From NCBI RefSeq assembly GCF_022637415.1, contig NZ_CP093340.1, positions 3,305,501 to 3,369,500 of the forward strand: 64,000 nt of DNA, written 5' to 3'. Positions 1 to 64,000 of this stretch are shown here, one piece after another (within the stretch, counting starts at the first letter, position 1; each line of letters opens with the position of its first letter). The stretch comes from Luteimonas sp. S4-F44 (lineage in GTDB: Bacteria; Pseudomonadota; Gammaproteobacteria; Xanthomonadales; Xanthomonadaceae). The notes under the pieces were generated by a model. That model was not told the origin of the DNA, ran no database searches, and was given only the letters and a program-made list of their open reading frames with translations. Made by a program: the position numbers and the translations under genes.

Positions 1-1
1 C

Positions 2-3000
2 CCGCTGGTCTACAGCCTGGCGCTGGCGGTGTACTGCTCGTCGTGGACCTTCTACGGCGCGGTCGGCACTGCCGCGCGCCAGGGCATCGGTTACCTGCCG
101 ATCTACCTCGGCCCGCTGCTCGTGCTGCTGTTCGGCTGGCGCATCCTCGAGCGACTGGCGCTGATCGCGCAGTCGCAGAACACCGTCTCGATCGCCGACT
201 TCATCGCCTCGCGCTACGGCCGCTCGCAGCGGCTGGCGGCGATGGTCGCGGGCATCGCGCTGGTGGCGGCAGTGCCGTACCTGGCGCTGCAGTACAAGGC
301 GGTGGCGATCAGCCTGGGCGTGCTCGGCGGCCCGGATGACGCGGTCACGCCATTCGGCGACCCGGCGTTCTACGTCGCGGTGCTGATGGCACTGTTCGCC
401 ATCCTGTTCGGCACCCGCAAGGTCGATGCCACCGAGCACCGGCCCGGCCTGATGCTGGCGGTGGCGCTCGAATCACTGATCAAGCTGCTGGCGTTGGTCA
501 CGGTCGGCCTGTTCGCGACGCTGTGGCTGGGCGCGCGCGACCTGCACATGGTCGAGGCCACACGCGCGCTGATCGACAACGCGCCGCCCAGCGGCTTCGT
601 GGCGCAGAGCCTGCTCGCGTTCGCGGCGCTGATCTGTCTGCCGCGCCAGTTCCACGTGGCGGTGGTCGAATGCGGCGACGTGCGCGACATCCGTCGTGCA
701 CGCTGGCTGTTCGGCGGCTACCTGATGATCGTCTGCCTGATGGTGCTGCCGATCGCCAGCGCCGGCGTCACGTTGTTCGGCCGCGACGGCCCGGTCGCCC
801 CCGACAGCTTCGTGCTGGCGCTGCCGATGGCCGAGAACGCCAACGTGATCGCGCTGTTCGCCTACATCGGCGGGTTCTCGGCGGCGACCGGCATGGTCAT
901 CGTGTCGTCGGTCGCGCTGGCGACGATGCTCAGCAACGACCTGGTGATGCCGCTGCTGCTGCGCCGCGGCTACGCCGAACGCCACGGCGGCAATGTCGGC
1001 TCCACCGTGCTGTGGATCCGCCGGGTGGCGATCATCGCGCTGGCCGCATTGGCCTATGGGTACTACCGGGTCAGCGGCTCGGACACCACGCTGGCCGCTT
1101 ACGGCTTGATGTCGTTCGCGGCGGTGGCGCAGTTCGCGCCGGCGCTGATCGGCGGGCTGTACTGGCGCGGTGCCAGCCGCCGCGGCGTCGAGGCCGGGCT
1201 GTTGCTGGGCTTCGCGATCTGGAGCTACACGCTGATGCTGCCCGCGCTGACCGAGTCGGGCTGGATCCAGCCGCAGTGGCTCGATGCCGGCCCGTTCGGC
1301 ATCGCCTGGCTGCGGCCGCGCGCGCTGTTCGGGCTCGCCGGCTGGGACCCGCTGACCCACGGCACGTTCTGGTCGTTGCTTGGCAACGTCGGCGCGCTGC
1401 TGCTGGTGTCGGCGCGCTGGCGGCCCTCGCTCGACGAGCGCCTTCGCGCCGCACCCTTCCTCGACCCATATGCCGAGCGGCGTGCACTCGCATCGGAGGA
1501 CTGGAGCGGCAACATCCGCGTTGGCGACCTGCTAACGCTGATCGGCCGCATCGTCGGCGACCGCACCGCGCGACGCGCATTCGATGAACACGCGCAGACG
1601 CAGGCGCGGCCCTTGGTGCTCAATGCCTCGGCTGACCGGACCTGGCTGCAGTTTACCGAGCGCCAGCTCGCCGCCGCGGTCGGCGCCTCGTCGGCGCGCC
1701 TGTTGATGACCAGCGCACTCAAGGGCTCGGGCATGGAGGTCGACGAGGTCGTCGCGATGCTCGACGAGGCCGGCCAGGAACTGCGCTTCAACCGCGAGGT
1801 GCTGTCCTCGACACTGGAAAACATCGACCACGGCGTGAGCGTGGTCGACCGCACCATGCGCCTGGTGGCGTGGAATCGCAGCTACCAGCGCCTGTTCGGC
1901 TATCCCGACAACATGCTCTACGTCGGCCGTCCGGTCGCCGACCTGATCCGCTACAACGCCGAGCGCGGCGAGCTTGGCCCGCGCGACGCGATCGACATCC
2001 AGACCGAGGTCGACAAGCGCATCGCCTACATGCGCGCCGGCTCGCCGCACGTCTCCGAACGCGTGCTCGGCAACGGCCAGGTCATCGAACTGCGAGGTCA
2101 GCCGCTGCCCGGCGGTGGCTATGCGACCAGCTACAGCGATGTCACCGACTACAAGCGCGCCGAACGCGAGCTGCGCGAGGTCAACGAAACACTCGAACAA
2201 CGCGTGGCCGAGCGCACCCGTGAGGCCGAGGCCGCGCAGGAGTCGCGCTCGCGCTTCCTCACCGCGGTCAGCCACGACGTGCTGCAACCGCTCAATGCCG
2301 CGCGACTGTTCACCTCCGCGCTGCGCGAGACCCCCGATCCGGGCGAACAGCGCCACCTGGCCGAGCGCATCGACACCTCGCTGCGCGCCGCCGAGGAACT
2401 GCTCGACGGCCTGCTCGACGTCTCCCGGCTCGATGCCGGCGCGCTCAAGCCGGACATCGTCGACTTCGACGTCGCCGAACTGCTACGCCAGCTCGCCGGC
2501 CAATACGCGCCGATGGCCAAGGCGCGTGGCCTGGACATCCGCCTGCACGCCCCGCCCACGCCCGTACGCAGCGACCGCCGCCTGCTGCGTCGCGTGTTGC
2601 AGAACTTCCTGGCCAATGCGCTGCGCTACACCCGCAGCGGCCGCATCGTGCTGGCGGCGCGCCGGCGCGGCGACGAGGTCGCGCTGCAGGTCTGGGACAC
2701 CGGGCCGGGCATTCCCGAGCACCACATGAGCCAGATCTACGACGAGTTCCACCGCTACGAGCACAGCTTCGACTGGGACGGCCGCGGCCTCGGCCTTGGC
2801 CTGTCGATCTGCCAGCGCATCTCGCGTCTGCTGGGGCATACGCTCGACGCGCGCGCGATGGTCGGCCGCGGCAGCATGTTCTCGATCACCGTGCCGCGCA
2901 GCGCATCGGCGGCGATCGTCGCTGCACCGGCGCCCGCACCACTGCGCGACGAATCGCTGCGCGGTCTGCGCGTGCTGTGCGTGGACAACGACGACGACAT

Positions 3001-3358
3001 CCTCGCCGGCATGCGCGCCCTGCTGCGGCGCTGGGACGCGCTGCCGCTGTGCGCCAAGACCATCGACGAGGCGATCGCGGCGATGGACGAGGCGCCCGAT
3101 GTACTGCTCGTCGACTTCCACCTGCACGACCGGCTTGACGGCCTCGACACCCTCGACGCCCTGCGCGGCATGGCGCCCGAGACGCCCGGCGCCCTACTGA
3201 CCGCCGACGGCAGCGACGCGCTCAAGCAAACCGCCCGCATCCGTGGCTACCGGGTGCTCACCAAGCCCGTCAAACCGGCCTCGATGCGCGCCTTCCTCGC
3301 CGCCCAGCGCAGCGCGATGACCGCCCGCCGCGCCCGCGCCGAAGGCCGGCTCGTGTAG
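2..3358 (+). CDS. SSF-transporter/hybrid histidine kinase-response regulator (5' partial)
   Basis: The open frame runs in from the window edge, so the true start lies upstream; the first in-window ATG is at 29. The N-terminal half is hydrophobic with many membrane helices and reads as a sodium:solute symporter (SSF) module. It is followed by a PAS-like segment (residues about 590-690 counted from the ATG at 29), a short coiled coil, and a HisKA domain with the phospho-acceptor His749 in SHDVLQPL. The HATPase carries an N-box (NFLANALRY), DTGPGIP and GRGLGLGLS. A C-terminal receiver has its acceptor Asp1029 in LLVDFHL and the conserved Lys in LTKPVKP. The architecture is that of CbrA-type and related SSF sensor kinases, which couple nutrient sensing or uptake to signalling at the inner membrane. 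The ligand cannot be read from sequence. Confidence 0.93.
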   Translation, partial: PLVYSLALAVYCSSWTFYGAVGTAARQGIGYLPIYLGPLLVLLFGWRILERLALIAQSQNTVSIADFIASRYGRSQRLAAMVAGIALVAAVPYLALQYKAVAISLGVLGGPDDAVTPFGDPAFYVAVLMALFAILFGTRKVDATEHRPGLMLAVALESLIKLLALVTVGLFATLWLGARDLHMVEATRALIDNAPPSGFVAQSLLAFAALICLPRQFHVAVVECGDVRDIRRARWLFGGYLMIVCLMVLPIASAGVTLFGRDGPVAPDSFVLALPMAENANVIALFAYIGGFSAATGMVIVSSVALATMLSNDLVMPLLLRRGYAERHGGNVGSTVLWIRRVAIIALAALAYGYYRVSGSDTTLAAYGLMSFAAVAQFAPALIGGLYWRGASRRGVEAGLLLGFAIWSYTLMLPALTESGWIQPQWLDAGPFGIAWLRPRALFGLAGWDPLTHGTFWSLLGNVGALLLVSARWRPSLDERLRAAPFLDPYAERRALASEDWSGNIRVGDLLTLIGRIVGDRTARRAFDEHAQTQARPLVLNASADRTWLQFTERQLAAAVGASSARLLMTSALKGSGMEVDEVVAMLDEAGQELRFNREVLSSTLENIDHGVSVVDRTMRLVAWNRSYQRLFGYPDNMLYVGRPVADLIRYNAERGELGPRDAIDIQTEVDKRIAYMRAGSPHVSERVLGNGQVIELRGQPLPGGGYATSYSDVTDYKRAERELREVNETLEQRVAERTREAEAAQESRSRFLTAVSHDVLQPLNAARLFTSALRETPDPGEQRHLAERIDTSLRAAEELLDGLLDVSRLDAGALKPDIVDFDVAELLRQLAGQYAPMAKARGLDIRLHAPPTPVRSDRRLLRRVLQNFLANALRYTRSGRIVLAARRRGDEVALQVWDTGPGIPEHHMSQIYDEFHRYEHSFDWDGRGLGLGLSICQRISRLLGHTLDARAMVGRGSMFSITVPRSASAAIVAAPAPAPLRDESLRGLRVLCVDNDDDILAGMRALLRRWDALPLCAKTIDEAIAAMDEAPDVLLVDFHLHDRLDGLDTLDALRGMAPETPGALLTADGSDALKQTARIRGYRVLTKPVKPASMRAFLAAQRSAMTARRARAEGRLV

Positions 3359-3557
3359 GACGGCCGTGCGCCTGCGCCGTAGCAGGTCGCGACGACTGGC
3401 CAATGCGTTGCGTGCCGGTGTGGACCGCTCGCGCCTGGCGCTCGGCGCCGCTGCCGGCGGTCGTCGCCTGCCCGCCCTTCGGGGCGCCCGCCCGCGCATG
3501 ACGATTCCCTAACGCCCTCCATTGCTAGGCTGCAGCCTTTCGCAACGCAGACGCCGC

Positions 3558-3899
3558 ATGAGCACACGCTATCTGATCCGTATCCCCGACGCCGGCAAGG
3601 CCCGCGCCTCCGGTGCCTACGCCCTGCAGTCGCAAGGCCCCGAGGGCATCGCCGCCGAACTCCAGGACGCCCTACGCGGCGACGCCCTCTTCGCACGCTG
3701 GCGCGCCGACCAGCCCGAGCCCGACGACGTCGACCCGTCGCTGGGCATTACTGACGCTGACGCACGCGTGGTGGGTGAACAGCGCGATCTCGACATCGAC
3801 CTGACCGTCGACACCTCGATCTCGAGCACCGTCCTCAAGCACCGCCTGCGCCTGCTCGCCGGCAGCGCCTGGGAACTGCGCGACGTCCGCGCGGCCTGA
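3558..3899 (+). CDS. Small hypothetical protein, 113 aa
   Basis: The start MSTRYLIRIPDAGKAR was chosen because the upstream in-frame ATG at 3522 adds a short Arg-rich stretch unlike a protein N-terminus. The product is soluble and acidic in its middle part, has no signal peptide or membrane segment, and ends with a segment rich in Leu and Arg. I do not recognise the family. Codon use with strong GC3 and a clean compact frame support coding. It stands alone between the hybrid kinase and the convergent ubiA. Confidence 0.6.
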   Translation: MSTRYLIRIPDAGKARASGAYALQSQGPEGIAAELQDALRGDALFARWRADQPEPDDVDPSLGITDADARVVGEQRDLDIDLTVDTSISSTVLKHRLRLLAGSAWELRDVRAA

Positions 3900-4020
3900 G
3901 GCCTGCACCGCGACAGACTGTGATGCCTCTCCCACCCGGTGGGCTGCATGCATTGCCGCTCCCCACGCCCGTCTCTGTGGCGGGCTGGGAACGCTCAAGC
4001 GGTCATTGCAGCTGCAGCTC

Positions 4021-4938
4021 TCAGCCGATCAACCGGGTCAGCGGCGGCAGTGCGTAGTGCGCGGCGATGCCGATGAAGACCGTCATGCCGACCCAGTGGT
4101 TGTGCAGGAACGCGCGGAAGCAGGGCCCGCGCTCGCGGTTGCGCGCGATCGAGAACTCCCACAGCACCAGCCCCACCGCGACGGCGAGCGCCAGCCAGTA
4201 ATAGGGGCCAAGCCCCGCCAGGTGACCGGCGATCGCAAGGGCGGCGAACATCGCCATATAGAGCAGCGCCTGCGCGAGTAGGTCGAAGCGTCCGAACAGG
4301 ATCGCGGTGGAGCGCGCGCCCGCTCGGATGTCGTCCTCGCGGTCGACCATCGCGTACCAAGTGTCGTACGCGGTCGCCCAGAAGATGTTGGCCACGAACA
4401 GCACCCAGCCCACCACCGGCACCGTGTCCTGCACGGCCGCGAAGGCCATCGGGATCGCCCAGCCGAACGACAGGCCCAGGTACACCTGCGGCAGGTGCGT
4501 GTAGCGCTTGAGGTAGGGGTAGCTGGCGGCGAGCAAGACGCCGACGACGCTCATCAGCACCGTCAGCCGGTTCATCGTCAGCACCAGCGCGAACGCGACC
4601 AGCATCAACCCCGCAAACAACCACAGCGCTTCGCGCCCCCGCACGGCACCGCTTGCCAGCGGTCGATCCTTGGTGCGCTCGACGTGGGGGTCGAGCCAGC
4701 GATCGGCATAGTCGTTGATCACGCAGCCGGCCGAGCGCGTCAGCCAAACGCCGGCGCTGAAGACAGCGAGCGTCCAGAGCGGCGGCACACCCTCCGCGGC
4801 GATCCAGAGCGCCCACCAGGTCGGCCACAGCAACAGCAACCACCCGATCGGGCGGTCGCCGCGGACCAGTTTCCAGTACAGCGCCAGGCGCTGGCGCCAG
4901 CCGGGGGAGCTCAAAGAGGTGGAAAGCGATGCGGGCAT
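4021..4938 (-). CDS. ubiA: 4-hydroxybenzoate octaprenyltransferase UbiA
   Basis: This integral inner-membrane prenyltransferase attaches the polyprenyl tail to 4-hydroxybenzoate in ubiquinone synthesis. The 305-residue length fits the family. Both Asp-rich prenyl-diphosphate (Mg) motifs are visible: [19 protein letters not shown] near residue 85 and [13 protein letters not shown] near residue 205. Several hydrophobic helices lie between them. The frame extends upstream, but ATG 4938 (MPASLSTSL) gives the usual N-terminus leading into [17 protein letters not shown]. It is monocistronic and convergent with the preceding small gene. Confidence 0.95.
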
Positions 4939-5013
4939 GACGGGCGACAGATTAGCGGCGAGGTCCCAGCAGGGCCAGGTGTTTCGGCCCGTGTCGCGCT
5001 GCTGACCCCGTAC

Positions 5014-5055
5014 GCCCCCATCCCAGCCTTCCACCCGTGAAGGGCGCAATGCCCC
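5014..5055. repeat. 42-bp direct repeat, copy 1
   Basis: This copy differs from the one at 5165-5206 at two positions only (t/c and g/a). The shared core includes CAGCCTTCCACCC and GAAGGGCGCAATGCCCC. The two copies are 151 bases apart and frame a GC-rich hairpin, the layout of a bacterial interspersed mosaic or REP pair. It is noncoding. Confidence 0.8.
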
Positions 5056-5096
5056 ACCCGCGGGGGAAGGAGCGAAGCGGCGCAGCGCACACGTCA

Positions 5097-5118
5097 CCTC
5101 CCCCGCCTGCGGGGGAGG
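5097..5118. repeat. REP-like hairpin CCTCCCCCGC-CT-GCGGGGGAGG
   Basis: This is a perfect inverted repeat with 10-bp arms and a 2-base loop. Closely related hairpins occur at 15265-15282 and 42982-43006, always between genes. It looks like a REP-type element rather than a terminator because no T-run follows on either strand. Confidence 0.75.
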
Positions 5119-5164
5119 TCGATGCCGCCAGGCATCGGGTGGGGGCACGAGCCTGGCGTGGGGC

Positions 5165-5206
5165 GCCCCCACCCCAGCCTTCCACCCATGAAGGGCGCAA
5201 TGCCCC
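5165..5206. repeat. 42-bp direct repeat, copy 2
   Basis: This is the second copy of the element at 5014-5055, with 40 of 42 bases identical by eye. It lies just before the 3' end of wzc and may form part of the transcript end. Confidence 0.8.
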
Positions 5207-5250
5207 GGAAGGCGGGGGAAGGCGCAAAAGCGCGAGAGCAGCGCGGGGGG

Positions 5251-7491
5251 TCAGGCCTTGTCGGCCGTGTACTCGTAGTAGCCGTAGCTGTAGTAGCCGG
5301 TGGTGCGCTTCTCGACCGCGTTGAAGATCACGCCCTTGACCTGCACGCCGTTCTGCTCGAAGCGCTTCTTGGTCAGCAGGATCTCCTTGGGCTGGTTCAC
5401 GCCGAAGCGCGTCACCAGCAGGCTCGAGCCGGCATGGCGGGCGATCAGCGCGGCGTCGGTGACGGCCAGGATCGGCGGGGTATCGACGATCACCAGGTCG
5501 TACTGCTTCGACAATGCCTCCAGCAACTGGCCGAAGCGCGGATGCATCAGCAGTTCCGACGGGTTCGGCGGGATGTCGCCGCGCACCATGTAGTGCATGT
5601 TCTCCACGCCATCGGTCGTGTGGATCGCATCGGCCGCCTCCAGCTTGCCGCCGAGCACATCGGATAGACCACCGGTTTGCGGCACACCCAGCACCTTGTG
5701 CAGCGTACCCTTGCGCATGTCCGCGTCGATCACCAGCACGCGTTGCCCGACCTGCGCGATCACCGCGGCCAGGTTCGCCGACACAAAGGTCTTGCCCACC
5801 GCCGGGCGCGGGCCGGAGATCGCCAGGATGTTGTTCTTGGCCTCGAGCATCGCGAAATGCAGGCTGGTGCGCAGGCTGCGGATCGCCTCGATCGCCAGGT
5901 CCGCGGGTGCATTGACCGCGAGCAGGTGCTGCCGCTTGTCGAAGCCTGGATCGCGGCGCACGCGCCCCTTGCGGTTGCGCAGCCGATCCATGATCAGCAA
6001 ATCGCGCGACTCGCTGAGTGGGATGGAGGCGTAGACCGGAAGCCCGAGTTCCTCGATCTGCGCGGGATCCTCGATGCCGGCGTGCAGCATACGCTGCAGA
6101 AACACCAGGCCCACGGCAAGGAATGCGCCCAGGAATGTCCCGATCAGCACGATCAGCGGCTTGCGCGGCTTCACCGGACGCTGGGTATCGACGACCGCCG
6201 GATCGACGATCCGCACGTTGCCCACGGTACCGGCGCGTGCAACGTCGAGCTGCTGCGCCTGATTGAGTAGCCCGGTGTAGAGCTCGTTGCTGACCTGCAA
6301 GTCACGCGTCAGTGTCAGCAATTCCTGCTGGGTGTCGGGCAACTCGCCAACCTGCTTCTGGAAGCCGGCCTTACGCGCTTCGAGTTCGCCGATCTGCTTG
6401 AGCAACGCGCGGTACGCCGGGTGCTCGCGCGTGAAGCTGCGATCCATCTCGGCTTGTTGCAGGCGCAACTGCTGGATGCTGGTCTCGACCGCCACTTCCT
6501 GCTGCAGCAGCCCCTGGGTCTGCATCGTGATGTCGACCGAATTCGCGCGGGTCTGGTACGCGTTCATCGCCTTCTGCGCCGCCTCCACCTGGAGACGCAC
6601 CGTCGGCAACTGCTCGCGCACGAACTCCAGCTGCGCACCGGCTTCGGCCGAGTTGCGCTCGACGTTCTGGCGCACATAAGCGGATGCGACCGCCTGCAGG
6701 AAGGTCTCGGCGAACTGCGGATCTGGATGCTCGAACGACAACTGCAGGATGCCGGACTCGCGCCCCTGTTCGGCTGCGCTAACACTCTGCTGAAAACCGG
6801 ACACGACGTCGAGACGGCGCAGCTTCGTCACCTTGAACCGCGTGCCTGGATTGGCGCGTAGTGCCGCCACCTGCAGCCTGATGCCACCGCCTTCTGCATC
6901 GGTGCCGACTGTCCCTTCGAGCAACAACTGGTCGTCCGGCCCGAACAGGCTGAAACGCGAAGCGTCATCGCCCACGCGCAGCGTCAGCGGCTGGTTCTCC
7001 CACATCGACGGCACCGTCATGCCGGCGATCTCGACATGCTCGCCGCCCCAGCCGTAACGCGACAGCCCGAACCACGGCGAAGCCACCGCATCAGGCGTCT
7101 CGGGCGAGAAACGGCGCGCGAGGAAACCGCCGATCAACGGGAAGCGCACCGGCTCGATGACCACATCGGCATGCGTGCTGTCGACTGCATCGCCGATCAC
7201 CGTGCGCGACGTGATCAGTGCGACTTCCGTCGTCGCTGCCGCCGACGTGACGCCACCGCCCAGCGACGACAGATCCGGCAGGCCCGGAATGCTGGGCGCC
7301 TTCGACTCCACCTGCACCATCGAGCGCGCCTGGTAGATCGGCGTCGCCAGCAGCGCGTAGGCCACGCTGACCACAAAGAACGCCGCCGTGATAACGATGA
7401 TCCACCACTTTCGGTCAATCAACAGGCCCACGAGTTCGCGCAGATCGATCTCGTCCTCGCCCTTGGCGGACACTCCGGTTTCCTTGCTCAT
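5251..7491 (-). CDS. wzc: Polysaccharide co-polymerase / tyrosine autokinase (Wzc/Etk type)
   Basis: This inner-membrane bacterial tyrosine kinase controls capsule chain length and works with the Wza outer-membrane exporter. The 746-residue product has a Wzz domain with a first membrane helix at about 32-52, a periplasmic helical region, and a second helix near 447-470. The cytoplasmic BY-kinase domain shows Walker A SGPRPAVGKT, Walker A' VLVIDADMRK and Walker B VIVDTPPI. The tail GYYSYGYYEY is a tyrosine cluster of six Tyr in nine residues, the autophosphorylation site. It is co-oriented with and downstream of the phosphatase gene wzb, so the kinase and phosphatase form an operon. This operon is divergent from the gfcA/wza arm. 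Confidence 0.95.
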   Translation of the reverse strand: MSKETGVSAKGEDEIDLRELVGLLIDRKWWIIVITAAFFVVSVAYALLATPIYQARSMVQVESKAPSIPGLPDLSSLGGGVTSAAATTEVALITSRTVIGDAVDSTHADVVIEPVRFPLIGGFLARRFSPETPDAVASPWFGLSRYGWGGEHVEIAGMTVPSMWENQPLTLRVGDDASRFSLFGPDDQLLLEGTVGTDAEGGGIRLQVAALRANPGTRFKVTKLRRLDVVSGFQQSVSAAEQGRESGILQLSFEHPDPQFAETFLQAVASAYVRQNVERNSAEAGAQLEFVREQLPTVRLQVEAAQKAMNAYQTRANSVDITMQTQGLLQQEVAVETSIQQLRLQQAEMDRSFTREHPAYRALLKQIGELEARKAGFQKQVGELPDTQQELLTLTRDLQVSNELYTGLLNQAQQLDVARAGTVGNVRIVDPAVVDTQRPVKPRKPLIVLIGTFLGAFLAVGLVFLQRMLHAGIEDPAQIEELGLPVYASIPLSESRDLLIMDRLRNRKGRVRRDPGFDKRQHLLAVNAPADLAIEAIRSLRTSLHFAMLEAKNNILAISGPRPAVGKTFVSANLAAVIAQVGQRVLVIDADMRKGTLHKVLGVPQTGGLSDVLGGKLEAADAIHTTDGVENMHYMVRGDIPPNPSELLMHPRFGQLLEALSKQYDLVIVDTPPILAVTDAALIARHAGSSLLVTRFGVNQPKEILLTKKRFEQNGVQVKGVIFNAVEKRTTGYYSYGYYEYTADKA

Positions 7492-7561
7492 GCAGTGGCT
7501 CTGATTTCTATAGGTGGGGGCGCGATGCGCGGGGATGCGGGTGGCCGGGGAGGCCGAGGCG

Positions 7562-7999
7562 CTAGCGAAGGTAGCGCTGCCAAGCGGCGACCGATTCGTC
7601 GACCAGGCGCAATACGTGTTCGAAGGCGGGGCGTTGCTGTCGATACGGATCCGGAATCTCGCGTTCGCCGATCCACTTGCCCAGCAGCATCACCTTACCG
7701 CTAGCCTGTGGCACCTCACGGGCGATCCGCGCCTGGTGGGCCCGCTCCATCACCAGTACCAGGTCGGCATCGGCAAGCAGGGCGGGCGTCAACTGGCGGG
7801 CGCGATGTTGATCGGTGTCGAGGCCACGTTCCTGCAACAGCAGGCCTGCGGTCGGGTCGATCGGGCGGTCGACCAGCGCCTGCAGCCCGGCCGACGATAC
7901 GGCGACGCCGGAGGTCCCGAGCACCGATCGCAACACGATCTCCGCGGTTGGGCTGCGGCAGATGTTACCGATGCAGACGAACAAGACCTTCCGAAACAC
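7562..7999 (-). CDS. wzb: Low-molecular-weight protein-tyrosine phosphatase (Wzb/Etp type)
   Basis: This cytoplasmic phosphatase dephosphorylates the Wzc tyrosine cluster and lets the export cycle run. The P-loop CIGNICRSPTAE carries the nucleophilic Cys and the CX5RS signature a few residues from the N-terminus, and an Asp-Pro pair (IPDPYR) supplies the general acid near the C-terminus. I chose the GTG start at 7999: it gives the family-typical N-terminus (M)FRKVLFVCIGN and has GGAG nine bases upstream. A GTG at 8080 would add 27 Arg-rich residues without family support. It is 70 bases upstream of wzc. Confidence 0.9.
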   Translation of the reverse strand: MFRKVLFVCIGNICRSPTAEIVLRSVLGTSGVAVSSAGLQALVDRPIDPTAGLLLQERGLDTDQHRARQLTPALLADADLVLVMERAHQARIAREVPQASGKVMLLGKWIGEREIPDPYRQQRPAFEHVLRLVDESVAAWQRYLR

Positions 8000-8139
8000 C
8001 TGGACGTACTCCACTCCCGGACGCCGCCGGGGGCGGACACAAGCGCGTAGTCTAGCAAGCTCACTCTTGGTGAGCTGCACCCTCCCATTCAGCCTTGTCG
8101 AGGCCGCCTCACCAAACTATCCCCACGTGAGAATCCGCC

Positions 8140-8167
8140 TTGACATGAACGGCTCGCCAGCTATAGC
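8140..8167 (+). promoter_or_regulatory. Sigma-70-type promoter for the gfcA-wza arm
   Basis: A perfect -35 TTGACA (8140-8145) is followed after 16 bases by TATAGC (8162-8167). The predicted start is near 8174, about 45 bases before the gfcA-like ATG, which has GGAG at 8208-8211. It lies in the divergent gap between wzb and the export genes. Confidence 0.65.
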
Positions 8168-8218
8168 CTCGCTACAGCCTGGACGCATAGCGTCCTTCAA
8201 CACGCTTGGAGCTCCCCC

Positions 8219-8554
8219 ATGAACATGACCTTTCGCCTGATCGGCACCATCGCCCTCGCCGGCCTGTCCGGCATCGCCTTCGCCGCGCCGCAGGCACAGG
8301 ATACGGCGGCCTCCAACAACGACGCTCCGCAGGCGAGCGGCATTCCCGGTGGCACCGGCGGTGCAGTGGGCACCGGGCTGACCACCGGCGCGACCGTTGG
8401 TATCGTGGCGGGCGTTGTCGCGCTGGCTGCGGTGGCGATGGACAACAGCGGTGACAGCGAAGGCGAGTTCACCGGCGGTGGCGACGGTGGCGGCGGCACC
8501 GGCGGTACCGGTGGCACGGGCGGCACCGGCGGCACCGGCGGCACCGGCGGCTGA
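8219..8554 (+). CDS. gfcA: Small Gly/Thr-rich exported protein, GfcA-like
   Basis: The 111-residue product has a signal peptide (MNMTFRLIGTIALAGLSGIAFA), a low-complexity linker, one hydrophobic helix (TVGIVAGVVALAAVAM), an acidic patch DNSGDSEGE and a tail of (Gly-Gly-Thr)n. This layout, and its place first in the operon before wza-gfcB-gfcC-gfcD, match the Thr-rich GfcA (YmcD) of the E. coli group 4 capsule operon. Its biochemical role is unknown in the family. A strong intrinsic terminator lies directly downstream. The tail is encoded by tandem nine-base units and may vary in length. Name assignment rests on synteny and composition, not on alignable sequence. Confidence 0.75.
   Translation: MNMTFRLIGTIALAGLSGIAFAAPQAQDTAASNNDAPQASGIPGGTGGAVGTGLTTGATVGIVAGVVALAAVAMDNSGDSEGEFTGGGDGGGGTGGTGGTGGTGGTGGTGG
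8494..8551 (+). repeat. Tandem 9-bp repeat coding Gly-Gly-Thr
   Basis: Successive GGCGGCACC / GGCGGTACC / GGTGGCACG units code for about six Gly-Gly-Thr triplets up to the stop codon. The near-identical codons suggest slippage expansion rather than old conserved sequence. Confidence 0.8.
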
Positions 8555-8591
8555 TCGAGCTTCCGCACCTCGCGGTCATACCGATAGATCG

Positions 8592-8622
8592 ACCCCGCCG
8601 GTGAACACCGGCGGGGTTTTTT
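8592..8622 (+). terminator. Intrinsic terminator between gfcA-like gene and wza
   Basis: Perfect 12-bp arms ACCCCGCCGGTG and CACCGGCGGGGT with an AA loop run straight into six T. It lies 37 bases after the gfcA-like stop and about 50 bases before wza, so it should make the first gene far more abundant than the export genes unless readthrough is controlled. Confidence 0.88.
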
Positions 8623-8672
8623 ATGGACGGCACCTCCTTATGCCGCCCACTGTAGTCAGGAGAGTTTCGTCC

Positions 8673-9776
8673 ATGCGCGTAACGCTGCGCCCGCTCATCG
8701 CCCTCGTCGCCGTCTCCGCCCTGTCAGGGTGCATCTGGAGCCCCGGCCAGCATCTGCGCCCCGGCAGCGCCAACGATGAGGGCATCCGCACGGTCGGTAA
8801 CGACCAGCTCGACCTGATCCCAATCACCCCCAAGCTGATCGCGATGGAGCGCGCCACCCAGCAGACGACCGGTGGTTTGCCGACTGCACTGGTCGAGTAT
8901 CAGCCGTCCGCCTACACCATCGGGGTCGGCGATGTGCTCTACATCACGGTCTGGGACCACCCCGAACTCACGGTGCCCGCGGGCGCGCAGCAACAGCTCA
9001 ACGCCGCCGGCCGCCATGTGCAGACCGACGGCACGCTGTTCTATCCCTATATCGGCAAGGTCCAGGCCGCAGGCCGCACGCCGGCCGAACTGCGCGCGGA
9101 CATCGCCGGCAAGCTGGCGCGCTACATCGAATCGCCGCAGGTCGACGTCTCGGTGATGAATTACGGCAGCCAGCGCGCCTGGGTCACTGGCGCGACCGCC
9201 AATTCGACCGCCGTGCCGCTGACCATGACGCCGATGACGCTCAACGATGCGATCAGCCAGGCCGGCATCAACCCGACGGTCGCCGACCTCTCGGGCGTGC
9301 GCCTGACCCGCGACGGCCTCAGCTACACGATCGACCTGGATCGCCAGTCAGGCGATGCGATCTATCTCAAGTCTGGCGACCATCTGTACATCCCGTTCCT
9401 CGACGCCAAGGAAGTCTTCGTGGTCGGCGAGGTGACGCAACCCGGCGCGCAGAGCTTCCGCACGGGCAACATCAGCCTGAGCCAGGCGCTGGGCCGCGCG
9501 CGCGGCCTGCTGCAGACCACGTCCAACGGCAATGCGGTCTATGTGATCCGCGGGGCACGCGGTCTCGAGGCCGACGCGCCGCCGTCCGTGGTCTACCAGC
9601 TCGAAGCCAAGTCTCCGGCGGCATTCGCGGTGGCCAGTCAGTTCCAACTGCAACCCGGCGACGTGGTCTTCGTCGGTGCCGCCGGCATCACCCGGTGGAA
9701 CCGCTTCATTGCCCAGCTGATTCCCTTCTCGGGCCTGATTCGCAACGCTGCTGGCACCAGCAACGACCTGGAATGA
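8673..9776 (+). CDS. wza: Outer-membrane polysaccharide export lipoprotein Wza/GfcE
   Basis: Wza forms the octameric outer-membrane channel for capsule export. The start at 8673 has AGGAG at 8658-8662 and gives a lipoprotein signal ending in the lipobox LSGC, with Cys20 as the acylated residue. A Poly_export domain (GVGDVLYITVWDHPELTVP) is followed by SLBB repeats (VFVVGEVTQPGAQ). The C-terminal segment GITRWNRFIAQLIPF matches the amphipathic helix that lines the Wza pore. Its length of 367 is close to the E. coli protein (about 380). The stop codon overlaps the next ATG (ATGA). Confidence 0.95.
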   Translation: MRVTLRPLIALVAVSALSGCIWSPGQHLRPGSANDEGIRTVGNDQLDLIPITPKLIAMERATQQTTGGLPTALVEYQPSAYTIGVGDVLYITVWDHPELTVPAGAQQQLNAAGRHVQTDGTLFYPYIGKVQAAGRTPAELRADIAGKLARYIESPQVDVSVMNYGSQRAWVTGATANSTAVPLTMTPMTLNDAISQAGINPTVADLSGVRLTRDGLSYTIDLDRQSGDAIYLKSGDHLYIPFLDAKEVFVVGEVTQPGAQSFRTGNISLSQALGRARGLLQTTSNGNAVYVIRGARGLEADAPPSVVYQLEAKSPAAFAVASQFQLQPGDVVFVGAAGITRWNRFIAQLIPFSGLIRNAAGTSNDLE

Positions 9777-10453
9777 TGGCCCGATCCTACCCCGCGTCCG
9801 CCATGCGGGCGCTGGCAGCGCTTTGCCTCGTCCTGCTGCTGTCGGTGCTGGCCGGTTGCAGCGGCCTGAGCCGCGGCAGTCTCGATGCCGCCCGCCTTGC
9901 GGTTTTCGGCGCCAAGCTCGAGATCACGCCGGAGCAGGTGGCCGCCAACCCGTATGCCCAGATGCTGGTGCGGGGCGACGACTTCGAAGCGTTGATGGTG
10001 CTGGGCAACGACGATGCCGGCCGCAGCGCCTGGTACAGCCCCGACCGCAGGATCGTGTTCTTGCGCGACGGTCTGTTGGCCGGGACCGCCGGACTGCCGC
10101 AGGATGCCAACGACATTCGCCTGGTGGGCGACAGTCCGTTCTCGCGGCTGGCGACCTTGCAGGGCGCGTCTCCCACGCTGCGACGCTATGACTGGATGCC
10201 GGGCTATCGCCATGGTGCGATGGTCGAAGGCGAACTGCGGCGTATCGGCCCGGAGCAGGTGGAGATCCTCGGCACGATGCACACGCTGGTGCGTTTCGAT
10301 GAAGCGCTGCGCGGCGCCGGTGTCGATGCGACCAACCAGTATTGGGTGGAACCGCAGACCGGCTTCATCCGCAAGAGCCGGCAGCTCGTCGCGCCCGGCC
10401 ACAGCGTGGATCTGGTGCAGCTCAAGCCGTACCGGCCGGGAGGCGCGCGATGA
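9776..10453 (+). CDS. gfcB: YjbF/GfcB family capsule lipoprotein
   Basis: This 225-residue lipoprotein has a signal peptide with lipobox LAGC (Cys28), followed by a beta-rich domain of the YjbF/GfcB family. That family is required for assembly of group 4 capsule in E. coli, though its precise activity is unknown. The start at 9776 overlaps the wza stop (ATGA), indicating translational coupling. The internal strings YWVEPQTGFIRKSRQ and DLVQLKPYRP are typical of the family's C-terminal part. The stop overlaps the gfcC start in the same way. Confidence 0.85.
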   Translation: MARSYPASAMRALAALCLVLLLSVLAGCSGLSRGSLDAARLAVFGAKLEITPEQVAANPYAQMLVRGDDFEALMVLGNDDAGRSAWYSPDRRIVFLRDGLLAGTAGLPQDANDIRLVGDSPFSRLATLQGASPTLRRYDWMPGYRHGAMVEGELRRIGPEQVEILGTMHTLVRFDEALRGAGVDATNQYWVEPQTGFIRKSRQLVAPGHSVDLVQLKPYRPGGAR

Positions 10454-11253
10454 AGCGGATACCGCTATGTCTGGCCCTGCTGACGGCAAGCGTCGCACAG
10501 GCCGAATCCGGGACGTTACAGGTCCGCGTCGACGGCGCCGTGCAACGGCCGGCCGACTACCAGGTTCCGACCGGGACTCGTTTGGCTGACGTCCTGCTGG
10601 CAGCGATGCCGACCGATGCGGCCTACACCACCGGCGCCGCGTTGCTGCGCCCATCTGCGCTCGAAGCACAGACCCGGCTCAAGGCGGGCGTGCTGCACGA
10701 CCTGCAAGCCGTGCAAGCGGGTGCCAATGTGCCGTCGTCCACAATCGCCACCGCCGCCCGACTGGAAACCGAGTTGGCCGCGCTTCCGGTCACCGGGCGC
10801 GTCAACAACGAACTCGACGCGCGCGTCGTCGAGGTGCGGCCCGAGGCCAACCTCGTCCTGCGGCCTGGCGACCGGATCACCTATCCAACGCGTCCCGCGG
10901 ACGTACGCGTCACCGGCGCGGTGGTTGCCACATGCACCCTGCCGCATGTGCCGCTGCGCGATGCCGTCGACTATCTACGCGATTGCCCGGTTGCAGGCGC
11001 TGACCGCGACCTGCTGTTCGCGGTGCAGCCCGACGGCACGGTGCAGATGCTCGGCATCGCCGGCTGGAACCGCAGCCCCAGGCAGGCGCTCGCCCCGGGC
11101 GCGACGCTCTATGTCCCGCTGCCCGAGCGCGACCTGCACCGCGCCGGGGCGCCAGACCTCAACCGCGAACTCGCGGCGTTTCTGGCCACTCAACCGCTTC
11201 CTTCCTTGCCCGCCCACGCGCCGGACACTTCGAATACGGATCCCGCACCATGA
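10450..11253 (+). CDS. gfcC: Capsule biosynthesis GfcC-like periplasmic protein
   Basis: The 267-residue product starts with a cleavable signal (MKRIPLCLALLTASVAQA), followed by a beta-grasp-like region (LQVRVDGAVQRPADYQVPTGTRLADVL) and a helical hairpin. A second similar module comes near the C-terminus (RPGDRITYPTRPADVRVTGAV), and the end is ELAAFLATQPLPS. This fits GfcC, a soluble periplasmic protein of group 4 capsule export with two beta-grasp domains. The ATG at 10450 overlaps the gfcB stop and the gene's own end overlaps gfcD by four bases. Confidence 0.82.
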   Translation: MKRIPLCLALLTASVAQAESGTLQVRVDGAVQRPADYQVPTGTRLADVLLAAMPTDAAYTTGAALLRPSALEAQTRLKAGVLHDLQAVQAGANVPSSTIATAARLETELAALPVTGRVNNELDARVVEVRPEANLVLRPGDRITYPTRPADVRVTGAVVATCTLPHVPLRDAVDYLRDCPVAGADRDLLFAVQPDGTVQMLGIAGWNRSPRQALAPGATLYVPLPERDLHRAGAPDLNRELAAFLATQPLPSLPAHAPDTSNTDPAP

Positions 11254-13436
11254 TCGCCCGCCATCGCCGCCGCCCCGTCCACCTGGCACCGGGGCTGCTG
11301 GCCCTGGCGATCGCCGGCAGCCTTCATGCGCAGGAGTCGGCGCATAGCCTGATCACTCAGAGCGACTGGGGCGGTGCCGGGCTGCTGCAGACCCCGACCG
11401 CGCGCATGGAAGCCGAGGGCCAGCTGAGCCTGACCGGCAGCTACACCTCGCCATATGCGCGTTACAACCTGTCGATGCAGCCGTTCCCTTGGTTCGAGGG
11501 CACGTTCCGCTACATGAACATCAACAACCGTCGCTACGGCCGACCAAGCCTGAGCGGCGACCAACACTTCAAGGACAAGTCGATCGATATCAAGGTCCGG
11601 CTTTGGGAGGAAAGTCGTTATTGGCCTGAAATCGCCTTCGGCATGCGTGATATTGGTGGTACCGGCTTGTTCTCGAGCGAGTATCTCGTTGCGAACAAGC
11701 GCTTCGGCAGCATCGATGCCAGCCTGGGCTTCGCGACCGGCTACATCGGCAATCGTGGCGATATCGCAAATCCGCTCCGCCTGATCAACGATCGCTTCGA
11801 GACGCGTCCTATCCCTCGACCTGACATCACCCAGGCCGGCGAGGCCGGACGCGACGTGTTCCGCGGACCGATCGGCGTGTTCGGCGGTATCACCTGGCAG
11901 ACGCCACTCGATCAACTGCTGCTCAAGGTCGAGCTGGACGGCAATGACTACGAGCGCGAGCCCCAAGGCAACAACCAGCGACAGAGCTCACCGATCAACG
12001 TCGGCCTGGTCTACCGCCCCAGCCCGAACCTGCAGCTGACGGCAGGCCTGGAGCGCGGCAACACGGCTGTGATCGGCCTGACGCTGACCACCAACCTCGC
12101 CACGGCGCGCAGCAATGCGCCGATCCTGGATCGCCCGGCAGTGCCCTTACGCCGCCACGCCGATCCGGGGGCGGGCGTCCCCGCGTCCGCCTTCCCGTCG
12201 GCATCCGACCTGGATGACGTGACCGGCGCGCGCCCCGACTGGGAACGCATCGCTGCCGACCTCAACCAGGAAGCCGGTATCCACGTTTCGCGCATCACCC
12301 GCCGCGAGCACGAGGTCATCGTCCACGGGAGCCACAACCGCTACTTCTACCCGGCCCAAGGCATCGGCCGCGGCGCCCGCGTGCTTGACAATGCGCTCGG
12401 CGACGACGTCACGTGGTTCACCTTTGCGCACGAGCGCGCCGGCACGCCGATCGCCGAGACCAGCGTGGAGCGGCAGGCGTTCGCCGACTACGTCGACCGG
12501 CGGATCGATCTGCCCGCATTCGCCCGCAAGGTAGAGCTCGCACCACCCGCGCAGCAGCACCGCGATGAGGTCTACGAGGCCCCGTTCCGCCGCCTGCGCG
12601 GCAGCATCGCGCCCGGGTACAAGCAGATCCTGGGCGGCCCCGACGGCTTCATCCTGTACCAGCTCTCGGCGGACTTCAGCGGCAGCTACTGGTTCTCACG
12701 CAATACGTGGTTGTCGGGCCTAGTCAGCGTGGACATCGCCAACAACTTTGACAAGTTCCGCTACGACGCGCCGACACGCCTGCCGCGCGTGCGCACCTGG
12801 CAGCGTCAGTACATGACGACATCCGACGTGACCGTGCCCAACCTGCAGCTGACGACCGTGCACCAACTCGGGCGCGACTGGTACGGCATGGCCTACGCCG
12901 GCTACCTGGAGTCGATGTACGGCGGCGTCGGCGGCGAAGTGCTGTATCGCCCGTTCGGCGAGCAATGGGCGATAGGCGCGGACGTCAACCAAGTGCGGCA
13001 GCGCGACTTCGACCAGCACGCAGGCTTCCGCGACTACGAGATCACCACCGGTCACATCACCGGCTACTACACGTTCGGGCGTACACGTCGGCTACAGGCC
13101 AATGTCAGCGTCGGCAAGTACCTGGCCGGCGATATCGGCACGACGGTCAACCTGACCCGTCGCTTCAATAACGGCGTGACCATGGGCGCGTACGCCACGA
13201 AGACCAACATCTCCTCGCGCACTTTTGGCGAGGGCAGCTTCGACAAGGGCATCTACTTTTCGATCCCGATGGACTTCGTGTTGCCTCGTCCCAGCCGCGC
13301 ACGCGCCGAGATCATGTGGCAGCCCCTGTTCCGCGACGGCGGCGCCAAGCTGTTCAGGACCTACGGCCTGTACCCGATGACGGGTGAGCGCAGCGGCGAG
13401 CTGTTCTTCGACAACCTGGAATGGATCGACCGCTGA
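11250..13436 (+). CDS. gfcD: YjbH/GfcD family outer-membrane beta-barrel protein
   Basis: This large (728 aa) exported protein starts with a signal peptide ending near AGSLHAQ and opens into SDWGGAGLLQTPTARM, the recognisable N-terminal motif of YjbH-type capsule/EPS proteins. Alternating beta-strand sequence runs to the C-terminus (ELFFDNLEWIDR). In E. coli GfcD is needed for group 4 capsule; it is predicted to be a barrel, possibly a lipid or polymer gate next to Wza. It is the last gene of the export operon and is followed by a 370-base non-coding gap. Confidence 0.88.
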   Translation: MIARHRRRPVHLAPGLLALAIAGSLHAQESAHSLITQSDWGGAGLLQTPTARMEAEGQLSLTGSYTSPYARYNLSMQPFPWFEGTFRYMNINNRRYGRPSLSGDQHFKDKSIDIKVRLWEESRYWPEIAFGMRDIGGTGLFSSEYLVANKRFGSIDASLGFATGYIGNRGDIANPLRLINDRFETRPIPRPDITQAGEAGRDVFRGPIGVFGGITWQTPLDQLLLKVELDGNDYEREPQGNNQRQSSPINVGLVYRPSPNLQLTAGLERGNTAVIGLTLTTNLATARSNAPILDRPAVPLRRHADPGAGVPASAFPSASDLDDVTGARPDWERIAADLNQEAGIHVSRITRREHEVIVHGSHNRYFYPAQGIGRGARVLDNALGDDVTWFTFAHERAGTPIAETSVERQAFADYVDRRIDLPAFARKVELAPPAQQHRDEVYEAPFRRLRGSIAPGYKQILGGPDGFILYQLSADFSGSYWFSRNTWLSGLVSVDIANNFDKFRYDAPTRLPRVRTWQRQYMTTSDVTVPNLQLTTVHQLGRDWYGMAYAGYLESMYGGVGGEVLYRPFGEQWAIGADVNQVRQRDFDQHAGFRDYEITTGHITGYYTFGRTRRLQANVSVGKYLAGDIGTTVNLTRRFNNGVTMGAYATKTNISSRTFGEGSFDKGIYFSIPMDFVLPRPSRARAEIMWQPLFRDGGAKLFRTYGLYPMTGERSGELFFDNLEWIDR

Positions 13437-13564
13437 ACCGCATTGGGTGTTCTATTAACTGAACGGTCATCGTATTCATCCGGGCATGGAAGGAGATGAG
13501 AAGCGCCTCTCAGGCGCAAAGTCGCGATGACACATGTCTCCACGCCCGTCAGCACGCGAATTTG

Positions 13565-13577
13565 GACAATATTTGTC
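13565..13577. promoter_or_regulatory. Inverted repeat GACAA-TAT-TTGTC
   Basis: Perfect 5-bp arms around TAT. It is the first of three palindromic sites spaced about three helical turns apart upstream of the priming transferase gene. A protein-binding role is inferred. Confidence 0.4.
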
Positions 13578-13591
13578 ACTTCTTGCCGCAT

Positions 13592-13611
13592 AGCAGCAAA
13601 TTTTTGTTGCT
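13592..13611. promoter_or_regulatory. Imperfect palindrome AGCAGCAAATTTTTGTTGCT
   Basis: The arms AGCAGCAA and TTGTTGCT differ at one pair. It is centred about 30 bases from the upstream element and 32 from the downstream one. Confidence 0.4.
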
Positions 13612-13626
13612 CTGCGTCACCATCTA

Positions 13627-13640
13627 TGAGAAATTTCTCA
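13627..13640. promoter_or_regulatory. 14-bp perfect palindrome TGAGAAATTTCTCA
   Basis: This perfect dyad has an AT-rich core and is the third in the series. It is the strongest single operator candidate in the gap. Confidence 0.45.
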
Positions 13641-13805
13641 CAGGTGGTGAGCTGGCGTGAAATTGGTATGCGTATCCACCTCCCAAAGGCACCACCGTGG
13701 CCATTCAGCTGCGGATGGGATGTTGAACACCGCACACAGGGTGAAGCCGGGGGTGCCCCCAGGTAGGGGCCCGGTCCGGCTCTGTGCTCGATGAAGGAGT
13801 CGGGC

Positions 13806-15239
<1,434 letters not shown>

Positions 15240-15264
15240 AGGCCATGCGTTCTCGGACCTTCCG

Positions 15265-15301
15265 TCCCCCGCCTGCGGGGGAAGCCGGCCCGAAGGGCCG
15301 G
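15265..15301. repeat. REP-like double hairpin between wcaJ and ugd
   Basis: TCCCCCGC-CT-GCGGGGGA (15265-15282) is followed directly by CCGGCCC-GAA-GGGCCGG (15285-15301). The first hairpin is the same type as the one at 5097. It sits between two co-directional genes and could stabilise or partly end the transcript. Confidence 0.7.
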
Positions 15302-15383
15302 ACGGGGGCGCCTTTCGCTGTTCCTTTCCTCCGCTCTTCGCACCACCCTTCCAACCCACATCGCCCGCAACCAACTCCCGCCC

Positions 15384-16550
15384 ATGAAAATCGCCATCGC
15401 CGGCACCGGCTACGTCGGTCTGTCCAACGCCCTCCTCCTCGCCCAGCACCACACCGTGGTCGCCCTGGATATCGACGCGGCCAAGGTCGACATGCTCAAC
15501 CGCCGCGAATCGCCGCTGGACGATGTCGAGATCCGCGAATACCTCGCCAAGCCGGAACTGGATTTCACCGCGACGACCGATCCCCGCGTGGCCTACACTG
15601 ACGCTCAATACGTCGTCATCGCGACCCCGACCGACTACGACACGACATCGAACTACTTCAACACGCGTTCGGTCGAAAGCGTCATCGCGCAGGTGCGGGA
15701 GATCAACCCTGACGCGGTGATGGTGGTCAAATCCACTGTACCGGTGGGCTTCACCGCCAAGGCCCGTGCACAGTTCGGCACTGACAAAGTGCTGTTCTCG
15801 CCGGAATTCCTGCGCGAAGGCCGGGCGCTGTACGACAACCTGCACCCCAGCCGGATCATCGTGGGCGAGCGCTCCGAACGAGCTGAGATCTTTGCCCGTC
15901 TGCTGCAGGAAGGCGCAATCAAGCAAGACGTGCCGGTGCTATTCACCGAAGCCACCGAGGCCGAGGCGATCAAGCTGTTCGCCAACACCTATCTCGCGAT
16001 GCGCGTGGCGTACTTCAATGAGCTTGATACCTACGCCTGCACGCATGGCCTGGATACCCGGCAGATCATCGAAGGTGTAAGCCTCGACTCGCGCATCGGC
16101 AGCCACTACAACAACCCGTCGTTCGGGTACGGCGGCTATTGCCTGCCCAAGGACACCAAGCAACTGCTCGCCAATTACAGCGACGTGCCGCAGAACATGA
16201 TCCACGCCATCGTGGAAGCGAATCGGACACGCAAGGACTTCATCGCGGACGACGTGATCCGGCGAAACCCGAAGGTGGTCGGCATCTATCGGCTCGTCAT
16301 GAAGACCGGCTCCGACAACTTCCGCGCCTCGGCGATCCAGGGCGTCATGAAGCGCATCAAGGCCAAGGGCATCGAAGTCGTCGTGCACGAGCCTGTACTG
16401 GACGCGCCGGAGTTCTACCATTCACGCGTGGTCAACGACCTCGTCGCCTTCAAGGCGAAGGCCGACGTCATCATCGCAAACCGGTTGACTCGGGACCTCG
16501 AGGACGTCAGGGCGAAGGTCTACACCCGCGACCTGTTCGGCTTCGATTAA
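15384..16550 (+). CDS. ugd: UDP-glucose 6-dehydrogenase
   Basis: This enzyme oxidises UDP-glucose to UDP-glucuronate with two NAD+. The Rossmann motif [15 protein letters not shown] is at the very N-terminus, the substrate motif [21 protein letters not shown] follows, and the catalytic Cys lies in [15 protein letters not shown] near residue 258. The 388-residue length equals the short E. coli-type Ugd. It provides the uronic acid donor for the epimerase directly downstream and probably for the PssD/PssE-like transferase. Confidence 0.96.
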
Positions 16551-16574
16551 TCCCGCTCTACGGGGAAATAATAG

Positions 16575-17558
16575 ATGAATATTCTAATTACCGGCGCAGC
16601 CGGATTCGTGGGATTTCACTCGTCGCAACGACTGCTCGATAATGGGCACAGCATCGTCGGAATCGACAACCTCAATGATTATTACGATGTGAGATTGAAG
16701 GAGGCGCGCCTCTCGCAGCTTTCTGCTCGCGAAGGGTTTTCGTTCAACCGCCTGGATCTTGCAAATCGTGAAGGCATGGCAAGCCTATTTGCGGAGAACG
16801 AATTTGACGTGGTGCTCCACCTCGGGGCTCAGGCAGGTGTTCGCTATTCTATCGACAATCCGTTTGCGTATATCGACAGCAACCTCACTGGCACATTGAC
16901 CGTGCTCGAGGGCTGCCGCCATCACCGCATCAAGCATCTCATCTACGCGTCCTCCTCCTCAGTGTATGGCGCCAACACCAAGCAGCCTTTCTCTATCGAA
17001 GACAGGGTAGATGCGCCGGTTTCGCTCTACGCAGCCACAAAAAAAGCTGACGAGTTGATGTGCCAAACATATGCGCATCTCTATCGATTCCCGATCACGG
17101 GCTTGCGCTTCTTTACGGTCTACGGCCCCTGGGGCCGGCCCGACATGGCGTACTTCAAGTTCGCAAATGCCATTACCGCCGGAAAGTCGATCGATGTATA
17201 TAATTACGGCGACATGAAGCGAGACTTCACCTATATCGACGATATTGTGGACGGAATCCAGACCCTCGTAGAGGGCGCCCCACTGGCGGCTTCAGATGAG
17301 ACCCCACACCGGATCTACAACTTGGGCAATAACAACCCCGAGCAGTTGCTGGAGATGATCTCCCTGCTTGAGGACGCGCTTGGCCGCCAGGCGAAGAAGA
17401 ACATGCTAGATATGCAGCCAGGCGACGTGTATGCGACGTATGCTGACATCGATCGTAGCGCACAGGATTTCGGCTTCTCGCCCAAGACCGACCTTGCGAC
17501 CGGCTTGCAGCGTTTCGCTGCATGGTATCGCGAATTCTATCCCGAACGCGCACGATGA
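16575..17558 (+). CDS. UDP-glucuronate 4-epimerase (NAD-dependent epimerase)
   Basis: This extended SDR enzyme has the NAD motif GAAGFVGFHSSQRLL and the catalytic triad in SSSSVYGA and YAATKKADE. The segment IDNLNDYYDVRLKEARL is diagnostic of UDP-glucuronate 4-epimerases, which make UDP-galacturonate. 327 residues is typical. It lies directly downstream of ugd, which makes its substrate. From this gene onward the base composition drops visibly relative to the export genes, for example in its first codons (AATATTCTAATTACC). Confidence 0.9.
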   Translation: MNILITGAAGFVGFHSSQRLLDNGHSIVGIDNLNDYYDVRLKEARLSQLSAREGFSFNRLDLANREGMASLFAENEFDVVLHLGAQAGVRYSIDNPFAYIDSNLTGTLTVLEGCRHHRIKHLIYASSSSVYGANTKQPFSIEDRVDAPVSLYAATKKADELMCQTYAHLYRFPITGLRFFTVYGPWGRPDMAYFKFANAITAGKSIDVYNYGDMKRDFTYIDDIVDGIQTLVEGAPLAASDETPHRIYNLGNNNPEQLLEMISLLEDALGRQAKKNMLDMQPGDVYATYADIDRSAQDFGFSPKTDLATGLQRFAAWYREFYPERAR

Positions 17559-17573
17559 TCCTGTAGGGCCGCA

Positions 17574-18908
17574 ATGCAATCGGCGATCGGCATGAAATTA
17601 TCCCGGCTCCGCGAACGCCTCCTGGGTGGAGACGCTAGCGACGTTGTGCGTGGAATGCTGACGCTGGCTTTGGGATCGGGAATGGCCCGACTGATCGGCA
17701 TCGCAGCGATTCCTCTCCTTACCCGTATCTACAGCCCTTCTGACTATGGCGCACTGTCTGTCTACAGTGCCCTTGTCGCAGTAATCGCCCCAATGCTGAC
17801 GCTGCGTTATGTGCTCGCCGTTCCGCTGCCGCGCTCGGACGGCATGGCAGCCAATCTGATGATGTTGTCGGGGCTGCTGCTTATAGGTGTCACCGTCATA
17901 ATCTCACTGCTGGCCTGGTTGTTCGGCGACATCGTTCTTGGCTGGATGTCCATGCAGATTCTTGCCCCTTGGTGGTGGCTCGTCATTCTTGGGGCAGTCG
18001 GACTGGCGATGTATGAAGCCCTGAGCCTGTGGGCAACACGCCGGCGAGCGTACCGAGTGATCTCGCAGACCAAAGTTCTCCAGTCAGCACTGAGCGTCCT
18101 CGTGAAAGTCTGCCTAGGCCTGGCAGCAATCAAGCCCTTCGGATTGTTACTTGGACACCTAGTAGAGCAAAGCGGGGGTATCAGCTCGTTCTGGCTGCGT
18201 TTTCGGCACGATTTCCGCGCCAATGCACACCGCATTCGACGGAGCTCCATGCGGCTGTTGGCCCGCTACTATCGCGGCTTCCCGACGTTTCGCATGCCCT
18301 CACAGTTCCTGCTGGTGTTCTCCACGCAGGCGCCCATCATGTTTGCTGCAGCTTTGTTCGGTGCCAGCGCCACTGGTCAACTTGGCCTGGCCCTTATGGC
18401 GCTGGCAATACCCAGCAACCTGATCGGGCAATCAGTCGGGCAGGCATTCTACGGCGAGATCGCACGATTACCAAAGGGCTCCGAAGTCCGCATCAAGGCA
18501 CTCGCCTACTCGGTGCAGAAGAAACTTTTCCTCGTCGGCTTACCTCTGACTCTCGTACTGGTGCTATTGGGGGAGCCACTCTTCCATGTGGCGTTTGGAG
18601 CACGCTGGACCGATGCGGGGCGTTATGCGTCGATCCTAGCTCCGTTCATACTCCTGCAGCTGACTTCGGCACCGCTTGTGCAGATTCTAAATATCTACAA
18701 CGCACAAGGCGCATTTCTAATCATCAACGCGATCCGAGCAGCCGGTCTTCTTGCGATTTATCAAGGCTGCCTGATTTTCTCACTCCCTCAACGCCAATTC
18801 ATTTACTTGCTGAGCGGATTTCTTTTCGGTTTTTATCTCTTGATAACACTCTACATCCTCCACGTGGTCAACAAAGCCGCAGCCCGACACATGGAAGCAA
18901 AGAAATGA
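17574..18908 (+). CDS. wzx: Wzx-type lipid-linked oligosaccharide flippase
   Basis: This polytopic membrane protein of the MATE-like polysaccharide-transport family has 444 residues and about 12 hydrophobic helices. Its opening (LALGSGMARLIGIAAIPLLTRIYSPSDYGALSVY) is characteristic of O-antigen/EPS flippases. It would move the undecaprenyl-linked repeat unit across the inner membrane for polymerisation. ATG 17574 with AGGG five bases upstream is used; ATG 17592 is possible. The stop overlaps the next start (ATGA). Confidence 0.9.
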   Translation: MQSAIGMKLSRLRERLLGGDASDVVRGMLTLALGSGMARLIGIAAIPLLTRIYSPSDYGALSVYSALVAVIAPMLTLRYVLAVPLPRSDGMAANLMMLSGLLLIGVTVIISLLAWLFGDIVLGWMSMQILAPWWWLVILGAVGLAMYEALSLWATRRRAYRVISQTKVLQSALSVLVKVCLGLAAIKPFGLLLGHLVEQSGGISSFWLRFRHDFRANAHRIRRSSMRLLARYYRGFPTFRMPSQFLLVFSTQAPIMFAAALFGASATGQLGLALMALAIPSNLIGQSVGQAFYGEIARLPKGSEVRIKALAYSVQKKLFLVGLPLTLVLVLLGEPLFHVAFGARWTDAGRYASILAPFILLQLTSAPLVQILNIYNAQGAFLIINAIRAAGLLAIYQGCLIFSLPQRQFIYLLSGFLFGFYLLITLYILHVVNKAAARHMEAKK

Positions 18909-19417
18909 GGAACCTGTTACGGCTGTTCTACATGCTTGTTTTCGGAGGCGCCAAGCCACGCGTGCGATGGCATCTGCGCGTCATGATATATGCGCGAGAG
19001 AACGGCTACAGCACCCTAGGTCGATTTATCGAGACGCGATTGCAACGCAAGCACGGCCTCTTTATTTCGCGCAAAGCGACCTTCCCCGCATCAATGGACC
19101 TCAAGCATCCGACCGGCGTTGTGATTGGCGAGGGCGTGGTGATAGGTGAATCTGTCAAAATCTATCAGAATGTCACGCTCGGCGGAGCGCGCTCCGGCGA
19201 TTGGAAATCCAATAATTACCCTACTGTCGGAGCCGGTACCACGATTTTCGCTGGCGCCGTCGTGGTTGGTCGTGTCAACGTCGGTCGCAATTGCATCATC
19301 GGCGCAAATGCCGTCGTGACCCGAGACGTTCCCGACAACGCCACCGCTGTCGGAATTCCGGCCCGTATTGTCACAAATTCTCCCCCCGCCTCCTTGTCCG
19401 AGCAAATGCACCCATGA
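18905..19417 (+). CDS. Serine-acetyltransferase-like left-handed beta-helix transferase
   Basis: The 170-residue product has hexapeptide repeats (PTGVVIGEGVVIGESVKIYQNVTLGG, TTIFAGAVVVGRVNVGRNCIIGANAVVTRDVPDNATAVGIPARIV). It resembles CysE-type O-acetyltransferases but is much shorter than CysE at the N-terminus. In capsule loci such proteins usually acetylate a sugar hydroxyl, so I infer a decorating enzyme rather than cysteine synthesis. The start overlaps the flippase stop, and the stop overlaps the MurA-like start, so it is embedded in the operon. Confidence 0.85.
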   Translation: MRNLLRLFYMLVFGGAKPRVRWHLRVMIYARENGYSTLGRFIETRLQRKHGLFISRKATFPASMDLKHPTGVVIGEGVVIGESVKIYQNVTLGGARSGDWKSNNYPTVGAGTTIFAGAVVVGRVNVGRNCIIGANAVVTRDVPDNATAVGIPARIVTNSPPASLSEQMHP

Positions 19418-20673
19418 GCAACAGCGCTGTCCTGCATGTAAAAAAGTCCCGCCTCGAAGGCCGCGTTTCTCTCGCCGGCGCCAAGAATTCTGCGCTTCGG
19501 CTGCTAGCTGCCAGCATTCTCACCGACGGCGTGCTGGAGCTGCGGAACTACCCGGCTGGCCTTCTGGATACCCAGGTGCATGTAGACATGCTGCGTGCGC
19601 TCGGCAAGTCTGCAGAGATCGTCGGTAAAGACGTCATCCGTATCAGCGAGACGCAATCGCTGTTGAGCCAGCTGAGATGGGAGGGCCGTTCGATTCGCAA
19701 TACGCTTCTCATCTTGGGCGCGCTTACCGCGCGCTTGGGTGCCGGCAGCGTCCCGCTTCCCGGTGGCTGCAAGCTCGGAGAAAGAAAGTACGACCTGCAT
19801 GTGATGCTCCTGGAACGCCTCGGCGCCCGCGTTTGGGAGGATGATGACTATTTGTATGCAGAAGCTCCCAGCGGTTTGGTGGGCGCCGATATCCACCTTC
19901 CAATGCGCTCTACGGGTGCCACCGAGAATGCAATTCTTGCCGGCACCTTGGCCAAAGGCATCACACGGGTTTGGAATCCTCACATCCGCCCGGAAATCTT
20001 GGATCTCATTGCCCTTCTCAACTCGATGGGTGCACGCATTACTGTGTTCGGACAGGAGCACATTGAAATCCGTGGAGTGGACGCCCTGCACGGCGCTGAG
20101 CATCGGGTGATTGCCGACAACATGGAGGCTATTACCTGGCTTTCTGCCGCCGTCATCACTGGCGGAGACATTGAGATCGCCGACTTCCCGCATGCGGATC
20201 TGGAAGTGGTGCTGGCCCATTTGCGATCCGCCGGTGCGCGTCTTTACGTCGGTGACGACTCACTGATTGTGAGGGGCGGTACTTGCTACCCGATCGAGAT
20301 CAGCACTGGTCCACATCCTGGAATCAACTCCGACGTGCAACCGATCCTTGCGGCATGGGGAGCGATGGCCCGAGGCGAATCGCGTATCGTCGATCTTCGG
20401 TTCCCCGGCCGTTATGGATATGCCGAGGAGATGGCGAAAATGGGGGTTCGCCATGACGTGGACGGCGACATGCTGCGCATTCATGGTCAAGGCGGAGCGC
20501 TTCAGGGCGCGGAAGTGCGCGCATTGGATCTCAGAGCTGGCGCAGCATTGACACTTTGCGGCTTGGCGGCCGAGGGCGAGACCGTCGTGACGGATGCTTG
20601 GCAGATCTCGCGTGGCTATGTCGATTTTGCTGAGAAGCTTCAGGCAATGGGCGCAGACATAAGATGGGCTTGA
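19414..20673 (+). CDS. murA: UDP-GlcNAc enolpyruvyl transferase (MurA paralogue in capsule locus)
   Basis: MurA transfers enolpyruvate from PEP to the 3-OH of UDP-GlcNAc. The 419-residue length is normal, and the key residues are kept: Lys24-Asn25 (GAKNSA), Arg95, catalytic Cys119 in PLPGGCKLGER, the Asp in INSDVQP and the late Arg in ISRGYVDF. It is divergent elsewhere, for example MRSTGATENAILAG and DAWQISRG. It sits in an overlapping chain of capsule genes and is followed by a MurB homologue, away from any cell-wall cluster. I infer a dedicated paralogue making a lactyl-ether sugar nucleotide for the polymer. That it is the only MurA of the cell cannot be excluded from this window. Confidence 0.88.
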   Translation: MSNSAVLHVKKSRLEGRVSLAGAKNSALRLLAASILTDGVLELRNYPAGLLDTQVHVDMLRALGKSAEIVGKDVIRISETQSLLSQLRWEGRSIRNTLLILGALTARLGAGSVPLPGGCKLGERKYDLHVMLLERLGARVWEDDDYLYAEAPSGLVGADIHLPMRSTGATENAILAGTLAKGITRVWNPHIRPEILDLIALLNSMGARITVFGQEHIEIRGVDALHGAEHRVIADNMEAITWLSAAVITGGDIEIADFPHADLEVVLAHLRSAGARLYVGDDSLIVRGGTCYPIEISTGPHPGINSDVQPILAAWGAMARGESRIVDLRFPGRYGYAEEMAKMGVRHDVDGDMLRIHGQGGALQGAEVRALDLRAGAALTLCGLAAEGETVVTDAWQISRGYVDFAEKLQAMGADIRWA

Positions 20674-21611
20674 AGAAGGCCGCTGTCGAACTAGCCCGGC
20701 TATTTCCTGGAGCTGTGCGGTGCGATGTACCACTGAGCTCTATAAGTCGCTGGCGGATCGGCGGGAACGCCGACATTCTCGTGTCTCCTCGTAGCATCGA
20801 TGAGCTCTCCCATCTCCGTGGCTGGCTTTACAGCTGCGGATTGCCTTCGGTCGTCATTGGCGCCACAAGCAATCTGCTGTTCGCGGACGAGGGGCTGCGC
20901 GCCGTTGTGATCCAGATCGGTTGCGGCCTTTCTTCGGTGACTATAAGGGGCAGCCGAGTCAATGCGGAGGCCGGAACATGGGTACCGGGCCTCGCCCGAC
21001 GCGCAATGATGGCGGGGCTTACCGGGATCGAACATACGTGTGGTATTCCCGGCACACTTGGAGGACTGGTTTGCATGAATGGGGGGAGTCAGCGCAAGGG
21101 TATTGGTTCCCACGTAGTCTCCGTGGTTTCGGTAGATGTCCGCGGCGAGCGAGTGGAGCGCAACCAGCAAGCATGTGGCTTCGCGTATCGTACGTCGGCG
21201 TTCCAGTCGAGCGATGAGATCATTTCCAGCGTGGAACTGGAGCTCGAAGCTGGGGCGGACCACAGAGTTCAGCGGCGGGAGATGCTCGATATCATGCGAA
21301 GCCGCCGCTCGAAGTTTCCGCAGAAGCTGCCCAATTGCGGCTCGGTCTTCGTAAGCAACCCCGCCATGTATGCGCAGTACGGACCTCCAGGCAAGGTGAT
21401 CGAAGCACAAGGGCTGAAGGGACACACGGTCGGCGATGCATTTGTGTCGCATGAGCACGCGAACTTCATCATCAATGGCGGACAAGCGAGGGCCGCCGAC
21501 GTACTCGCGCTGATTGCACTTGTCAAAGACCAAGTTGCTCGAGCAACGGGCTATTCGATGGCGGTGGAAGCGCGTTATGTCACGCCCGTAGGCACCATCA
21601 AGGAGATCTGA
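20664..21611 (+). CDS. murB: UDP-N-acetylenolpyruvoylglucosamine reductase (MurB paralogue)
   Basis: This FAD- and NADPH-dependent enzyme reduces the enolpyruvyl ether to the lactyl ether, giving UDP-MurNAc. The FAD-binding region shows WRIGGNADILV, VVIGATSNLLFADEG and GIEHTCGIPGTLGGLVCMNGG. The catalytic Ser lies in PNCGSVFVSNP, where most homologues have Ala instead of Cys, and the C-terminal VEARYV keeps a Glu in the expected place. The YRTSAF segment matches the YR.S motif. The 315-residue length is typical of the shorter type. It overlaps the murA-like gene by 10 bases, so the pair is coupled. Confidence 0.9.
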   Translation: MGLKKAAVELARLFPGAVRCDVPLSSISRWRIGGNADILVSPRSIDELSHLRGWLYSCGLPSVVIGATSNLLFADEGLRAVVIQIGCGLSSVTIRGSRVNAEAGTWVPGLARRAMMAGLTGIEHTCGIPGTLGGLVCMNGGSQRKGIGSHVVSVVSVDVRGERVERNQQACGFAYRTSAFQSSDEIISSVELELEAGADHRVQRREMLDIMRSRRSKFPQKLPNCGSVFVSNPAMYAQYGPPGKVIEAQGLKGHTVGDAFVSHEHANFIINGGQARAADVLALIALVKDQVARATGYSMAVEARYVTPVGTIKEI

Positions 21612-22615
21612 TGGAAGGCCTTCCCCTCGTCTCGATCGTCTGCGCCTGGTACAACAGGGCTGACTTCCTGCACGACACGCTGCAAAGTCTGCTGACGCAG
21701 AGCTTTGATTCCTTCGAGATCGTTCTTGTCAACGATGGAAGCAAGGATCCTCGCGTCCGAGAGATCCTTGACACCTTCGACGATCCAAGGTTAATCGTCA
21801 TTCACCAGACCAACGCAGGCTTCGTAGCGGCAATTCGTCATGCCATCGACGCTTCGCGCGGGCGCTATATCGCCGTACAAGGCGCTGGTGATGTTTCTGA
21901 GCCTGAACGTATTTCCAAGCAGGTTCAAGCGATGGAAGCGGATACACGCCTGGGTGTTGTTGGGTGCCTCAGGCGGCATGAGGCGTACAATGTGGCCGGC
22001 GTCTCAACTGCTCTTGGAACCCATGGCAAGGCGGGGCCTGCGTCGATCGATGACTTCCTGAAGGGCGGCAACCCATTCAGCCACGGCGAGGTCATGATCC
22101 GTCGCGAGGCGTATGAACAGGTTGGCGGCTACCGCCCATTTTTCATGTTCGCCCAGGATCGCGATCTTTGGATCCGCATAGCAGCCGCGGGCTGGAAAAT
22201 GAGCAATCTTCCCGATGTTCTGTATGTAAGGCGGAATTTTGCGGGTGATGGGGTGTCGACCAATCGTTCCAAGCTCTATCTTCAGCAGGCCTTCTCCTCT
22301 TTCGCACGGCAATGCCACGATGACCGCCTTCGGGACGGCGCTGATGCGGTTGATATTTACGGTGCATCTGCGGGACTACTGCGCCGCCCACACCCGGCAC
22401 TCGCCGAGGCGTCCGCAAAAATTGCGCTCCAGTCTCTTTACCTAGGAGATATGGACGAAGCGCGCCTGTACGCTCGGCGGGCCTTGGAAGAGCGGTGCAA
22501 CGTGCGGACATTCGCCACCAGGTTGGCTGTCGAATCTGCAGCACATTTTCCACTCCTCCGCCGTTTTTATCTCAAGCTCCTCGGCCATCGCGCTGGCTGG
22601 GAAACGTTGAGCTGA
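21611..22615 (+). CDS. Glycosyltransferase family 2
   Basis: A GT-A fold inverting transferase (334 aa) begins with PLVSIVCAWYNRADFLHDTLQSLLTQ and VLVNDGSKD, the nucleotide-sugar binding Asp motif. The central FSHGEVMIRREAYEQVGGYR and AQDRDLWIRIA contain the acceptor and catalytic regions. It is probably one of the cytoplasmic enzymes that extend the lipid-linked repeat unit. The start overlaps the murB-like stop (ATGA). The specific sugar is not readable. Confidence 0.9.
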   Translation: MEGLPLVSIVCAWYNRADFLHDTLQSLLTQSFDSFEIVLVNDGSKDPRVREILDTFDDPRLIVIHQTNAGFVAAIRHAIDASRGRYIAVQGAGDVSEPERISKQVQAMEADTRLGVVGCLRRHEAYNVAGVSTALGTHGKAGPASIDDFLKGGNPFSHGEVMIRREAYEQVGGYRPFFMFAQDRDLWIRIAAAGWKMSNLPDVLYVRRNFAGDGVSTNRSKLYLQQAFSSFARQCHDDRLRDGADAVDIYGASAGLLRRPHPALAEASAKIALQSLYLGDMDEARLYARRALEERCNVRTFATRLAVESAAHFPLLRRFYLKLLGHRAGWETLS

Positions 22616-22642
22616 AGCAGCTTTCGCCGAGATTTGATCAGC

Positions 22643-23086
22643 ATGAAGATTTTAGCAGTCGCCTCCGCAGGCGGGCATTGGATTCAGTTGCTACGGCTCA
22701 GGCCAGCCTTCGATGGCGCCAAGCTGGTCTATTTGACCACGCAGCAGCCAACCCTAGATGCAGTTGGCGCTAGTCCCTGTCATACGGTTATCGACGCCAA
22801 CTTCAATCGCAAGTTCAAGCTGGGTCTGATGTCCTTTCAGGTACTTCTTGTGCTTCTGCGTGAACGGCCGGACATCGTGATCTCCACGGGCGCGGCTCCT
22901 GGGTTTGTCGCTGTGGTGCTGGGTAAGCTAATGGGCGCCCGCACCATCTGGGTGGATAGCATTGCGAATGCAGAAGAGCTTTCACTTGCCGGACGCAAGG
23001 TCGCTCGGTGGGCTGATCACTGGCTTACGCAATGGCCGGAATTGGCCAGAACCTCGGGGCCGATACATCTAGGAGCGGTGTTGTGA
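22643..23086 (+). CDS. pssD: Alg14/PssD-like glycosyltransferase subunit
   Basis: The 147-residue product has the Alg14-type N-terminus MKILAVASAGGHWIQLLRL and a conserved PDIVISTGAAPGFVAVVLGKLMGARTIWVDSIANAEELS region with a membrane-associating hydrophobic helix. This family forms the membrane anchor and acceptor-binding half of a split GT-B transferase. In Rhizobium, PssD/PssE adds glucuronate to glucose-PP-undecaprenol. Together with wcaJ and ugd here, that reaction is a reasonable prediction. The start ATG 22643 lies three codons after a TTG. The stop overlaps the next GTG. Confidence 0.86.
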   Translation: MKILAVASAGGHWIQLLRLRPAFDGAKLVYLTTQQPTLDAVGASPCHTVIDANFNRKFKLGLMSFQVLLVLLRERPDIVISTGAAPGFVAVVLGKLMGARTIWVDSIANAEELSLAGRKVARWADHWLTQWPELARTSGPIHLGAVL

Positions 23087-23580
23087 TCTTCCTGACGACG
23101 GGAACCCAGTTACCGTTCGACCGTTTGGTGCGCACGGCCGACGAATGGGCCTTGGAAAGAGGGATCGAGGGTTTCGCACAGATCGGCAACTCATCCCACG
23201 TACCTACTGCCCTCACATACGAGCGATTCATAACCCAGCATGAGTTCGAAGAGCGGATCAAGATGTGCACCTGTATAGTTTCACATGCCGGGATGGGAAC
23301 TATCATTTTGGCACTTACCTACGGAAAACCGGCGATTTTGATGCCTCGCCGGTTTTCTTTGGGCGAACATCGGAACGATCATCAGCTGGCTACTGCCCGC
23401 AAACTGGCCGATCGCCCATTCCTGCGCTTCATCCAAGAGGCCGATGAGCTTGACGCGGCCTATCGCGACCTGACTTCCGGAGTCAATCTTGGAGAGCGCA
23501 TATCCCCCTACGCGGACGAGCGCCTTATCCGAAACTTGCGCGGACTGATATTCGGCCAGACCACGGAGCATGCGACATGA
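23083..23580 (+). CDS. pssE: Alg13/PssE-like glycosyltransferase subunit
   Basis: This is the donor-binding half of the split GT-B enzyme (165 aa): IFLTTGTQLPFDRLVRTADEW at the N-terminus and CIVSHAGMGTIILALTYGKPAILMPRR, the classical Alg13/MurG-like donor motif. The start is GTG 23083, four bases into the previous gene's end and preceded by AGGAG at 23071-23075. It must pair with the upstream Alg14-like subunit to be active. The stop overlaps the polymerase start (ATGA). Confidence 0.87.
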   Translation: MIFLTTGTQLPFDRLVRTADEWALERGIEGFAQIGNSSHVPTALTYERFITQHEFEERIKMCTCIVSHAGMGTIILALTYGKPAILMPRRFSLGEHRNDHQLATARKLADRPFLRFIQEADELDAAYRDLTSGVNLGERISPYADERLIRNLRGLIFGQTTEHAT

Positions 23581-24758
23581 ATTATTCCGGATTGAATCCC
23601 GTGCTCACGTCCGCGCCGGCCGGCCACGCCGGCGTGCGGTTGACGCATGTCGCTGGAATGCTGGCGGTATTGATCGCAGCAACACTGCACAACTCACTCG
23701 GAATGTTGGCTGCGATTCTCTTTTCCGCAGCCAACGGCAATCTTCTACGGAGCCGCCTGAACATCGGATGGTTCTCCGGCGCGTTTTATCTGATTGCCGC
23801 TTACGTGCTTGTTCGGCTTCTATTTCCCTCCCTAGTACCGCTGGGCGTACAAGCGCAAGAAGTCCTGAGGTTCGCTGTATTCGCCATATTCGCTTATTCG
23901 CTGCGAAGCATGCGCATCCAGGAACTCGTAACCGTGCTCATGATGTTCCTGGGCTTCTTGCTCGCCCCTCTAGCGATAGACCTGGTCACTGGCGCAGTGC
24001 TGTCGGACAGTTACCGATACCGTTCGATCATGCCCCACGCCAACCACCTCGGCTACGTCTGCGCTACGATTCTTATCACCTTCTCCTATTTGCATTTCGG
24101 CAAGATCTATTCGCCGCGAGGCTTATCCCTGTTCATGGGCGCCGCTCTTGGCATGCTGCTCGCATCCAAGAGCTCCGGCGCTCTGTTCGTCTTCATCTCG
24201 GGCGTACTGACAATTTTCCTGAGCTTGCGTTTCAGCGCGGCGCGCCTTTTCTATGCGGCTATCGCGGTGACGCTGGCAGGAGTACTGATTCAGACTCCAG
24301 TCGGCCAGTACGCACTTGAGAAGATAACGGTTTCCGATCTGGATCTGATTGTCGAGAAAGCACGAAGTCACGAGTTCGGGAACCAAGGCTCATCCTTTGC
24401 TTGGCGCGCCTCCTATTGGATCGCAATGCTCGATGCCCAATTTGCCAGCGGCTGGCCGATCGTGCTTTTCGGGCAAGGCGGGGGAGCCACTGGCGGCGGT
24501 AACTACGTGTTCGATTTCATCTCCAAGGATCCTCATTCTGACTTTGTTCGCGTCTTTATTGAGTACGGTGCTCTGGGCAGCCTGCTGATTCTTCTTGCAC
24601 TTGCGCGGGCCTGCATGAAATCCGGTCCTGTGGTGATCGCATTCGTTCTACTGTTTGGCCCGATGCTAACCGGAAACAGCATTATCTCCCCTCCCGTTAT
24701 TTTCCCTATCCTGATTAACCTTTTCCTCATAAAGAGGCTGTCAGAGTTCCAGAAATGA
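23577..24758 (+). CDS. wzy: Wzy-type polysaccharide polymerase (O-antigen ligase/polymerase family)
   Basis: The 393-residue polytopic membrane protein has about ten helices and a larger loop (residues about 245-320) before the last helices. The motif RSIMPHANHLGYVCA resembles the H-x-N region of O-antigen polymerase/ligase proteins. It is the only candidate polymerase in the cluster, and it is expected to join repeat units at the periplasmic face with Wzc controlling length. Sequence of this family is poorly conserved, so the call rests on topology, the motif and context. Confidence 0.8.
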   Translation: MNYSGLNPVLTSAPAGHAGVRLTHVAGMLAVLIAATLHNSLGMLAAILFSAANGNLLRSRLNIGWFSGAFYLIAAYVLVRLLFPSLVPLGVQAQEVLRFAVFAIFAYSLRSMRIQELVTVLMMFLGFLLAPLAIDLVTGAVLSDSYRYRSIMPHANHLGYVCATILITFSYLHFGKIYSPRGLSLFMGAALGMLLASKSSGALFVFISGVLTIFLSLRFSAARLFYAAIAVTLAGVLIQTPVGQYALEKITVSDLDLIVEKARSHEFGNQGSSFAWRASYWIAMLDAQFASGWPIVLFGQGGGATGGGNYVFDFISKDPHSDFVRVFIEYGALGSLLILLALARACMKSGPVVIAFVLLFGPMLTGNSIISPPVIFPILINLFLIKRLSEFQK

Positions 24759-25618
24759 GCCGAAGAATTTTTCTCAGTACACCGTTGCGCAACGAGTTCG
24801 ATAACATTCCTGATCTTTACAGGGCTGTCTCATCCCAGGATGTAAGCATCTCCATATGGGTCATCGTCGAAAACGGATCAACCGATGGCTCACAGGAACT
24901 CCTCCAAACGCTCCCTAAGCCATCCAATGTGGAGCAATTGATCGTACTCAACGAAGATACCGAGTCCGGCGAGTACGCACTGGGTCAGAAGTACGCGCGG
25001 ATCGTGTCTCGGGGCTTTGATGAGATCAGAGCAAGAGTGGATCTTCAACCAGAAGACCTCATTGGAATACTTGATGCGGACAGTTTTCCATCCGATGGCT
25101 ACTATCGGATACTGACACTCGCTTTCGATCAAAACCCTCGGCTTGGCCTTGCGAGTGGCGTCAGCTGCGATACGGGAACAGAGAAGAAATCCATCCATGC
25201 AGCTGACTGGGTCCGGGGTAGCTGCCGTCTGTGGCGTGGGGCCTGCATGTTGCAATCGGGCTACATCGTCGGACCCTCGGCTGACACCCTTTCCTTGGCT
25301 CGCGCCGAGATCGATGGCTGGCAGGCGGACGTCGTAAAGGACGCGATGTTCAAAGCGCGTGAAGTAGGTACTCGGTCAAAGCAGCGCTACTACGGAAGCT
25401 CGGCATATTTTCGTGGAAACACGTTGACCTACGCATTGGTGCGCTTTGGAAAGTTTCTAGCTTACGGGCGTTTTTCTGACGCCCGTGACTATCTTGCCGG
25501 CTATTGCAGCGCACGCTCTGACGACGCGCCTCGTATCGACGACGAGCAGATCCGTGACTATTTCGAGCAATATCTTCCCCGGAAGATCAAGAAGCGCCTT
25601 GGTTTGACAGGCCGCTGA
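24755..25618 (+). CDS. Glycosyltransferase (GT2-like)
   Basis: The 287-residue product opens with IFLSTPLRNEFDNIPDLYRAVSSQDVSISIWVIVENGSTDGSQELL, with ENGSTDGS as the nucleotide-binding motif, and continues with EDLIGILDADSFPSDGYYRIL (DxD metal site). It lacks membrane helices. It overlaps the polymerase gene (ATGA). It presumably adds one sugar of the repeat unit. Its linkage and donor are not predictable here. Confidence 0.86.
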   Translation: MSRRIFLSTPLRNEFDNIPDLYRAVSSQDVSISIWVIVENGSTDGSQELLQTLPKPSNVEQLIVLNEDTESGEYALGQKYARIVSRGFDEIRARVDLQPEDLIGILDADSFPSDGYYRILTLAFDQNPRLGLASGVSCDTGTEKKSIHAADWVRGSCRLWRGACMLQSGYIVGPSADTLSLARAEIDGWQADVVKDAMFKAREVGTRSKQRYYGSSAYFRGNTLTYALVRFGKFLAYGRFSDARDYLAGYCSARSDDAPRIDDEQIRDYFEQYLPRKIKKRLGLTGR

Positions 25619-25640
25619 AAATCTCCTTAAAGGCTCGAAT

Positions 25641-26792
25641 GTGAAGAAGAATTACTTCCCCCTCGTTGATCTCTCGCGGTTTTTTGCCGCAGTTCTCGTT
25701 CTCATCTATCACTTGGGATATTCGACCTGGCAGCCACGCAGCAACGGATATTTTATCCACGACGGGCTCTACACCATCCCACAGATGTCTTGGGCATGGT
25801 TTGGATACATAGGCGTTCAGATATTCTTCGTTATTTCAGGATTTGTAATAACGAATTCCGCGGCAAAATCTTCTATCTCCCAGTTCGTGATCGGACGCAT
25901 CACGCGCCTTTACCCCACACTTTGGATATGTGCAACCATAACGCTCGGAGTTTGCATATATGCAGAGCTCTATTCTGAAAGCCAACTGTTGCGCAGGTAC
26001 TTAGGTTCTCTGCTACTTCTCCCGAAGTCGCCTTGGATGGAAGGGGTATATTGGACGCTTGTACTGGAAGTTATTTTCTACGCACTAGTAGGCCTGATGA
26101 TACTGCGACGGTGCATCGATCGCATCGACCTGCTGGCGTTGGGTCTTGCTGTCTACAGTGGCTCGGCAATCATCGTGTCCTGGCTTTTCCACGGCACTGA
26201 TGTTGAGTGGTTGAACTCAGCTATAGCCCTCGCGCGCGGAAAGCGCCAGTTGCTTGCTTGGCACGGCGTTTTCTTTGCGATGGGAATCTACTTCTACCTT
26301 GCAGCCGTCGGCCGCTTACAACGCAGCGGTATCATCTTCGCGATTTTGACGCTGAGCTTGTGCTGCCTGCAGATCTATGTAGGAACTGCGCTACCCCGCG
26401 CCGAAGCGCTCGCGGAAATCAGTGAAGCAGAGATGACCATGCGGTCAGCGTGGGTGCCGATTGTCGCATTCCTCGGCTTCACCGCAATCATTCCGGTTTC
26501 AATCTACAAGGGCGCGTGGATTATTGAGCGTCTATCGACGAGAACCATCGCATGGCTGCGGGTGTTGGGACTTATGTCATACCCCATCTACCTTCTGCAC
26601 TTTACTTTGGGCCTAGTGCTCATGCGCGAGATGGTCTCTCTCGGAGGCAACCCTCTCGCGGCACTGTTGCTCGCGTGCGCTACTGTGCTGATCCTTTCAT
26701 GGTTCATCGTAAAGTTTGTTGAACCACCGATGCAGAGCTGGACCAAGAACCGCTTGCTCAAGGTGAATGCGCTGCTCAGCTCTCGGGATTGA
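25641..26792 (+). CDS. Acyltransferase-3 family membrane protein (OafA-like)
   Basis: A GTG start (25641) with AAAGG upstream gives (M)KKNYFPLVDLSRFFAAVLVLIYHLGY, the typical N-terminus of acyltransferase 3 with the His in the first helix region. About ten membrane helices follow, with FVISGFVITNSAAKSS and RITRLYPTLWICATITL. Such enzymes O-acetylate polysaccharides from the membrane. The codon use is the most AT-rich of the window (many ATA, TTA and AAT codons), pointing to recent acquisition. Confidence 0.9.
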   Translation: MKKNYFPLVDLSRFFAAVLVLIYHLGYSTWQPRSNGYFIHDGLYTIPQMSWAWFGYIGVQIFFVISGFVITNSAAKSSISQFVIGRITRLYPTLWICATITLGVCIYAELYSESQLLRRYLGSLLLLPKSPWMEGVYWTLVLEVIFYALVGLMILRRCIDRIDLLALGLAVYSGSAIIVSWLFHGTDVEWLNSAIALARGKRQLLAWHGVFFAMGIYFYLAAVGRLQRSGIIFAILTLSLCCLQIYVGTALPRAEALAEISEAEMTMRSAWVPIVAFLGFTAIIPVSIYKGAWIIERLSTRTIAWLRVLGLMSYPIYLLHFTLGLVLMREMVSLGGNPLAALLLACATVLILSWFIVKFVEPPMQSWTKNRLLKVNALLSSRD

Positions 26793-26933
26793 AGATCAAT
26801 CCTGACCACTGGCCTCGAATCGCAGTAGATGCGATAGTACTGATAGACGCACGAGTCTTTTTGTACACATCGCGATTTCACTATCCAAGAATCGACCGCC
26901 CATTTTCCTTGCCTTATTTGATTCCACTAAAAA

Positions 26934-27953
26934 ATGAGAAGGCATCATTGGTCATTGACTTCATTGGCAGCAATTGCGCCGCAGGCACGCGCCCTGTTTT
27001 TTCTGGTAGCGCTTTTTTTATCCGGCGGCGCTACACAAGCGGCTGAGTGCTCCAGCTACATTCCACCGCCGGTTTCAGAACTCAAGACTGTCAGCTTTTA
27101 TGGCGATGCCCGGTCATCCATAGTCAGCAAGGCAAGGATGTCCCAGTACTCTTCTGACATCGCCCGTCTTAATGATTTCTCCTTCCACGTGAGCAAAAGC
27201 GCAAACGACTTCATGGAGGGCGATGAATGCGCTGGCCTGAACGCCCTGGCGCTTCTTCGCGAATGGTCAAAATCCAACGCACTGAACAAGCTCGACGGCT
27301 TTCAAGCAAATGTTGCAGCAATGTTCATGGGCATTCCGGCTGTGGTGGCCTACGCCAAAGTTTCCACGCTTTGCCACGAAAGCGACTGCGTGGTTATCCA
27401 GCAATGGCTACTGCGCCTGGCCAGAAGGTCGAGCATCTATTTCTCATCGCCAAACCGGCCACGCAACAACCTTTACTACTGGTCTTCCACTTTCTCCATT
27501 CTCGCGGGGAAGTACGCGCATGATCCCCGACTCTTCGAGTACGGAAAAGACGGTGTCATCCGTGGCTTTTCTTCGCTCGGGCGGTCCGGATTTTCGTTAG
27601 AGAATGAGCGCGGACAGCGCGCCCAAACATACAACAGGTTTGCGTTTACCGCTCTGTCGTGGGGCGCTGCCGCAGTGTCTAAAGAGTTCATGGTCGACCT
27701 CTATCGTCAGAACCCTGAAGTGAAGGCATTCTTGGATGGCCATCGATCTCAGTCTGAAATCTCCATTGATGTTCTTCACCCCTCGAAATCTCGCCAAGTA
27801 GAAGCATCCTCAACCTGGCGTCTTCCGTGGGATATTCTTCTTCTCTCCGAGCAGAGCTGCGCTACTATGAGCTCGAAAGAGCGCTACAGAATTCTGGGGC
27901 TCGACACTCCGAAGCTTCTGACGGTGCTTTGGGAACTGGAACCATGCACCTGA
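26934..27953 (+). CDS. Alginate-lyase-like (PL5) periplasmic polysaccharide lyase
   Basis: An exported protein of 339 residues; the hydrophobic signal (ALFFLVALFLSGGATQA) ends near residue 36, followed by Cys. The (alpha/alpha)-toroid sequence has RPRNNLYYWSSTF where AlgL has R-NNHSYWA, and SLENERGQRAQTYNRFAF where AlgL has EL.R..RAL.YHNYAL. So the catalytic Arg and Tyr appear kept, but the His of NNH is replaced by Leu/Tyr and a second His by Asn. In capsule loci PL5 enzymes clear polymer stuck in the periplasm. Either specificity has changed (glucuronan-type substrate) or activity is reduced. The assignment is by motif only. Confidence 0.7.
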   Translation: MRRHHWSLTSLAAIAPQARALFFLVALFLSGGATQAAECSSYIPPPVSELKTVSFYGDARSSIVSKARMSQYSSDIARLNDFSFHVSKSANDFMEGDECAGLNALALLREWSKSNALNKLDGFQANVAAMFMGIPAVVAYAKVSTLCHESDCVVIQQWLLRLARRSSIYFSSPNRPRNNLYYWSSTFSILAGKYAHDPRLFEYGKDGVIRGFSSLGRSGFSLENERGQRAQTYNRFAFTALSWGAAAVSKEFMVDLYRQNPEVKAFLDGHRSQSEISIDVLHPSKSRQVEASSTWRLPWDILLLSEQSCATMSSKERYRILGLDTPKLLTVLWELEPCT

Positions 27954-28049
27954 CTAGGTTTCGGGGCATCTAGAGTGCGTTATTGGTTTTGATTCCGTTT
28001 CTTTGATGCCAGCGCAGTCCGCCATTTTCGGCAGAAGAGTTGGATACGC

Positions 28050-28676
28050 TCAATCCCACCAACGCCAGCGCGACTGCGGCTTCTCCGCGCCCGACATCGC
28101 GACGCCGGCCTTCGCGAACCAGCGTTCGGTGTCAGGCCTGGTAATGTCGCGCGCAGCGCCCAGCGCGACGAGGCCGGCCAGCCCGGCAGCGAGCATGATG
28201 CCGCGCACGTCGAGCGACAGGCTGCGCAACAGACGCAGCGTGCCGAGGCAGGCGGCCAGACCCAGCGCCACGCCGGCGATCACCTCGCTCGGCGGATGCG
28301 CGCCGGTCGGGACGCGCGACCAGGCCACGAGCGCCGCAAGCCCCGCCCCGGCAAGCGTGGTCACCGCGCGCAGGGCGCGGTGGCGCGGGGGCACGAGCAG
28401 TGCGAACAGCGCCGGCCAGGCGAGCCACGCGAGCGCCGCATGACCGCTGAAGCAGGTCAGGTCCCAGTAACGGATGCCGGTGCCCCAGCCATAGAACGCG
28501 ACCTTGCTGGCGGCGACGAGCGCGAGACTGCCAGCGACGAGGGCGGCCCAGTGCAGCAAGCCGCCGGTCGACAGCCGCGCGGCCCCGGGCCGGAGCCTCA
28601 GCCACAGGGCGACGGCGACCAGCAGTGGCACGACGAGCACGGCGTCGCCGAGCGGGGTCAGGGCGTTCCAGGCCAT
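28050..28676 (-). CDS. PAP2-superfamily phosphatase
   Basis: The 208-residue membrane protein has about six helices and PAP2 motifs: CFSGHAAL (motif 2 with the catalytic His) and SRVPTGAHPPSEVIAG (motif 3, where Glu replaces the more common Asp after Ser). Family members remove phosphate from lipid phosphates, such as undecaprenyl pyrophosphate. ATG 28676 is chosen because it starts just before the first helix (WNALTPLGDAVLVVPLLV). It is convergent to the capsule operon, and its role there is only suggestive. Confidence 0.82.
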   Translation of the reverse strand: MAWNALTPLGDAVLVVPLLVAVALWLRLRPGAARLSTGGLLHWAALVAGSLALVAASKVAFYGWGTGIRYWDLTCFSGHAALAWLAWPALFALLVPPRHRALRAVTTLAGAGLAALVAWSRVPTGAHPPSEVIAGVALGLAACLGTLRLLRSLSLDVRGIMLAAGLAGLVALGAARDITRPDTERWFAKAGVAMSGAEKPQSRWRWWD

Positions 28677-28854
28677 GGAAATCCATATGGGGGAACCGGG
28701 CGCCGACGGCAGTCGGGACGGATCGATTGTAGGCGCGCGAGATGGCGGGGGCCTGAAGCGTGAGCGGCGGCCGCTGCCCGGTGTCATGTGGACGCGGCCG
28801 CCTGCCGCATCGTCAGGCGAGACGGTGAGGTGCATCGCAGACGCCGCTTTGGGC

Positions 28855-28860
28855 TACAAT
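28855..28860 (+). promoter_or_regulatory. Probable -10 box of tRNA-Arg
   Basis: TACAAT lies 44 bases before the mature tRNA end. No good -35 was found at the usual distance, so this is a weak call. Confidence 0.4.
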
Positions 28861-28903
28861 CATCGGCCGCCCTCCTCCGCTTCGCGGTGGTCGGCCGGAC
28901 AAC

Positions 28904-28980
28904 GCGCCTGTAGCTCAGCCGGATAGAGTAGTGGCTTCCGAAGCCATTGGTCGGGGGTTCGAATCCCTCCAGGCGCGCCA
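28904..28980 (+). tRNA. tRNA-Arg (anticodon CCG)
   Basis: The acceptor stem GCGCCTG pairs with CAGGCGC, then the discriminator G and an encoded CCA. The anticodon stem GTGGC/GCCAT encloses the loop TTCCGAA, giving anticodon CCG (reads CGG). The T-arm has GGTTCGAATCC. It is 77 nt including CCA. Confidence 0.97.
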
Positions 28981-29088
28981 TCTTCGGTCCGATGGATTCG
29001 AGCGCTGATACGCGCAGAAGCCATGTCCACGACGCTGCCCCCCCCATCGCGCGCCGGCAGAACGGCTGGGCATGGGCCACCGCGCAGG

Positions 29089-29232
29089 TTACCCCTTGTT
29101 TCGCTTCCTGTCCGGTGCCTGCGACAGCGCGGATCCCGCCGCTGTCTTCGCGTCCTTGCTGCTGCCTTTGTTCTTCAGCGTGTTGGAGGCCCCAGTCGCA
29201 GCCTTGGGGCTGGTCTTCTCGTTCTTCGCCAT
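29089..29232 (-). CDS. Small conserved Lys/Ser/Ala-rich protein, 47 aa
   Basis: The frame gives MAKNEKTSPKAATGASNTLK, then NKGSSKDAKTAAGSALSQAP and DRKRNKG. This pattern of AKNEKTS, TLK, SKDAKTAAGSALSQA and a basic tail is familiar from very small hypothetical proteins widespread in Proteobacteria. Their function is unknown. The product is highly basic and probably disordered. It is immediately downstream of and opposite to tRNA-Arg. The conserved pattern, not length, supports coding. Confidence 0.72.
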   Translation of the reverse strand: MAKNEKTSPKAATGASNTLKNKGSSKDAKTAAGSALSQAPDRKRNKG

Positions 29233-29876
29233 GCCGCTGGATTCCCGGGATGCCGGCGGCTGCCGGCCGATAGAACCCGCAGATCGAGCGGCGCTGCGCC
29301 AGACCTACCACGGTTGACGACACGCGCACCGTTGGCGGCTCTTGGGTTCGCCTCACCGCCCCCGTTAAGCGCCGTCATACCAGGCTCGACTCGCCGCCTG
29401 ACGTGCTCACGAGACAGATGGGCGCGTAGAGTAGGTGCGCGCGCACCACAGATGTTCGAGATGCTGTCGTCGAACTTCGAATCGCGCCTGTCCCTCGATC
29501 TGCGCAATCTTGAGACCGGGCGCATCCACCGCCGCGACTATGCCGGCAAGCGCTGTTACGGGTCGCTGGCCAAGGTCGGCAGCCGCTGGGAGCTTCCGGC
29601 GGTCACCGACCGGTACGAGGACGGGTCGCTGCGGGAGCTTCGGCGCCAACGCACTCTCACAATGCTTGTCGCTCCAACGATCAAAGCCTGATGCGTCACC
29701 ACGCCACCTCAATTAAAAGTCCGGCCGTACACCCTAGACGCCTTAGCATTACTGCGATAGAAGGCACGGAACGATCGCCCGCACCGACAGGGCGGACCGG
29801 GCGACACATCACACGCCACTTGCAAGCCGTCGGGGTCAGGCGCCGATCAAACTGGCGCACTCACGACGGCACCCGC
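29233..29876. other. Gene-poor stretch between the small gene and the porin
   Basis: The only frame worth noting is 29452-29691 on the plus strand (79 codons), listed separately with low confidence. G+C falls after 29700, and no promoter, repeat or RNA is clear. Confidence 0.4.
29452..29691 (+). CDS. Possible small hypothetical protein, 79 aa
   Basis: MFEMLSSNFESRLSLDLRNL continues through a Tyr/Arg-rich mixed-charge segment (RDYAGKRCYGSLAKVGSRWELP) to LVAPTIKA. The amino-acid balance is more protein-like than the surrounding shadow frames, but there is no strong ribosome site and no recognised family. It may be a remnant of a larger gene. Confidence 0.25.
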   Translation: MFEMLSSNFESRLSLDLRNLETGRIHRRDYAGKRCYGSLAKVGSRWELPAVTDRYEDGSLRELRRQRTLTMLVAPTIKA

Positions 29877-30890
29877 TCAAAGCATCAGTGTGAAACCGAG
29901 CTGCAGGCCACGTAGATCTGCCCCCGGTCGGTCCGGCGGCAGGCCGCCCGTGGCCGCGCCGGCGAAGCGGTAGTTCGCCTGCCCGCGATTGTGCAGAACG
30001 TTGTAGCCGGCGTAGCCGATCAGATAAGCATTGAATGTGCGCCGATAGAGCACGCCAATCTGACGTGCGTGATCACCGAGCCCGCTCCGGTCGTGCAGGA
30101 TGCCGACGCCGGCACCGATAATGTCCTTATCGTTGAGCGTGTACTTCACCGAGAGCTCGGCGGCATCGATGTCGACCTCCTTCCCCCAGCGCGCCGAGTG
30201 GGTGCCGAGGTACCAGGTGAGATCGCCGCTGCGGTAGTTGCCGCCAGCGAACATCGAGAATCGACGGTTGCCGGCAGGGCCGTCGAGGGTCTGCGCAGAG
30301 ATCACGCCCTGCCACGAGCCGCGATCGTAGGTGACTGCGAATTCGCGGCTGGGACCCGAGCGATGCGGGTCGTCATCGCCCCTGCCCCAGTAGGCGGACA
30401 GTTGCCAGGCACCCAGTTTCGGCGTCGTATAGGACAGCGTGTCGGGCGTGCGGTAGGTGTACCAGGCGAAGTTATTGATCGCTGATGCATGGGTTCCGCT
30501 CTCGGCGACATCGAGCCGGTCGGCGTGCACGAACATCAGGGCGTTCTGCGTGCCGTAACGCAGTTCGCCCCAACCTCCAGCAATGCCTGCCCATGCCTGC
30601 CGGTTGAACAGCGCGTTGCCGGTGCGCGCCAGGGTGCCTTCGGACGGATTGAAGCCCGCCTCAAGCTTGAAGCTGAGCTTGACTGGGCCCGCGGCGGTAT
30701 CGCCCACCAGACCGAAGCGGCTGGCCAAATACCCATTGGACCCGACGTCGCTTTGCCAAGTGTCTCCGGTGTTGACGTGCTGATAGAACACGTCGACGAC
30801 CGCGAACGGCTTCAGCGTGGATTGGGCGTGCGCCACCGCTGGCAACAGTGCGACGCCGATGGCACCCCACGTCATGTGCCTGACCAACAT
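29877..30890 (-). CDS. Gram-negative porin
   Basis: The 337-residue product has a signal peptide (MLVRHMTWGAIGVALLPAVAHA) and then QSTLKPFAVVDVFYQHV, typical of trimeric betaproteobacterial-type porins. The L3-region pattern NRQAWAGIAGGWGELRYGTQNALMF is present, and alternating strands continue to the C-terminal LQLGFTLML. It follows the catabolic genes in the same orientation, 100 bases downstream, so it likely provides outer-membrane entry for their substrate. Confidence 0.88.
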   Translation of the reverse strand: MLVRHMTWGAIGVALLPAVAHAQSTLKPFAVVDVFYQHVNTGDTWQSDVGSNGYLASRFGLVGDTAAGPVKLSFKLEAGFNPSEGTLARTGNALFNRQAWAGIAGGWGELRYGTQNALMFVHADRLDVAESGTHASAINNFAWYTYRTPDTLSYTTPKLGAWQLSAYWGRGDDDPHRSGPSREFAVTYDRGSWQGVISAQTLDGPAGNRRFSMFAGGNYRSGDLTWYLGTHSARWGKEVDIDAAELSVKYTLNDKDIIGAGVGILHDRSGLGDHARQIGVLYRRTFNAYLIGYAGYNVLHNRGQANYRFAGAATGGLPPDRPGADLRGLQLGFTLML

Positions 30891-30990
30891 GCTCTTCCTC
30901 CACCGCGCCAGCCAAGGCCAGTGCGGTCATCGTGATGGTTACCGCGGAACATGCGCGATGCGCCGGCACGACCGATGGTCCAGCCAAGCA

Positions 30991-31377
30991 TCAGTCCTGT
31001 TCGTCTGCGTACTCGGCCAAGGCCTCGCGTGCGATGCGGAAGCTGTCGACCGCGGCGGGGACGCCGCAATAGATCGCCACCTGCAACAGGACTTCGCGAA
31101 TTTTCTCTTCGCTCACGCCATTGCGTCGCGCACCCTTGATGTGGACCTTCAGCTCGTGCGGCCGATTGAGCGCCGAGAGCAAGGCCACGTTCACCAGACT
31201 GCGCTCGGCCAACTCCAGTCCGTCGCGACCCCAGATCTCGCCCCAGCAGTACTCGGTGACCAGGGTCTGCAGCGGCTCGCCAAAGGTATCTGCACTCGCC
31301 AGCGCCTTGTCGACGTAGGCATCGCCCAGCACCCGACGACGGATAGCCAACCCTTTCTCGTAGCGTGTGTTGCTCAT
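30991..31377 (-). CDS. Carboxymuconolactone decarboxylase family protein
   Basis: The 128-residue helical protein is of the CMD/AhpD-like family: YEKGLAIRRRVLGDAYVDKAL, ERSLVNVALLSALNRPHELKVHIKGARRNGVSEEKIREVLLQVAIYCGVPAAVDSFR. It resembles PcaC-type gamma-carboxymuconolactone decarboxylases and lacks the CxxC of AhpD. Its ATG overlaps the succinate-semialdehyde dehydrogenase stop (ATGA), so it is part of the ring-cleavage operon, although the trigonelline pathway as known does not need it. Its role here is open. Confidence 0.86.
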   Translation of the reverse strand: MSNTRYEKGLAIRRRVLGDAYVDKALASADTFGEPLQTLVTEYCWGEIWGRDGLELAERSLVNVALLSALNRPHELKVHIKGARRNGVSEEKIREVLLQVAIYCGVPAAVDSFRIAREALAEYADEQD

Positions 31378-32831
31378 GTGTTGATCCCGCCGAACAGGCT
31401 GTACTTGATATCCAGGTAATCCTCAATGCCGTACTTGGAGCCCTCGCGGCCCAGGCCCGACTGCTTGATGCCGCCGAACGGAGCGACCTCGTTGGAGATC
31501 GCCCCGCTGTTGATCCCCACCATGCCGTAATCAAGCTGCTCGCTCATCCGCCACGCGCGGCCATGGTCACGGGTGTAGCAGTACGCGGCGAGACCGAACT
31601 CGGTGTCATTGGCGAGTGCGATGGCCTGTGCTTCGGTATCGAACTGGAAAATCGCGGCCAGCGGGCCAAATGTCTCGTCGCGCGCGACGTCCATATCGGG
31701 CGTTGCACCGTCGAGCAGGGTCGGCGCGTAGAAGGCGCCCCCGAGGGCGTGACGCTTGCCACCCGACACGCAGCGCGCGCCTTTTGCGAGCGCATCCTGC
31801 ACCTGCGACTCGACCTTGGCCACAGCCTGTTCGCTAATCAGCGGGCCGATCTGCACATCCGGCTCACTGCCCTCGCCGACCTTCAGCTGCATGATCCGTG
31901 CGGCGAACTTCTCGACGAATGCATCGTGGATGCCGGCTTGCACCAGGAAGCGGTTCACGCAAACACAGGTTTGGCCAGCATTGCGGAACTTGGCCAGCAG
32001 TGCGCCTTCGACCGCTGCGTCGAGATCGGCGTCGTCGAACACGATGAAGGGCGCGTTGCCGCCGAGTTCCAGAGACACCTTCTTCATCGTAGCGGCGGCT
32101 CTGGCGTAGAGCTGCCTGCCGATCGGCGTGGAACCGGTGAAAGTGAACTTTCGTACCGCCTCGCTCTCGAAGAAGGCATCGCCAATGGCACGCGCATCGC
32201 CGGTCACCACGCTGAAGATGCCGGCCGGCACACCGGCCTGCAGCGCGAGGTCGGCAAGCGCCAATGCAGTGAAAGGCGTCTCCAGCGCCGGTTTGACGAT
32301 GCAAGGGCATCCGGCGGCGAGTGCCGGCGCGACCTTGCGGGTGATCATCGCTGCTGGGAAGTTCCACGGTGTGATGGCCGCAACAACGCCCACCGGCTGT
32401 TTGGTCACCACAATGCGCGCGTCACGGTAGGGGCTCGGGATCACATCGCCGTACACGCGCTTGGCTTCCTCGGCGAACCACTCGATGAAGCTCGCCGCGT
32501 AGAGGACCTCGCCGCGCGCCTCCGCCAACGGCTTGCCCTGCTCGGCAGTGAGGATGCGCGCAAGCGCATCGACGTGTTCGACAATCAGGTCGAACCAGCG
32601 CTTGAGGATTCGGGCCCGTTCTTTCGCAGGCAGGCCGCGCCAGTCAGGCCAGGCCTTCGTGGCGGCAGCGATCGCACGCCCCGTCTCGCGATGGCCCATC
32701 GTCGGTACGTGACCGATCGCGGTCTGCGTGGCCGGGTTGGTGACCGCCGACACGGCACCATCGTCGGCATCGCACCACCGGCCATCGATGAGGGCTTGCT
32801 GACGGAACAGCGGACTATGCTCGAGTTGCAT
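31374..32831 (-). CDS. gabD: NAD(P)-dependent succinate-semialdehyde dehydrogenase
   Basis: This aldehyde dehydrogenase (485 aa) has the GabD-like beginning FRQQALIDGRW, the cofactor motif ITPWNFPAAMITRK, the catalytic Glu in LELGGNAPFIVFDDAD and the catalytic Cys in NAGQTCVCVNRFLVQ, typical for succinate-semialdehyde dehydrogenases. The end PFGGIKQSGLGREGSKYGIEDYLDIKY fits too. In the proposed pathway it would turn succinate semialdehyde into succinate (a TgnE-equivalent step). It is 60 bases downstream of the permease gene and coupled to the next gene. Confidence 0.93.
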   Translation of the reverse strand: MQLEHSPLFRQQALIDGRWCDADDGAVSAVTNPATQTAIGHVPTMGHRETGRAIAAATKAWPDWRGLPAKERARILKRWFDLIVEHVDALARILTAEQGKPLAEARGEVLYAASFIEWFAEEAKRVYGDVIPSPYRDARIVVTKQPVGVVAAITPWNFPAAMITRKVAPALAAGCPCIVKPALETPFTALALADLALQAGVPAGIFSVVTGDARAIGDAFFESEAVRKFTFTGSTPIGRQLYARAAATMKKVSLELGGNAPFIVFDDADLDAAVEGALLAKFRNAGQTCVCVNRFLVQAGIHDAFVEKFAARIMQLKVGEGSEPDVQIGPLISEQAVAKVESQVQDALAKGARCVSGGKRHALGGAFYAPTLLDGATPDMDVARDETFGPLAAIFQFDTEAQAIALANDTEFGLAAYCYTRDHGRAWRMSEQLDYGMVGINSGAISNEVAPFGGIKQSGLGREGSKYGIEDYLDIKYSLFGGINT

Positions 32832-32894
32832 GGAGACTCCGGGTTCTGCGGCGCCGGCAAGCCGGCGCGTGGCAACATGGGGCTACGTGAGGCG

Positions 32895-34304
32895 TCAGGC
32901 CGCCGGCCGGCTTGTCGAGGCGTAGCGCGGCAGCGGGCGGATGCAGTGGAACAGTACGCAGGCGATCGCACTGGACGCGATGCCAAAGACCCAGGAGACG
33001 TCGACGCCAGCAAATGTGTCTGCCCAGATGCCTTCGAACCAGGGATTCTTCAGGAATGGCAACTGCACGACGATGCCGATGATGTACGCCGTAATCGCGC
33101 GCGAGTTGAAGCGGCCGTACACACCACCGTCAGCCGCAAAGATCGATCGGATGTCGTAGCCATTGCGGTGTAGAACGTAGAAGTCGAACAGATTGATCGA
33201 GACCCACGGCGCCATCACGAACAGGATCGCGAACACGCCACTGATGAACAGCGAGACGAAATCGCTTGATGCCCACAGCGCCGACCCGGTCGACAGCACC
33301 AGCACGATCATCGACATCGCGATGCGGGCCCGGCCCTTGGGCACCCAGTCTGTGGCGAAGGTCTGGATAGCGGTGATGAACGACAGCACCGCGCCGTAGA
33401 GGTTCATCGCGTTGTGGCCGATGATGTTGCACAGAAACAGCACCATCAGCACCGCACCGAACACACCGGTGTGCGTCTTGACCGCTTCCATGGCATCGCC
33501 ATGATGACCGATGCTGACCGCGACCATACCGAAGACGAACGACAAGATCGTGCCGAGCGAAGCGCCCAGGTAGGTATAGACAAATGGCTTGACGCGGCCT
33601 TCGGCCAGCGGCAGATAGCGGGAGTAGTCCGACGTATAAGGCGCGAAGCTGATCTGCCAGACCGCGCAGATGCCGAACATCGAGAACCAGGGCGCGGCGC
33701 TGAAACGTCCCTGCTGCAGCACGTCGGGCGTCAGGTGCGGCATCATCAGTGCCAAACCGATGAGCAGTGCGCCGCCCATGAACCAGGCGCCGATACGGTT
33801 GAACACGTGGATCAGGTGGTAGCCCACCACACCGATCAACGTTGCCACGCCCGCACCGATCACTGTCGCCACCGAGACCGGGATCGCCGGCACGACCGCG
33901 TGCAGGGTCTTTCCTGACAGGATGATGTTGGAGACGAAGTACCCCAGATAGATGATGGTGGTGAACAGCACCACCAGCAGCGAGCCGTAGCGACCGAACT
34001 GCGCGCGGCTCTGGATCATCTGCGGAATGCCGGCCAGCGGTCCCTGGGCCGAAGTGAGCGCGAGCACCACAGCACCGAACAGATGCCCGGCGGCGATTGC
34101 CGACAATGCGCTGATGACATCGAGTTCGAACACCATCACCGACATTGCGCCGGTGATCACGGCCAGCGGGGCGACGTTGGTGCAGAACCACAGGGTGAAC
34201 AGATCTATCGCCTTGCCATGGCGCTTGTGCGGTGGCACATAGTCGATGGCGTTGCCTTCGATCGCGAAAACGCCCTTGTCCTGCTGCTTCGGGTCCTGCT
34301 GCAT
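32895..34304 (-). CDS. NCS1-family permease (cytosine/purine/allantoin type)
   Basis: The inner-membrane transporter has 469 residues and 12 predicted helices. NCS1 features are PPHKRHGKAIDLFTLWFCTNVAPLAVITGA, the QSRAQFGRYG segment, FAPYTSDYSRYLP and SINLFDFYVLHRNGYD. NCS1 proteins import N-heterocycles such as cytosine, hydantoin, allantoin and nicotinate-like compounds by proton or sodium symport. Its place inside the operon makes it the likely uptake system for the ring substrate. ATG 34304 (MQQDPKQQDKG) is preferred over upstream Arg-rich extensions. Confidence 0.9.
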   Translation of the reverse strand: MQQDPKQQDKGVFAIEGNAIDYVPPHKRHGKAIDLFTLWFCTNVAPLAVITGAMSVMVFELDVISALSAIAAGHLFGAVVLALTSAQGPLAGIPQMIQSRAQFGRYGSLLVVLFTTIIYLGYFVSNIILSGKTLHAVVPAIPVSVATVIGAGVATLIGVVGYHLIHVFNRIGAWFMGGALLIGLALMMPHLTPDVLQQGRFSAAPWFSMFGICAVWQISFAPYTSDYSRYLPLAEGRVKPFVYTYLGASLGTILSFVFGMVAVSIGHHGDAMEAVKTHTGVFGAVLMVLFLCNIIGHNAMNLYGAVLSFITAIQTFATDWVPKGRARIAMSMIVLVLSTGSALWASSDFVSLFISGVFAILFVMAPWVSINLFDFYVLHRNGYDIRSIFAADGGVYGRFNSRAITAYIIGIVVQLPFLKNPWFEGIWADTFAGVDVSWVFGIASSAIACVLFHCIRPLPRYASTSRPAA

Positions 34305-34469
34305 ACGCTGATATTCCCGTTGGCTGCCGCACCGCGGGCCCTCCCCGACGGCGTCACGCATCACCCCGAACAGGCGCTGCGGGCGTGGATGGAACAGAAC
34401 GATCGGTGCCTGCGGCGAGCGGCGTGCGCACCGGAGGTGCGCGACACGTCAAGCCGCCGCACCGGCCGG

Positions 34470-35945
34470 CTAGCGCATCACGAACGGATCGCCCATGGGC
34501 GCGTCGGACGTCCGCAACCACACCGTCTTGGTGGTGGTGTAGTCGAGTACCGCATCGGCGCCGCCTTCGCGGCCGTGCCCGGACAGACCGTAGCCGCCGA
34601 ACGGTGCGTGTGGGGACACCGCGCGATAGGTGTTGAGCCATACAACGCCGGCATGGATCGCCTGCGACATGCGGTGGGCTCGCGTCAGGTCGCGAGTGAA
34701 CACACCCGCTGCCAATCCGTAATCAGTCGAGTTGGCCTTGGCGATCGCATCGGCCTCGTCGGAGAACACGTCGATCGACAATACCGGACCGAACAATTCG
34801 GTGATCTCGCTCATCGCCCGTGGAACGCCGCTGCAGTCGAGCACCGTCGGTGCGTAATAGAAGCCGTCGCGTTCGATGCGATGCCCGCCGGTCAGCAGAC
34901 GCGCGCCCTGTTCGATCGACTGGGCAACCACCGTTTCGATGGTGCGCAGCTGGCGTTCGGTGCACAGCGGTCCATACTCGGTCTGCGCGTCGTCCGGTGC
35001 GCCGACGCGGATGGCATTGACCTTCTCGATCAGGCGGGCCAGGAACGCATCCTTGACGCCAGCCTCGATCAGCAAGCGTGAGCCGGCGACGCAACTCTGT
35101 CCGCTCGCGGCGAAGATTGCCGCCAACTGGGCGTTGACCGCGCTGTCGATGTCGGCATCGGCAAACACCACCAACGGCGACTTGCCGCCCAGTTCCAGCG
35201 ACACCTTGGCCAGGTTGTCGGCAGTGTTACGGATGATGTGGCGCGCCGTCTCCGGCCCGCCTGTGAACGCGACCAGGCTCACCTTGGGGTGCCGGCTGAG
35301 CACGGCGCCGCACTCTGGCCCGAAGCCGGTGATGATGTTGACCACCCCCGGCGGGAACCCTGCCTCGTGGATCAGCCGCGCGAACGCCAGCAGCGGTGCA
35401 GGCGCCTCTTCCGACGCCTTGAGGACCACCGTGCAGCCGGCGGCGAGCGCCGGTCCGAGCTTCACCGCCGAGAGAAACAGCTGGCTGTTCCAGGGCACGA
35501 TCGCGGCGACTACACCCAGCGGCTCACGCTTGATCCAGACCTGCATGTCCGGCTTGTCGACCGGCACCACGTGGCCCCGCACCTGGTCGGCGATGCCGGC
35601 GTAGTAGCGGTAGTAGTGGGCGACGTAGGCGATCTGTCCCCGGGTCTCGCGGACGATCTTCCCGGTGTCGCGGGTTTCGAGTGCAGCCAGCTCGGGCGCC
35701 GCATGCTCGAGCAGGTCAGCCAGGCGATACAGCAATCGCCCACGCTGCGATGCCGTCAGGCCGGCCCAGGCAGGGTCCCGCAACGCGCGCTCGGCCGCGG
35801 TAACGGCGCGCTCGACTTCGTCGATGCGCGCCTCGGGCATCTGTGCCCAGACCTGGCCAGTCGCCGGGTCGATGCTGTCGAATGTCGCGGCGCCGGCTTC
35901 GAAACGGCCGTCGATGTACAGAGCGAATGGGGCAGTCATGGCCAT
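34470..35945 (-). CDS. tgnC: Aldehyde dehydrogenase (TgnC-like)
   Basis: A full-length ALDH (491 aa) shows VPWNSQLFLSAVKLGPALAAG, the catalytic Glu in LELGGKSPLVVFADAD and the catalytic Cys in ASGQSCVAGSRL. In trigonelline degradation the ring-cleavage product closes to a hydroxybutyrolactone that an ALDH (TgnC) oxidises. Its position directly after the monooxygenase (3-base gap) supports this equivalent role, but the name is by operon analogy and the substrate is inferred. Two close ATGs (35945 and 35939) are possible starts. Confidence 0.85.
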   Translation of the reverse strand: MAMTAPFALYIDGRFEAGAATFDSIDPATGQVWAQMPEARIDEVERAVTAAERALRDPAWAGLTASQRGRLLYRLADLLEHAAPELAALETRDTGKIVRETRGQIAYVAHYYRYYAGIADQVRGHVVPVDKPDMQVWIKREPLGVVAAIVPWNSQLFLSAVKLGPALAAGCTVVLKASEEAPAPLLAFARLIHEAGFPPGVVNIITGFGPECGAVLSRHPKVSLVAFTGGPETARHIIRNTADNLAKVSLELGGKSPLVVFADADIDSAVNAQLAAIFAASGQSCVAGSRLLIEAGVKDAFLARLIEKVNAIRVGAPDDAQTEYGPLCTERQLRTIETVVAQSIEQGARLLTGGHRIERDGFYYAPTVLDCSGVPRAMSEITELFGPVLSIDVFSDEADAIAKANSTDYGLAAGVFTRDLTRAHRMSQAIHAGVVWLNTYRAVSPHAPFGGYGLSGHGREGGADAVLDYTTTKTVWLRTSDAPMGDPFVMR

Positions 35946-35948
35946 TGC

Positions 35949-36986
35949 TTACCGGAACGCCGGCATCACATCGCGGATCATGCGCTCGAGCGAGGCTTTC
36001 TTGCGCTCAAAGCTCATGCCGGTATCGATCCAGAACGCGTACTCGTCGTAGCCCATGCGCTCGTAGATCTTCAGGCGGGCAATCACTTCCTCGGGCGGGC
36101 CGATGACGTTGTTGCTGCGCATCGCCTGGGGCGAGTACATCGGATGCGCAGCGATCTCGTCTTCGCTCAGCGGCGCGATCAGGCCTTGGGTGATGTCGCG
36201 CTCGTTCTTGAACCACGCGCCGAAGTAGTTGTAGAAGACGTTGATCTCGTCGGCCGCCTGTTGCGCGTCGGCTTCGCCGTCGGCCACATAGGTGTGGCGC
36301 AGCAGCATGATCTGCGGACGCGGCACGTCGCTGAACTTTTCGCAGGCCGCATTGAAGTGACCCATCAGTTTCTCGACCTCCTCGTCGCCGAAGTGCAGCG
36401 GCGTGACCTGCACGTTGCAACCGTTCTCCACCGCGAACTCGTGGCTGTTGGGATCGCGCGCGGCCACCCAGATCGGCGGATGCGGCGCCTGCAGCGGCTG
36501 CGGTGCAGAGGTGGTCTTGGGAAACTTCCAGTACTCGCCTTGGTGCGCGTAGTCGCCCTTCCACAACGCTTTGATGGCCGGAATCAACTCGCGCAGACGG
36601 CCGCCGGCGCCCCAGGCGTCGAGGCCGGGGTGCAGGCGCTCGTACTCGAACGCGTACGCACCGCGGGCGATCCCCAGTTCCAGGCGACCATCGCTGATGA
36701 TGTCGGTCATCGCCGCTTCGCCGGCGAGCTTGATCGGATGCCAGAACGGTGCGACCACCGTGCCGGTGCCCAGGCGCACATGTTTGGTTCGGCGCGCGAG
36801 GTCGACAAGGTTCAGGAACGGATTTGGCGCGATGGTGAAGTTCATGCCGTGATGTTCGCCGGTCCAGATGGCGTGCATGCCGCCTTCGTCCGCGATCCGG
36901 CACAGTTCTACCATCTCGTCGTACAGCTGCTTCTGCGTCTGCTGGTCGGAGACGCGCTCGATATGGATGAACAGCGAAAAGCGCAT
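35949..36986 (-). CDS. tgnA: LLM-class flavin-dependent monooxygenase (TgnA-like ring-cleaving oxygenase)
   Basis: The 345-residue luciferase-like TIM barrel starts MRFSLFIHIERVSDQQTQ and contains CRIADEGGMHAIWTGEHHG, RLGTGTVVAPFWHPIKLAGEAAM and DGRLELGIARGAYAFEYE, hallmarks of bacterial-luciferase-family oxygenases that use reduced flavin. The flavin reductase gene ends one base before its start. Together they make a two-component system like TgnA/TgnB (trigonelline), RutA/RutF or the pyridine monooxygenases, which open N-heterocycles. The trigonelline call is inferred from the complete gene set. ATG 36986 is used; nine extra codons upstream would overlap the reductase. Confidence 0.86.
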   Translation of the reverse strand: MRFSLFIHIERVSDQQTQKQLYDEMVELCRIADEGGMHAIWTGEHHGMNFTIAPNPFLNLVDLARRTKHVRLGTGTVVAPFWHPIKLAGEAAMTDIISDGRLELGIARGAYAFEYERLHPGLDAWGAGGRLRELIPAIKALWKGDYAHQGEYWKFPKTTSAPQPLQAPHPPIWVAARDPNSHEFAVENGCNVQVTPLHFGDEEVEKLMGHFNAACEKFSDVPRPQIMLLRHTYVADGEADAQQAADEINVFYNYFGAWFKNERDITQGLIAPLSEDEIAAHPMYSPQAMRSNNVIGPPEEVIARLKIYERMGYDEYAFWIDTGMSFERKKASLERMIRDVMPAFR

Positions 36987-36987
36987 A

Positions 36988-37905
36988 TCAGATCTCCTGG
37001 CCTTGGACGTCACGCACGACGCCGTTGTGGTGGTTGCCGTAGTAGACGCCGTAGCTCTTGAGCCGGCTTTCCTTGCAGTAGCGCTCGAGCATGCTTTTCA
37101 CCGCCGGGTCGGCGATGTCGAGCGCAGCGACGTCGGTCAGTTCGATGTAGCTGCCTTCGCGCGGCGTCGCGTCCGGCGTGCTGCACAGAAAGGCGACGAA
37201 TTGCTGCTGGCTGTCGGTGTTGCGATAGACCGAATAAACGAAGTTTGCCGATGCGCCAGGCTGGTAGCGTTCAAACAGGGCGTGCAGTGCCTCGTCCGCA
37301 CCGCGGTCTGCCGCGCCGACACAGGGCAGCGCCCAGCGCCCGTCTGCATCGCGCGTCAGTAGCACGCGGTTCTCATGGGCGATGACGGCGTGGATGACCA
37401 CGCTGGCGCCGCCGATCACCTCGGCCGCCATCTTCGCCGGGGTGAAGTAGCCGCCGCGGTAGTAGCCCAGGCCGGCCTGACCACTCGACGCGAAGGCCTC
37501 GATGCGCCCGATCAGGATGGCGTGATCGCCGGCCGGCACCACCGAGTGCGTCGTGCAGTCGAACCAGGCACCGACACCGGCCAGCAGTGGATTGCCGTGT
37601 TCGCTCATGCGCCATTCGATACTGCCAAAACGGTCCTCAACACGGCTGGCGAACGTGCTGGAGACCTGCTTCTGTCCTTCAGCAAGCACGTTAATCGCAA
37701 AGTGGCCGCCGTTGGCGAAAGCGTCGTAGTTGCCGGAGCTGTTGGCGATACTGACCAGCAGCAGCGGCGGGTCCAGCGACACCGAAGCAAACGAGTTGGC
37801 GGTGAAGCCCACCGGCGTGCCTGCGGTGCTGGTTGTGGTGACGACGGTGATGCCGGTCATGAACGCGCCGAACGCGTCGCGGAGTTCCTTGGTGGTGCTG
37901 TCCAT
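36988..37905 (-). CDS. tgnB: Flavin reductase with fused Nudix-like C-terminal domain (TgnB-like)
   Basis: Residues 1-155 form a flavin-reductase domain (ELRDAFGAFMTGITVVTTTS, PVGFTANSFASVSLDPPLLLVSI, CTTHSVVPAGDHAILIGRIEA). Residues about 168-265 look like a degenerate Nudix fold (IHAVIAHENRVLLTRDADGRWALPCVGAADRGADEAL) without the catalytic REx2EE box. It supplies reduced FMN or FAD to the LLM oxygenase encoded next. The 305-residue length far exceeds stand-alone reductases of about 165-190. The extra domain may bind a nucleotide cofactor or the partner. Confidence 0.86.
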   Translation of the reverse strand: MDSTTKELRDAFGAFMTGITVVTTTSTAGTPVGFTANSFASVSLDPPLLLVSIANSSGNYDAFANGGHFAINVLAEGQKQVSSTFASRVEDRFGSIEWRMSEHGNPLLAGVGAWFDCTTHSVVPAGDHAILIGRIEAFASSGQAGLGYYRGGYFTPAKMAAEVIGGASVVIHAVIAHENRVLLTRDADGRWALPCVGAADRGADEALHALFERYQPGASANFVYSVYRNTDSQQQFVAFLCSTPDATPREGSYIELTDVAALDIADPAVKSMLERYCKESRLKSYGVYYGNHHNGVVRDVQGQEI

Positions 37906-37940
37906 CTTGTTCCCTCCCAGGTTCTTGACGGATGCCGCGC

Positions 37941-38732
37941 TCAGGGTGTCGCGGCCAGCCAGTCCGACATCGCACGATTGACGAGATCGGGGGCGGTGAG
38001 ATTGACCATGTGGCGCTGGCCTTCGAGGACCACGGCGTGGCCGCGCGCTGCAAGGCCTGCCATGCGTTCGGCCATCGGGCCGGTGGAATTGAGGTCATCG
38101 GCGCCGGTCAGCGCCAGCGTCGGGCACTGCACCTCACACCAGCGGTCGGCATAGAGCAGGTCACCGCGCGCGAATGCACGATAGGCATCGGCGTAGCCTT
38201 GGAGATCGACCTGCTCCAGCCACCCGCGCACTGCTGCGACCAACGCGGGCGGAACATCGGGCACATCGAACCAGCGCTGCAGCGGTGTGTCGACGTCCAG
38301 ATGCCCGTCGAGCAGCTGGTCGGCGCGTGCCACAACCGCAGCGCGCGCAGCTTCGCTGCGCCGGTGCACGCCGTTGACCACCGCCAGGCGACGCACCAGC
38401 GCCGGGCGCTCGATCGCGACACCAAGGGCGATGAGCGCGCCCATCGAGTGGCCCGCCAGGTTGACGTGGCCCAGGTCCAGCGCTTCGATCACTTCGATCA
38501 TCCAGCGCACGTAATCCACCAGCCCCGGCGTGCCGCCAAGGCGCGAGCTGCCGCCATGGCCTGGCAGGTCCACCGCGATCACACGGTAGCGGTCCGCAAA
38601 GTAGGCGACCTGCGGCCCCCATGCGGCAGCCTGCATGCCCACGCCGTGGATCAGCACCAGCGGCTCGCCGCGGCCCTGCTCCAGCATGTGGGCCGCGCGG
38701 CCATCAGACAGCGGCAGGGTTCTTGACGTCAT
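37941..38732 (-). CDS. tgnD: Alpha/beta-fold hydrolase (TgnD-like)
   Basis: The hydrolase has LVLIHGVGMQAAAWGPQ (oxyanion region), VIAVDLPGHGGSS, the nucleophile elbow AGHSMGAL, the acid region LALTGADDLNSTGP and the catalytic His in EGQRHMVNLTAP. With start ATG 38732 it has 263 residues and overlaps the DUF1185 gene end by 29 bases. In the trigonelline route the MFMS hydrolase (TgnD) liberates succinate semialdehyde; in the Rut pathway RutD occupies a similar place. The substrate is inferred from operon context. Confidence 0.85.
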   Translation of the reverse strand: MTSRTLPLSDGRAAHMLEQGRGEPLVLIHGVGMQAAAWGPQVAYFADRYRVIAVDLPGHGGSSRLGGTPGLVDYVRWMIEVIEALDLGHVNLAGHSMGALIALGVAIERPALVRRLAVVNGVHRRSEAARAAVVARADQLLDGHLDVDTPLQRWFDVPDVPPALVAAVRGWLEQVDLQGYADAYRAFARGDLLYADRWCEVQCPTLALTGADDLNSTGPMAERMAGLAARGHAVVLEGQRHMVNLTAPDLVNRAMSDWLAATP

Positions 38733-39303
38733 GACCCAGCTCTTTGAGATCCGTGTAGCGATCGCCGATGCGGTGATGAGGGCGACCGCCGGTGGATGCA
38801 CCGAGCACGATCACGAGTTCGTCGGCTGCCGGCGCATCCGGGATCGAGAACTGCAGGGTCAGGTAATGCGAACGACGGCCTTCGTCGTTCTTGTCCATCA
38901 TTGGGATCGAGATCGGCGCATTCGCCGGACCGCGTGTATTGGTGAATGCCAGATAAGACTTCGCCCCCACCGCGCCGCGGTAGATGTTGCCGAAGTGCAG
39001 CGTGTGGATCAGCGCCGAGGCGTGCTCGAGCTCGCCGTCCAGACCGACCACCGCGCTCTTGCCGAACGCCTCGACGGCCTCCCCGGAACCAATCTCGCCG
39101 AGGATCAGGTCGGTCAGATGCCGGCTCAGCTGCGGGCCGAGCAGACGGATTTCCGGGGACAGGTCGGCGACGTAACCGCGGCCATGCCACGGATTCTTGA
39201 TGACCGCTGCCGCACCGACCATCTTCAGGGGCGTGGGGGCGTCGACCTCGCCATCCACGAATACGGTTTCGCTATGGAGCACGGACTTGCGGATGAGTTG
39301 CAC
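38704..39303 (-). CDS. DUF1185 family protein (annotated 'amino acid synthesis')
   Basis: The 199-residue protein matches DUF1185 (PF06684) by memory of its features: RKSVLHSETVFVDGEVDAPTPLKMVGAAAVIKNPW, GRGYVADLSPEIRLLG, GKSAVVGLDGELEHASALIHTLHFGN and a GASTGGRPHHRIGDRY end. Known structures show a Bacillus-chorismate-mutase-like fold; the activity is not established. It is the first gene of the operon, and the BCM-like fold is shared with RutC, so a role on an unstable ring-cleavage intermediate is a fair guess. Confidence 0.85.
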   Translation of the reverse strand: MQLIRKSVLHSETVFVDGEVDAPTPLKMVGAAAVIKNPWHGRGYVADLSPEIRLLGPQLSRHLTDLILGEIGSGEAVEAFGKSAVVGLDGELEHASALIHTLHFGNIYRGAVGAKSYLAFTNTRGPANAPISIPMMDKNDEGRRSHYLTLQFSIPDAPAADELVIVLGASTGGRPHHRIGDRYTDLKELGHDVKNPAAV

Positions 39304-39348
39304 GGCGCGGCCTCTGGACTAAGCGGAGATTCTTAGGTGTACGGTATG

Positions 39349-39360
39349 ATGGTATACCAT
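39349..39360. promoter_or_regulatory. Operator candidate ATGGTATACCAT
   Basis: A perfect 12-bp palindrome 46 bases upstream of the DUF1185 start codon. FadR-subfamily GntR regulators often bind GGTATA/TATACC dyads, and the regulator is divergently encoded. Confidence 0.65.
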
Positions 39361-39485
39361 ACAGGTCGCTGAGCAACCCCCGAACGGCGCCTCGCCTCAG
39401 CACAGAGGAGCCACGCGCGGCAGCGACCCACCGCGGCTGCTACCTGGCATATGGCTGCGCGCGTGCAGCCATGGTCTTTGGAATG

Positions 39486-39495
39486 CGGTATACCG
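39486..39495. promoter_or_regulatory. Second operator candidate CGGTATACCG
   Basis: A perfect 10-bp palindrome sharing the GGTATACC core with the site at 39349. Centre-to-centre distance is 136 bases, about 13 helical turns, which would allow looping. Confidence 0.6.
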
Positions 39496-39563
39496 ACGGG
39501 CCTGGATGCGCGCTTCGAACCTCGGCGCCTCTTGCGACATCCCATCAAGCACCGGACATACGA

Positions 39564-40238
39564 ATGGACCTCAGAATCGACCACGCGCCCGTCACCCTGC
39601 GCGAGAAATGCCTGGAACGGTTGCGGGACGCGATCATCACCGGGCACTTCGCCGCCGGCGCGAGGCTGGTCGAGCGCACGCTCTGCGAACAGCTCGGGGT
39701 CAGCCGTAGCGTGGTGCGCGAGGTGATCCGGCACCTGCAGGCCGAAGGCCTCGTGGACGTGCTGGCCAACAAGGGGCCGATCGTCGCGCGGCTGGACTGG
39801 CCCACTGCGCACCAGATCTACGAGATCCGCCTGCTCCTCGAGCAGAGCGCCGTCGCGGCCTGCACACGGGCGCTGACCGATGACGTCATTGCGCGCATTC
39901 GCGCCACGCAACAGGCTCTGCAAACGGCCACCGCGGCCCAGGACATGGCCCAGATCCTGCGTGCGTCCTCGCAGCTCTACGAAACCATCTTCGTCGCCGC
40001 CAGTCAGGGCATTGCCTGGGACATCGTGCAGCGGCTCAACGGCCGGATCAGTCGTCTCAGGGCGATGACGCTACGCGACAACCGTCGCGAGCAGAGCGGC
40101 CAGTCGCGGATCGATGCCATCTGCGATGCGATCTGCATTGATCGGGCCCCCGAGCTGGCGAAGACGCGCGTCGCGGAGCACATCGGTGAAGTGGCGACCA
40201 TCGCACGCCGCATCCTCGTCAACGACGAACAACCCTGA
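39564..40238 (+). CDS. GntR-family (FadR/FCD) transcriptional regulator
   Basis: The 224-residue regulator has an N-terminal winged helix (LREKCLERLRDAIITGHFAAGARLVERTLCEQLGVSRSVVREVIRHLQAEGLVDV) and an FCD effector domain (IYEIRLLLEQSAVAACTRAL, RLNGRISRLRAM). It is divergent from the ring-cleavage operon and is presumably its effector-responsive repressor or activator, acting at the two GGTATACC sites. The start ATG 39564 places the helix-turn-helix at the usual distance. The stop overlaps the following gene's ATG. Confidence 0.9.
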   Translation: MDLRIDHAPVTLREKCLERLRDAIITGHFAAGARLVERTLCEQLGVSRSVVREVIRHLQAEGLVDVLANKGPIVARLDWPTAHQIYEIRLLLEQSAVAACTRALTDDVIARIRATQQALQTATAAQDMAQILRASSQLYETIFVAASQGIAWDIVQRLNGRISRLRAMTLRDNRREQSGQSRIDAICDAICIDRAPELAKTRVAEHIGEVATIARRILVNDEQP

Positions 40239-40534
40239 TGCCTGCTTACTGGATCGCACACGTCGAAGTGCTGGATGCGACCGCCTACAGCGGGTACACC
40301 GACCTGGCACCCGCCGCTTTCCAGAGGTACGGCGCGAAGTTCCTGGCGCGCGGTGGTCGCAGCGAATCGCTGGAAGGGGGCGGCTTCAGCCGCCATGTGG
40401 TCATCGAGTTCACGGACCTGGAAACGGCGACCGCGTGCTATCGATCGCCGGAATACCAGCTTGCGAAGTCGAAACGTGACGGGGCCTGTATCGCGCACAT
40501 CACGATTGTCGATGGTGTCGATACATCGGGCTGA
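40238..40534 (+). CDS. DUF1330 domain protein
   Basis: The 98-residue ferredoxin-like alpha/beta barrel protein is of the DUF1330 type: AYWIAHVEVLDATAYSGYTDLAPAAFQRYGAKFLARGG, HVVIEFTDLETATACYRSPEYQLAK. The function of the family is unknown, though it is often found next to catabolic clusters. Its ATG overlaps the regulator's TGA (ATGA), so the two are cotranscribed. Confidence 0.86.
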   Translation: MPAYWIAHVEVLDATAYSGYTDLAPAAFQRYGAKFLARGGRSESLEGGGFSRHVVIEFTDLETATACYRSPEYQLAKSKRDGACIAHITIVDGVDTSG

Positions 40535-40683
40535 CTTTGCTACCGCTGGGGCCTGCGTCGAGTTCCGCGCCACTCGGCTGTGCCTGAGTGACCCAGCCTG
40601 TCGCGATGTCCCGAAGGGCGTGGCCTTTCATTGAGGCCCCTACGCGCGATGCGACCGCGACCGCGTGCCGGACGCCAGTAGCG

Positions 40684-42183
40684 TCAGTTCGCGGCCGGCG
40701 TTGCCGCCGGTGTCTCGGGCGGCGGAATCGTGGGAGTCCACGGCTTCTTGAGCTCGGCCAGTGCCGCGGCGATCGGGGCGTCGCCCGGCAGGGCTTCGCC
40801 ACCGGTGCTGCCGTCCTCTTCGTCGCCGCGCAGGTGGCCGGGAAGCGCGGCTTCGGTGTACGCGCTGGCAGCACGCGGGACATCGGCATCGGTGCCGGCG
40901 TTCTCGGGCCGCAGCACGACATCCGGGTCGATCCCGCGAGCCTGGATCGAGCGGCCGCTGGGGGTGAAGTAGCGCGCGGTGGTGAGCTTGACCGAGTCGC
41001 CGTTGTCGAGCGGCAGCACCGTCTGCACCGAGCCCTTGCCGAAGGTGCGACTGCCGACGACGCGGGCGCGGCCGTTGTCGCGCAGCGCGCCGGCCAGCAC
41101 CTCCGAGGCGCTGGCCGAGCCGACATCGACGAGCACGACGACCGGGGCCCCGTCGAGGATGTCGCCGGGGGTGGCGCTGAACTGCGCGTCGCTGATCGGG
41201 ATGCGGCCGCGGGTGCTGACGATGTCGCCGCTTTCGAGCAGGTCATCGGCGATCTGCACCGCCGAGGTCAGCAGCCCGCCGGGGTTGCTGCGCAGATCGA
41301 TGACCAAGCCGCGCAGGTGCCCGCCGCTCTGGCTGGCGAGTTCGCCGACGGTGCGGCTGAAGGCAGCTGCGGTATCGACTTGGAACTGGCTCACGCGCAC
41401 GTAGCCATAGCCCGGTTCGAGCATCCGGCCGCGGACACTGACCACGCGAATGGTCTCGCGTTGGACGCGGATCTCCAGCGGCGTGCGCTCGCCGTCGCGC
41501 AGCACGCCGAGCACCACGGCGGTACCCGATGCCCCGCGCAGCGGGCCATGCCCTTCGTTGTCGGCCGGCGTGAGCGCTCGGCCGTCGACGCTGACGATGA
41601 TGTCGCCGGCGCGGATGCCGGCCTTCTCGGCCGGCGTGCCGTCAATCGGGGCGATCACGCGCATGCTGCCGTCGGGCAGGTACATGACCTCCACGCCGAT
41701 GCCTTCGTAGGCGCCCGCCGTGCCTTCGTCGAAGGCCTCGGCTGCGTCCTTTTCCATGTAGACGCTGTGCGGATCGAGGTCGAGCAGCAGGCCACGGATG
41801 GCCGAGGCCATCAGCTTGCGGTCTTCGACCGGCTCGACATAGGCCTGGCGCACGGCGTTGAAGACGCCGACGTAGCGGCGGATCTCTTCAAGCGGCACGC
41901 GGTTGGAGGCGTGTTCGATCGCGTCCGGGTCGTCGCTGGCGGCGACCTCGCGGGCCGCCTGGGCGTCGTCGGGGGCGTCGTCGGGGGCGTCGTCGGGGGC
42001 GTCGTCGTCCGGTGCCGGCGTCGCATCCTGCCCCTCGTCCTGCGCTCCGTCCTGCGTTGCGGGCTGCGCGGTGGGTGTGTCCTGGGCCGGGGTCGCCTCT
42101 GCGGGAGGCGGCGCGGTCTCCTGCGCGAACGCCGCGGGCGACAGCAGCAACGACAGGGCCAGCGTCAGGGAACGAACACGCAT
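40684..42183 (-). CDS. S41-family carboxy-terminal processing peptidase (CtpA type)
   Basis: This exported serine protease (499 aa) has a signal peptide ending near SPAAFA. An acidic low-complexity linker follows with four PDD(D)A units, then a peptidase N-domain (LMASAIRGLLLDLDPHSVYM). A PDZ domain comes next (GVEVMYLPDGSMRVIAPIDGTPAEKAGIRAGDIIVSVDG), then the catalytic core with Ser in DVGSASASEVLAGAL and Lys in SRTFGKGSVQTVLPL. Such proteases trim periplasmic and cell-wall-associated proteins. A Pro/Ala/Thr-rich tail closes the protein. It is monocistronic. Confidence 0.92.
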   Translation of the reverse strand: MRVRSLTLALSLLLSPAAFAQETAPPPAEATPAQDTPTAQPATQDGAQDEGQDATPAPDDDAPDDAPDDAPDDAQAAREVAASDDPDAIEHASNRVPLEEIRRYVGVFNAVRQAYVEPVEDRKLMASAIRGLLLDLDPHSVYMEKDAAEAFDEGTAGAYEGIGVEVMYLPDGSMRVIAPIDGTPAEKAGIRAGDIIVSVDGRALTPADNEGHGPLRGASGTAVVLGVLRDGERTPLEIRVQRETIRVVSVRGRMLEPGYGYVRVSQFQVDTAAAFSRTVGELASQSGGHLRGLVIDLRSNPGGLLTSAVQIADDLLESGDIVSTRGRIPISDAQFSATPGDILDGAPVVVLVDVGSASASEVLAGALRDNGRARVVGSRTFGKGSVQTVLPLDNGDSVKLTTARYFTPSGRSIQARGIDPDVVLRPENAGTDADVPRAASAYTEAALPGHLRGDEEDGSTGGEALPGDAPIAAALAELKKPWTPTIPPPETPAATPAAN

Positions 42184-42313
42184 GCAGGACTCCGGGCAGC
42201 GAAAACAGGCCGCGCGCAGGCTGCGCACGGCTGATGATTATGCGGCGCGGTCGTGTGAATGGGGTGCCTGCCGGACCGGCGATTCAGGTCCGTGAGACAT
42301 CGCGCCGACGCGC

Positions 42314-42844
42314 CTACCGGGCCGGATGCTCGGCGAACGGGCGATGCGTGCCGTCGGTGGCGACCAGTTCCACGGTGTAGGCCTGGCTGCGGCCGTCGGG
42401 CATCTCCATGCCGGGCGAGCCCATCGGCATGCCCGGCGCCGCGATGCCACGCGCGTCCGGGCGCTCGGCCAGCAGGCGACGCACATCGGCAGCGGGCACG
42501 TGGCCCTCGACGAAGTAGCCATCGATCTCGGCGGTGTGGCAGGACGCCATCGCGGCGGGCACGCCCAAGCGCGTCTTGACCGCGGCAAGGTCCTCGACAT
42601 CGATCGTCTCGACCTCGAAGCCGTCGCGCTGCATGTGCTCGACCCACTTGCCGCAGCAGCCGCAGGTCGCGGTCTTGTGCACACGCATGCGCGGCAGGAC
42701 CTGGGTGTCGACGGCCTGCGCGACCGGCGTCGCGTCTGCTTCCATAGCCGGCACGGCAGCGGTGTCGGCCGCTGCGGGTGTTGCGCCGGTGCAGGCGACG
42801 ACGGGCAGCAGCAACAGCGTCAGGGCGAGCGGATGGATGCGCAT
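42314..42844 (-). CDS. DUF411 family metal-binding lipoprotein-like protein
   Basis: The 176-residue exported protein has a signal MRIHPLALTLLLLPVVACTG with a possible lipobox VVAC. The DUF411 core follows: MRVHKTATCGCCGKWVEHMQRDGFEVETIDVEDLAAVKTRLGVPAAMASCHTAEIDGYFVEGHVPAADVRRLL. The CGCC and the later Cys-His are the presumed copper/metal ligands. The C-terminal GMPMGSPGMEMPDG is Met-rich, also suited to copper. DUF411 proteins are frequent in copper resistance contexts, but none is evident next to it. Confidence 0.87.
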   Translation of the reverse strand: MRIHPLALTLLLLPVVACTGATPAAADTAAVPAMEADATPVAQAVDTQVLPRMRVHKTATCGCCGKWVEHMQRDGFEVETIDVEDLAAVKTRLGVPAAMASCHTAEIDGYFVEGHVPAADVRRLLAERPDARGIAAPGMPMGSPGMEMPDGRSQAYTVELVATDGTHRPFAEHPAR

Positions 42845-42981
42845 GTTCGGACTCCAGACAATCGGTCGCAAGACGCGCCGATTATGCGCGAGCGCTGTGA
42901 GCGAGCGGAACGATGGCATCAAGCGGTGGGGTTGGCCGGCATGGCGGGGACGCGCTGTTGCGAACAGCGCTCCCACGCCGG

Positions 42982-43006
42982 CCCTCCCCCGCGATGCGGG
43001 GGAGGG
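42982..43006. repeat. REP-like hairpin CCCTCCCCCGC-GAT-GCGGGGGAGGG
   Basis: Perfect 11-bp arms, the same type as 5097-5118 and 15265-15282. It lies just past the csbD stop and could protect or end that transcript. Confidence 0.75.
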
Positions 43007-43015
43007 AGACAGGGA

Positions 43016-43192
43016 TCAACGTCCCTTGCGGGCGTCGTCGTTGGCCTTGCCAACGGCGCTCTGTACCTTGCCTGCGGTCTTCTGCGCCTTGCCGGCGACT
43101 TCCTTGGTGGTGTTGCCGGTGACCTTGCCGACCACTTCCTTCGCGGTGCCCTTGACCTGGTTCTTCATGCCTTCGCTGCGGTTCTTGTCCAC
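43016..43192 (-). CDS. csbD: CsbD family stress protein
   Basis: The 58-residue, Lys-rich protein starts with GTG: (M)DKNRSEGMKNQVKGTAKEV, then VGKVTGNTTKEVAGKAQKTAG and KVQSAVGKANDDARKGR. The KGxxKExxGKVTGN pattern is that of CsbD, a small general-stress protein of unknown mechanism. The GTG is supported by an excellent AGGAGG five bases upstream. Confidence 0.9.
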   Translation of the reverse strand: MDKNRSEGMKNQVKGTAKEVVGKVTGNTTKEVAGKAQKTAGKVQSAVGKANDDARKGR

Positions 43193-43279
43193 GACTGCCT
43201 CCTCACGCCTGCAGGATTGCAGGCTGCCAGGGGATATGCGCCTGTCGCCGCCATGCCGAGGTGAAGAAACGCAGCCTCA

Positions 43280-44119
43280 TTACAGGATCGGCATGCCGCC
43301 GGTGACTGCATAGCGGCCACCAGTCATGTAGCTGGCTTCGTCGGAGGCCAGCAGCACGTAGATCGGCGCGCACTCGGCCGGCTGGCCCGGGCGCTTGAGC
43401 GGCGCCTGGCTGCCGAACTCGGCGACCGCATCGGGCGGCAGCGTCGAGGGGATCAGCGGGGTCCAGATCGGGCCGGGCGCGACGGAGTTAACGCGGATGC
43501 CCTGGTCGGCGAGCAGTTGCGCCAGGCCCGCGGTGAAGTTGGCGATCGCGCCCTTGGTCGTCGCATACGGCAGCAAGGTCGGATTGGGCTTGTCGGAATT
43601 GATCGAGCTGGTGTTGATGATCGACGCGCCAGGCTTCATGTACGGTACAGCCGCCTTGCACAGGTGGAACATCGCGCTGACGTTGACCTGGAAGGTGTAG
43701 TCCCACTTGTCGTCGGGGATCTCATCGAGCGATTCGTAGGTCATCTGGTAGGCGGCATTGTTGACCAGCACGTCGATGCGGCCGAAGGCCTCGACGGCCT
43801 TGCGCACGATCGCGCGGCAATGCGCGGGGTCGGCGATGTCACCGGGGACCAGTTCGCAGCGCCGGCCGGCAGCTTCGACCAGGCGCCGGGTTTCCTGCGC
43901 GTCTTCGTCCTCACTCAGGTAGCTCACCAGCACGTCCGCACCCTCGCGCGCGTAGGCCAACGCGACCGCACGACCAATGCCGCTGTCGCCACCAGTGATG
44001 ATCGCGATCTTGCCCTGCAGCCGCCCACTGCCGCGATAGCTGTCTTCGCCGTGGTCTGCAGGTGGATCGAGCTTGCGCTCGACGCCGGGCACGGTCTGCT
44101 GCTGTGCGGGCTGGTTCAT
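43280..44119 (-). CDS. SDR family oxidoreductase (YghA-like)
   Basis: The 279-residue short-chain dehydrogenase has the N-terminal extension common to the YghA/general-stress SDR group (PGVERKLDPPADHGEDSYRGSGRLQGK). It has the cofactor motif TGGDSGIGRAVALAYAREGADV, NNAAYQMTYESL, and the catalytic Ser (NTSSINS), Tyr and Lys (YATTKGA). The end YMTGGRYAVTGGMPIL is typical. The substrate is unknown. It is followed downstream by csbD, another stress-type gene. Confidence 0.92.
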   Translation of the reverse strand: MNQPAQQQTVPGVERKLDPPADHGEDSYRGSGRLQGKIAIITGGDSGIGRAVALAYAREGADVLVSYLSEDEDAQETRRLVEAAGRRCELVPGDIADPAHCRAIVRKAVEAFGRIDVLVNNAAYQMTYESLDEIPDDKWDYTFQVNVSAMFHLCKAAVPYMKPGASIINTSSINSDKPNPTLLPYATTKGAIANFTAGLAQLLADQGIRVNSVAPGPIWTPLIPSTLPPDAVAEFGSQAPLKRPGQPAECAPIYVLLASDEASYMTGGRYAVTGGMPIL

Positions 44120-44428
44120 CGTCTGTCTCCATGGCGGGGGAAGGGCGCCACGCTAGGCGCGCGCATGTGGCGCGCCGGTGATTGCGATGCCATATGCGCG
44201 CATGGGATTGCAGGGATTGCAGCAGGTCCACGACATCGTGCTTACGACTTCTCGACATGATCCTAAGATTCACGTTGGTCTAATCCGCGCCCGTTCCCGG
44301 ATGTGATGGGAACGCGAAGGGCGAGGTGGCGTGGCTGCCGGCACTGTCCGGCGGCGCGTCACTGCGCCTGCGGTCAGGCGGACAGGCGCACCTCGACGAT
44401 CCACGATCACAGAGGGCTCCGCAGCACG
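44120..44428. other. Divergent intergenic region before the TonB receptor
   Basis: This gap of about 310 bases between the SDR and TonB-receptor starts must hold both promoters. I see no clear -35/-10 pair, no strong palindrome and no credible small gene. Confidence 0.4.
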
Positions 44429-47068
44429 ATGACGTTCGCCGTCCATTCCCACCCCCGCCGCCTGGCCCTGGCCACGCTGACCACCGCCATCCTCGCCACG
44501 CCTGTCTTCGCGCAGACCGCAACGCCCGATGCCGAGCCACCGGCCGATGAGGTCGAAAATCTCGACGCGGTCCAGGTGCGCGGGGTCCGCGCCAGTGTCG
44601 CCGGCGCGCTCGACGCCAAGCGCGGCGCGGCGCAGATCACCGATTCGATCGTCGCAGAAGACATCGGCAAGCTGCCCGACAACAGCGTCGCGGCGGCGAT
44701 GCAGCGCATCACCGGCGTGCAGGTCCAGCGCGGCGGCGCGGAAGTGGGCACGGTGCTGGTACGCGGGCTGCCGAACGTGGTCACCACGCTCAACGGCCGC
44801 AACATCTTCACCACCACCGGGCGCGGCGTTGCGCTGGCCGATATCCCGGCCGACCAGCTGCAGCAGGTCGATGTCTACAAGACCAGCGGCGCCGAGCAGA
44901 TCGAGGGGGGCATCGCCGGTGCGGTCGACATCCGCCTGCGCCGGCCGTTCGACCTCGACGAGGACAGCACGCTCGCCGGCAGCGTGTCGACGCTCTATGC
45001 CGACCAGGCGCGCGAGACCGCGACCAATGGCAGCCTCACCGGCAGCCGCCAGTGGGAGACCGGGGCCGGCCGCGTGGGCGTGCTCGGCGCGGTGTCGTAC
45101 CAGGAGACGCCGTACCTGGAGTCCAACACCTTCCACGGCACCTACGACCGCGTCGACGACCCGCTCGATCCGTCACGGCAGCTGCTGGTACCGTTCAATG
45201 CCGGTAACCTGCAGGCGCAGGGTTTCCGCCGGCGCAAGGCGGCGAACGTCGCGTTCCAGTGGGCGCCCAACGAGAACACCGAACTGTGGGCCGACGGCTT
45301 CTACGTCGGCTATCGCAACACGCCGCGGGTCAACTACTGGATGCCGTTCCCCGGGTCGCTGACGCCGGAGAACACCGACGCGCTGGCCACCCAGCCCGGC
45401 AACGACATCCTGCAGCGCGTCGAGCTGCGCGACAGCGACGTGCTGTCGAGCACCCAGGCGCACCAGAACAGTTCCGACACCTGGCAGGCGGCGATCGGCG
45501 GCAGTTGGAAGGGCGAGCGACTGAAGCTGTCGAGCGAGCTGGCTTACACCTACAGCGAATCGGACAACCGCTCGATGGTGCTCGATATCATGACCACGGT
45601 GCCGCGGTTGACTATCGACAGCAGCCGCGGCGTGCCGTTCACCTCGGTCACGAACGCCGACGGCAGCGCCTACGACGTCACCGACCCCGATGCCTGGCGC
45701 CTGAGCCAGTACTACGACAGCTGGAGCCGACAGGAGGGCGACGAGTGGGCGTGGCGCGCCGACGCCAATTTCGCCTTCGACGGCGGCATCATCAGTTCGC
45801 TCGACGCCGGCGTGCGCCTGGCCAGGCGCAACGCCTCCAATATCGGTGGCGACCCGGGCGCGCGCGACAACCTCAGCGGCGCGCCGATCCGGATGTCCGA
45901 CATCCCCGGCCTGGCGCAGGTCACCCCCGGCAACATCCTCGACGGCGACCGCAATGTCGGCGTCGATCGCTGGCTGGGCGCCAACCGCGACTTCCTGCTC
46001 GGCCACACCGCGCTGATCCGCCAGGCCATGGGCCACGGCCCCGACCGGCCGCCTGCGAACCCGGCGGTGCAGTTCGACAACCGCGAGGACAACCACGCCG
46101 CCTACCTGCAGGCCAACTACGGGTTCGCGATCGGCACGATCCCGGTCGATGGCCGGATCGGTGTCCGCCATGTGCGGCTGGAAAGCGAACTCAACGGCAC
46201 CTCGCTGGTCGACGGCGTCGAAACGCCGGTACAGACCACACGCGCGCGCAACGAATGGCTGCCGAGCTTCAGCGCGAACCTGTCGCTGCGTGAGGATCTG
46301 ATGCTGCGCCTGTCGCACAGCCAGTCGATCACCCTGCCCCGCTTCGCCGACCTCAACCCGCAGCTGGCCCTGTTCGAGTCCACCGACACGCTGCCTGCGC
46401 GCGGCAGCGGCGGCAATCCGGATCTGGCACCGGTGGAGTCGAAGAACCTCGATGCGTCGCTGGAGTGGTACTTCCAGGACAACGCACTGCTGTCGCTGGC
46501 CGCGTTCCACCGCGATGTCGACGGCTATGTGCAGAACTACGCCGAGGACGAGACGATCGATGGCACCACCTACCAGATCACCCGCCCGCGCAACACCGGC
46601 AGCGGTTCGCTGCGTGGCGTGGAGATTGGCTACACCCAGTTCTACGATTTCCTGCCTGGCGCCTGGTCGGGCCTGGGCACGCAGTTGAATGCGACCTGGA
46701 TCGACGCGGAGGCCGAATCGCCCGACGGCGTGATGCAGCCGCTGGCGAACGTGTCCAAGCGCGCCTGGAATGCGGTGCTGATGTACGAGTACGACGCGTT
46801 CTCCGCACGCCTGGCCTACAACTGGCGCGACGACTACGCAGTGAGCTTCAGCGCCTCAGGCGACCAGCCCAACGAGGTCTTCCATGGCCCCGAGGAATGG
46901 CTGGATCTTGCGCTCAACTACGCGATGGACGAGAACATCACCGTATTCCTGGAGGCGACCAACCTGCTGGGCAGCAAGACCTACAACTATTTCGGCAGCC
47001 CGGAGTTCCTGCGCGACCGTGCCTCGCCCGAACGCAGCTACATGCTCGGCATCCGTTTCCGGCTGTGA
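44429..47068 (+). CDS. TonB-dependent outer-membrane receptor
   Basis: The 879-residue product has a signal peptide ending near ILATPVFAQ and a short N-terminal region (ENLDAVQVRGVRASVAGAL). The plug domain follows (DSIVAEDIGKLPDNSVAAAMQRITGVQVQRGGAEVGTVLVRGLPNVVTTLNGRNIFT; GVALADIPADQLQQVDVYKTSGAEQIEGGIAGAVDIRLRRP). A 22-strand barrel runs to the C-terminal MLGIRFRL. The plug style is that of the large Xanthomonadaceae TonB-dependent transporters, often for carbohydrates. No partner gene shows the ligand. ATG 44429 is chosen for the signal peptide. Confidence 0.94.
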   Translation: MTFAVHSHPRRLALATLTTAILATPVFAQTATPDAEPPADEVENLDAVQVRGVRASVAGALDAKRGAAQITDSIVAEDIGKLPDNSVAAAMQRITGVQVQRGGAEVGTVLVRGLPNVVTTLNGRNIFTTTGRGVALADIPADQLQQVDVYKTSGAEQIEGGIAGAVDIRLRRPFDLDEDSTLAGSVSTLYADQARETATNGSLTGSRQWETGAGRVGVLGAVSYQETPYLESNTFHGTYDRVDDPLDPSRQLLVPFNAGNLQAQGFRRRKAANVAFQWAPNENTELWADGFYVGYRNTPRVNYWMPFPGSLTPENTDALATQPGNDILQRVELRDSDVLSSTQAHQNSSDTWQAAIGGSWKGERLKLSSELAYTYSESDNRSMVLDIMTTVPRLTIDSSRGVPFTSVTNADGSAYDVTDPDAWRLSQYYDSWSRQEGDEWAWRADANFAFDGGIISSLDAGVRLARRNASNIGGDPGARDNLSGAPIRMSDIPGLAQVTPGNILDGDRNVGVDRWLGANRDFLLGHTALIRQAMGHGPDRPPANPAVQFDNREDNHAAYLQANYGFAIGTIPVDGRIGVRHVRLESELNGTSLVDGVETPVQTTRARNEWLPSFSANLSLREDLMLRLSHSQSITLPRFADLNPQLALFESTDTLPARGSGGNPDLAPVESKNLDASLEWYFQDNALLSLAAFHRDVDGYVQNYAEDETIDGTTYQITRPRNTGSGSLRGVEIGYTQFYDFLPGAWSGLGTQLNATWIDAEAESPDGVMQPLANVSKRAWNAVLMYEYDAFSARLAYNWRDDYAVSFSASGDQPNEVFHGPEEWLDLALNYAMDENITVFLEATNLLGSKTYNYFGSPEFLRDRASPERSYMLGIRFRL

Positions 47069-47283
47069 TGCGCCCATCGCGCCGTCCCGCGACCCGCGGG
47101 ATGGCGCGGTGCGGCGTGTGCACGCCGAACACCGGCATCACGCGGCACGCCAAGCTGGACCGGATCGGCCTGCACTTCTCCGCTTCTGGACCGCCAAGCA
47201 CCGAAGGCGGCGTCGCTTCTGACCTGCATCGAAGCGACCACGCGACATTGCTATCGCCCACCCGCCGCTCTACCTTTTTGGCC

Positions 47284-48480
47284 ATGACGATCCAGGTCTC
47301 GAACGCAGTCGCAAGGCGGCTATTTCTCGCGCGGCAAGGGCTTGCCGCGCCGCCGGGTCGGGCGCTGTCCAAGGCGGGGCTGCTGCAGCTCATCACCGAT
47401 CTGGGCTTCGTGCAGGTGGACAGCATCGGCACGGTGGAGCGCGCCCACCACCAGATCCTGTTCTCGCGCAACCAGACCTACCGACGCGGCCATCTGACCA
47501 CGCTGCTGGAGCAGGACCGTGCGCTGTTCGAGCACTGGACGCATGATGCATCGATCCTGCCGACCACGTTCTACCCGTATTGGAAGCACCGCTTCCGCCG
47601 CCGCGAGCCGATCATCCGCGAGCGCTGGCGCAAGTGGCATGGGGACGGCTTCGACGCGGCGTTCGAAGACACGCTCGCGCACATCGAGGCCAATGGACCG
47701 GTGCTCGCGCGAGAGTTGAAGGAGGCGGGGCACGCGTCGGGTGGTTGGTGGAACTGGCACCCGTCCAAGACCGCGCTCGAATACCTCTGGCACACCGGCA
47801 AGCTCGCGATCGCCGGCCGCGTGAACTTCCAGAAGGTCTACGACCTGGCCGAACGGGTGATTCCCGTCAAGTGCTACGAGCGTGAGGTCGCCCCCACCCA
47901 GTTCGTCGACTGGGCGTGTCGGGAGGCGTTGCGGCGGCTGGGCTTTGCGACACCTGGCGAGATATCCGCCTTCTTCGACCTGGTGTCGCCACAGGAGGCC
48001 AGGGACTGGATTGCATGCCATCGCGATGCGCTGTGCGAGGTCTCGCTCGTGTCCAGCGATGGCGAACGCGTGCGGTCGTCCTATGCCTTCGCCGATATCG
48101 CTACCGATCTGCAGGACGTGCCCGAGCCCTCCACGCGCGTCCGGGTCTTGAGCCCGTTCGATCCGTTGCTGCGCGACCGAAAGCGCACCGAACGGCTGTT
48201 CGGCTTCCACTACCGCATCGAGGTCTTCGTGCCGGAGTCCAAGCGGCAGTACGGCTACTACGTGTTCCCCCTTCTGGAGGGCGATCGCCTGATCGGCCGG
48301 ATCGACATGAAGGCCGAACGCAAGGGCAGCACGCTGGATGTGCGTCGGCTGTGGCTCGAACCCGGCATCCGTGCCTCGGCCGGACGTCTGGACAAACTCG
48401 ACGCGGAACTGACCCGGTTGGCGAGGTTCACCGGGGTTGCGCGGGTGCATTACCTAAAAGGATGGCAACGGGCGCGCTGA
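47284..48480 (+). CDS. ycaQ: YcaQ-family winged-helix DNA glycosylase
   Basis: The 398-residue protein matches the DUF1006/YcaQ (AlkX-like) family, which unhooks DNA interstrand crosslinks. The catalytic-type Gln-x-Asp motif appears in GFVQVDSIGTVERAHHQILFSRN. Family strings ALFEHWTHDASILP, HWHPSKTALEYLW-like (NWHPSKTALEYLWHTGKL) and LSPFDPLLRDRKRTERLFGFHYRIEVFVPESKRQYGYYVFPLL are clear. Length is typical. ATG 47284 matches the family start (MTIQVSNAVARRLFLARQGL). Confidence 0.93.
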   Translation: MTIQVSNAVARRLFLARQGLAAPPGRALSKAGLLQLITDLGFVQVDSIGTVERAHHQILFSRNQTYRRGHLTTLLEQDRALFEHWTHDASILPTTFYPYWKHRFRRREPIIRERWRKWHGDGFDAAFEDTLAHIEANGPVLARELKEAGHASGGWWNWHPSKTALEYLWHTGKLAIAGRVNFQKVYDLAERVIPVKCYEREVAPTQFVDWACREALRRLGFATPGEISAFFDLVSPQEARDWIACHRDALCEVSLVSSDGERVRSSYAFADIATDLQDVPEPSTRVRVLSPFDPLLRDRKRTERLFGFHYRIEVFVPESKRQYGYYVFPLLEGDRLIGRIDMKAERKGSTLDVRRLWLEPGIRASAGRLDKLDAELTRLARFTGVARVHYLKGWQRAR

Positions 48481-48576
48481 GGCTTTTGCGCTCGGGCGCC
48501 TGCGAGGTGTGGACACCGCCACGCGCACTGCACGCCCGCCGGGCTAGCGTGGCGCTTTCAGGACGGGGTCCCCCGC

Positions 48577-49359
48577 ATGCGCCTGCTGGCTGGTTGCGAG
48601 ATCGTGGTCGAAGCCGAGGACGACTGCGCGGTGGTTGCCATGCTGCGCCCGCGCAGCGGCGATGCGCAATGGCTGGTTAGCGAAAGCTACACGTTCGAGC
48701 CGGATGTCCGCCCGACCGAGCACGTCGATCCGTTCGGCAACCTGTGCCAGCGCTTGATCGTTCCCAAAGGCCGGATGCGCCTGCGGACCGAGCTCGAAGT
48801 CCAGACCGAACGCACGCTTGCCGTCGCGCCCTGGGCACTGCCCACGCCCGCCTCGCTGCTGGCCGATGAGACTCTGCAGTACCTACTGCCCAGCCGCTAC
48901 TGCCCATCCGACCGCGCGTTCGACCAGGCCCAGGCCATCGTCGACGCCGCATCGCCCGGCACCGGCCATGTCGGCGCGATCGTGGCGTGGATCCGCCGCC
49001 ACATCGTCTATCGCTACGGGGTCAGCGATGCCTGCACCGATGCGCTTGACACCATGACGCAAGGCGCGGGCGTGTGCCGCGACTTCGCCCATGTCGGGAT
49101 CATGCTCTGCCGCAGCCTGCGGATTCCCGCACGCATGGTCGTGGGTTATCTGCACGGGCTCGAACCGATGGATCTGCACGCCTGGTTCGAGGCCTACCTG
49201 GACGGACGCTGGTACACCTTCGACGCCACCCAGGACGCGCCGCGTGGCGGCCGCATCGTCGTCGCGCATGGCCGCGACGCGGCCGATGTCGCCTTCCTGA
49301 CCAACTACGGCTGGCTGCGGACCGTCGAGATGCAGGTCTGGGTCGGCGAGAAGACCTGA
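48577..49359 (+). CDS. Transglutaminase-like cysteine protease family protein
   Basis: The 260-residue protein has a beta-sandwich N-domain (YTFEPDVRPTEHVDPFGNLCQRLIVPKG) and a transglutaminase core with Cys167 in GVCRDFAHVG, His201 in DLHAWFEAYL and Asp216 in YTFDATQD, a complete triad. Such bacterial proteins are probably peptidases or amide-bond enzymes of unknown substrate, often in the cytoplasm. A degraded relative lies at 60070-60429 in this window. Confidence 0.92.
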   Translation: MRLLAGCEIVVEAEDDCAVVAMLRPRSGDAQWLVSESYTFEPDVRPTEHVDPFGNLCQRLIVPKGRMRLRTELEVQTERTLAVAPWALPTPASLLADETLQYLLPSRYCPSDRAFDQAQAIVDAASPGTGHVGAIVAWIRRHIVYRYGVSDACTDALDTMTQGAGVCRDFAHVGIMLCRSLRIPARMVVGYLHGLEPMDLHAWFEAYLDGRWYTFDATQDAPRGGRIVVAHGRDAADVAFLTNYGWLRTVEMQVWVGEKT

Positions 49360-49409
49360 ACGCGGCGGCGATGCGACACTGCCCGCATCCATCCTTGCGG
49401 AAGACCGCC

Positions 49410-51053
49410 ATGTCGCGCGTTCGTCTTGCAACTCGCACCGCCGCCTGCCTGCTGTTCGCATTGCTGGCCGCCTGCACGTCCACCGGCCCCATGACGACTG
49501 CGGACCCTGCGCAATCCACGCTCGCCCAACCCGCGCCGGTCACGCCGGATGTCGGCTGGCCGCAGACCTTCGCCGCAGTGCAGGCTGCCTGGTTGTTCGA
49601 GGACCAGAAGACCTTCGCCGACGCGGTGCCGCGGCGCGACCCGGCGCAGATCGAGGCGGCGTTCGCCGCCGCGCACGCCCGCCCTGGCTTCGATCTGCGT
49701 GCATTCGTGGACGCCCACTTCGTGCTGCCCACGTCGCCGCCCGACACGCCGGTGGACCCGCAGCCGACGCTGCGCGCGCATATCGACGCGTTGTGGCCGC
49801 TGCTCACACGACCGCGTCCCGCGCCGCTTCCCCATGACAGCCTGCTGCCGCTGCCGCACGCCTATGTGGTGCCGGGCGGGCGCTTCCGCGAGATCTACTA
49901 CTGGGACTCGTACTTCACGATGCGCGGCCTGGTCGAGAGCGGCGAGACCGCGGCGTCGCGCGCCATGCTCGACAACTTCGCGCAACTGATCGACGACTGG
50001 GGCCACGTGCCCAACGGCAACCGCAGCTATTACCTCAGCCGTTCTCAACCGCCGTTCTTCTCGCACATGGTCATGCTCGAGGCACGCGACGATCCCGCAC
50101 TGGCCGTGCGCTACCTGCCGCAACTGCGTCGCGAGCATGGGTACTGGATGGACGGCGCCGAGCGGCTCGCGCCCGGCGAGGCAGCGCGTCGTGTCGTGCG
50201 CCTGGCCAATGGGCGTCTGCTCAACCGCTACTGGGACGACCGCGACGTGCCGCGACCCGAATCGTTCGAGCAGGACCGCCAGACCGCGTCCGCAACCACG
50301 TCACGGCCGGCGGCCGAGGTCTGGCGCGACCTGCGCGCCGGCGCCGAGAGCGGCTGGGATTTCTCCAGCCGCTGGCTCGACGATCCGATGCGGCTGGACA
50401 CGATTCGCACCACGACGATCGTGCCGGTGGATCTCAACAGCCTGCTGTATCACCTGGAGTCTACGATCGCCACGGCCTGCGAACAGGCGCGGGATGCGGA
50501 CTGTGCGCATCGCTATAAGGCCATGGCCGACGCGCGCGCCGAGGCGATCGCGCGCCATCTCTGGCATGCCGATGGCTACTACGCCGACTACGACCTGCGT
50601 ACGGGTCAGCCGCGCGCGCAACTGACCGCCGCCGCGCTGTTTCCGCTGCATGCCGGCATCGCCTCGCCCGAGCGCGCACACCGCACCGCCGACGCCGTGC
50701 GTCGGCAATTGCTGCGCCCAGGCGGCCTGGTCACCACTGCGATCGACAGCGGTCAGCAGTGGGATGCGCCCAATGTCTGGGCACCGCTGCAGTGGATCGC
50801 GGTTGACGGCCTGCGGCGGTATGGCGAACACGCGCTCGCGCGCGATATCGCGCGCGGCTTCATCGGCAATGTGCAGACCGTCTTCGAGCGCGAGCGCAAG
50901 CTGGTGGAGAAGTATGACGCCGATGGCGCGCTGCAGGGCGGCGGCGGCGGCGAGTACCCGTTGCAGGACGGTTTCGGCTGGTCGAACGGGGTCACGCTGG
51001 CGCTGCTGGCCTTGTATCCCGAACTCGAACGCAGCCCGATCGAGACCGATTGA
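49410..51053 (+). CDS. treA: Periplasmic trehalase TreA-like
   Basis: This GH37 enzyme (547 aa) hydrolyses trehalose to two glucose. The signal MSRVRLATRTAACLLFALLAACTS has a possible lipobox LAAC, suggesting an anchored lipoprotein. Trehalase signature 1 reads PGGRFREIYYWDSYFTMRGL, and signature 2 reads QWDAPNVWAPLQW, with Val where Gly is usual. Catalytic Asp is in SGWDFSSRW, and the Gly-rich C-terminal region GGGGGEYPLQDGFGWSNG is present. ATG 49410 is used; an upstream ATG at 49371 is possible. Confidence 0.93.
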   Translation: MSRVRLATRTAACLLFALLAACTSTGPMTTADPAQSTLAQPAPVTPDVGWPQTFAAVQAAWLFEDQKTFADAVPRRDPAQIEAAFAAAHARPGFDLRAFVDAHFVLPTSPPDTPVDPQPTLRAHIDALWPLLTRPRPAPLPHDSLLPLPHAYVVPGGRFREIYYWDSYFTMRGLVESGETAASRAMLDNFAQLIDDWGHVPNGNRSYYLSRSQPPFFSHMVMLEARDDPALAVRYLPQLRREHGYWMDGAERLAPGEAARRVVRLANGRLLNRYWDDRDVPRPESFEQDRQTASATTSRPAAEVWRDLRAGAESGWDFSSRWLDDPMRLDTIRTTTIVPVDLNSLLYHLESTIATACEQARDADCAHRYKAMADARAEAIARHLWHADGYYADYDLRTGQPRAQLTAAALFPLHAGIASPERAHRTADAVRRQLLRPGGLVTTAIDSGQQWDAPNVWAPLQWIAVDGLRRYGEHALARDIARGFIGNVQTVFERERKLVEKYDADGALQGGGGGEYPLQDGFGWSNGVTLALLALYPELERSPIETD

Positions 51054-51065
51054 CGCCTGGCGTCA
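51051..51065. repeat. Palindrome TGACGCC-T-GGCGTCA joining two stop codons
   Basis: The palindrome's two ends are the TGA of treA and, on the other strand, the TGA of the convergent catalase-like gene. It could act as a short bidirectional terminator stem. No T-run is present. Confidence 0.5.
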
Positions 51066-52178
51066 GCGCTCAGCCGCGCGTGCTGCGGCCGCGAACGGGC
51101 AACCTGGATGCAGGGCGACGCCGTTCTTGCGCGCGCGAAAGTCCTGAGAGGCGGCGTAAGCCGAGCGTCGCAGGCGCATCAACTCGCCCAGCGGGCGATG
51201 CGCGTCCAGCCCGTGCCACGGGCTGAACCCCATCCCGTCGTCGATCGCCGTGCTGCGCTCGGGCGTCCACGCCGGCTGCGACGGTGCAATCACGCGGGCC
51301 ACGGTCCGGAACGGGCTGCGCGCCTCATCCCAGCGCGCGGTGGCATCGTCGACCGGCATCTCCTCGAGCGAGGTGCACAGCTGCGCGCGCAGTTCCCATT
51401 CGCCGCCCTGCGCGGCGAAGAACGCGATCACAGCGTCGCGCAGGGCGTCGTCGTCGGACAGGTCGAGCCGCGTGTCGGTAAGCGCGCGCAGCGAGCTCGA
51501 TACCGGCACCAGTTGCAGCTTGGCAATGTGGTCGCCGTGACGCAGCGGCAGTTGCGTGAAGAACGTCTCGCCGAGGATGTGATGCGGTGGCTCGCCGCCC
51601 ATCGCCTTGAGCGTGGCGCTCTCCCCACCCATTGCCTCCAGTCCACGCTCGGTCCCGCGCAGGATCGCCGAGATCAGCTTCTTGGTGCGGTCCATGCGGT
51701 CGGTGGTCTTGGCCAGCAGCTTGAGGCTACGCAAGAACGTACGTCCATTGGGTGCGTTGAACTGCGGGCCATTGACCAGGATGAAATCCTGCGCGCCCGG
51801 CCCGGCGCTGCCGTCGAGGCGGGCGCCGGGCACGTCGCAGATCCGAAGCGCGACCCCGCGTGGTGTCGAGACGCGGTCGGCGAGGAGGTCGCCGGGCGTG
51901 GTCGACAGCCGCATCACTGCGGGGTGACGGCCGGGCCGTGCGAACAAGCCCTGTGCCAGTTCGGGCGACAGCCCCGCCGGCACCTCGACGACGGCCGACA
52001 GCAAGCCGTGGCTCTTGGCATGCACCGCGCGTAGGCCCTTGCCTTCGTCTTCCCAGGTCTTGTGGGAGATCGACAGCAAGACCTCGTCGAGTTCGGCCGC
52101 CAGCGCCGCCTCGTCGGGGCCTGGCTGCGCGAGCGCGGGATCGTAGCGTTGGAATGCCGCTGGATGGGGGGTGGACAT
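51063..52178 (-). CDS. Catalase-like heme protein (catalase family)
   Basis: The 371-residue product is of the short catalase-related type: active-site His in RAVHAKSHGLLSAVVEV, the FARPGRHPAVMRLS segment, DFILVNGPQFNAPNGRTFL, and a proximal heme Tyr in RLRRSAYAASQDFRARKNG with Arg four residues before. It is shorter than classical clade catalases (about 480 or more) and lacks the standard Asn-rich core, so peroxidase-like rather than full catalase activity is possible. Convergent with treA. Confidence 0.85.
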   Translation of the reverse strand: MSTPHPAAFQRYDPALAQPGPDEAALAAELDEVLLSISHKTWEDEGKGLRAVHAKSHGLLSAVVEVPAGLSPELAQGLFARPGRHPAVMRLSTTPGDLLADRVSTPRGVALRICDVPGARLDGSAGPGAQDFILVNGPQFNAPNGRTFLRSLKLLAKTTDRMDRTKKLISAILRGTERGLEAMGGESATLKAMGGEPPHHILGETFFTQLPLRHGDHIAKLQLVPVSSSLRALTDTRLDLSDDDALRDAVIAFFAAQGGEWELRAQLCTSLEEMPVDDATARWDEARSPFRTVARVIAPSQPAWTPERSTAIDDGMGFSPWHGLDAHRPLGELMRLRRSAYAASQDFRARKNGVALHPGCPFAAAARAAER

Positions 52179-52223
52179 CGGGGCTCCTGGCGTCCAGGCG
52201 AGGCTCGCGTGGCGTGGACACCG

Positions 52224-53048
52224 TCAGCGCGCGAGGAAATCCAGCAGCGCGCGGTTGAAGGCGTCGGCATGACTGACATTCAGACCGTGGGGCGCGTCGG
52301 GCACCACGACCAGCTCGCTGCCCCGGATCGCCGCATGGGTGCGCTTGCCCGAGCCTTCGAACGGCACGGTCGCGTCGCCGTCACCATGCAGCACCAGCAC
52401 CGGCACGGTGATCGCCTTCAGGTCGGTGCGGAAGTCGGTCGTCGCGAAGGCCTCCATGCAGCCCAGCGCCGCGGTCTGATCGGACTGACGTGCGAGCGCG
52501 AGCGCGTCCTGGCGCTGGGCCTCGTCGACCTTGAGCGTGCCGTCGACACTGAAGAACTGGGTGGTGAACTCATCGAAGAACGCGTCGCGATCGCGTTCGA
52601 GCCCTGCCCGCATCTCGTCGGCCTTCTCTTCGGGCAGCGGGCCTTCGGGGTTGTCCTCGGTCTTGAGTAGATACGGCGGCACTGCGGCGGCGAACACCGC
52701 GCTGTGCACACGCGCCTCACCATGGCGGGCGAGGTAGCGGGCCACTTCGCCGCCGCCCATCGAGAAGCCGACGAGCGTGACCTTCCGCAGGTCGAGATCA
52801 TCGAGCACGCCGGCCAGGTCGTCGGCGAGGGTGTCGTAGGTGTAGCCGTTGTCCGGCTTGTCGGAACGTCCGAACCCGCGGCGGTCGTAGGCGATCACGC
52901 GATAGCCCGCCGCCTTCAGGGGGCCGACCTGGGCATGCCACGAGGCGGCCGACAACGGCCAACCATGAATCAGTACGACCGGGCGACCGGCGCCACCCGA
53001 GTCCTCGATATGGAGACGCACACGGGATGAAGACGATGCACGGGTCAT
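52224..53048 (-). CDS. Alpha/beta hydrolase (non-heme chloroperoxidase-like)
   Basis: The 274-residue hydrolase contains VVLIHGWPLSAASWHAQ, VIAYDRRGFGRSDKP, the nucleophile GFSMGGGEVARYLARHG, the acid Asp in LVLHGDGDATVPFE and the His in PDAPHGLNVSHADAFN. The pattern is that of perhydrolase/chloroperoxidase-type esterases. It lies 45 bases upstream of the catalase-like gene in the same orientation, which suggests a shared oxidative-stress transcript. Confidence 0.9.
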   Translation of the reverse strand: MTRASSSSRVRLHIEDSGGAGRPVVLIHGWPLSAASWHAQVGPLKAAGYRVIAYDRRGFGRSDKPDNGYTYDTLADDLAGVLDDLDLRKVTLVGFSMGGGEVARYLARHGEARVHSAVFAAAVPPYLLKTEDNPEGPLPEEKADEMRAGLERDRDAFFDEFTTQFFSVDGTLKVDEAQRQDALALARQSDQTAALGCMEAFATTDFRTDLKAITVPVLVLHGDGDATVPFEGSGKRTHAAIRGSELVVVPDAPHGLNVSHADAFNRALLDFLAR

Positions 53049-53227
53049 GGCGCCACTCGGATGTCAGTACGAAGGCCCCCATGCTGCGCACATCCACCCG
53101 ATGCGGATGTGAAGCCGCAGCGCGAGTCGCAGCGTGCACATCACGTCATCGCCAGGGTCCGGGAGTCACGGAGCTTTGATCGGCGCGCTCCTAGCCTGCG
53201 GATGTCTTCCCCCTCGGAGTCCGTCCC

Positions 53228-53761
53228 ATGAGCACGATCTCTCCGGTGACCGGCGAGGTTTCGGACAGCAAAGTCGCGGCGATCTTCGACAGCGAGCACA
53301 CCGCCCGGCGCGTCGGCCAGCAACTGCAGACCGAACGCGGGTTCAAGGCCTCGCAGGTGAAGGTGGTCACCCGCCACGACCGCGAGCCGGGCCGCAAGCT
53401 CGAGCCCGAAAACCGCGGCATCCTGCGCACCCTGATCATCGCGCACTACAAGTTGGGCCTGGCTGGCGTCGCGCTCGGCGCGGCCCTGTTCGGCGTGTTA
53501 TATGCGGCCAGTGTGCCGGCGGTGATCAATTCGCCGTGGTTCGCAGCTGGCCTGATCATCGGCTACGGCGGCGTGTTCGGGTTGATGGTCGGTGGCCTGG
53601 TGACCTTGCGTCCCGACCATGATCCCTACCTGTTCAAGGTGCGCGAGGCCTTGGCCGAAGGCCGCGCGGCGGTCGTGGTGCACGTCTTCGATGCCGCGCA
53701 GCGCGACCGTGCCAGCGACGCGCTGTCGAGCGCCAGCGGCGAGACCATCCGCACTCTGTGA
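53228..53761 (+). CDS. Membrane protein with general-stress-17M-like N-terminus
   Basis: The 177-residue protein has a soluble N-domain (SKVAAIFDSEHTARRVGQQLQTERGFKASQVKVVTRHD), two membrane helices at about 75-98 and 104-126 around a short loop, and a soluble C-domain (LFKVREALAEGRAAVVVHVFDAAQRDRASDAL). It resembles small membrane stress proteins once mis-annotated as riboflavin-synthesis proteins. The function is unknown. Confidence 0.8.
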   Translation: MSTISPVTGEVSDSKVAAIFDSEHTARRVGQQLQTERGFKASQVKVVTRHDREPGRKLEPENRGILRTLIIAHYKLGLAGVALGAALFGVLYAASVPAVINSPWFAAGLIIGYGGVFGLMVGGLVTLRPDHDPYLFKVREALAEGRAAVVVHVFDAAQRDRASDALSSASGETIRTL

Positions 53762-53784
53762 CGCGTGACGCATTGCGGCCACCC

Positions 53785-54222
53785 TCATGCCTGGGCCGGA
53801 ACGCCGGGCGTTCCGGCGAGGTCGCTCGCCAGCCGGCGCGCGATCTGCGGATGCTCGCTGTAGAACGCGGCATTGCCCGCGAGTTCGCGCCAGATCTCGG
53901 CATCGGTGATCAGCCGCGCCGCGTGCTGCGTGACTTCCGCAATCTGGTGCGGCGCGGGCGCGGTCCGCGCCATCGACAGTTCGAGCAGATGCAGCAGGGT
54001 ACGCGACTGCGCCACGCAGGTCTCGGCCTCGCGCAAAGCGAGTTGGCCAAGCATCTGCATCTGGTCGTGATCAAGCGTGGCCGCGCGGGCGTCGGCGAGC
54101 ACCGCGTCGGGTGTGCCCGCCACGAGATCGAGGAGCCGGCGTAGCGGGCCCTGAGTGGACGCGCAGCGCGCGATGTCGTCGATGCGCGTACCGCGTCGCG
54201 CGGGGTGACGGGCTTCGTCCAT
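53785..54222 (-). CDS. Hypothetical protein, 145 aa
   Basis: The ATG at 54222 has a good GGAGAG upstream. The product is a soluble, Ala/Leu-rich, mostly helical protein (LRRLLDLVAGTPDAVLADARAATLDHDQMQMLGQLALREAETCVAQSRTLLHLLELSMART). No family is recognised. It is divergent from the XRE regulator gene, and the shared gap holds a 17-bp palindrome close to this gene's start, so it is a likely target of that regulator. Confidence 0.7.
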   Translation of the reverse strand: MDEARHPARRGTRIDDIARCASTQGPLRRLLDLVAGTPDAVLADARAATLDHDQMQMLGQLALREAETCVAQSRTLLHLLELSMARTAPAPHQIAEVTQHAARLITDAEIWRELAGNAAFYSEHPQIARRLASDLAGTPGVPAQA

Positions 54223-54315
54223 GGTCGCTCTCCTTGAGATAGGCCGCCGGCGGACCGGCGCGTCGCACACGCATGCCGCCTTCCGGCGCAGCGACATGCG
54301 AGCAGCCACCGCCAA

Positions 54316-54332
54316 ACTACGTTTAACGTAGT
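54316..54332. promoter_or_regulatory. Operator candidate ACTACGTT-T-AACGTAGT
   Basis: Perfect 8-bp arms around one base, in the divergent gap between the 145-aa gene and the XRE regulator gene. It is a likely binding site for the adjacent helix-turn-helix protein. Confidence 0.65.
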
Positions 54333-54393
54333 ATCGGAGTCAAGCGACGTTTCGGAAGCTTCCCGACGCCGAAGTCCGGGATGCGATGCACGC

Positions 54394-54684
54394 GTGGCTG
54401 TCAAGAAGGAACCCCTGCCTGTCTTCAGCCGTCGGTTGCGCGAAGCGCGCACCGCGGTGGGCATCTCGCAGCGCACGCTGGGAATCGAAGCCGGACTCGA
54501 CGACTTCGTCGCCAGTACCCGGGTCAACCGCTACGAGACCGGCGTGCACCAGCCCGACCTGCAGACTTTTCGCCGCATGGCCGAGGTGCTCGATCTGCCG
54601 GTGGCGTACTTCTACGCAGACGACGATGCGCTGGCTGGCCTGATCGCCGACCACCACCGTCGCGGCCGCACGCCGACGCGCTGA
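54394..54684 (+). CDS. XRE-family helix-turn-helix regulator
   Basis: The 96-residue protein is almost entirely a Cro/CI-type domain: FSRRLREARTAVGISQRTLGIEAGLDD, then RVNRYETGVHQPDLQTFRRMAEVLDLPVAYFYADDD. A GTG start (54394) gives (M)AVKKEPLPV. The short length with no effector domain suggests a simple autoregulated repressor acting on the palindrome 62 bases upstream. Confidence 0.88.
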   Translation: MAVKKEPLPVFSRRLREARTAVGISQRTLGIEAGLDDFVASTRVNRYETGVHQPDLQTFRRMAEVLDLPVAYFYADDDALAGLIADHHRRGRTPTR

Positions 54685-54863
54685 ACGCGACCAACGCCGC
54701 GGTATGGCCCCAGCGTGCATGCAGCTGCGGCTTCAGGCTGCAGCCCTTGCAGGCACGTGGTTGCGCGGTTCACGCATCGCCGATGCCTGCGTTCGCACAA
54801 TCGCTTGCATTCCCCCTCCTCCCTGCGCTCGCGCGCACGGCTGCCTGTTCGAGGACGCGATCG

Positions 54864-55133
54864 ATGAACAACAGTTTCACTCTGGAGTACGACATGAGCC
54901 TGCGCCTGTGGGTGCTGCGGCAGGACGGCTCGGGGCGCCTGGTCGCCTCGTTCCTCAGCCGCCAGAGCGCCACCGAAGGTTCGACGTTGCGCGATCTCAT
55001 CGGTCCAAAGGCGCGTCTGCGGATCCGCAATGCCGACGGCAGCTATCAGGACGGGCTTGCCGACAGGCTGGACCCCGCGCTGTCGACATCACCGACGCCG
55101 CGCGCCGTACGGCCGCTGCACCCGACGAACTGA
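54864..55133 (+). CDS. Hypothetical protein, 89 aa
   Basis: MNNSFTLEYDMSLRLWVLRQ starts after GAGGA at suitable spacing; an internal ATG at 54894 is an alternative. The N-terminal half looks folded (LVASFLSRQSATEGSTLRDLIGPKARLRIRNADGSYQDGL), and the tail is Pro/Thr-rich. No family is recognised. It ends just before two strong hairpins. Confidence 0.55.
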   Translation: MNNSFTLEYDMSLRLWVLRQDGSGRLVASFLSRQSATEGSTLRDLIGPKARLRIRNADGSYQDGLADRLDPALSTSPTPRAVRPLHPTN

Positions 55134-55150
55134 TTCACGCACACCCATAA

Positions 55151-55182
55151 CGCACATGGGCGCCCGAGGGCGCCCATGTGCG
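55151..55182. terminator. Strong bidirectional hairpin, 15-bp arms
   Basis: CGCACATGGGCGCCC pairs perfectly with GGGCGCCCATGTGCG around GA. It lies 17 bases after the stop of the 89-aa gene and is probably its terminator, though there is no T-run. Confidence 0.7.
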
Positions 55183-55195
55183 TCGAACCCCTCGA

Positions 55196-55222
55196 TACGG
55201 ACCGGGCAACGCCCGGTCCGTA
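55196..55222. terminator. Second hairpin, 12-bp arms, 3-base loop
   Basis: TACGGACCGGGC and GCCCGGTCCGTA with loop AAC lie just past the stop of the minus-strand barrel gene, whose transcript it probably ends. Confidence 0.65.
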
Positions 55223-55230
55223 CGTCGGCA

Positions 55231-55941
55231 TCAGAACGCGTATTCGGCCGTCAAGCCGAGCAGCGCGGTCGAACGCTTGGGACCTTCGAACTTCACACCG
55301 GTGACCGGATCGCGCAGGTCGCCCGACTTGGCGCGGAAGTAGTCGTAATGCACACCAATGCTGAAGTTCTCGGTGGCGTTCCAACCGGTGCCGACACCGG
55401 CGTACCAGCTGTTGCGACCATCGCGACCGCCGCTTTCGAGGCCCAGATCCTGGCCGACGTCGTTGTAGTAGCGCGAGTTGTTGTCCGAGGCGCGGAAGAA
55501 GCCACCACGTGCACCCACGTACCACTCCGGCGTGATGTTCAGACGGGCATTACCGCCCGCGATCCAGCCGCGCAGCGCATTGGTGTCCTCGCGCTGGTTG
55601 ACGCTGTCGTCGCGGAATGCGTTCTTGACCACCAGGTTGCCCAGGTCGGTGTAGCCGCCTTCCACGCCCAGGCCGAAGTTCTGCGCCAGCTTCCAGCGAT
55701 AGCCGCCGACCAGGCCGTAGCCGGTCTTGCGGCCGTCACGGCTCTCGAACACGTGAAAATTACCGGTGCCGAATCGACCGGCCGTGCCACCGTCCGTACG
55801 ACCGACGTTACCAGCAATGAAGGCGTTGCCCTGGCCGACCTGCAGGTCGGGGCGATAGGTATCGCCGCCCATGCCCTGGGCGAATGCGGACGGGGCACAC
55901 AGGGCAGTGGCAATTGCGGCAGGAATCAGGACAGTTCTCAT
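55231..55941 (-). CDS. Outer-membrane beta-barrel protein
   Basis: The 236-residue exported protein has the signal MRTVLIPAAIATALCAPSAFA and then alternating amphipathic strands (FIAGNVGRTDGG, KTGYGLVGGYRWKLAQNFGLGVEGGYTDLG, WYVGARGGFF, SWYAGVGTGWNATENFSIGVHYDYF). The end LLGLTAEYAF is a classical Phe-terminal BAM signal. It resembles OmpX/OmpA-like 8-stranded barrels of Xanthomonadaceae. The function is not determined. A 270-base upstream gap separates it from the next gene. Confidence 0.87.
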   Translation of the reverse strand: MRTVLIPAAIATALCAPSAFAQGMGGDTYRPDLQVGQGNAFIAGNVGRTDGGTAGRFGTGNFHVFESRDGRKTGYGLVGGYRWKLAQNFGLGVEGGYTDLGNLVVKNAFRDDSVNQREDTNALRGWIAGGNARLNITPEWYVGARGGFFRASDNNSRYYNDVGQDLGLESGGRDGRNSWYAGVGTGWNATENFSIGVHYDYFRAKSGDLRDPVTGVKFEGPKRSTALLGLTAEYAF

Positions 55942-56212
55942 CGGGGCGTTTCCTTTTTTTTCTTGGATGCGCAGCGCGCGCATCCGTGGACATACGGGGT
56001 TGGGGGTGGCCCCGGGGCGCAGTAGAGACGCTATTGCCTGAAGCGCGCGCAAACGTTCACGCCGGTTCGACGCGATCGCGCGTTTCGCGTTCAAGTCGGG
56101 TTTACGCGAGTGAGGAACCTGCGAGTGCGGGCACGAATGCAGATCGATTGCAAGCCGCGGCGAACCCCATTCGTGTAGGGCACCTCGGCTACGATGCCTG
56201 CCCATTCTTTCG

Positions 56213-57064
56213 GTGCTTGCCGTGGCTCACCTTACCGGCCCCCTGTTGACGCGCGATACCGCCGACGCGCTCACTGCGGCGCGCGATGCCGGCATGGCAA
56301 CATGGACCGGTTCGCTGGACCTGGATCGCAGCACCGACACCGCGACGCTGCACGCGACGCACTGGACGTGGCAGGGCGCGGACTATCCTTGGCCTGGGCC
56401 GCTGCGCGAGCGCACCATATACCAACACGACGGCGAGGCCTGGGTCGCCATCTCGCGCTACGGCAATGCCTTGATCAAGCTCGTGCCCACGCCGTGGGGG
56501 CCGCCGACATTCGAGATCGACGGCATCAAGATGTTGCCCACCGCGCAGACATCGCCTCTGGACGATGCTCGCCGCAAGGTCGCGCTGGTCGCGCCGCAGG
56601 GCGCGCGCGTCCTCGACACCTGTGGCGGCCTGGGCTATTTCGCCGCGTGCTGCCTGGACGCGGGCGCGGCGCACGTGCGTTCGTTCGAGAAGAACGCCGA
56701 CGTGCTGTGGCTGCGCACCTGCAATCCGTGGTCGCCCGATCCCGAGGCCGCGCCGTGGCAGGGACGTCTGTCGCTGGCGCATGCCGATGTCGTCACGGCT
56801 ATCGCCGACCTCGCCGACGCCTCGGTGGATGCGATCCTGCACGACCCGCCGCGCTTCGGGATCGCCGGCGAGCTCTACGCGCGGACGTTCTACGACCAAC
56901 TGGGCCGGGTCCTTCGGCGCGGTGGCCGGTTGTTCCACTACACCGGCAGCCCGAACCGCCTCACCAGTGGCCGCGACGTGCCGCGCGAGGTCGCGCGGCG
57001 GCTCGAGGCAGCGGGCTTTCGCGCGGCCCCCGCGCTTGATGGCGTGCTCGCGACGCGACGTTGA
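56213..57064 (+). CDS. Class I SAM-dependent methyltransferase
   Basis: The 283-residue product has an N-terminal domain (DIDG-like FEIDGIKMLPT) and a Rossmann methyltransferase core: ARVLDTCGGLGYFAACCLDAGAAHVRSFEKNADVLWL (motif I, SAM binding), SVDAILHDPPRFGIAGELYARTFYDQLGRVLRRGGRLFHYTG (DPPR motif IV). DPPR resembles the DPPY/NPPY type of base or N-methylating enzymes. GTG 56213 or GTG 56222 are both possible starts. Confidence 0.85.
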   Translation: MLAVAHLTGPLLTRDTADALTAARDAGMATWTGSLDLDRSTDTATLHATHWTWQGADYPWPGPLRERTIYQHDGEAWVAISRYGNALIKLVPTPWGPPTFEIDGIKMLPTAQTSPLDDARRKVALVAPQGARVLDTCGGLGYFAACCLDAGAAHVRSFEKNADVLWLRTCNPWSPDPEAAPWQGRLSLAHADVVTAIADLADASVDAILHDPPRFGIAGELYARTFYDQLGRVLRRGGRLFHYTGSPNRLTSGRDVPREVARRLEAAGFRAAPALDGVLATRR

Positions 57065-57137
57065 GCAGCCGCCATCCCCCAGAACGCCGGCGCGGGCCGT
57101 CTGCCCGCGCGTCCCGCGTGAGCTGCACGCGGCTTCG

Positions 57138-58280
57138 TTAGTCGCGCCACCAAGCGGTCGACGCCTGCGGCGCGGTCAGGTCCACGCGCTCGCCCATGCG
57201 CGGCGTTGCCAGCGTGACCCCGCGCTCGGCGGCGATCGCCACAACACGCTCGAACGGCTCGTCCCAGTCATGCATCGCCAAGTCGAAGGTGCCGTTGTGC
57301 ACCGGCAGCAGCACGCGCGCGCCCAGGTCGACATGCGCCTGCACGGTCTGCTCGGGCTGCATGTGCACGAAGGCCCAGCGACGGTCGTAGGCGCCGGTCT
57401 CGACCATCGCCACATCGAACGGTCCGAAGCGCTGGCCGATCTGGGCGAATCCGTCGAAGTAGCCCGTGTCACCGCTGAAGAACAGCCGCAGGCCCGGGTC
57501 GCCATCCGCCGCGCGGTCCTCGATCACCCACGAGGCCCACAGCGTGCGGTCGCTGTCGAACGGCCCGCGACCGGAGAAGTGCTGGGCCGGCGTAGCCGTG
57601 AAGCGCAGATCGCCGATCGTGGTGCCCTGCCACCAGTCGAATTGCTGCACCTTGGCCGCCGGCACGCCCCAGGCGATCAACCGATCACCCACGCCCAACG
57701 GCGTCAGGAACACTGCCGCGCGGTCGGCCAAGGCGCGCACGGTGTCGCGGTCGAGATGGTCGTAGTGGTCGTGCGACAGCACCACGCCCCGCAGCGGCGG
57801 CAACGCATCGAGCGCGATCGGCGGGGCGTGGAAGCGTTTGGGTCCCATCCATTGCACCGGCGAAGCGCGCTCGGAGAAGACTGGGTCGGTCAGCCAGAAG
57901 TCGCCGCGAAGCTTCAGCAGCACGGTCGAGTGGCCCAGCCGCCAGGCACTGCGGTCCGGTGCAGCCTCGAGATCGGCCGCTGTCAGCGGCGACACCGATG
58001 GTGCCCGCGCGGGCACGGTCGTGACCGGCTTTTCGAACAGCATTTCCCACAGCAGTCGCGCGGTCTTGGCCGCCCCCATCGGCGGGCGCGGTACAGGGTT
58101 GCGGAACCGGCCGGCCTCGGCCTGCGGCGATGCCGAATAGTCGGCGATGGGGCGATTGGTCCGGAAGTACGACAGCAGGCTGGCGCTCACGATGCAGGCT
58201 CCAAGGATGGAGAGGGCGATGACGACGATGCGCCGTCGGCGATGCGGCCGTGCGGACGAGGACGAAGGGACGGCGGGCAT
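57138..58280 (-). CDS. MBL-fold metallo-hydrolase (NAPE-PLD/UlaG-like), membrane-anchored
   Basis: The 380-residue protein has an N-terminal membrane helix (IVVIALSILGACIVSASLLSYF), then a metallo-beta-lactamase fold with SHDHYDHLD (zinc motif), a His in TPAQHFSGRG, the Asp in FSGDTGYFDGFA, and a final His in LLPVHNGTFDLAMHDW. The group includes lipid-hydrolysing and phosphodiesterase enzymes. It is divergent from a TetR regulator with an operator-like palindrome beside its start, so it is probably the regulated target. Confidence 0.92.
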   Translation of the reverse strand: MPAVPSSSSARPHRRRRIVVIALSILGACIVSASLLSYFRTNRPIADYSASPQAEAGRFRNPVPRPPMGAAKTARLLWEMLFEKPVTTVPARAPSVSPLTAADLEAAPDRSAWRLGHSTVLLKLRGDFWLTDPVFSERASPVQWMGPKRFHAPPIALDALPPLRGVVLSHDHYDHLDRDTVRALADRAAVFLTPLGVGDRLIAWGVPAAKVQQFDWWQGTTIGDLRFTATPAQHFSGRGPFDSDRTLWASWVIEDRAADGDPGLRLFFSGDTGYFDGFAQIGQRFGPFDVAMVETGAYDRRWAFVHMQPEQTVQAHVDLGARVLLPVHNGTFDLAMHDWDEPFERVVAIAAERGVTLATPRMGERVDLTAPQASTAWWRD

Positions 58281-58296
58281 CGATGGATTCCATAAG

Positions 58297-58318
58297 AACT
58301 ACACCGTGCAGTGTAGTT
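58297..58318. promoter_or_regulatory. TetR operator candidate AACTACAC-N6-GTGTAGTT
   Basis: Perfect 8-bp arms separated by CGTGCA. It lies 17 bases from the MBL-hydrolase start and 42 from the TetR start. It could control both divergent genes. Confidence 0.75.
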
Positions 58319-58359
58319 ATCCCAGGCTGAATGTAAACCCGTCGGTGTAGAATCCTCGG

Positions 58360-58974
58360 ATGGACCGTCCCCCGCCCCTCGCCCGGCTCACCGACCGCAA
58401 GCATGCGGCGATCCTGGAGGCGGCAGTGGCCGAGTTCCGCGCCGCCGGCTTTGAGGCGACCAGCATGGATCGCATCGCCAGTCGCGCCGGCGTCTCCAAG
58501 CGCACCGTCTACAACCATTTCCCCGGCAAGGACGCGCTGTTCCTGCGCATCCTCGAGTCGATGCTCGAGCGCGGCGTCTGCGGACCGGACCTCGCCTACC
58601 GGGCCGATCGCGCACTGCGTCCACAACTGCTCGAACTTGTGGGCCAGAAACTGCGGCTCCTCCACGACCCGGAGTTTGTGGACCTGGCGCGGGTGGCCAT
58701 CGCCGCGGGCATCCACTCGCCCGCGCTGGCGCGCGACCTGCTCTCCCGCCTGGGCGATCGCGAGGAAGGGGTGACGGTCTGGGTCCGGGCCGCGGCCGCC
58801 GATGGCCGGCTGCGGACGGACGATCCTGCATTCGCGTCGATGCAGCTCCAGGGCCTGGTCAAGAGCTTCGCGCTGTGGCCGCAGTTGTCGATGGGCCAAC
58901 CACCGCTGACGGCCGCGCAGCAAACGCGCGTGGCCGAATCGGCGGTCGACATGTTCCTGGCCTACTACGGCTGA
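58360..58974 (+). CDS. TetR-family transcriptional regulator
   Basis: The 204-residue product has the N-terminal helix-turn-helix (ILEAAVAEFRAAGFEATSMDRIASRAGVSKRTVYNHFPGKDALFLRILESML), followed by a C-terminal ligand domain of the AefR-like type (LRLLHDPEFVDLARVAIAAGI). It is divergently placed to the MBL hydrolase. The gene overlaps the convergent metallopeptidase gene's end by 10 bases. Confidence 0.92.
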   Translation: MDRPPPLARLTDRKHAAILEAAVAEFRAAGFEATSMDRIASRAGVSKRTVYNHFPGKDALFLRILESMLERGVCGPDLAYRADRALRPQLLELVGQKLRLLHDPEFVDLARVAIAAGIHSPALARDLLSRLGDREEGVTVWVRAAAADGRLRTDDPAFASMQLQGLVKSFALWPQLSMGQPPLTAAQQTRVAESAVDMFLAYYG

Positions 58975-60050
58975 GCAACCGCGCCGCGCCCGCCCGCGCG
59001 CCGGATCAGGCCGTGGATGTAGGCCATCTTCTCCAGCACCGGCGGGACGATCGAGAATGGGTACAGGTCGGGTTGGCCCATCGCGCGGTTGAGGCTGTTG
59101 ACCGCGTAGGTCAGCGGCAGCCAGGCGTCGATCAGCGGTTGCAGGTTGGCCACGTGATGGGGGTCGAAGGTGATCTCGGCCTCCATCGTCGCGCTCTCGG
59201 CGATATCGGGCGCGATGCGGATGCCGAACGCGGCGGCCATCTCCAGCGTGTCGACAATGTGCAGGTAGTGCGCCCAGGTCTCGGCCCAGTCTTCCCACGG
59301 GTGCATCGTCGCGTAGGGGCTGACGTGGCCGTCCTGCCAACGCGCGGGCGCGCCGTTCGCGTAGTAGCGCTGCAGGGCCTGGCCGTAATCTTGCCGATCG
59401 TCGCCGAACAGCGCGCGACATCGGGCGAGCTCGGCCTGTCCGGCGTCGCGCACCAGCCGGTCCCAGTAGTAATGACCGATCTCGTGGCGGAAATGGCCCA
59501 GCAGGGTGCGGTAGAGCTCGCCCATCGACACCCGCGCCGCCTCGCGGCGGGCATCGTCGGCTTCCGACAACGCGATGGTGATGTGCCCGTTGTCGTGCCC
59601 GGTCATCACCCGGGGCCCGTGCGGCGGGTCGGCCAGGAAATCGAACGACAACGGCTCGGGATCGCCGCTGCCGACGGTCGGCGTGGGCAGGCGCAGGCGC
59701 AGCAGGCTGTAGAACAGCCGGCGCTTGGCGACTTCGAGCCGCCGCCAGGCCTGTAGCCGGTCATCGTCGGACAGGTCCGGAATCGTGCGGTTGTGACGAC
59801 AGGCGCGGCAATAGCGCTGCGAATCGTCCGCAGGCAGCAGCCAGTTGCAGGCCGAATGCGTGGCGTTGGCGCAGAACCGGTAGCGCGGACCGGCGGGCGC
59901 GGCCTGCAGCCGCCAGGCCGCACCGTCAGGGATCAGCGCGCCCAGTGTGACCTGTTCGGGCACAAACCCCAGCCGCGCGCCGCAGCGCAGGCACTCGGTG
60001 TTCTCGAAATATAGAACCTGCTCGCAACGGTCGCACTTGAACAACTGCAT
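58965..60050 (-). CDS. Putative zinc-binding metallopeptidase with N-terminal zinc ribbon
   Basis: The 361-residue protein opens with a zinc ribbon (FKCDRCEQVLYFENTECLRCGARLG) and a second Cys cluster (CANATHSACNWLL, RYCRACRHNRTIPDLS). A metallopeptidase-like region then has LLGHFRHEIGHYYWDRLV, a HExxH-type zinc motif reading HEIGH, and MHPWEDWAETWAHYLHIVDTLEMA, the likely third ligand region. This matches the family of putative zinc-binding metallo-peptidases of unknown substrate. ATG 60050 gives the conserved start MQLFKCDRC. Confidence 0.9.
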   Translation of the reverse strand: MQLFKCDRCEQVLYFENTECLRCGARLGFVPEQVTLGALIPDGAAWRLQAAPAGPRYRFCANATHSACNWLLPADDSQRYCRACRHNRTIPDLSDDDRLQAWRRLEVAKRRLFYSLLRLRLPTPTVGSGDPEPLSFDFLADPPHGPRVMTGHDNGHITIALSEADDARREAARVSMGELYRTLLGHFRHEIGHYYWDRLVRDAGQAELARCRALFGDDRQDYGQALQRYYANGAPARWQDGHVSPYATMHPWEDWAETWAHYLHIVDTLEMAAAFGIRIAPDIAESATMEAEITFDPHHVANLQPLIDAWLPLTYAVNSLNRAMGQPDLYPFSIVPPVLEKMAYIHGLIRRAGGRGAVAQP

Positions 60051-60069
60051 GGACGGGGTTCCAGTGGGC

Positions 60070-60429
60070 TCACGCTGCGGCGTCGAGTTCGGTCCAGACC
60101 TGGATCGACACCGTGCGCAGCAGCTGGTCGCTGGTGAGAAAGGCAACGTCGGCCGCATCGCGCCCATGTGCGATCACCACGCGTCCGCCGCGTGACGTCG
60201 CCTGCGGGGCATCGAAGGGGCGCCAGGCGTCGCCCAGGTACGCCTCGAACCAAGCGTGTATGTCCATCGGCTTGAGGTCGGCAACCACCCCACGACTATC
60301 CGCGCCGAGATCTCGAGCGCGCGGCACAACGTCATGCCGACATGCGCGAAGTCGCGCGGGCATCGCCTCGGGATCGGGCGCGACGACGGCGGGCTCGATG
60401 ACGAGTTCGCAGCCTGCGCGGACGTGCAT
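60070..60429 (-). pseudogene. Degraded transglutaminase-like gene
   Basis: Fragments line up with the intact protein at 48577-49359: MHVRAGCELVIEPAV with its N-terminus, then RDFAHVGMTLCRALEISARIVVGW in a shifted frame with the active-site region, then (back in frame) PMDIHAWFEAYLGDAW and GRVVIAHGRDAADVAFL at the C-terminus. About 125 residues between the first two fragments are missing, and the frame changes around the third fragment. The conserved Cys context GVCRDF has become RCPRDF. It cannot encode an active enzyme. It lies 20 bases past the metallopeptidase start, co-oriented. Confidence 0.85.
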
Positions 60430-60562
60430 GCGGGGGAACTCGTCTCGGCGGTACGCCAGCCTAGGAGCATCGATGTGCAGCGGCCGTGCAGGCCCGGGCA
60501 CACTAACGGCACGTTGCCTTGGGTTGGATAGGATGCGCGCTCCACAACCGGACCTCGCCCGC

Positions 60563-62143
60563 ATGCAACGACGCTCGTTCCTGCAAGGCGGCCTGGCGGC
60601 CCTCTGCGCGGCCGCTCTGCCGACCTCGGTTTTAGCCGCCCTGCGCATGGGCGCACCGGCCCCGTTCGACTTCGCCGCGCTCAAGGGGCGCGCCCGCGCG
60701 CTGGCCGGCCAGGCATACACCGCGCGGCCGGGCGCACTGCCCCAGTCGGTCGCCGCGCTCGACTGGGACGCCTACCAGGCGCTGCAGTTCCGCCAGGACC
60801 ATGCGCTGTGGCGCGAGGACGACACCCGTTACCTGGCCCAGTTCTTCCACCTGGGCCTGTATTTCAAGCGGCCGGTCCGCATGCACGCGCTGGCCGACGG
60901 CCAGGCGCGCGAGATCGCCTACGATCCGGCCATGTTCGACTACGGCGCCTCGGGCCTGGACGGCACCGCACTGCCGACCGATCTGGGCTTCGCCGGCTTC
61001 CGGCTCAACCGGCGCAGCGATCCCAAGCGCGACTTCGCCGCGTTCCTGGGCGCAAGCTACTTCCGCGCCGTCGGTGCCAGCGGCCAGTACGGCCTGTCGG
61101 CGCGCGGCCTGGCCGTGGATACGGGCTTGCCGCGGCCGGAGGAGTTTCCCGACTTCACCGACTTCTGGCTCGAGCGTCCGGCGCCCGGTAGCGACACCGT
61201 GGTCGTCTATGCCCTGCTCGACTCGCCCTCGGTCGCCGGCGCCTACCGGTTCGCGATCACCCCGGGCGAACCGCTGGTGATGGAGGTCGACTGCGCACTA
61301 TACCCGCGCACCGCGATCGAGCGCCTGGGCATCGCGCCGGCGACCAGCATGTACCAGACCGGTGAAAACGACCGCCGCATGGCCTGGGACTGGCGCCCCG
61401 AAATCCACGACAGCGATGGTCTGGCGCTGCACACCGGCAGCGGCGAGTGGCTGTGGCGACCGCTGGAGAATCCGCGGGCGCTGCGGTTCAACGCTTTCGC
61501 CGACGACAACCCGCGCGGCTTCGGCCTGCTGCAACGCGATCGCAACTTCGAGCACTACCAGGACGACGGCGTCTTCTACGAGCGCCGGCCCTCGCTGTGG
61601 GTGGAGCCGCGCGACGGCTGGGGGCGCGGCGAGGTGCAGCTGATCGAGATCCCGACGGTCGATGAGACCTTCGACAACGTGGTCGCGTTCTGGCATCCGG
61701 CCCAGCCGATCGAACCCGGTCGCGAACTGCTGTTCGGCTACCGGCTGTTCTGGGGCGAGGCGATGCCGGCGCGTCCGCCGCTGGCCACCTGCATCGCCAC
61801 GCGCACGGGGCTGGGCGGCCGCATCGGCTTCGCGCGCAAGGCCTGGTCGCAGCGCTTCGCAGTCGACTTCGCCGGCGGCGCGCTCGCCGCGCTGGCTGGG
61901 CGCAATGCCACGGTCGAGCCGGTGCTGCAGACCACCGCCGGCCAGTTGGAAACCGTCTCGGCACGCCCGCTGCACGCAGTCGAAGGCTACCGCGTGATGT
62001 TCGACATCGTCCCGCCCGGGCCCGGCACTGAGCAGTTGGACCTGCGCCTGTTCCTGCGCGATCCGGCCACCGGCGATGCGCTGAGCGAGACCTGGCTGTA
62101 CCAGTGGAACCCGCCCCCGCCGGAGGCACGGCAGGTCTACTAG
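60563..62143 (+). CDS. opgD: Glucan biosynthesis protein D (OpgD/MdoD)
   Basis: This periplasmic protein of osmoregulated periplasmic glucan synthesis has 526 residues. The start MQRRSFLQGGLAALCAAALP is a twin-arginine (Tat) signal (RRSFLQG) with cleavage near VLAA. The OpgG/OpgD fold shows FDFAALKGRARALAG, DWDAYQALQFRQDHALW, DFAAFLGASYFRAVG, QYGLSARGLAVDT and EIHDSDGLALHTGSGEWLWRPLENP. It modifies or determines the shape of the beta-glucan backbone. No opgH is next to it in this window. Confidence 0.95.
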   Translation: MQRRSFLQGGLAALCAAALPTSVLAALRMGAPAPFDFAALKGRARALAGQAYTARPGALPQSVAALDWDAYQALQFRQDHALWREDDTRYLAQFFHLGLYFKRPVRMHALADGQAREIAYDPAMFDYGASGLDGTALPTDLGFAGFRLNRRSDPKRDFAAFLGASYFRAVGASGQYGLSARGLAVDTGLPRPEEFPDFTDFWLERPAPGSDTVVVYALLDSPSVAGAYRFAITPGEPLVMEVDCALYPRTAIERLGIAPATSMYQTGENDRRMAWDWRPEIHDSDGLALHTGSGEWLWRPLENPRALRFNAFADDNPRGFGLLQRDRNFEHYQDDGVFYERRPSLWVEPRDGWGRGEVQLIEIPTVDETFDNVVAFWHPAQPIEPGRELLFGYRLFWGEAMPARPPLATCIATRTGLGGRIGFARKAWSQRFAVDFAGGALAALAGRNATVEPVLQTTAGQLETVSARPLHAVEGYRVMFDIVPPGPGTEQLDLRLFLRDPATGDALSETWLYQWNPPPPEARQVY

Positions 62144-62190
62144 CGCCTAGCGTGTGCGCCGCCGTGGCAGCGACGGCGCTGCGCACGTGA

Positions 62191-62219
62191 CGGCGGGCGG
62201 ACCGTGTGTCCGCCCGCCG
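62191..62219. terminator. Hairpin terminator-like element, 12-bp arms
   Basis: CGGCGGGCGGAC and GTCCGCCCGCCG with a 5-base loop lie between the convergent opgD and the next minus-strand gene. There is no T-run, so it is probably a bidirectional stem. Confidence 0.6.
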
Positions 62220-62225
62220 CAGCCC

Positions 62226-62459
62226 TTACGGACAGGGATAGAGCGTGAAGCCGTTCGCCCCGCCCGCCTCGCCCCAGGTCTGGACCGTGCCGTCGCATTC
62301 GATCCGGCCACCGCCGATCGCATTGCCAGCCGCGTCGTAGCGCGTCCATTCCGCCCACTCCACGCCGAGGATCGGCCAGCGCGCGGCGGCGCTGCCCACG
62401 ACCACGATCCCCAGCACCAGCGACACCATCGCCGCGATCACGCGTCCACGTCTGCTCAT
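62226..62459 (-). CDS. Small secreted protein, 77 aa (DUF6289-like)
   Basis: MSRRGRVIAAMVSLVLGIVVV is a signal or anchor helix. The mature part (WAEWTRYDAAGNAIGGGRIECDGTVQTWGEAGG) ends in FTLYPCP, so two Cys may form a disulphide. Similar tiny exported proteins with a Cys-Asp-Gly turn are common in Xanthomonadaceae. The family assignment is tentative and the function unknown. Confidence 0.6.
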   Translation of the reverse strand: MSRRGRVIAAMVSLVLGIVVVGSAAARWPILGVEWAEWTRYDAAGNAIGGGRIECDGTVQTWGEAGGANGFTLYPCP

Positions 62460-62562
62460 CGTGCTTGCCTCCAGTCCGTCGGAAGAATCCCCCCCGCGCC
62501 AGCCTAGTGGCCTGTGGGGCCGGCGAATGGGGCGCCGGTCACAGCCCGCCCTGGGGCCGCGT

Positions 62563-63138
62563 TCAGCCCTCGGCATCCGCCGGCAACGCCAGGCGTCGCA
62601 GCCTGGGCGAACGGCTGAGTGGCGTGGGCAGTAGATAGTCGCCCTGCATCAGCGGCAGGGCGAGCCGGGTGAAGCGTACCTGCAGATCGACGCCGGCACG
62701 GCGCCAGGCCTCCCAGACCAGCCGCGTGCAGTAAGTGCCGGCCGGATCGGCGATCCGGAAGCGGGCGCCGCGCTGGCCCAGCGCCTCGCCGACCGCGGCG
62801 GCGCGCAGGGCATCGGGGGCATCGACTCGATAGACCGCATAGCCGCGGCTGCGCACGGGATCGAGGAAGAAGCTGAGGGTGTCGACAACCACGCCGTCGG
62901 CGCGGCCGGGCACTTCAGCGGGCGTTGCATGCACGACCTGCCAGGCGCCGGGACGCCCGACCAGCATGCCGACGTGGCTGAACTGCCCGCCGTCGATCGC
63001 CAGCACCATCGCGCTGACCGACTCGGTCCCGCGCCGGAACACCAGGTCGCCGGGCTGCGCATCGATCGGCAGCGCAGGGCCGGCCAGGCAGGCGCTGGCC
63101 GCGCACAACGCCAGCAGCGCACTCACCCAGCGTCGCAT
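62563..63138 (-). CDS. YiiX/YebB-like NlpC/P60 cysteine hydrolase
   Basis: The 191-residue exported protein has the signal MRRWVSALLALCAASACLAG. Circularly permuted NlpC/P60 motifs follow: GDLVFRRGTESVSAMVLAIDGGQFSHVGMLV (His) and AGTYCTRLVWEAWRRAGV (Cys). These enzymes are thought to cut amide or lipid bonds in the envelope. It lies just upstream of the DUF6289-like gene and downstream of a lipoprotein, all on the minus strand. Confidence 0.9.
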   Translation of the reverse strand: MRRWVSALLALCAASACLAGPALPIDAQPGDLVFRRGTESVSAMVLAIDGGQFSHVGMLVGRPGAWQVVHATPAEVPGRADGVVVDTLSFFLDPVRSRGYAVYRVDAPDALRAAAVGEALGQRGARFRIADPAGTYCTRLVWEAWRRAGVDLQVRFTRLALPLMQGDYLLPTPLSRSPRLRRLALPADAEG

Positions 63139-63148
63139 CGCCTCGTCC

Positions 63149-63550
63149 TCAGCGCAGACGGATCTTCCACTTGCCGTCGTCGCGGACCATACGGTGCGTC
63201 TCGGTCAGGTCCTTGCCGTTGTCGAAGACCACCCGGACCTGCACGCGCGCAGTTTCGCCGTCGTCGTCGATGCTCGACTCGATCACCTCGACCTTGTCGA
63301 GACCGTCGTTGGCATCGATCCGCGCCTGCATCTCGCCGACGATCATCTGCACCTTGCCCTTGGCCTGCACCATTCCGTTGGCGGGCACGTCGGCGAACGA
63401 CACCTGCGCGGTGGCCTTCTCGACATCGCCCTTGGCCGCCGCCTCATAGAACGCCTCGACCGCCGCTTCGGGCTTGGCGGACGAACACGCCGCCAGGGCC
63501 AGCGTGGCGAGCACCAGGAAACAGACAGTCGACAGACGGAATCGGGACAT
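63149..63550 (-). CDS. DUF4878-type lipoprotein
   Basis: The 133-residue protein has a lipoprotein signal with lipobox LAAC (MSRFRLSTVCFLVLATLALAAC) and an NTF2-like fold: AAVEAFYEAAAKGDVEKATAQVSF, then VEVIESSIDDDGETARVQVRVVFDNGKDL and RMVRDDGKWKIRL. This matches DUF4878, small envelope lipoproteins of unknown role. Ten bases separate it from the YiiX-like gene downstream. Confidence 0.87.
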   Translation of the reverse strand: MSRFRLSTVCFLVLATLALAACSSAKPEAAVEAFYEAAAKGDVEKATAQVSFADVPANGMVQAKGKVQMIVGEMQARIDANDGLDKVEVIESSIDDDGETARVQVRVVFDNGKDLTETHRMVRDDGKWKIRLR

Positions 63551-63726
63551 GACGCGCTCCTCGCGCTCAGGGAACCGGAAGTTTACCGCCCGTGCCATGC
63601 CGCGGTTCGTGGGCATGCCGTGCAGGAACGTCACGGCACCCGGGCGCGGCCTTAGCAACGGACCGACGTCCGCGCGGTCAAAGTCGCCGACTACTCAGCT
63701 GTCCCCACGGCTCGGAGGAGCTTGCC

Positions 63727-64000
63727 GTGCTGCAAACACTGCTCGACTACGCCCCATTGATCGCCGCGGGCATGAGCGGGCTGACCGCGCTGATCTGGAT
63801 CGTCTATCTCAATGTGTTCCTGTCGAGCTACCGGCGGCAGCACCGTCCGTCGATCCTGATCACCTCGGGCGCCGGGCGCGGCATGCACGCGCATTGCGTC
63901 GTGACCAACCTGGGCCTGGAGCCGGTCTATCTGCAGGAGCATGCCGACCAGCAGGCCGGCCCAGGTGAACGCTTCGATCGAGGCGACCGCCGCGAAGACG
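63727..64000 (+). CDS. Membrane protein, 3' partial
   Basis: The GTG start at 63727 is preceded by GGAGGAG. The frame is open to the window end (91 codons): (M)LQTLLDYAPLIAAGMSGLTA, a membrane helix at about 8-35, then SSYRRQHRPSILITSGAGRG and a beta-like region with CVVTNLGLEPVYLQEHA. The pattern resembles membrane proteins with a short cytosolic or periplasmic sandwich of unknown function. The C-terminus is outside the window. Confidence 0.65.
   Translation, partial: MLQTLLDYAPLIAAGMSGLTALIWIVYLNVFLSSYRRQHRPSILITSGAGRGMHAHCVVTNLGLEPVYLQEHADQQAGPGERFDRGDRRED

Follow-up and report, generated by a model that had tools for sequence, protein, structure and literature searches.

A MurA-MurB paralogue pair in a group-4-type capsule locus of Luteimonas sp. 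S4-F44, with a predicted role in making a lactyl-ether sugar for a surface polymer

The window analysed here is a stretch of 64,000 nucleotides from the genome of Luteimonas sp. S4-F44. Two coupled genes in it, murA2 and murB2, are embedded in a group-4-type Wzx/Wzy capsule locus (Table 1). The first-pass annotation had placed a MurA-MurB pair at 19414..21611 inside a capsule operon, and the coordinates proved exact, with flippase, transferase and Wzy_C-like genes as neighbours. The murA2 gene runs from an ATG through its stop codon. The acyltransferase gene overlaps both wzx and murA2 by 4 nt, murA2 and murB2 share 10 nt, and murB2 shares 1 nt with the following GT2 glycosyltransferase gene, in line with the overlapping starts annotated earlier. 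By Pfam domains the group 4 (gfc/etk) export genes were identified in the window upstream of the pair (Wza, Wzc, phosphatase, GfcB, GfcC and YjbH), whereas the repeat-unit genes of the window, namely flippase, transferases and MurA2/MurB2, lie outside this shared export set.

Table 1. Genes of the capsule locus in the window, ordered by position.
Feature	Position	Strand	Evidence
Wzc-like chain-length kinase and low-molecular-weight phosphatase	5251..8080	-	Pfam domains
Wza-like exporter, GfcB/YjbF, GfcC, YjbH (group-4-type capsule export genes)	8397..13436	+	Pfam domains
WcaJ-type undecaprenyl-phosphate glucose phosphotransferase (priming)	13791..15239	+	TIGR03023 above cut-off
Nucleotide-sugar dehydrogenase, UDP-glucose 6-dehydrogenase-like	15384..16550	+	TIGR03026 above cut-off
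NAD-dependent sugar-nucleotide epimerase/dehydratase-like	16575..17558	+	no equivalog cut-off reached
Wzx-type flippase	17574..18908	+	PF13440
Hexapeptide (EpsC/CysE-like) acyltransferase	18905..19417	+	profile matches
MurA2, capsule-clade UDP-sugar enolpyruvyl (1-carboxyvinyl) transferase, 419 aa	19414..20673	+	profiles, residues, tree, predicted fold
MurB2, enolpyruvyl-sugar reductase, 315 aa	20664..21611	+	TIGR00179 and PRK13905 above cut-off, residues, tree
GT2 glycosyltransferase	21611..22615	+	Pfam match
Alg14-like and Alg13/GT28_C-like split glycosyltransferase, two overlapping genes	22634..23580	+	Pfam matches
Wzy-like polymerase, O-antigen ligase domain	23577..24758	+	PF04932 23.1 bits, below cut-off 31.7
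Second GT2 glycosyltransferase	24755..25618	+	Pfam match
Membrane acyltransferase (Acyl_transf_3)	25641..26792	+	Pfam match
Alginate-lyase-like protein	26934..27953	+	PF05426, 41.3 bits

MurA2 scored 241.7 bits against PF00275 and 384.6 bits against PRK09369 (NF006873), above the MurA subfamily cut-off of 297, but with 369.9 bits it narrowly missed the curated cut-off of 392.7 for the MurA equivalog TIGR01072. The family matches of both proteins lie well beyond chance level. Five members of the MurA2 clade elsewhere were narrowly above the TIGR01072 cut-off (393.0-404.2 bits). The predicted fold had a pLDDT of 92 and a TM score of about 0.9 against solved MurAs. The catalytic residues reported as intact in the first-pass annotation (Lys24-Asn25, Cys119 and several Arg) were found, the residues checked being Lys24, Asn25, Cys119, Arg124, Asp307, Arg374 and Arg400; these are conserved in the MurA2 clade as well. 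MurB2 reached 172 bits against TIGR00179 (cut-off 144.5) and 262.1 bits against PRK13905 (cut-off 259), and the catalytic Ser noted before was present as Ser227, together with Arg176 and Glu302. Among the MurB2-type rows Arg176 and Ser227 were kept in 62/62 and Glu302 in 61/62.

For the phylogenetic placing we used 78 MurA2 rows (77 loci and the window; L100, L102 and L103 (partial) were excluded from the 80 loci) and 31 housekeeping MurAs, taken from 30 of the 36 genomes searched and from the window genome itself. MurA2 formed a distinct clade with the copies from the other loci, separated from the housekeeping MurAs with an SH-aLRT of 100. By tree path the row nearest to the window MurA2 was that of an actinobacterium. 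A common origin of the cassette MurBs was neither established nor rejected, with a p-AU of 0.342 in a tree with 18 of the 19 housekeeping MurBs (L141 left out). The capsule pair has fold, catalytic residues and superfamily and subfamily membership in common with canonical MurA/MurB; MurA2 is unlike canonical MurA in its clade, its mean identity of 34% to the housekeeping copies, its capsule context, the missed TIGR01072 cut-off and its acceptor pocket.

The pocket positions are numbered here by what we take to be the E. coli MurA scheme. The canonical Val163 and Glu188 are absent from MurA2, which has Thr167 and Arg192 instead. Both exchanges were present in 78/78 rows of the clade, compared with Val in 30/31 and Glu in 31/31 housekeeping copies. 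Position 121 was Lys in 68/78 MurA2 rows against Pro (22/31) or Arg (9/31) in the housekeeping enzymes, the motif being mostly RKYD versus RPVD, and position 232 was Asn in 77/78 rows against Arg (22/31) or Met (9/31).

A canonical murA was found elsewhere in the genome at C1:924707-925957 (577 bits) and a second murB at about C1:1957715-1958590. The reading of murA2/murB2 as the essential pair was ruled out by these copies, and the finding that the first-pass annotation had named as contradicting its view, a genome with no other murA/murB, does not apply. The best explanation is that the canonical murA and murB serve peptidoglycan and that the capsule pair is a paralogue probably acquired with the capsule locus. 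A whole canonical MurA accompanied MurA2 in 34 of the 36 genomes searched; in G172 it was split over two contig pieces, and in Methanosarcina spelaei no canonical MurA was found besides MurA2. Seven of the 36 genomes, all bacterial, carried MurA2 and a single MurB, with the same MurA2 pocket.

MurA2 was rare and patchy, occurring in 2/395 genomes of the family, yet members of its clade came from seven phyla of bacteria and from the genomes of five methanogens. Halopseudomonas xiamenensis (L026) is one of the cultured bacteria that carry the cassette. The cassette had no DNA match in E. coli genomes and no relative in viral contigs. The genes typically near MurA2 code for MurB, a flippase of the Wzx type, a hexapeptide acyltransferase and a glycosyltransferase. 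A MurB gene was present in 64/80 related loci, and in the other 16, several of which end at contig ends, none was visible. Within 6 kb we counted a clustered Wzx in at least 53/80 loci, an acyltransferase in at least 35/80, sugar dehydrogenase genes in at least 21/80 and an epimerase in at least 31/80; these are lower bounds, because the greedy gene choice hides genes (MurB was found 61 times in this way versus 64 by the other count, and MurA2 itself was unshown in eight loci). The Wzx and acyltransferase of the window were recovered separately: the former matched 28 members of a flippase family located near MurA2, and the latter, used without its first Met in profile searches and family comparison, matched 38 members of the acyltransferase family adjoining MurA2 elsewhere. 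The gene after MurB belonged to the family of the window GT2 in 16/61 cases and to a GT4-like family in 19/61. One plasmid held only acyltransferase, MurA2, MurB2 and GT2, with no sugar-nucleotide genes adjoining.

The five methanogen genomes (McrA above cut-off) carry MurA2 adjoining MurB2. MurB2 was the only MurB_C match in each, and MurA2 the only MurA-family match bar one of 84-89 bits, in the AroA range. Among the controls, M. acetivorans gave no MurB_C hit. Sugar dehydrogenase, epimerase and Wzx genes lay alongside, with an acyltransferase in three. MurG was above cut-off in 0/5 genomes, the best match being partial with 47.8 bits; the window's own MurG (219 bits) was also below, so that weight can be given only to the difference in score and coverage. 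That the archaeal copy stems from contamination was rejected, because in four more methanogen genomes the pair sits with mcrA on contigs of 4.5-4.9 Mb. Composition did not decide this: the tetranucleotide correlation of the archaeal copy to three other stretches of its genome was 0.90 and 0.88, but the same 0.88 was seen for a locus from Bacteroidota. This check is weak evidence; two further stretches were masked and unusable.

Given the recurring surface-polysaccharide context and the methanogens in which this is the sole pair found, we consider that the two enzymes probably (at about 0.75) make a nucleotide-activated lactyl-ether (1-carboxyethyl) sugar for a surface polymer, the likeliest product being UDP-MurNAc or a compound close to it. 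A capsule with such a sugar had been proposed in the first-pass annotation; context and methanogens favour it, and the sugar made in Luteimonas is a prediction. The chemistry, the resulting sugar and where it sits in the polymer are inferred as follows. The output of MurA2 and MurB2 would be a nucleotide-activated 1-carboxyethyl sugar, which a glycosyltransferase of the locus, the best candidate being the GT2 at 21611, would put into a lipid-linked repeat unit. Wzx would then flip the unit, the Wzy-type protein would polymerise it and the Wza/Wzc/YjbH machinery would export the polymer. A dedicated reductase is not universal, as seen from the loci without MurB and the genomes with a single one.

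If the product is a lactyl ether, the odds that it is plain MurNAc are about even. However, UDP-MurNAc is already supplied by the housekeeping pair, and a dedicated pair is therefore not strictly needed for plain MurNAc. The clade-wide pocket changes at Val163, Glu188 and positions 121 and 232, together with the missed TIGR01072 cut-off, may indicate an acceptor other than UDP-GlcNAc, such as another HexNAc or a uronic acid, with a lactyl ether other than MurNAc as the product. Arg in place of Glu188 would match a sugar that bears a carboxylate, and the dehydrogenase and epimerase genes nearby point the same way, but such genes are common in capsule loci generally. Against this, Asn25 and Asp307, GlcNAc contacts in MurA structures, are kept; sugar-nucleotide genes are missing around the plasmid mini-module; and in the seven single-MurB genomes the housekeeping MurB would need to accept the altered product. 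In docking studies, as far as their accessible text goes, Val163 and Arg91 form the diphosphate pocket, Asp305 belongs to the glucosamine pocket and Glu188 is a ligand contact (PMC10500568, PMC11628175). We regard a different acceptor as unlikely on balance. Slightly better placed, and still tentative, is a variant of the preferred explanation in which the product is UDP-MurNAc and MurA2 is insensitive to the dead-end feedback of UDP-MurNAc on canonical MurA, which would uncouple capsule flux from peptidoglycan. Canonical MurAs were crystallised as UDP-MurNAc/PEP-adduct complexes according to structure titles (e.g. 3swd, 3su9, 3swg), and the MurA2 pocket differs while the catalytic residues are kept, but these changes fit another acceptor equally well.

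Three further explanations appear far less probable. The pair had also been proposed as a phosphonate/fosfomycin-tolerant backup for peptidoglycan, and duplicate MurAs serve peptidoglycan in Firmicutes. Such a role is disfavoured and very improbable, because the fosfomycin-target Cys was kept in 78/78 MurA2-clade rows, even in nine genomes of Bacteroidota in which Asp takes its place in the housekeeping MurA; the surface-polysaccharide context and the presence in methanogens where no other MurA/MurB was found also speak against it. The single-MurB genomes and the loci without visible MurB would fit an enolpyruvyl ether left unreduced in at least some polymers. We find this scarcely probable, as MurB is present in most loci and in the window, its catalytic residues are conserved in nearly all of the 62 rows compared, and a housekeeping MurB may stand in elsewhere. 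Decaying baggage of a transferred locus would agree with the patchy distribution and the low GC of the region, but is hard to reconcile with full-length overlapping genes, conserved catalytic residues and a confident MurA fold, and is no more probable than the backup role.

MurA relatives outside peptidoglycan are known: NikO of nikkomycin synthesis is a MurA-related enolpyruvyl transferase acting on UMP, according to the part of the source available (PMC6801904). MurA2 shares with it the use outside peptidoglycan, but NikO differs in substrate, and its match to MurA2 was 137 bits compared with up to 270 for MurAs. The accessible part of another paper lists muramic acid in the capsule of Vibrio vulnificus ATCC 27562, the O-chains of Yersinia ruckeri and Proteus penneri and the LOS of Psychrobacter arcticus (PMC4515632). 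These surface glycans contain the kind of product predicted here, and no genes for making it are named in that part. The earlier expectation of a rare extracellular material was accordingly half borne out: one capsule and several LPS with muramic acid had been published before. For the V. parahaemolyticus K31 locus a gene named murB is given as the serogroup-specific marker; the paper's text mentions no murA, and the table passage shows no sugar structure (PMC8443796). Muramic-acid capsules are thus known chemically, and we found no description of a capsule or trans-domain MurA2-MurB2 cassette in the part of the literature searched, which was aimed at the cassette, the sugar and MurA residues. 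Mentions of 'MurA' in two papers on E. albertii, one on Sphingomonas and one on B. fragilis proved to be names of authors.

We tentatively suggest that MurA2-MurB2, with a flippase, acyltransferase and glycosyltransferase, is a mobile cassette that crosses phyla and domains and might put a muramic-type lactyl sugar on surfaces, including those of methanogens that lack peptidoglycan; the altered acceptor site could then yield a new, so far undescribed lactyl sugar nucleotide. Two enzymes that usually count as a marker of peptidoglycan and as antibiotic targets also travel as surface-polysaccharide genes, and automatic labels such as 'peptidoglycan biosynthetic process', which the plasmid records give to the pair, can therefore mislead. 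The MurA2 clade offers a genetic handle for capsule lactyl-ether sugars known from chemistry, its presence giving a prediction testable by NMR. In the five methanogens, the sole MurA/MurB found predicts a muramic-type sugar in archaea without peptidoglycan.

The first-pass annotation had described an intact murA-like and murB-like gene pair (MurA2 and MurB2) inside a capsule operon, with starts overlapping the neighbouring genes. This observation was right, as borne out by the coordinates and the surrounding genes. The source genome is one contig of 3.685 Mb (C1; completeness rating 100%; window at 3305501-3369500). The locus around the pair is a group-4-type capsule locus with Wzc and its phosphatase, Wza, GfcB, GfcC and YjbH. 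It also contains a WcaJ-like priming transferase, UDP-glucose-dehydrogenase-like and epimerase-like genes, Wzx, a hexapeptide acyltransferase, glycosyltransferases, a Wzy-like protein, a membrane acyltransferase and an alginate-lyase-like protein, the last pointing to a polymer that may contain uronate or to an enzyme that trims the polymer. The GC content was 52-60% over approx. 15-27.5 kb of the window vs 62-72% on the flanks.

Features of the capsule locus (window positions) and MurA and MurB matches elsewhere in the genome (C1 positions)
Feature	Position	Remarks
murA-like gene	19414-20673	intact; overlaps murB-like gene and upstream neighbour
murB-like gene	20664-21611	intact; overlaps murA-like gene and downstream neighbour
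Split glycosyltransferase	22634-23580	Alg14-like and Alg13/GT28_C-like halves, overlapping genes
Alginate-lyase-like gene	26934-27953	PF05426, 41.3 bits; end of capsule run
Canonical MurA	C1:924707-925957	577 bits, above curated cut-off
Second MurB	about C1:1957715-1958590
Third MurA match	C1:1654222	43 bits, within AroA range

It had been reasoned that the pair would be the essential one if the genome held no other murA and murB. Both were found elsewhere, and the canonical MurA scored well above the capsule copy (369 bits), which rules out that MurA2/MurB2 is the essential pair. The canonical MurA contains the usual Cys and the RPVD motif and is 37% identical to MurA2; the canonical MurB contains the GYRDS, GSFF and Glu motifs. 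AroA, in whose score range the third match lies, is a member of MurA's superfamily.

To collect MurA2 relatives, six patterns of eight residues each, matched exactly, were run against 84,980 species genomes. This gave 84 confirmed stretches; the best 80 of the 84 loci were retained (57-78% identity), a count that is a lower bound. Among plasmid records 7 of 140 matched at 60-73% identity and the 23 others among the matches listed at 41% or less, leaving a gap. As for the phylogenetic placement proposed earlier, a tree built by a quick method separated 78 MurA2 rows as a clade from 31 housekeeping MurAs, 30 of them from genomes also in the MurA2 set (SH-aLRT 100). The row nearest to the window MurA2 by path was that of the actinobacterium Microbacterium halimionae (fork support 93), while the highest plain identity, 78%, was to a Loktanella MAG. 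The rows span seven bacterial phyla and an archaeon, some phyla with a single row and many rows being MAGs. Mean identity was 64% within MurA2, 48% within housekeeping MurAs and 34% between them. At E 1e-110 MurA2 was detected in 2/395 sampled genomes of its own family and 1/232 of the class, and no close MurB2 relative was found among 149 family genomes (own genome counted in each). Such patchy occurrence across phyla together with high identity within the clade is best explained by horizontal transfer of a strongly conserved gene. Marinobacter segnicrescens has two MurA2 genes, one (of L032 and L045) in a cassette with MurB and the other with neither MurB nor any recognised capsule family close by.

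A MurB gene was present in 64 of the 80 loci, starting at most 100 nt downstream of MurA2 in 30 (overlaps counted); in many Bacteroidota loci an acyltransferase and Wzx lie between the two. Within 6 kb of MurA2 we counted, as lower bounds, Wzx in 53 loci, epimerase in 31, acyltransferase in 35, GT4-like in 30, GT2 in 22 and sugar dehydrogenase in 21. Where 6 kb was available on each side (47 loci), 39 had MurB nearby and 33 had Wzx. The window Wzx, acyltransferase and GT2 match MurA2-neighbour families of 28, 38 and 24 members. On a Qingshengfaniella plasmid (L168 11437-15238) acyltransferase, MurA2, MurB2 and GT2 stand alone with catabolic genes on both sides; a module cut down to these four genes suggests a unit in which GT2 is the likely user of the MurA2/MurB2 product. 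Of the 62 cassette MurB rows, four stood apart and the rest fell into two groups of 29 each; a single origin of these MurBs could not be rejected. Against a fixed pairing count the 16/80 loci where no MurB was found, some of which end at contig ends, and seven bacterial genomes with one MurB only (G154, G159, G167, G171, G173, G179 and G180) among 36 genomes drawn from the 80 loci. In these seven the housekeeping MurB may serve MurA2, which would favour a product close to enolpyruvyl-UDP-GlcNAc.

The catalytic residues had been described as intact, and all positions examined were indeed retained across the clade. At positions that we take to be 163 and 188 in E. coli numbering, Val is replaced by Thr and Glu by Arg in 78/78 rows; the AAREPE stretch of the usual MurA is PHIRPE or PHVRPE in MurA2. 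Lys occupies position 121 in 68/78 and Asn position 232 in 77/78. The changed sites hold Val, Glu and an RPID motif in the solved MurAs of C. difficile and S. pneumoniae. Structure prediction gave a MurA fold with high confidence (pLDDT 92; TM about 0.9 vs solved MurAs). According to docking passages in PMC10500568 and PMC11628175, Val163 belongs to the diphosphate pocket and Glu188 is one of the ligand contacts. With catalytic positions kept and pocket residues changed, MurA2 seems to retain the chemistry but to have an adjusted acceptor site, which would either suit another sugar or avoid feedback by UDP-MurNAc.

The pair had alternatively been proposed as a fosfomycin-tolerant backup. This was not borne out: MurA2 keeps the fosfomycin-target Cys in 78/78 rows, even where the housekeeping MurA has Asp (9/31, all nine from genomes of Bacteroidota loci), an exchange linked to fosfomycin resistance in a review passage (PMC6801904). 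A Cys-type capsule copy beside an insensitive-type housekeeping MurA, as in these nine genomes, is the opposite of what a tolerant backup needs. All housekeeping MurAs of Bacteroidota-locus genomes in the set (L127-L135, 9/9) carry the Asp.

A whole canonical MurA besides MurA2 was found in 34 of the 36 genomes; that of G172 lies in two contig pieces, and none was found in Methanosarcina spelaei. Around this species 5 of 59 genomes, M. spelaei counted, contain MurA2 at 64-65% identity; two genomes of the set hold MurA-like genes with 35-37% identity to MurA2 (G671 C167:5836-7050 and G717 C18:7238-8476). McrA scored above cut-off in all five MurA2 methanogens, in four of them on MurA2's own 4.5-4.9 Mb contig. 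Besides MurA2 each had one MurA-family match, of 84-89 bits (AroA range), and MurB_C matched once only, next to MurA2. The four further methanogens (L183-L186) share the order sugar dehydrogenase, epimerase, MurA2, MurB2, Wzx, with an acyltransferase before Wzx in three and an unassigned 110-aa frame at that place in L185; M. spelaei (L104/L170) has the same order but no acyltransferase between MurB2 and Wzx. A Wzx-type surface-glycan cassette with MurA2/MurB2 is conserved in order in all five genomes. Methanosarcina is not known to make peptidoglycan, so MurA2/MurB2 must serve something else there.

MurNAc outside peptidoglycan appears in a reference title in PMC4515632 for the V. vulnificus ATCC 27562 capsule; the same paper names it in Y. 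ruckeri and P. penneri O-chains and reports it as its own finding in P. arcticus LOS. A table in PMC8443796 marks the V. parahaemolyticus K31 locus by a gene called 'murB', and MurA and NikO are named as enolpyruvyl transferases in a review (PMC6801904). Among the open-access papers examined, which came from searches on such a cassette, its sugar and MurA residues, none was found to describe a MurA/MurB cassette dedicated to capsule synthesis. Given the recurring surface-polysaccharide context and the methanogens, the main earlier proposal, a lactyl-ether sugar in the capsule, is probably right. The chemistry would be of a known kind; its genetic form, without a description found in the literature searched, is a dedicated and widely travelling one.
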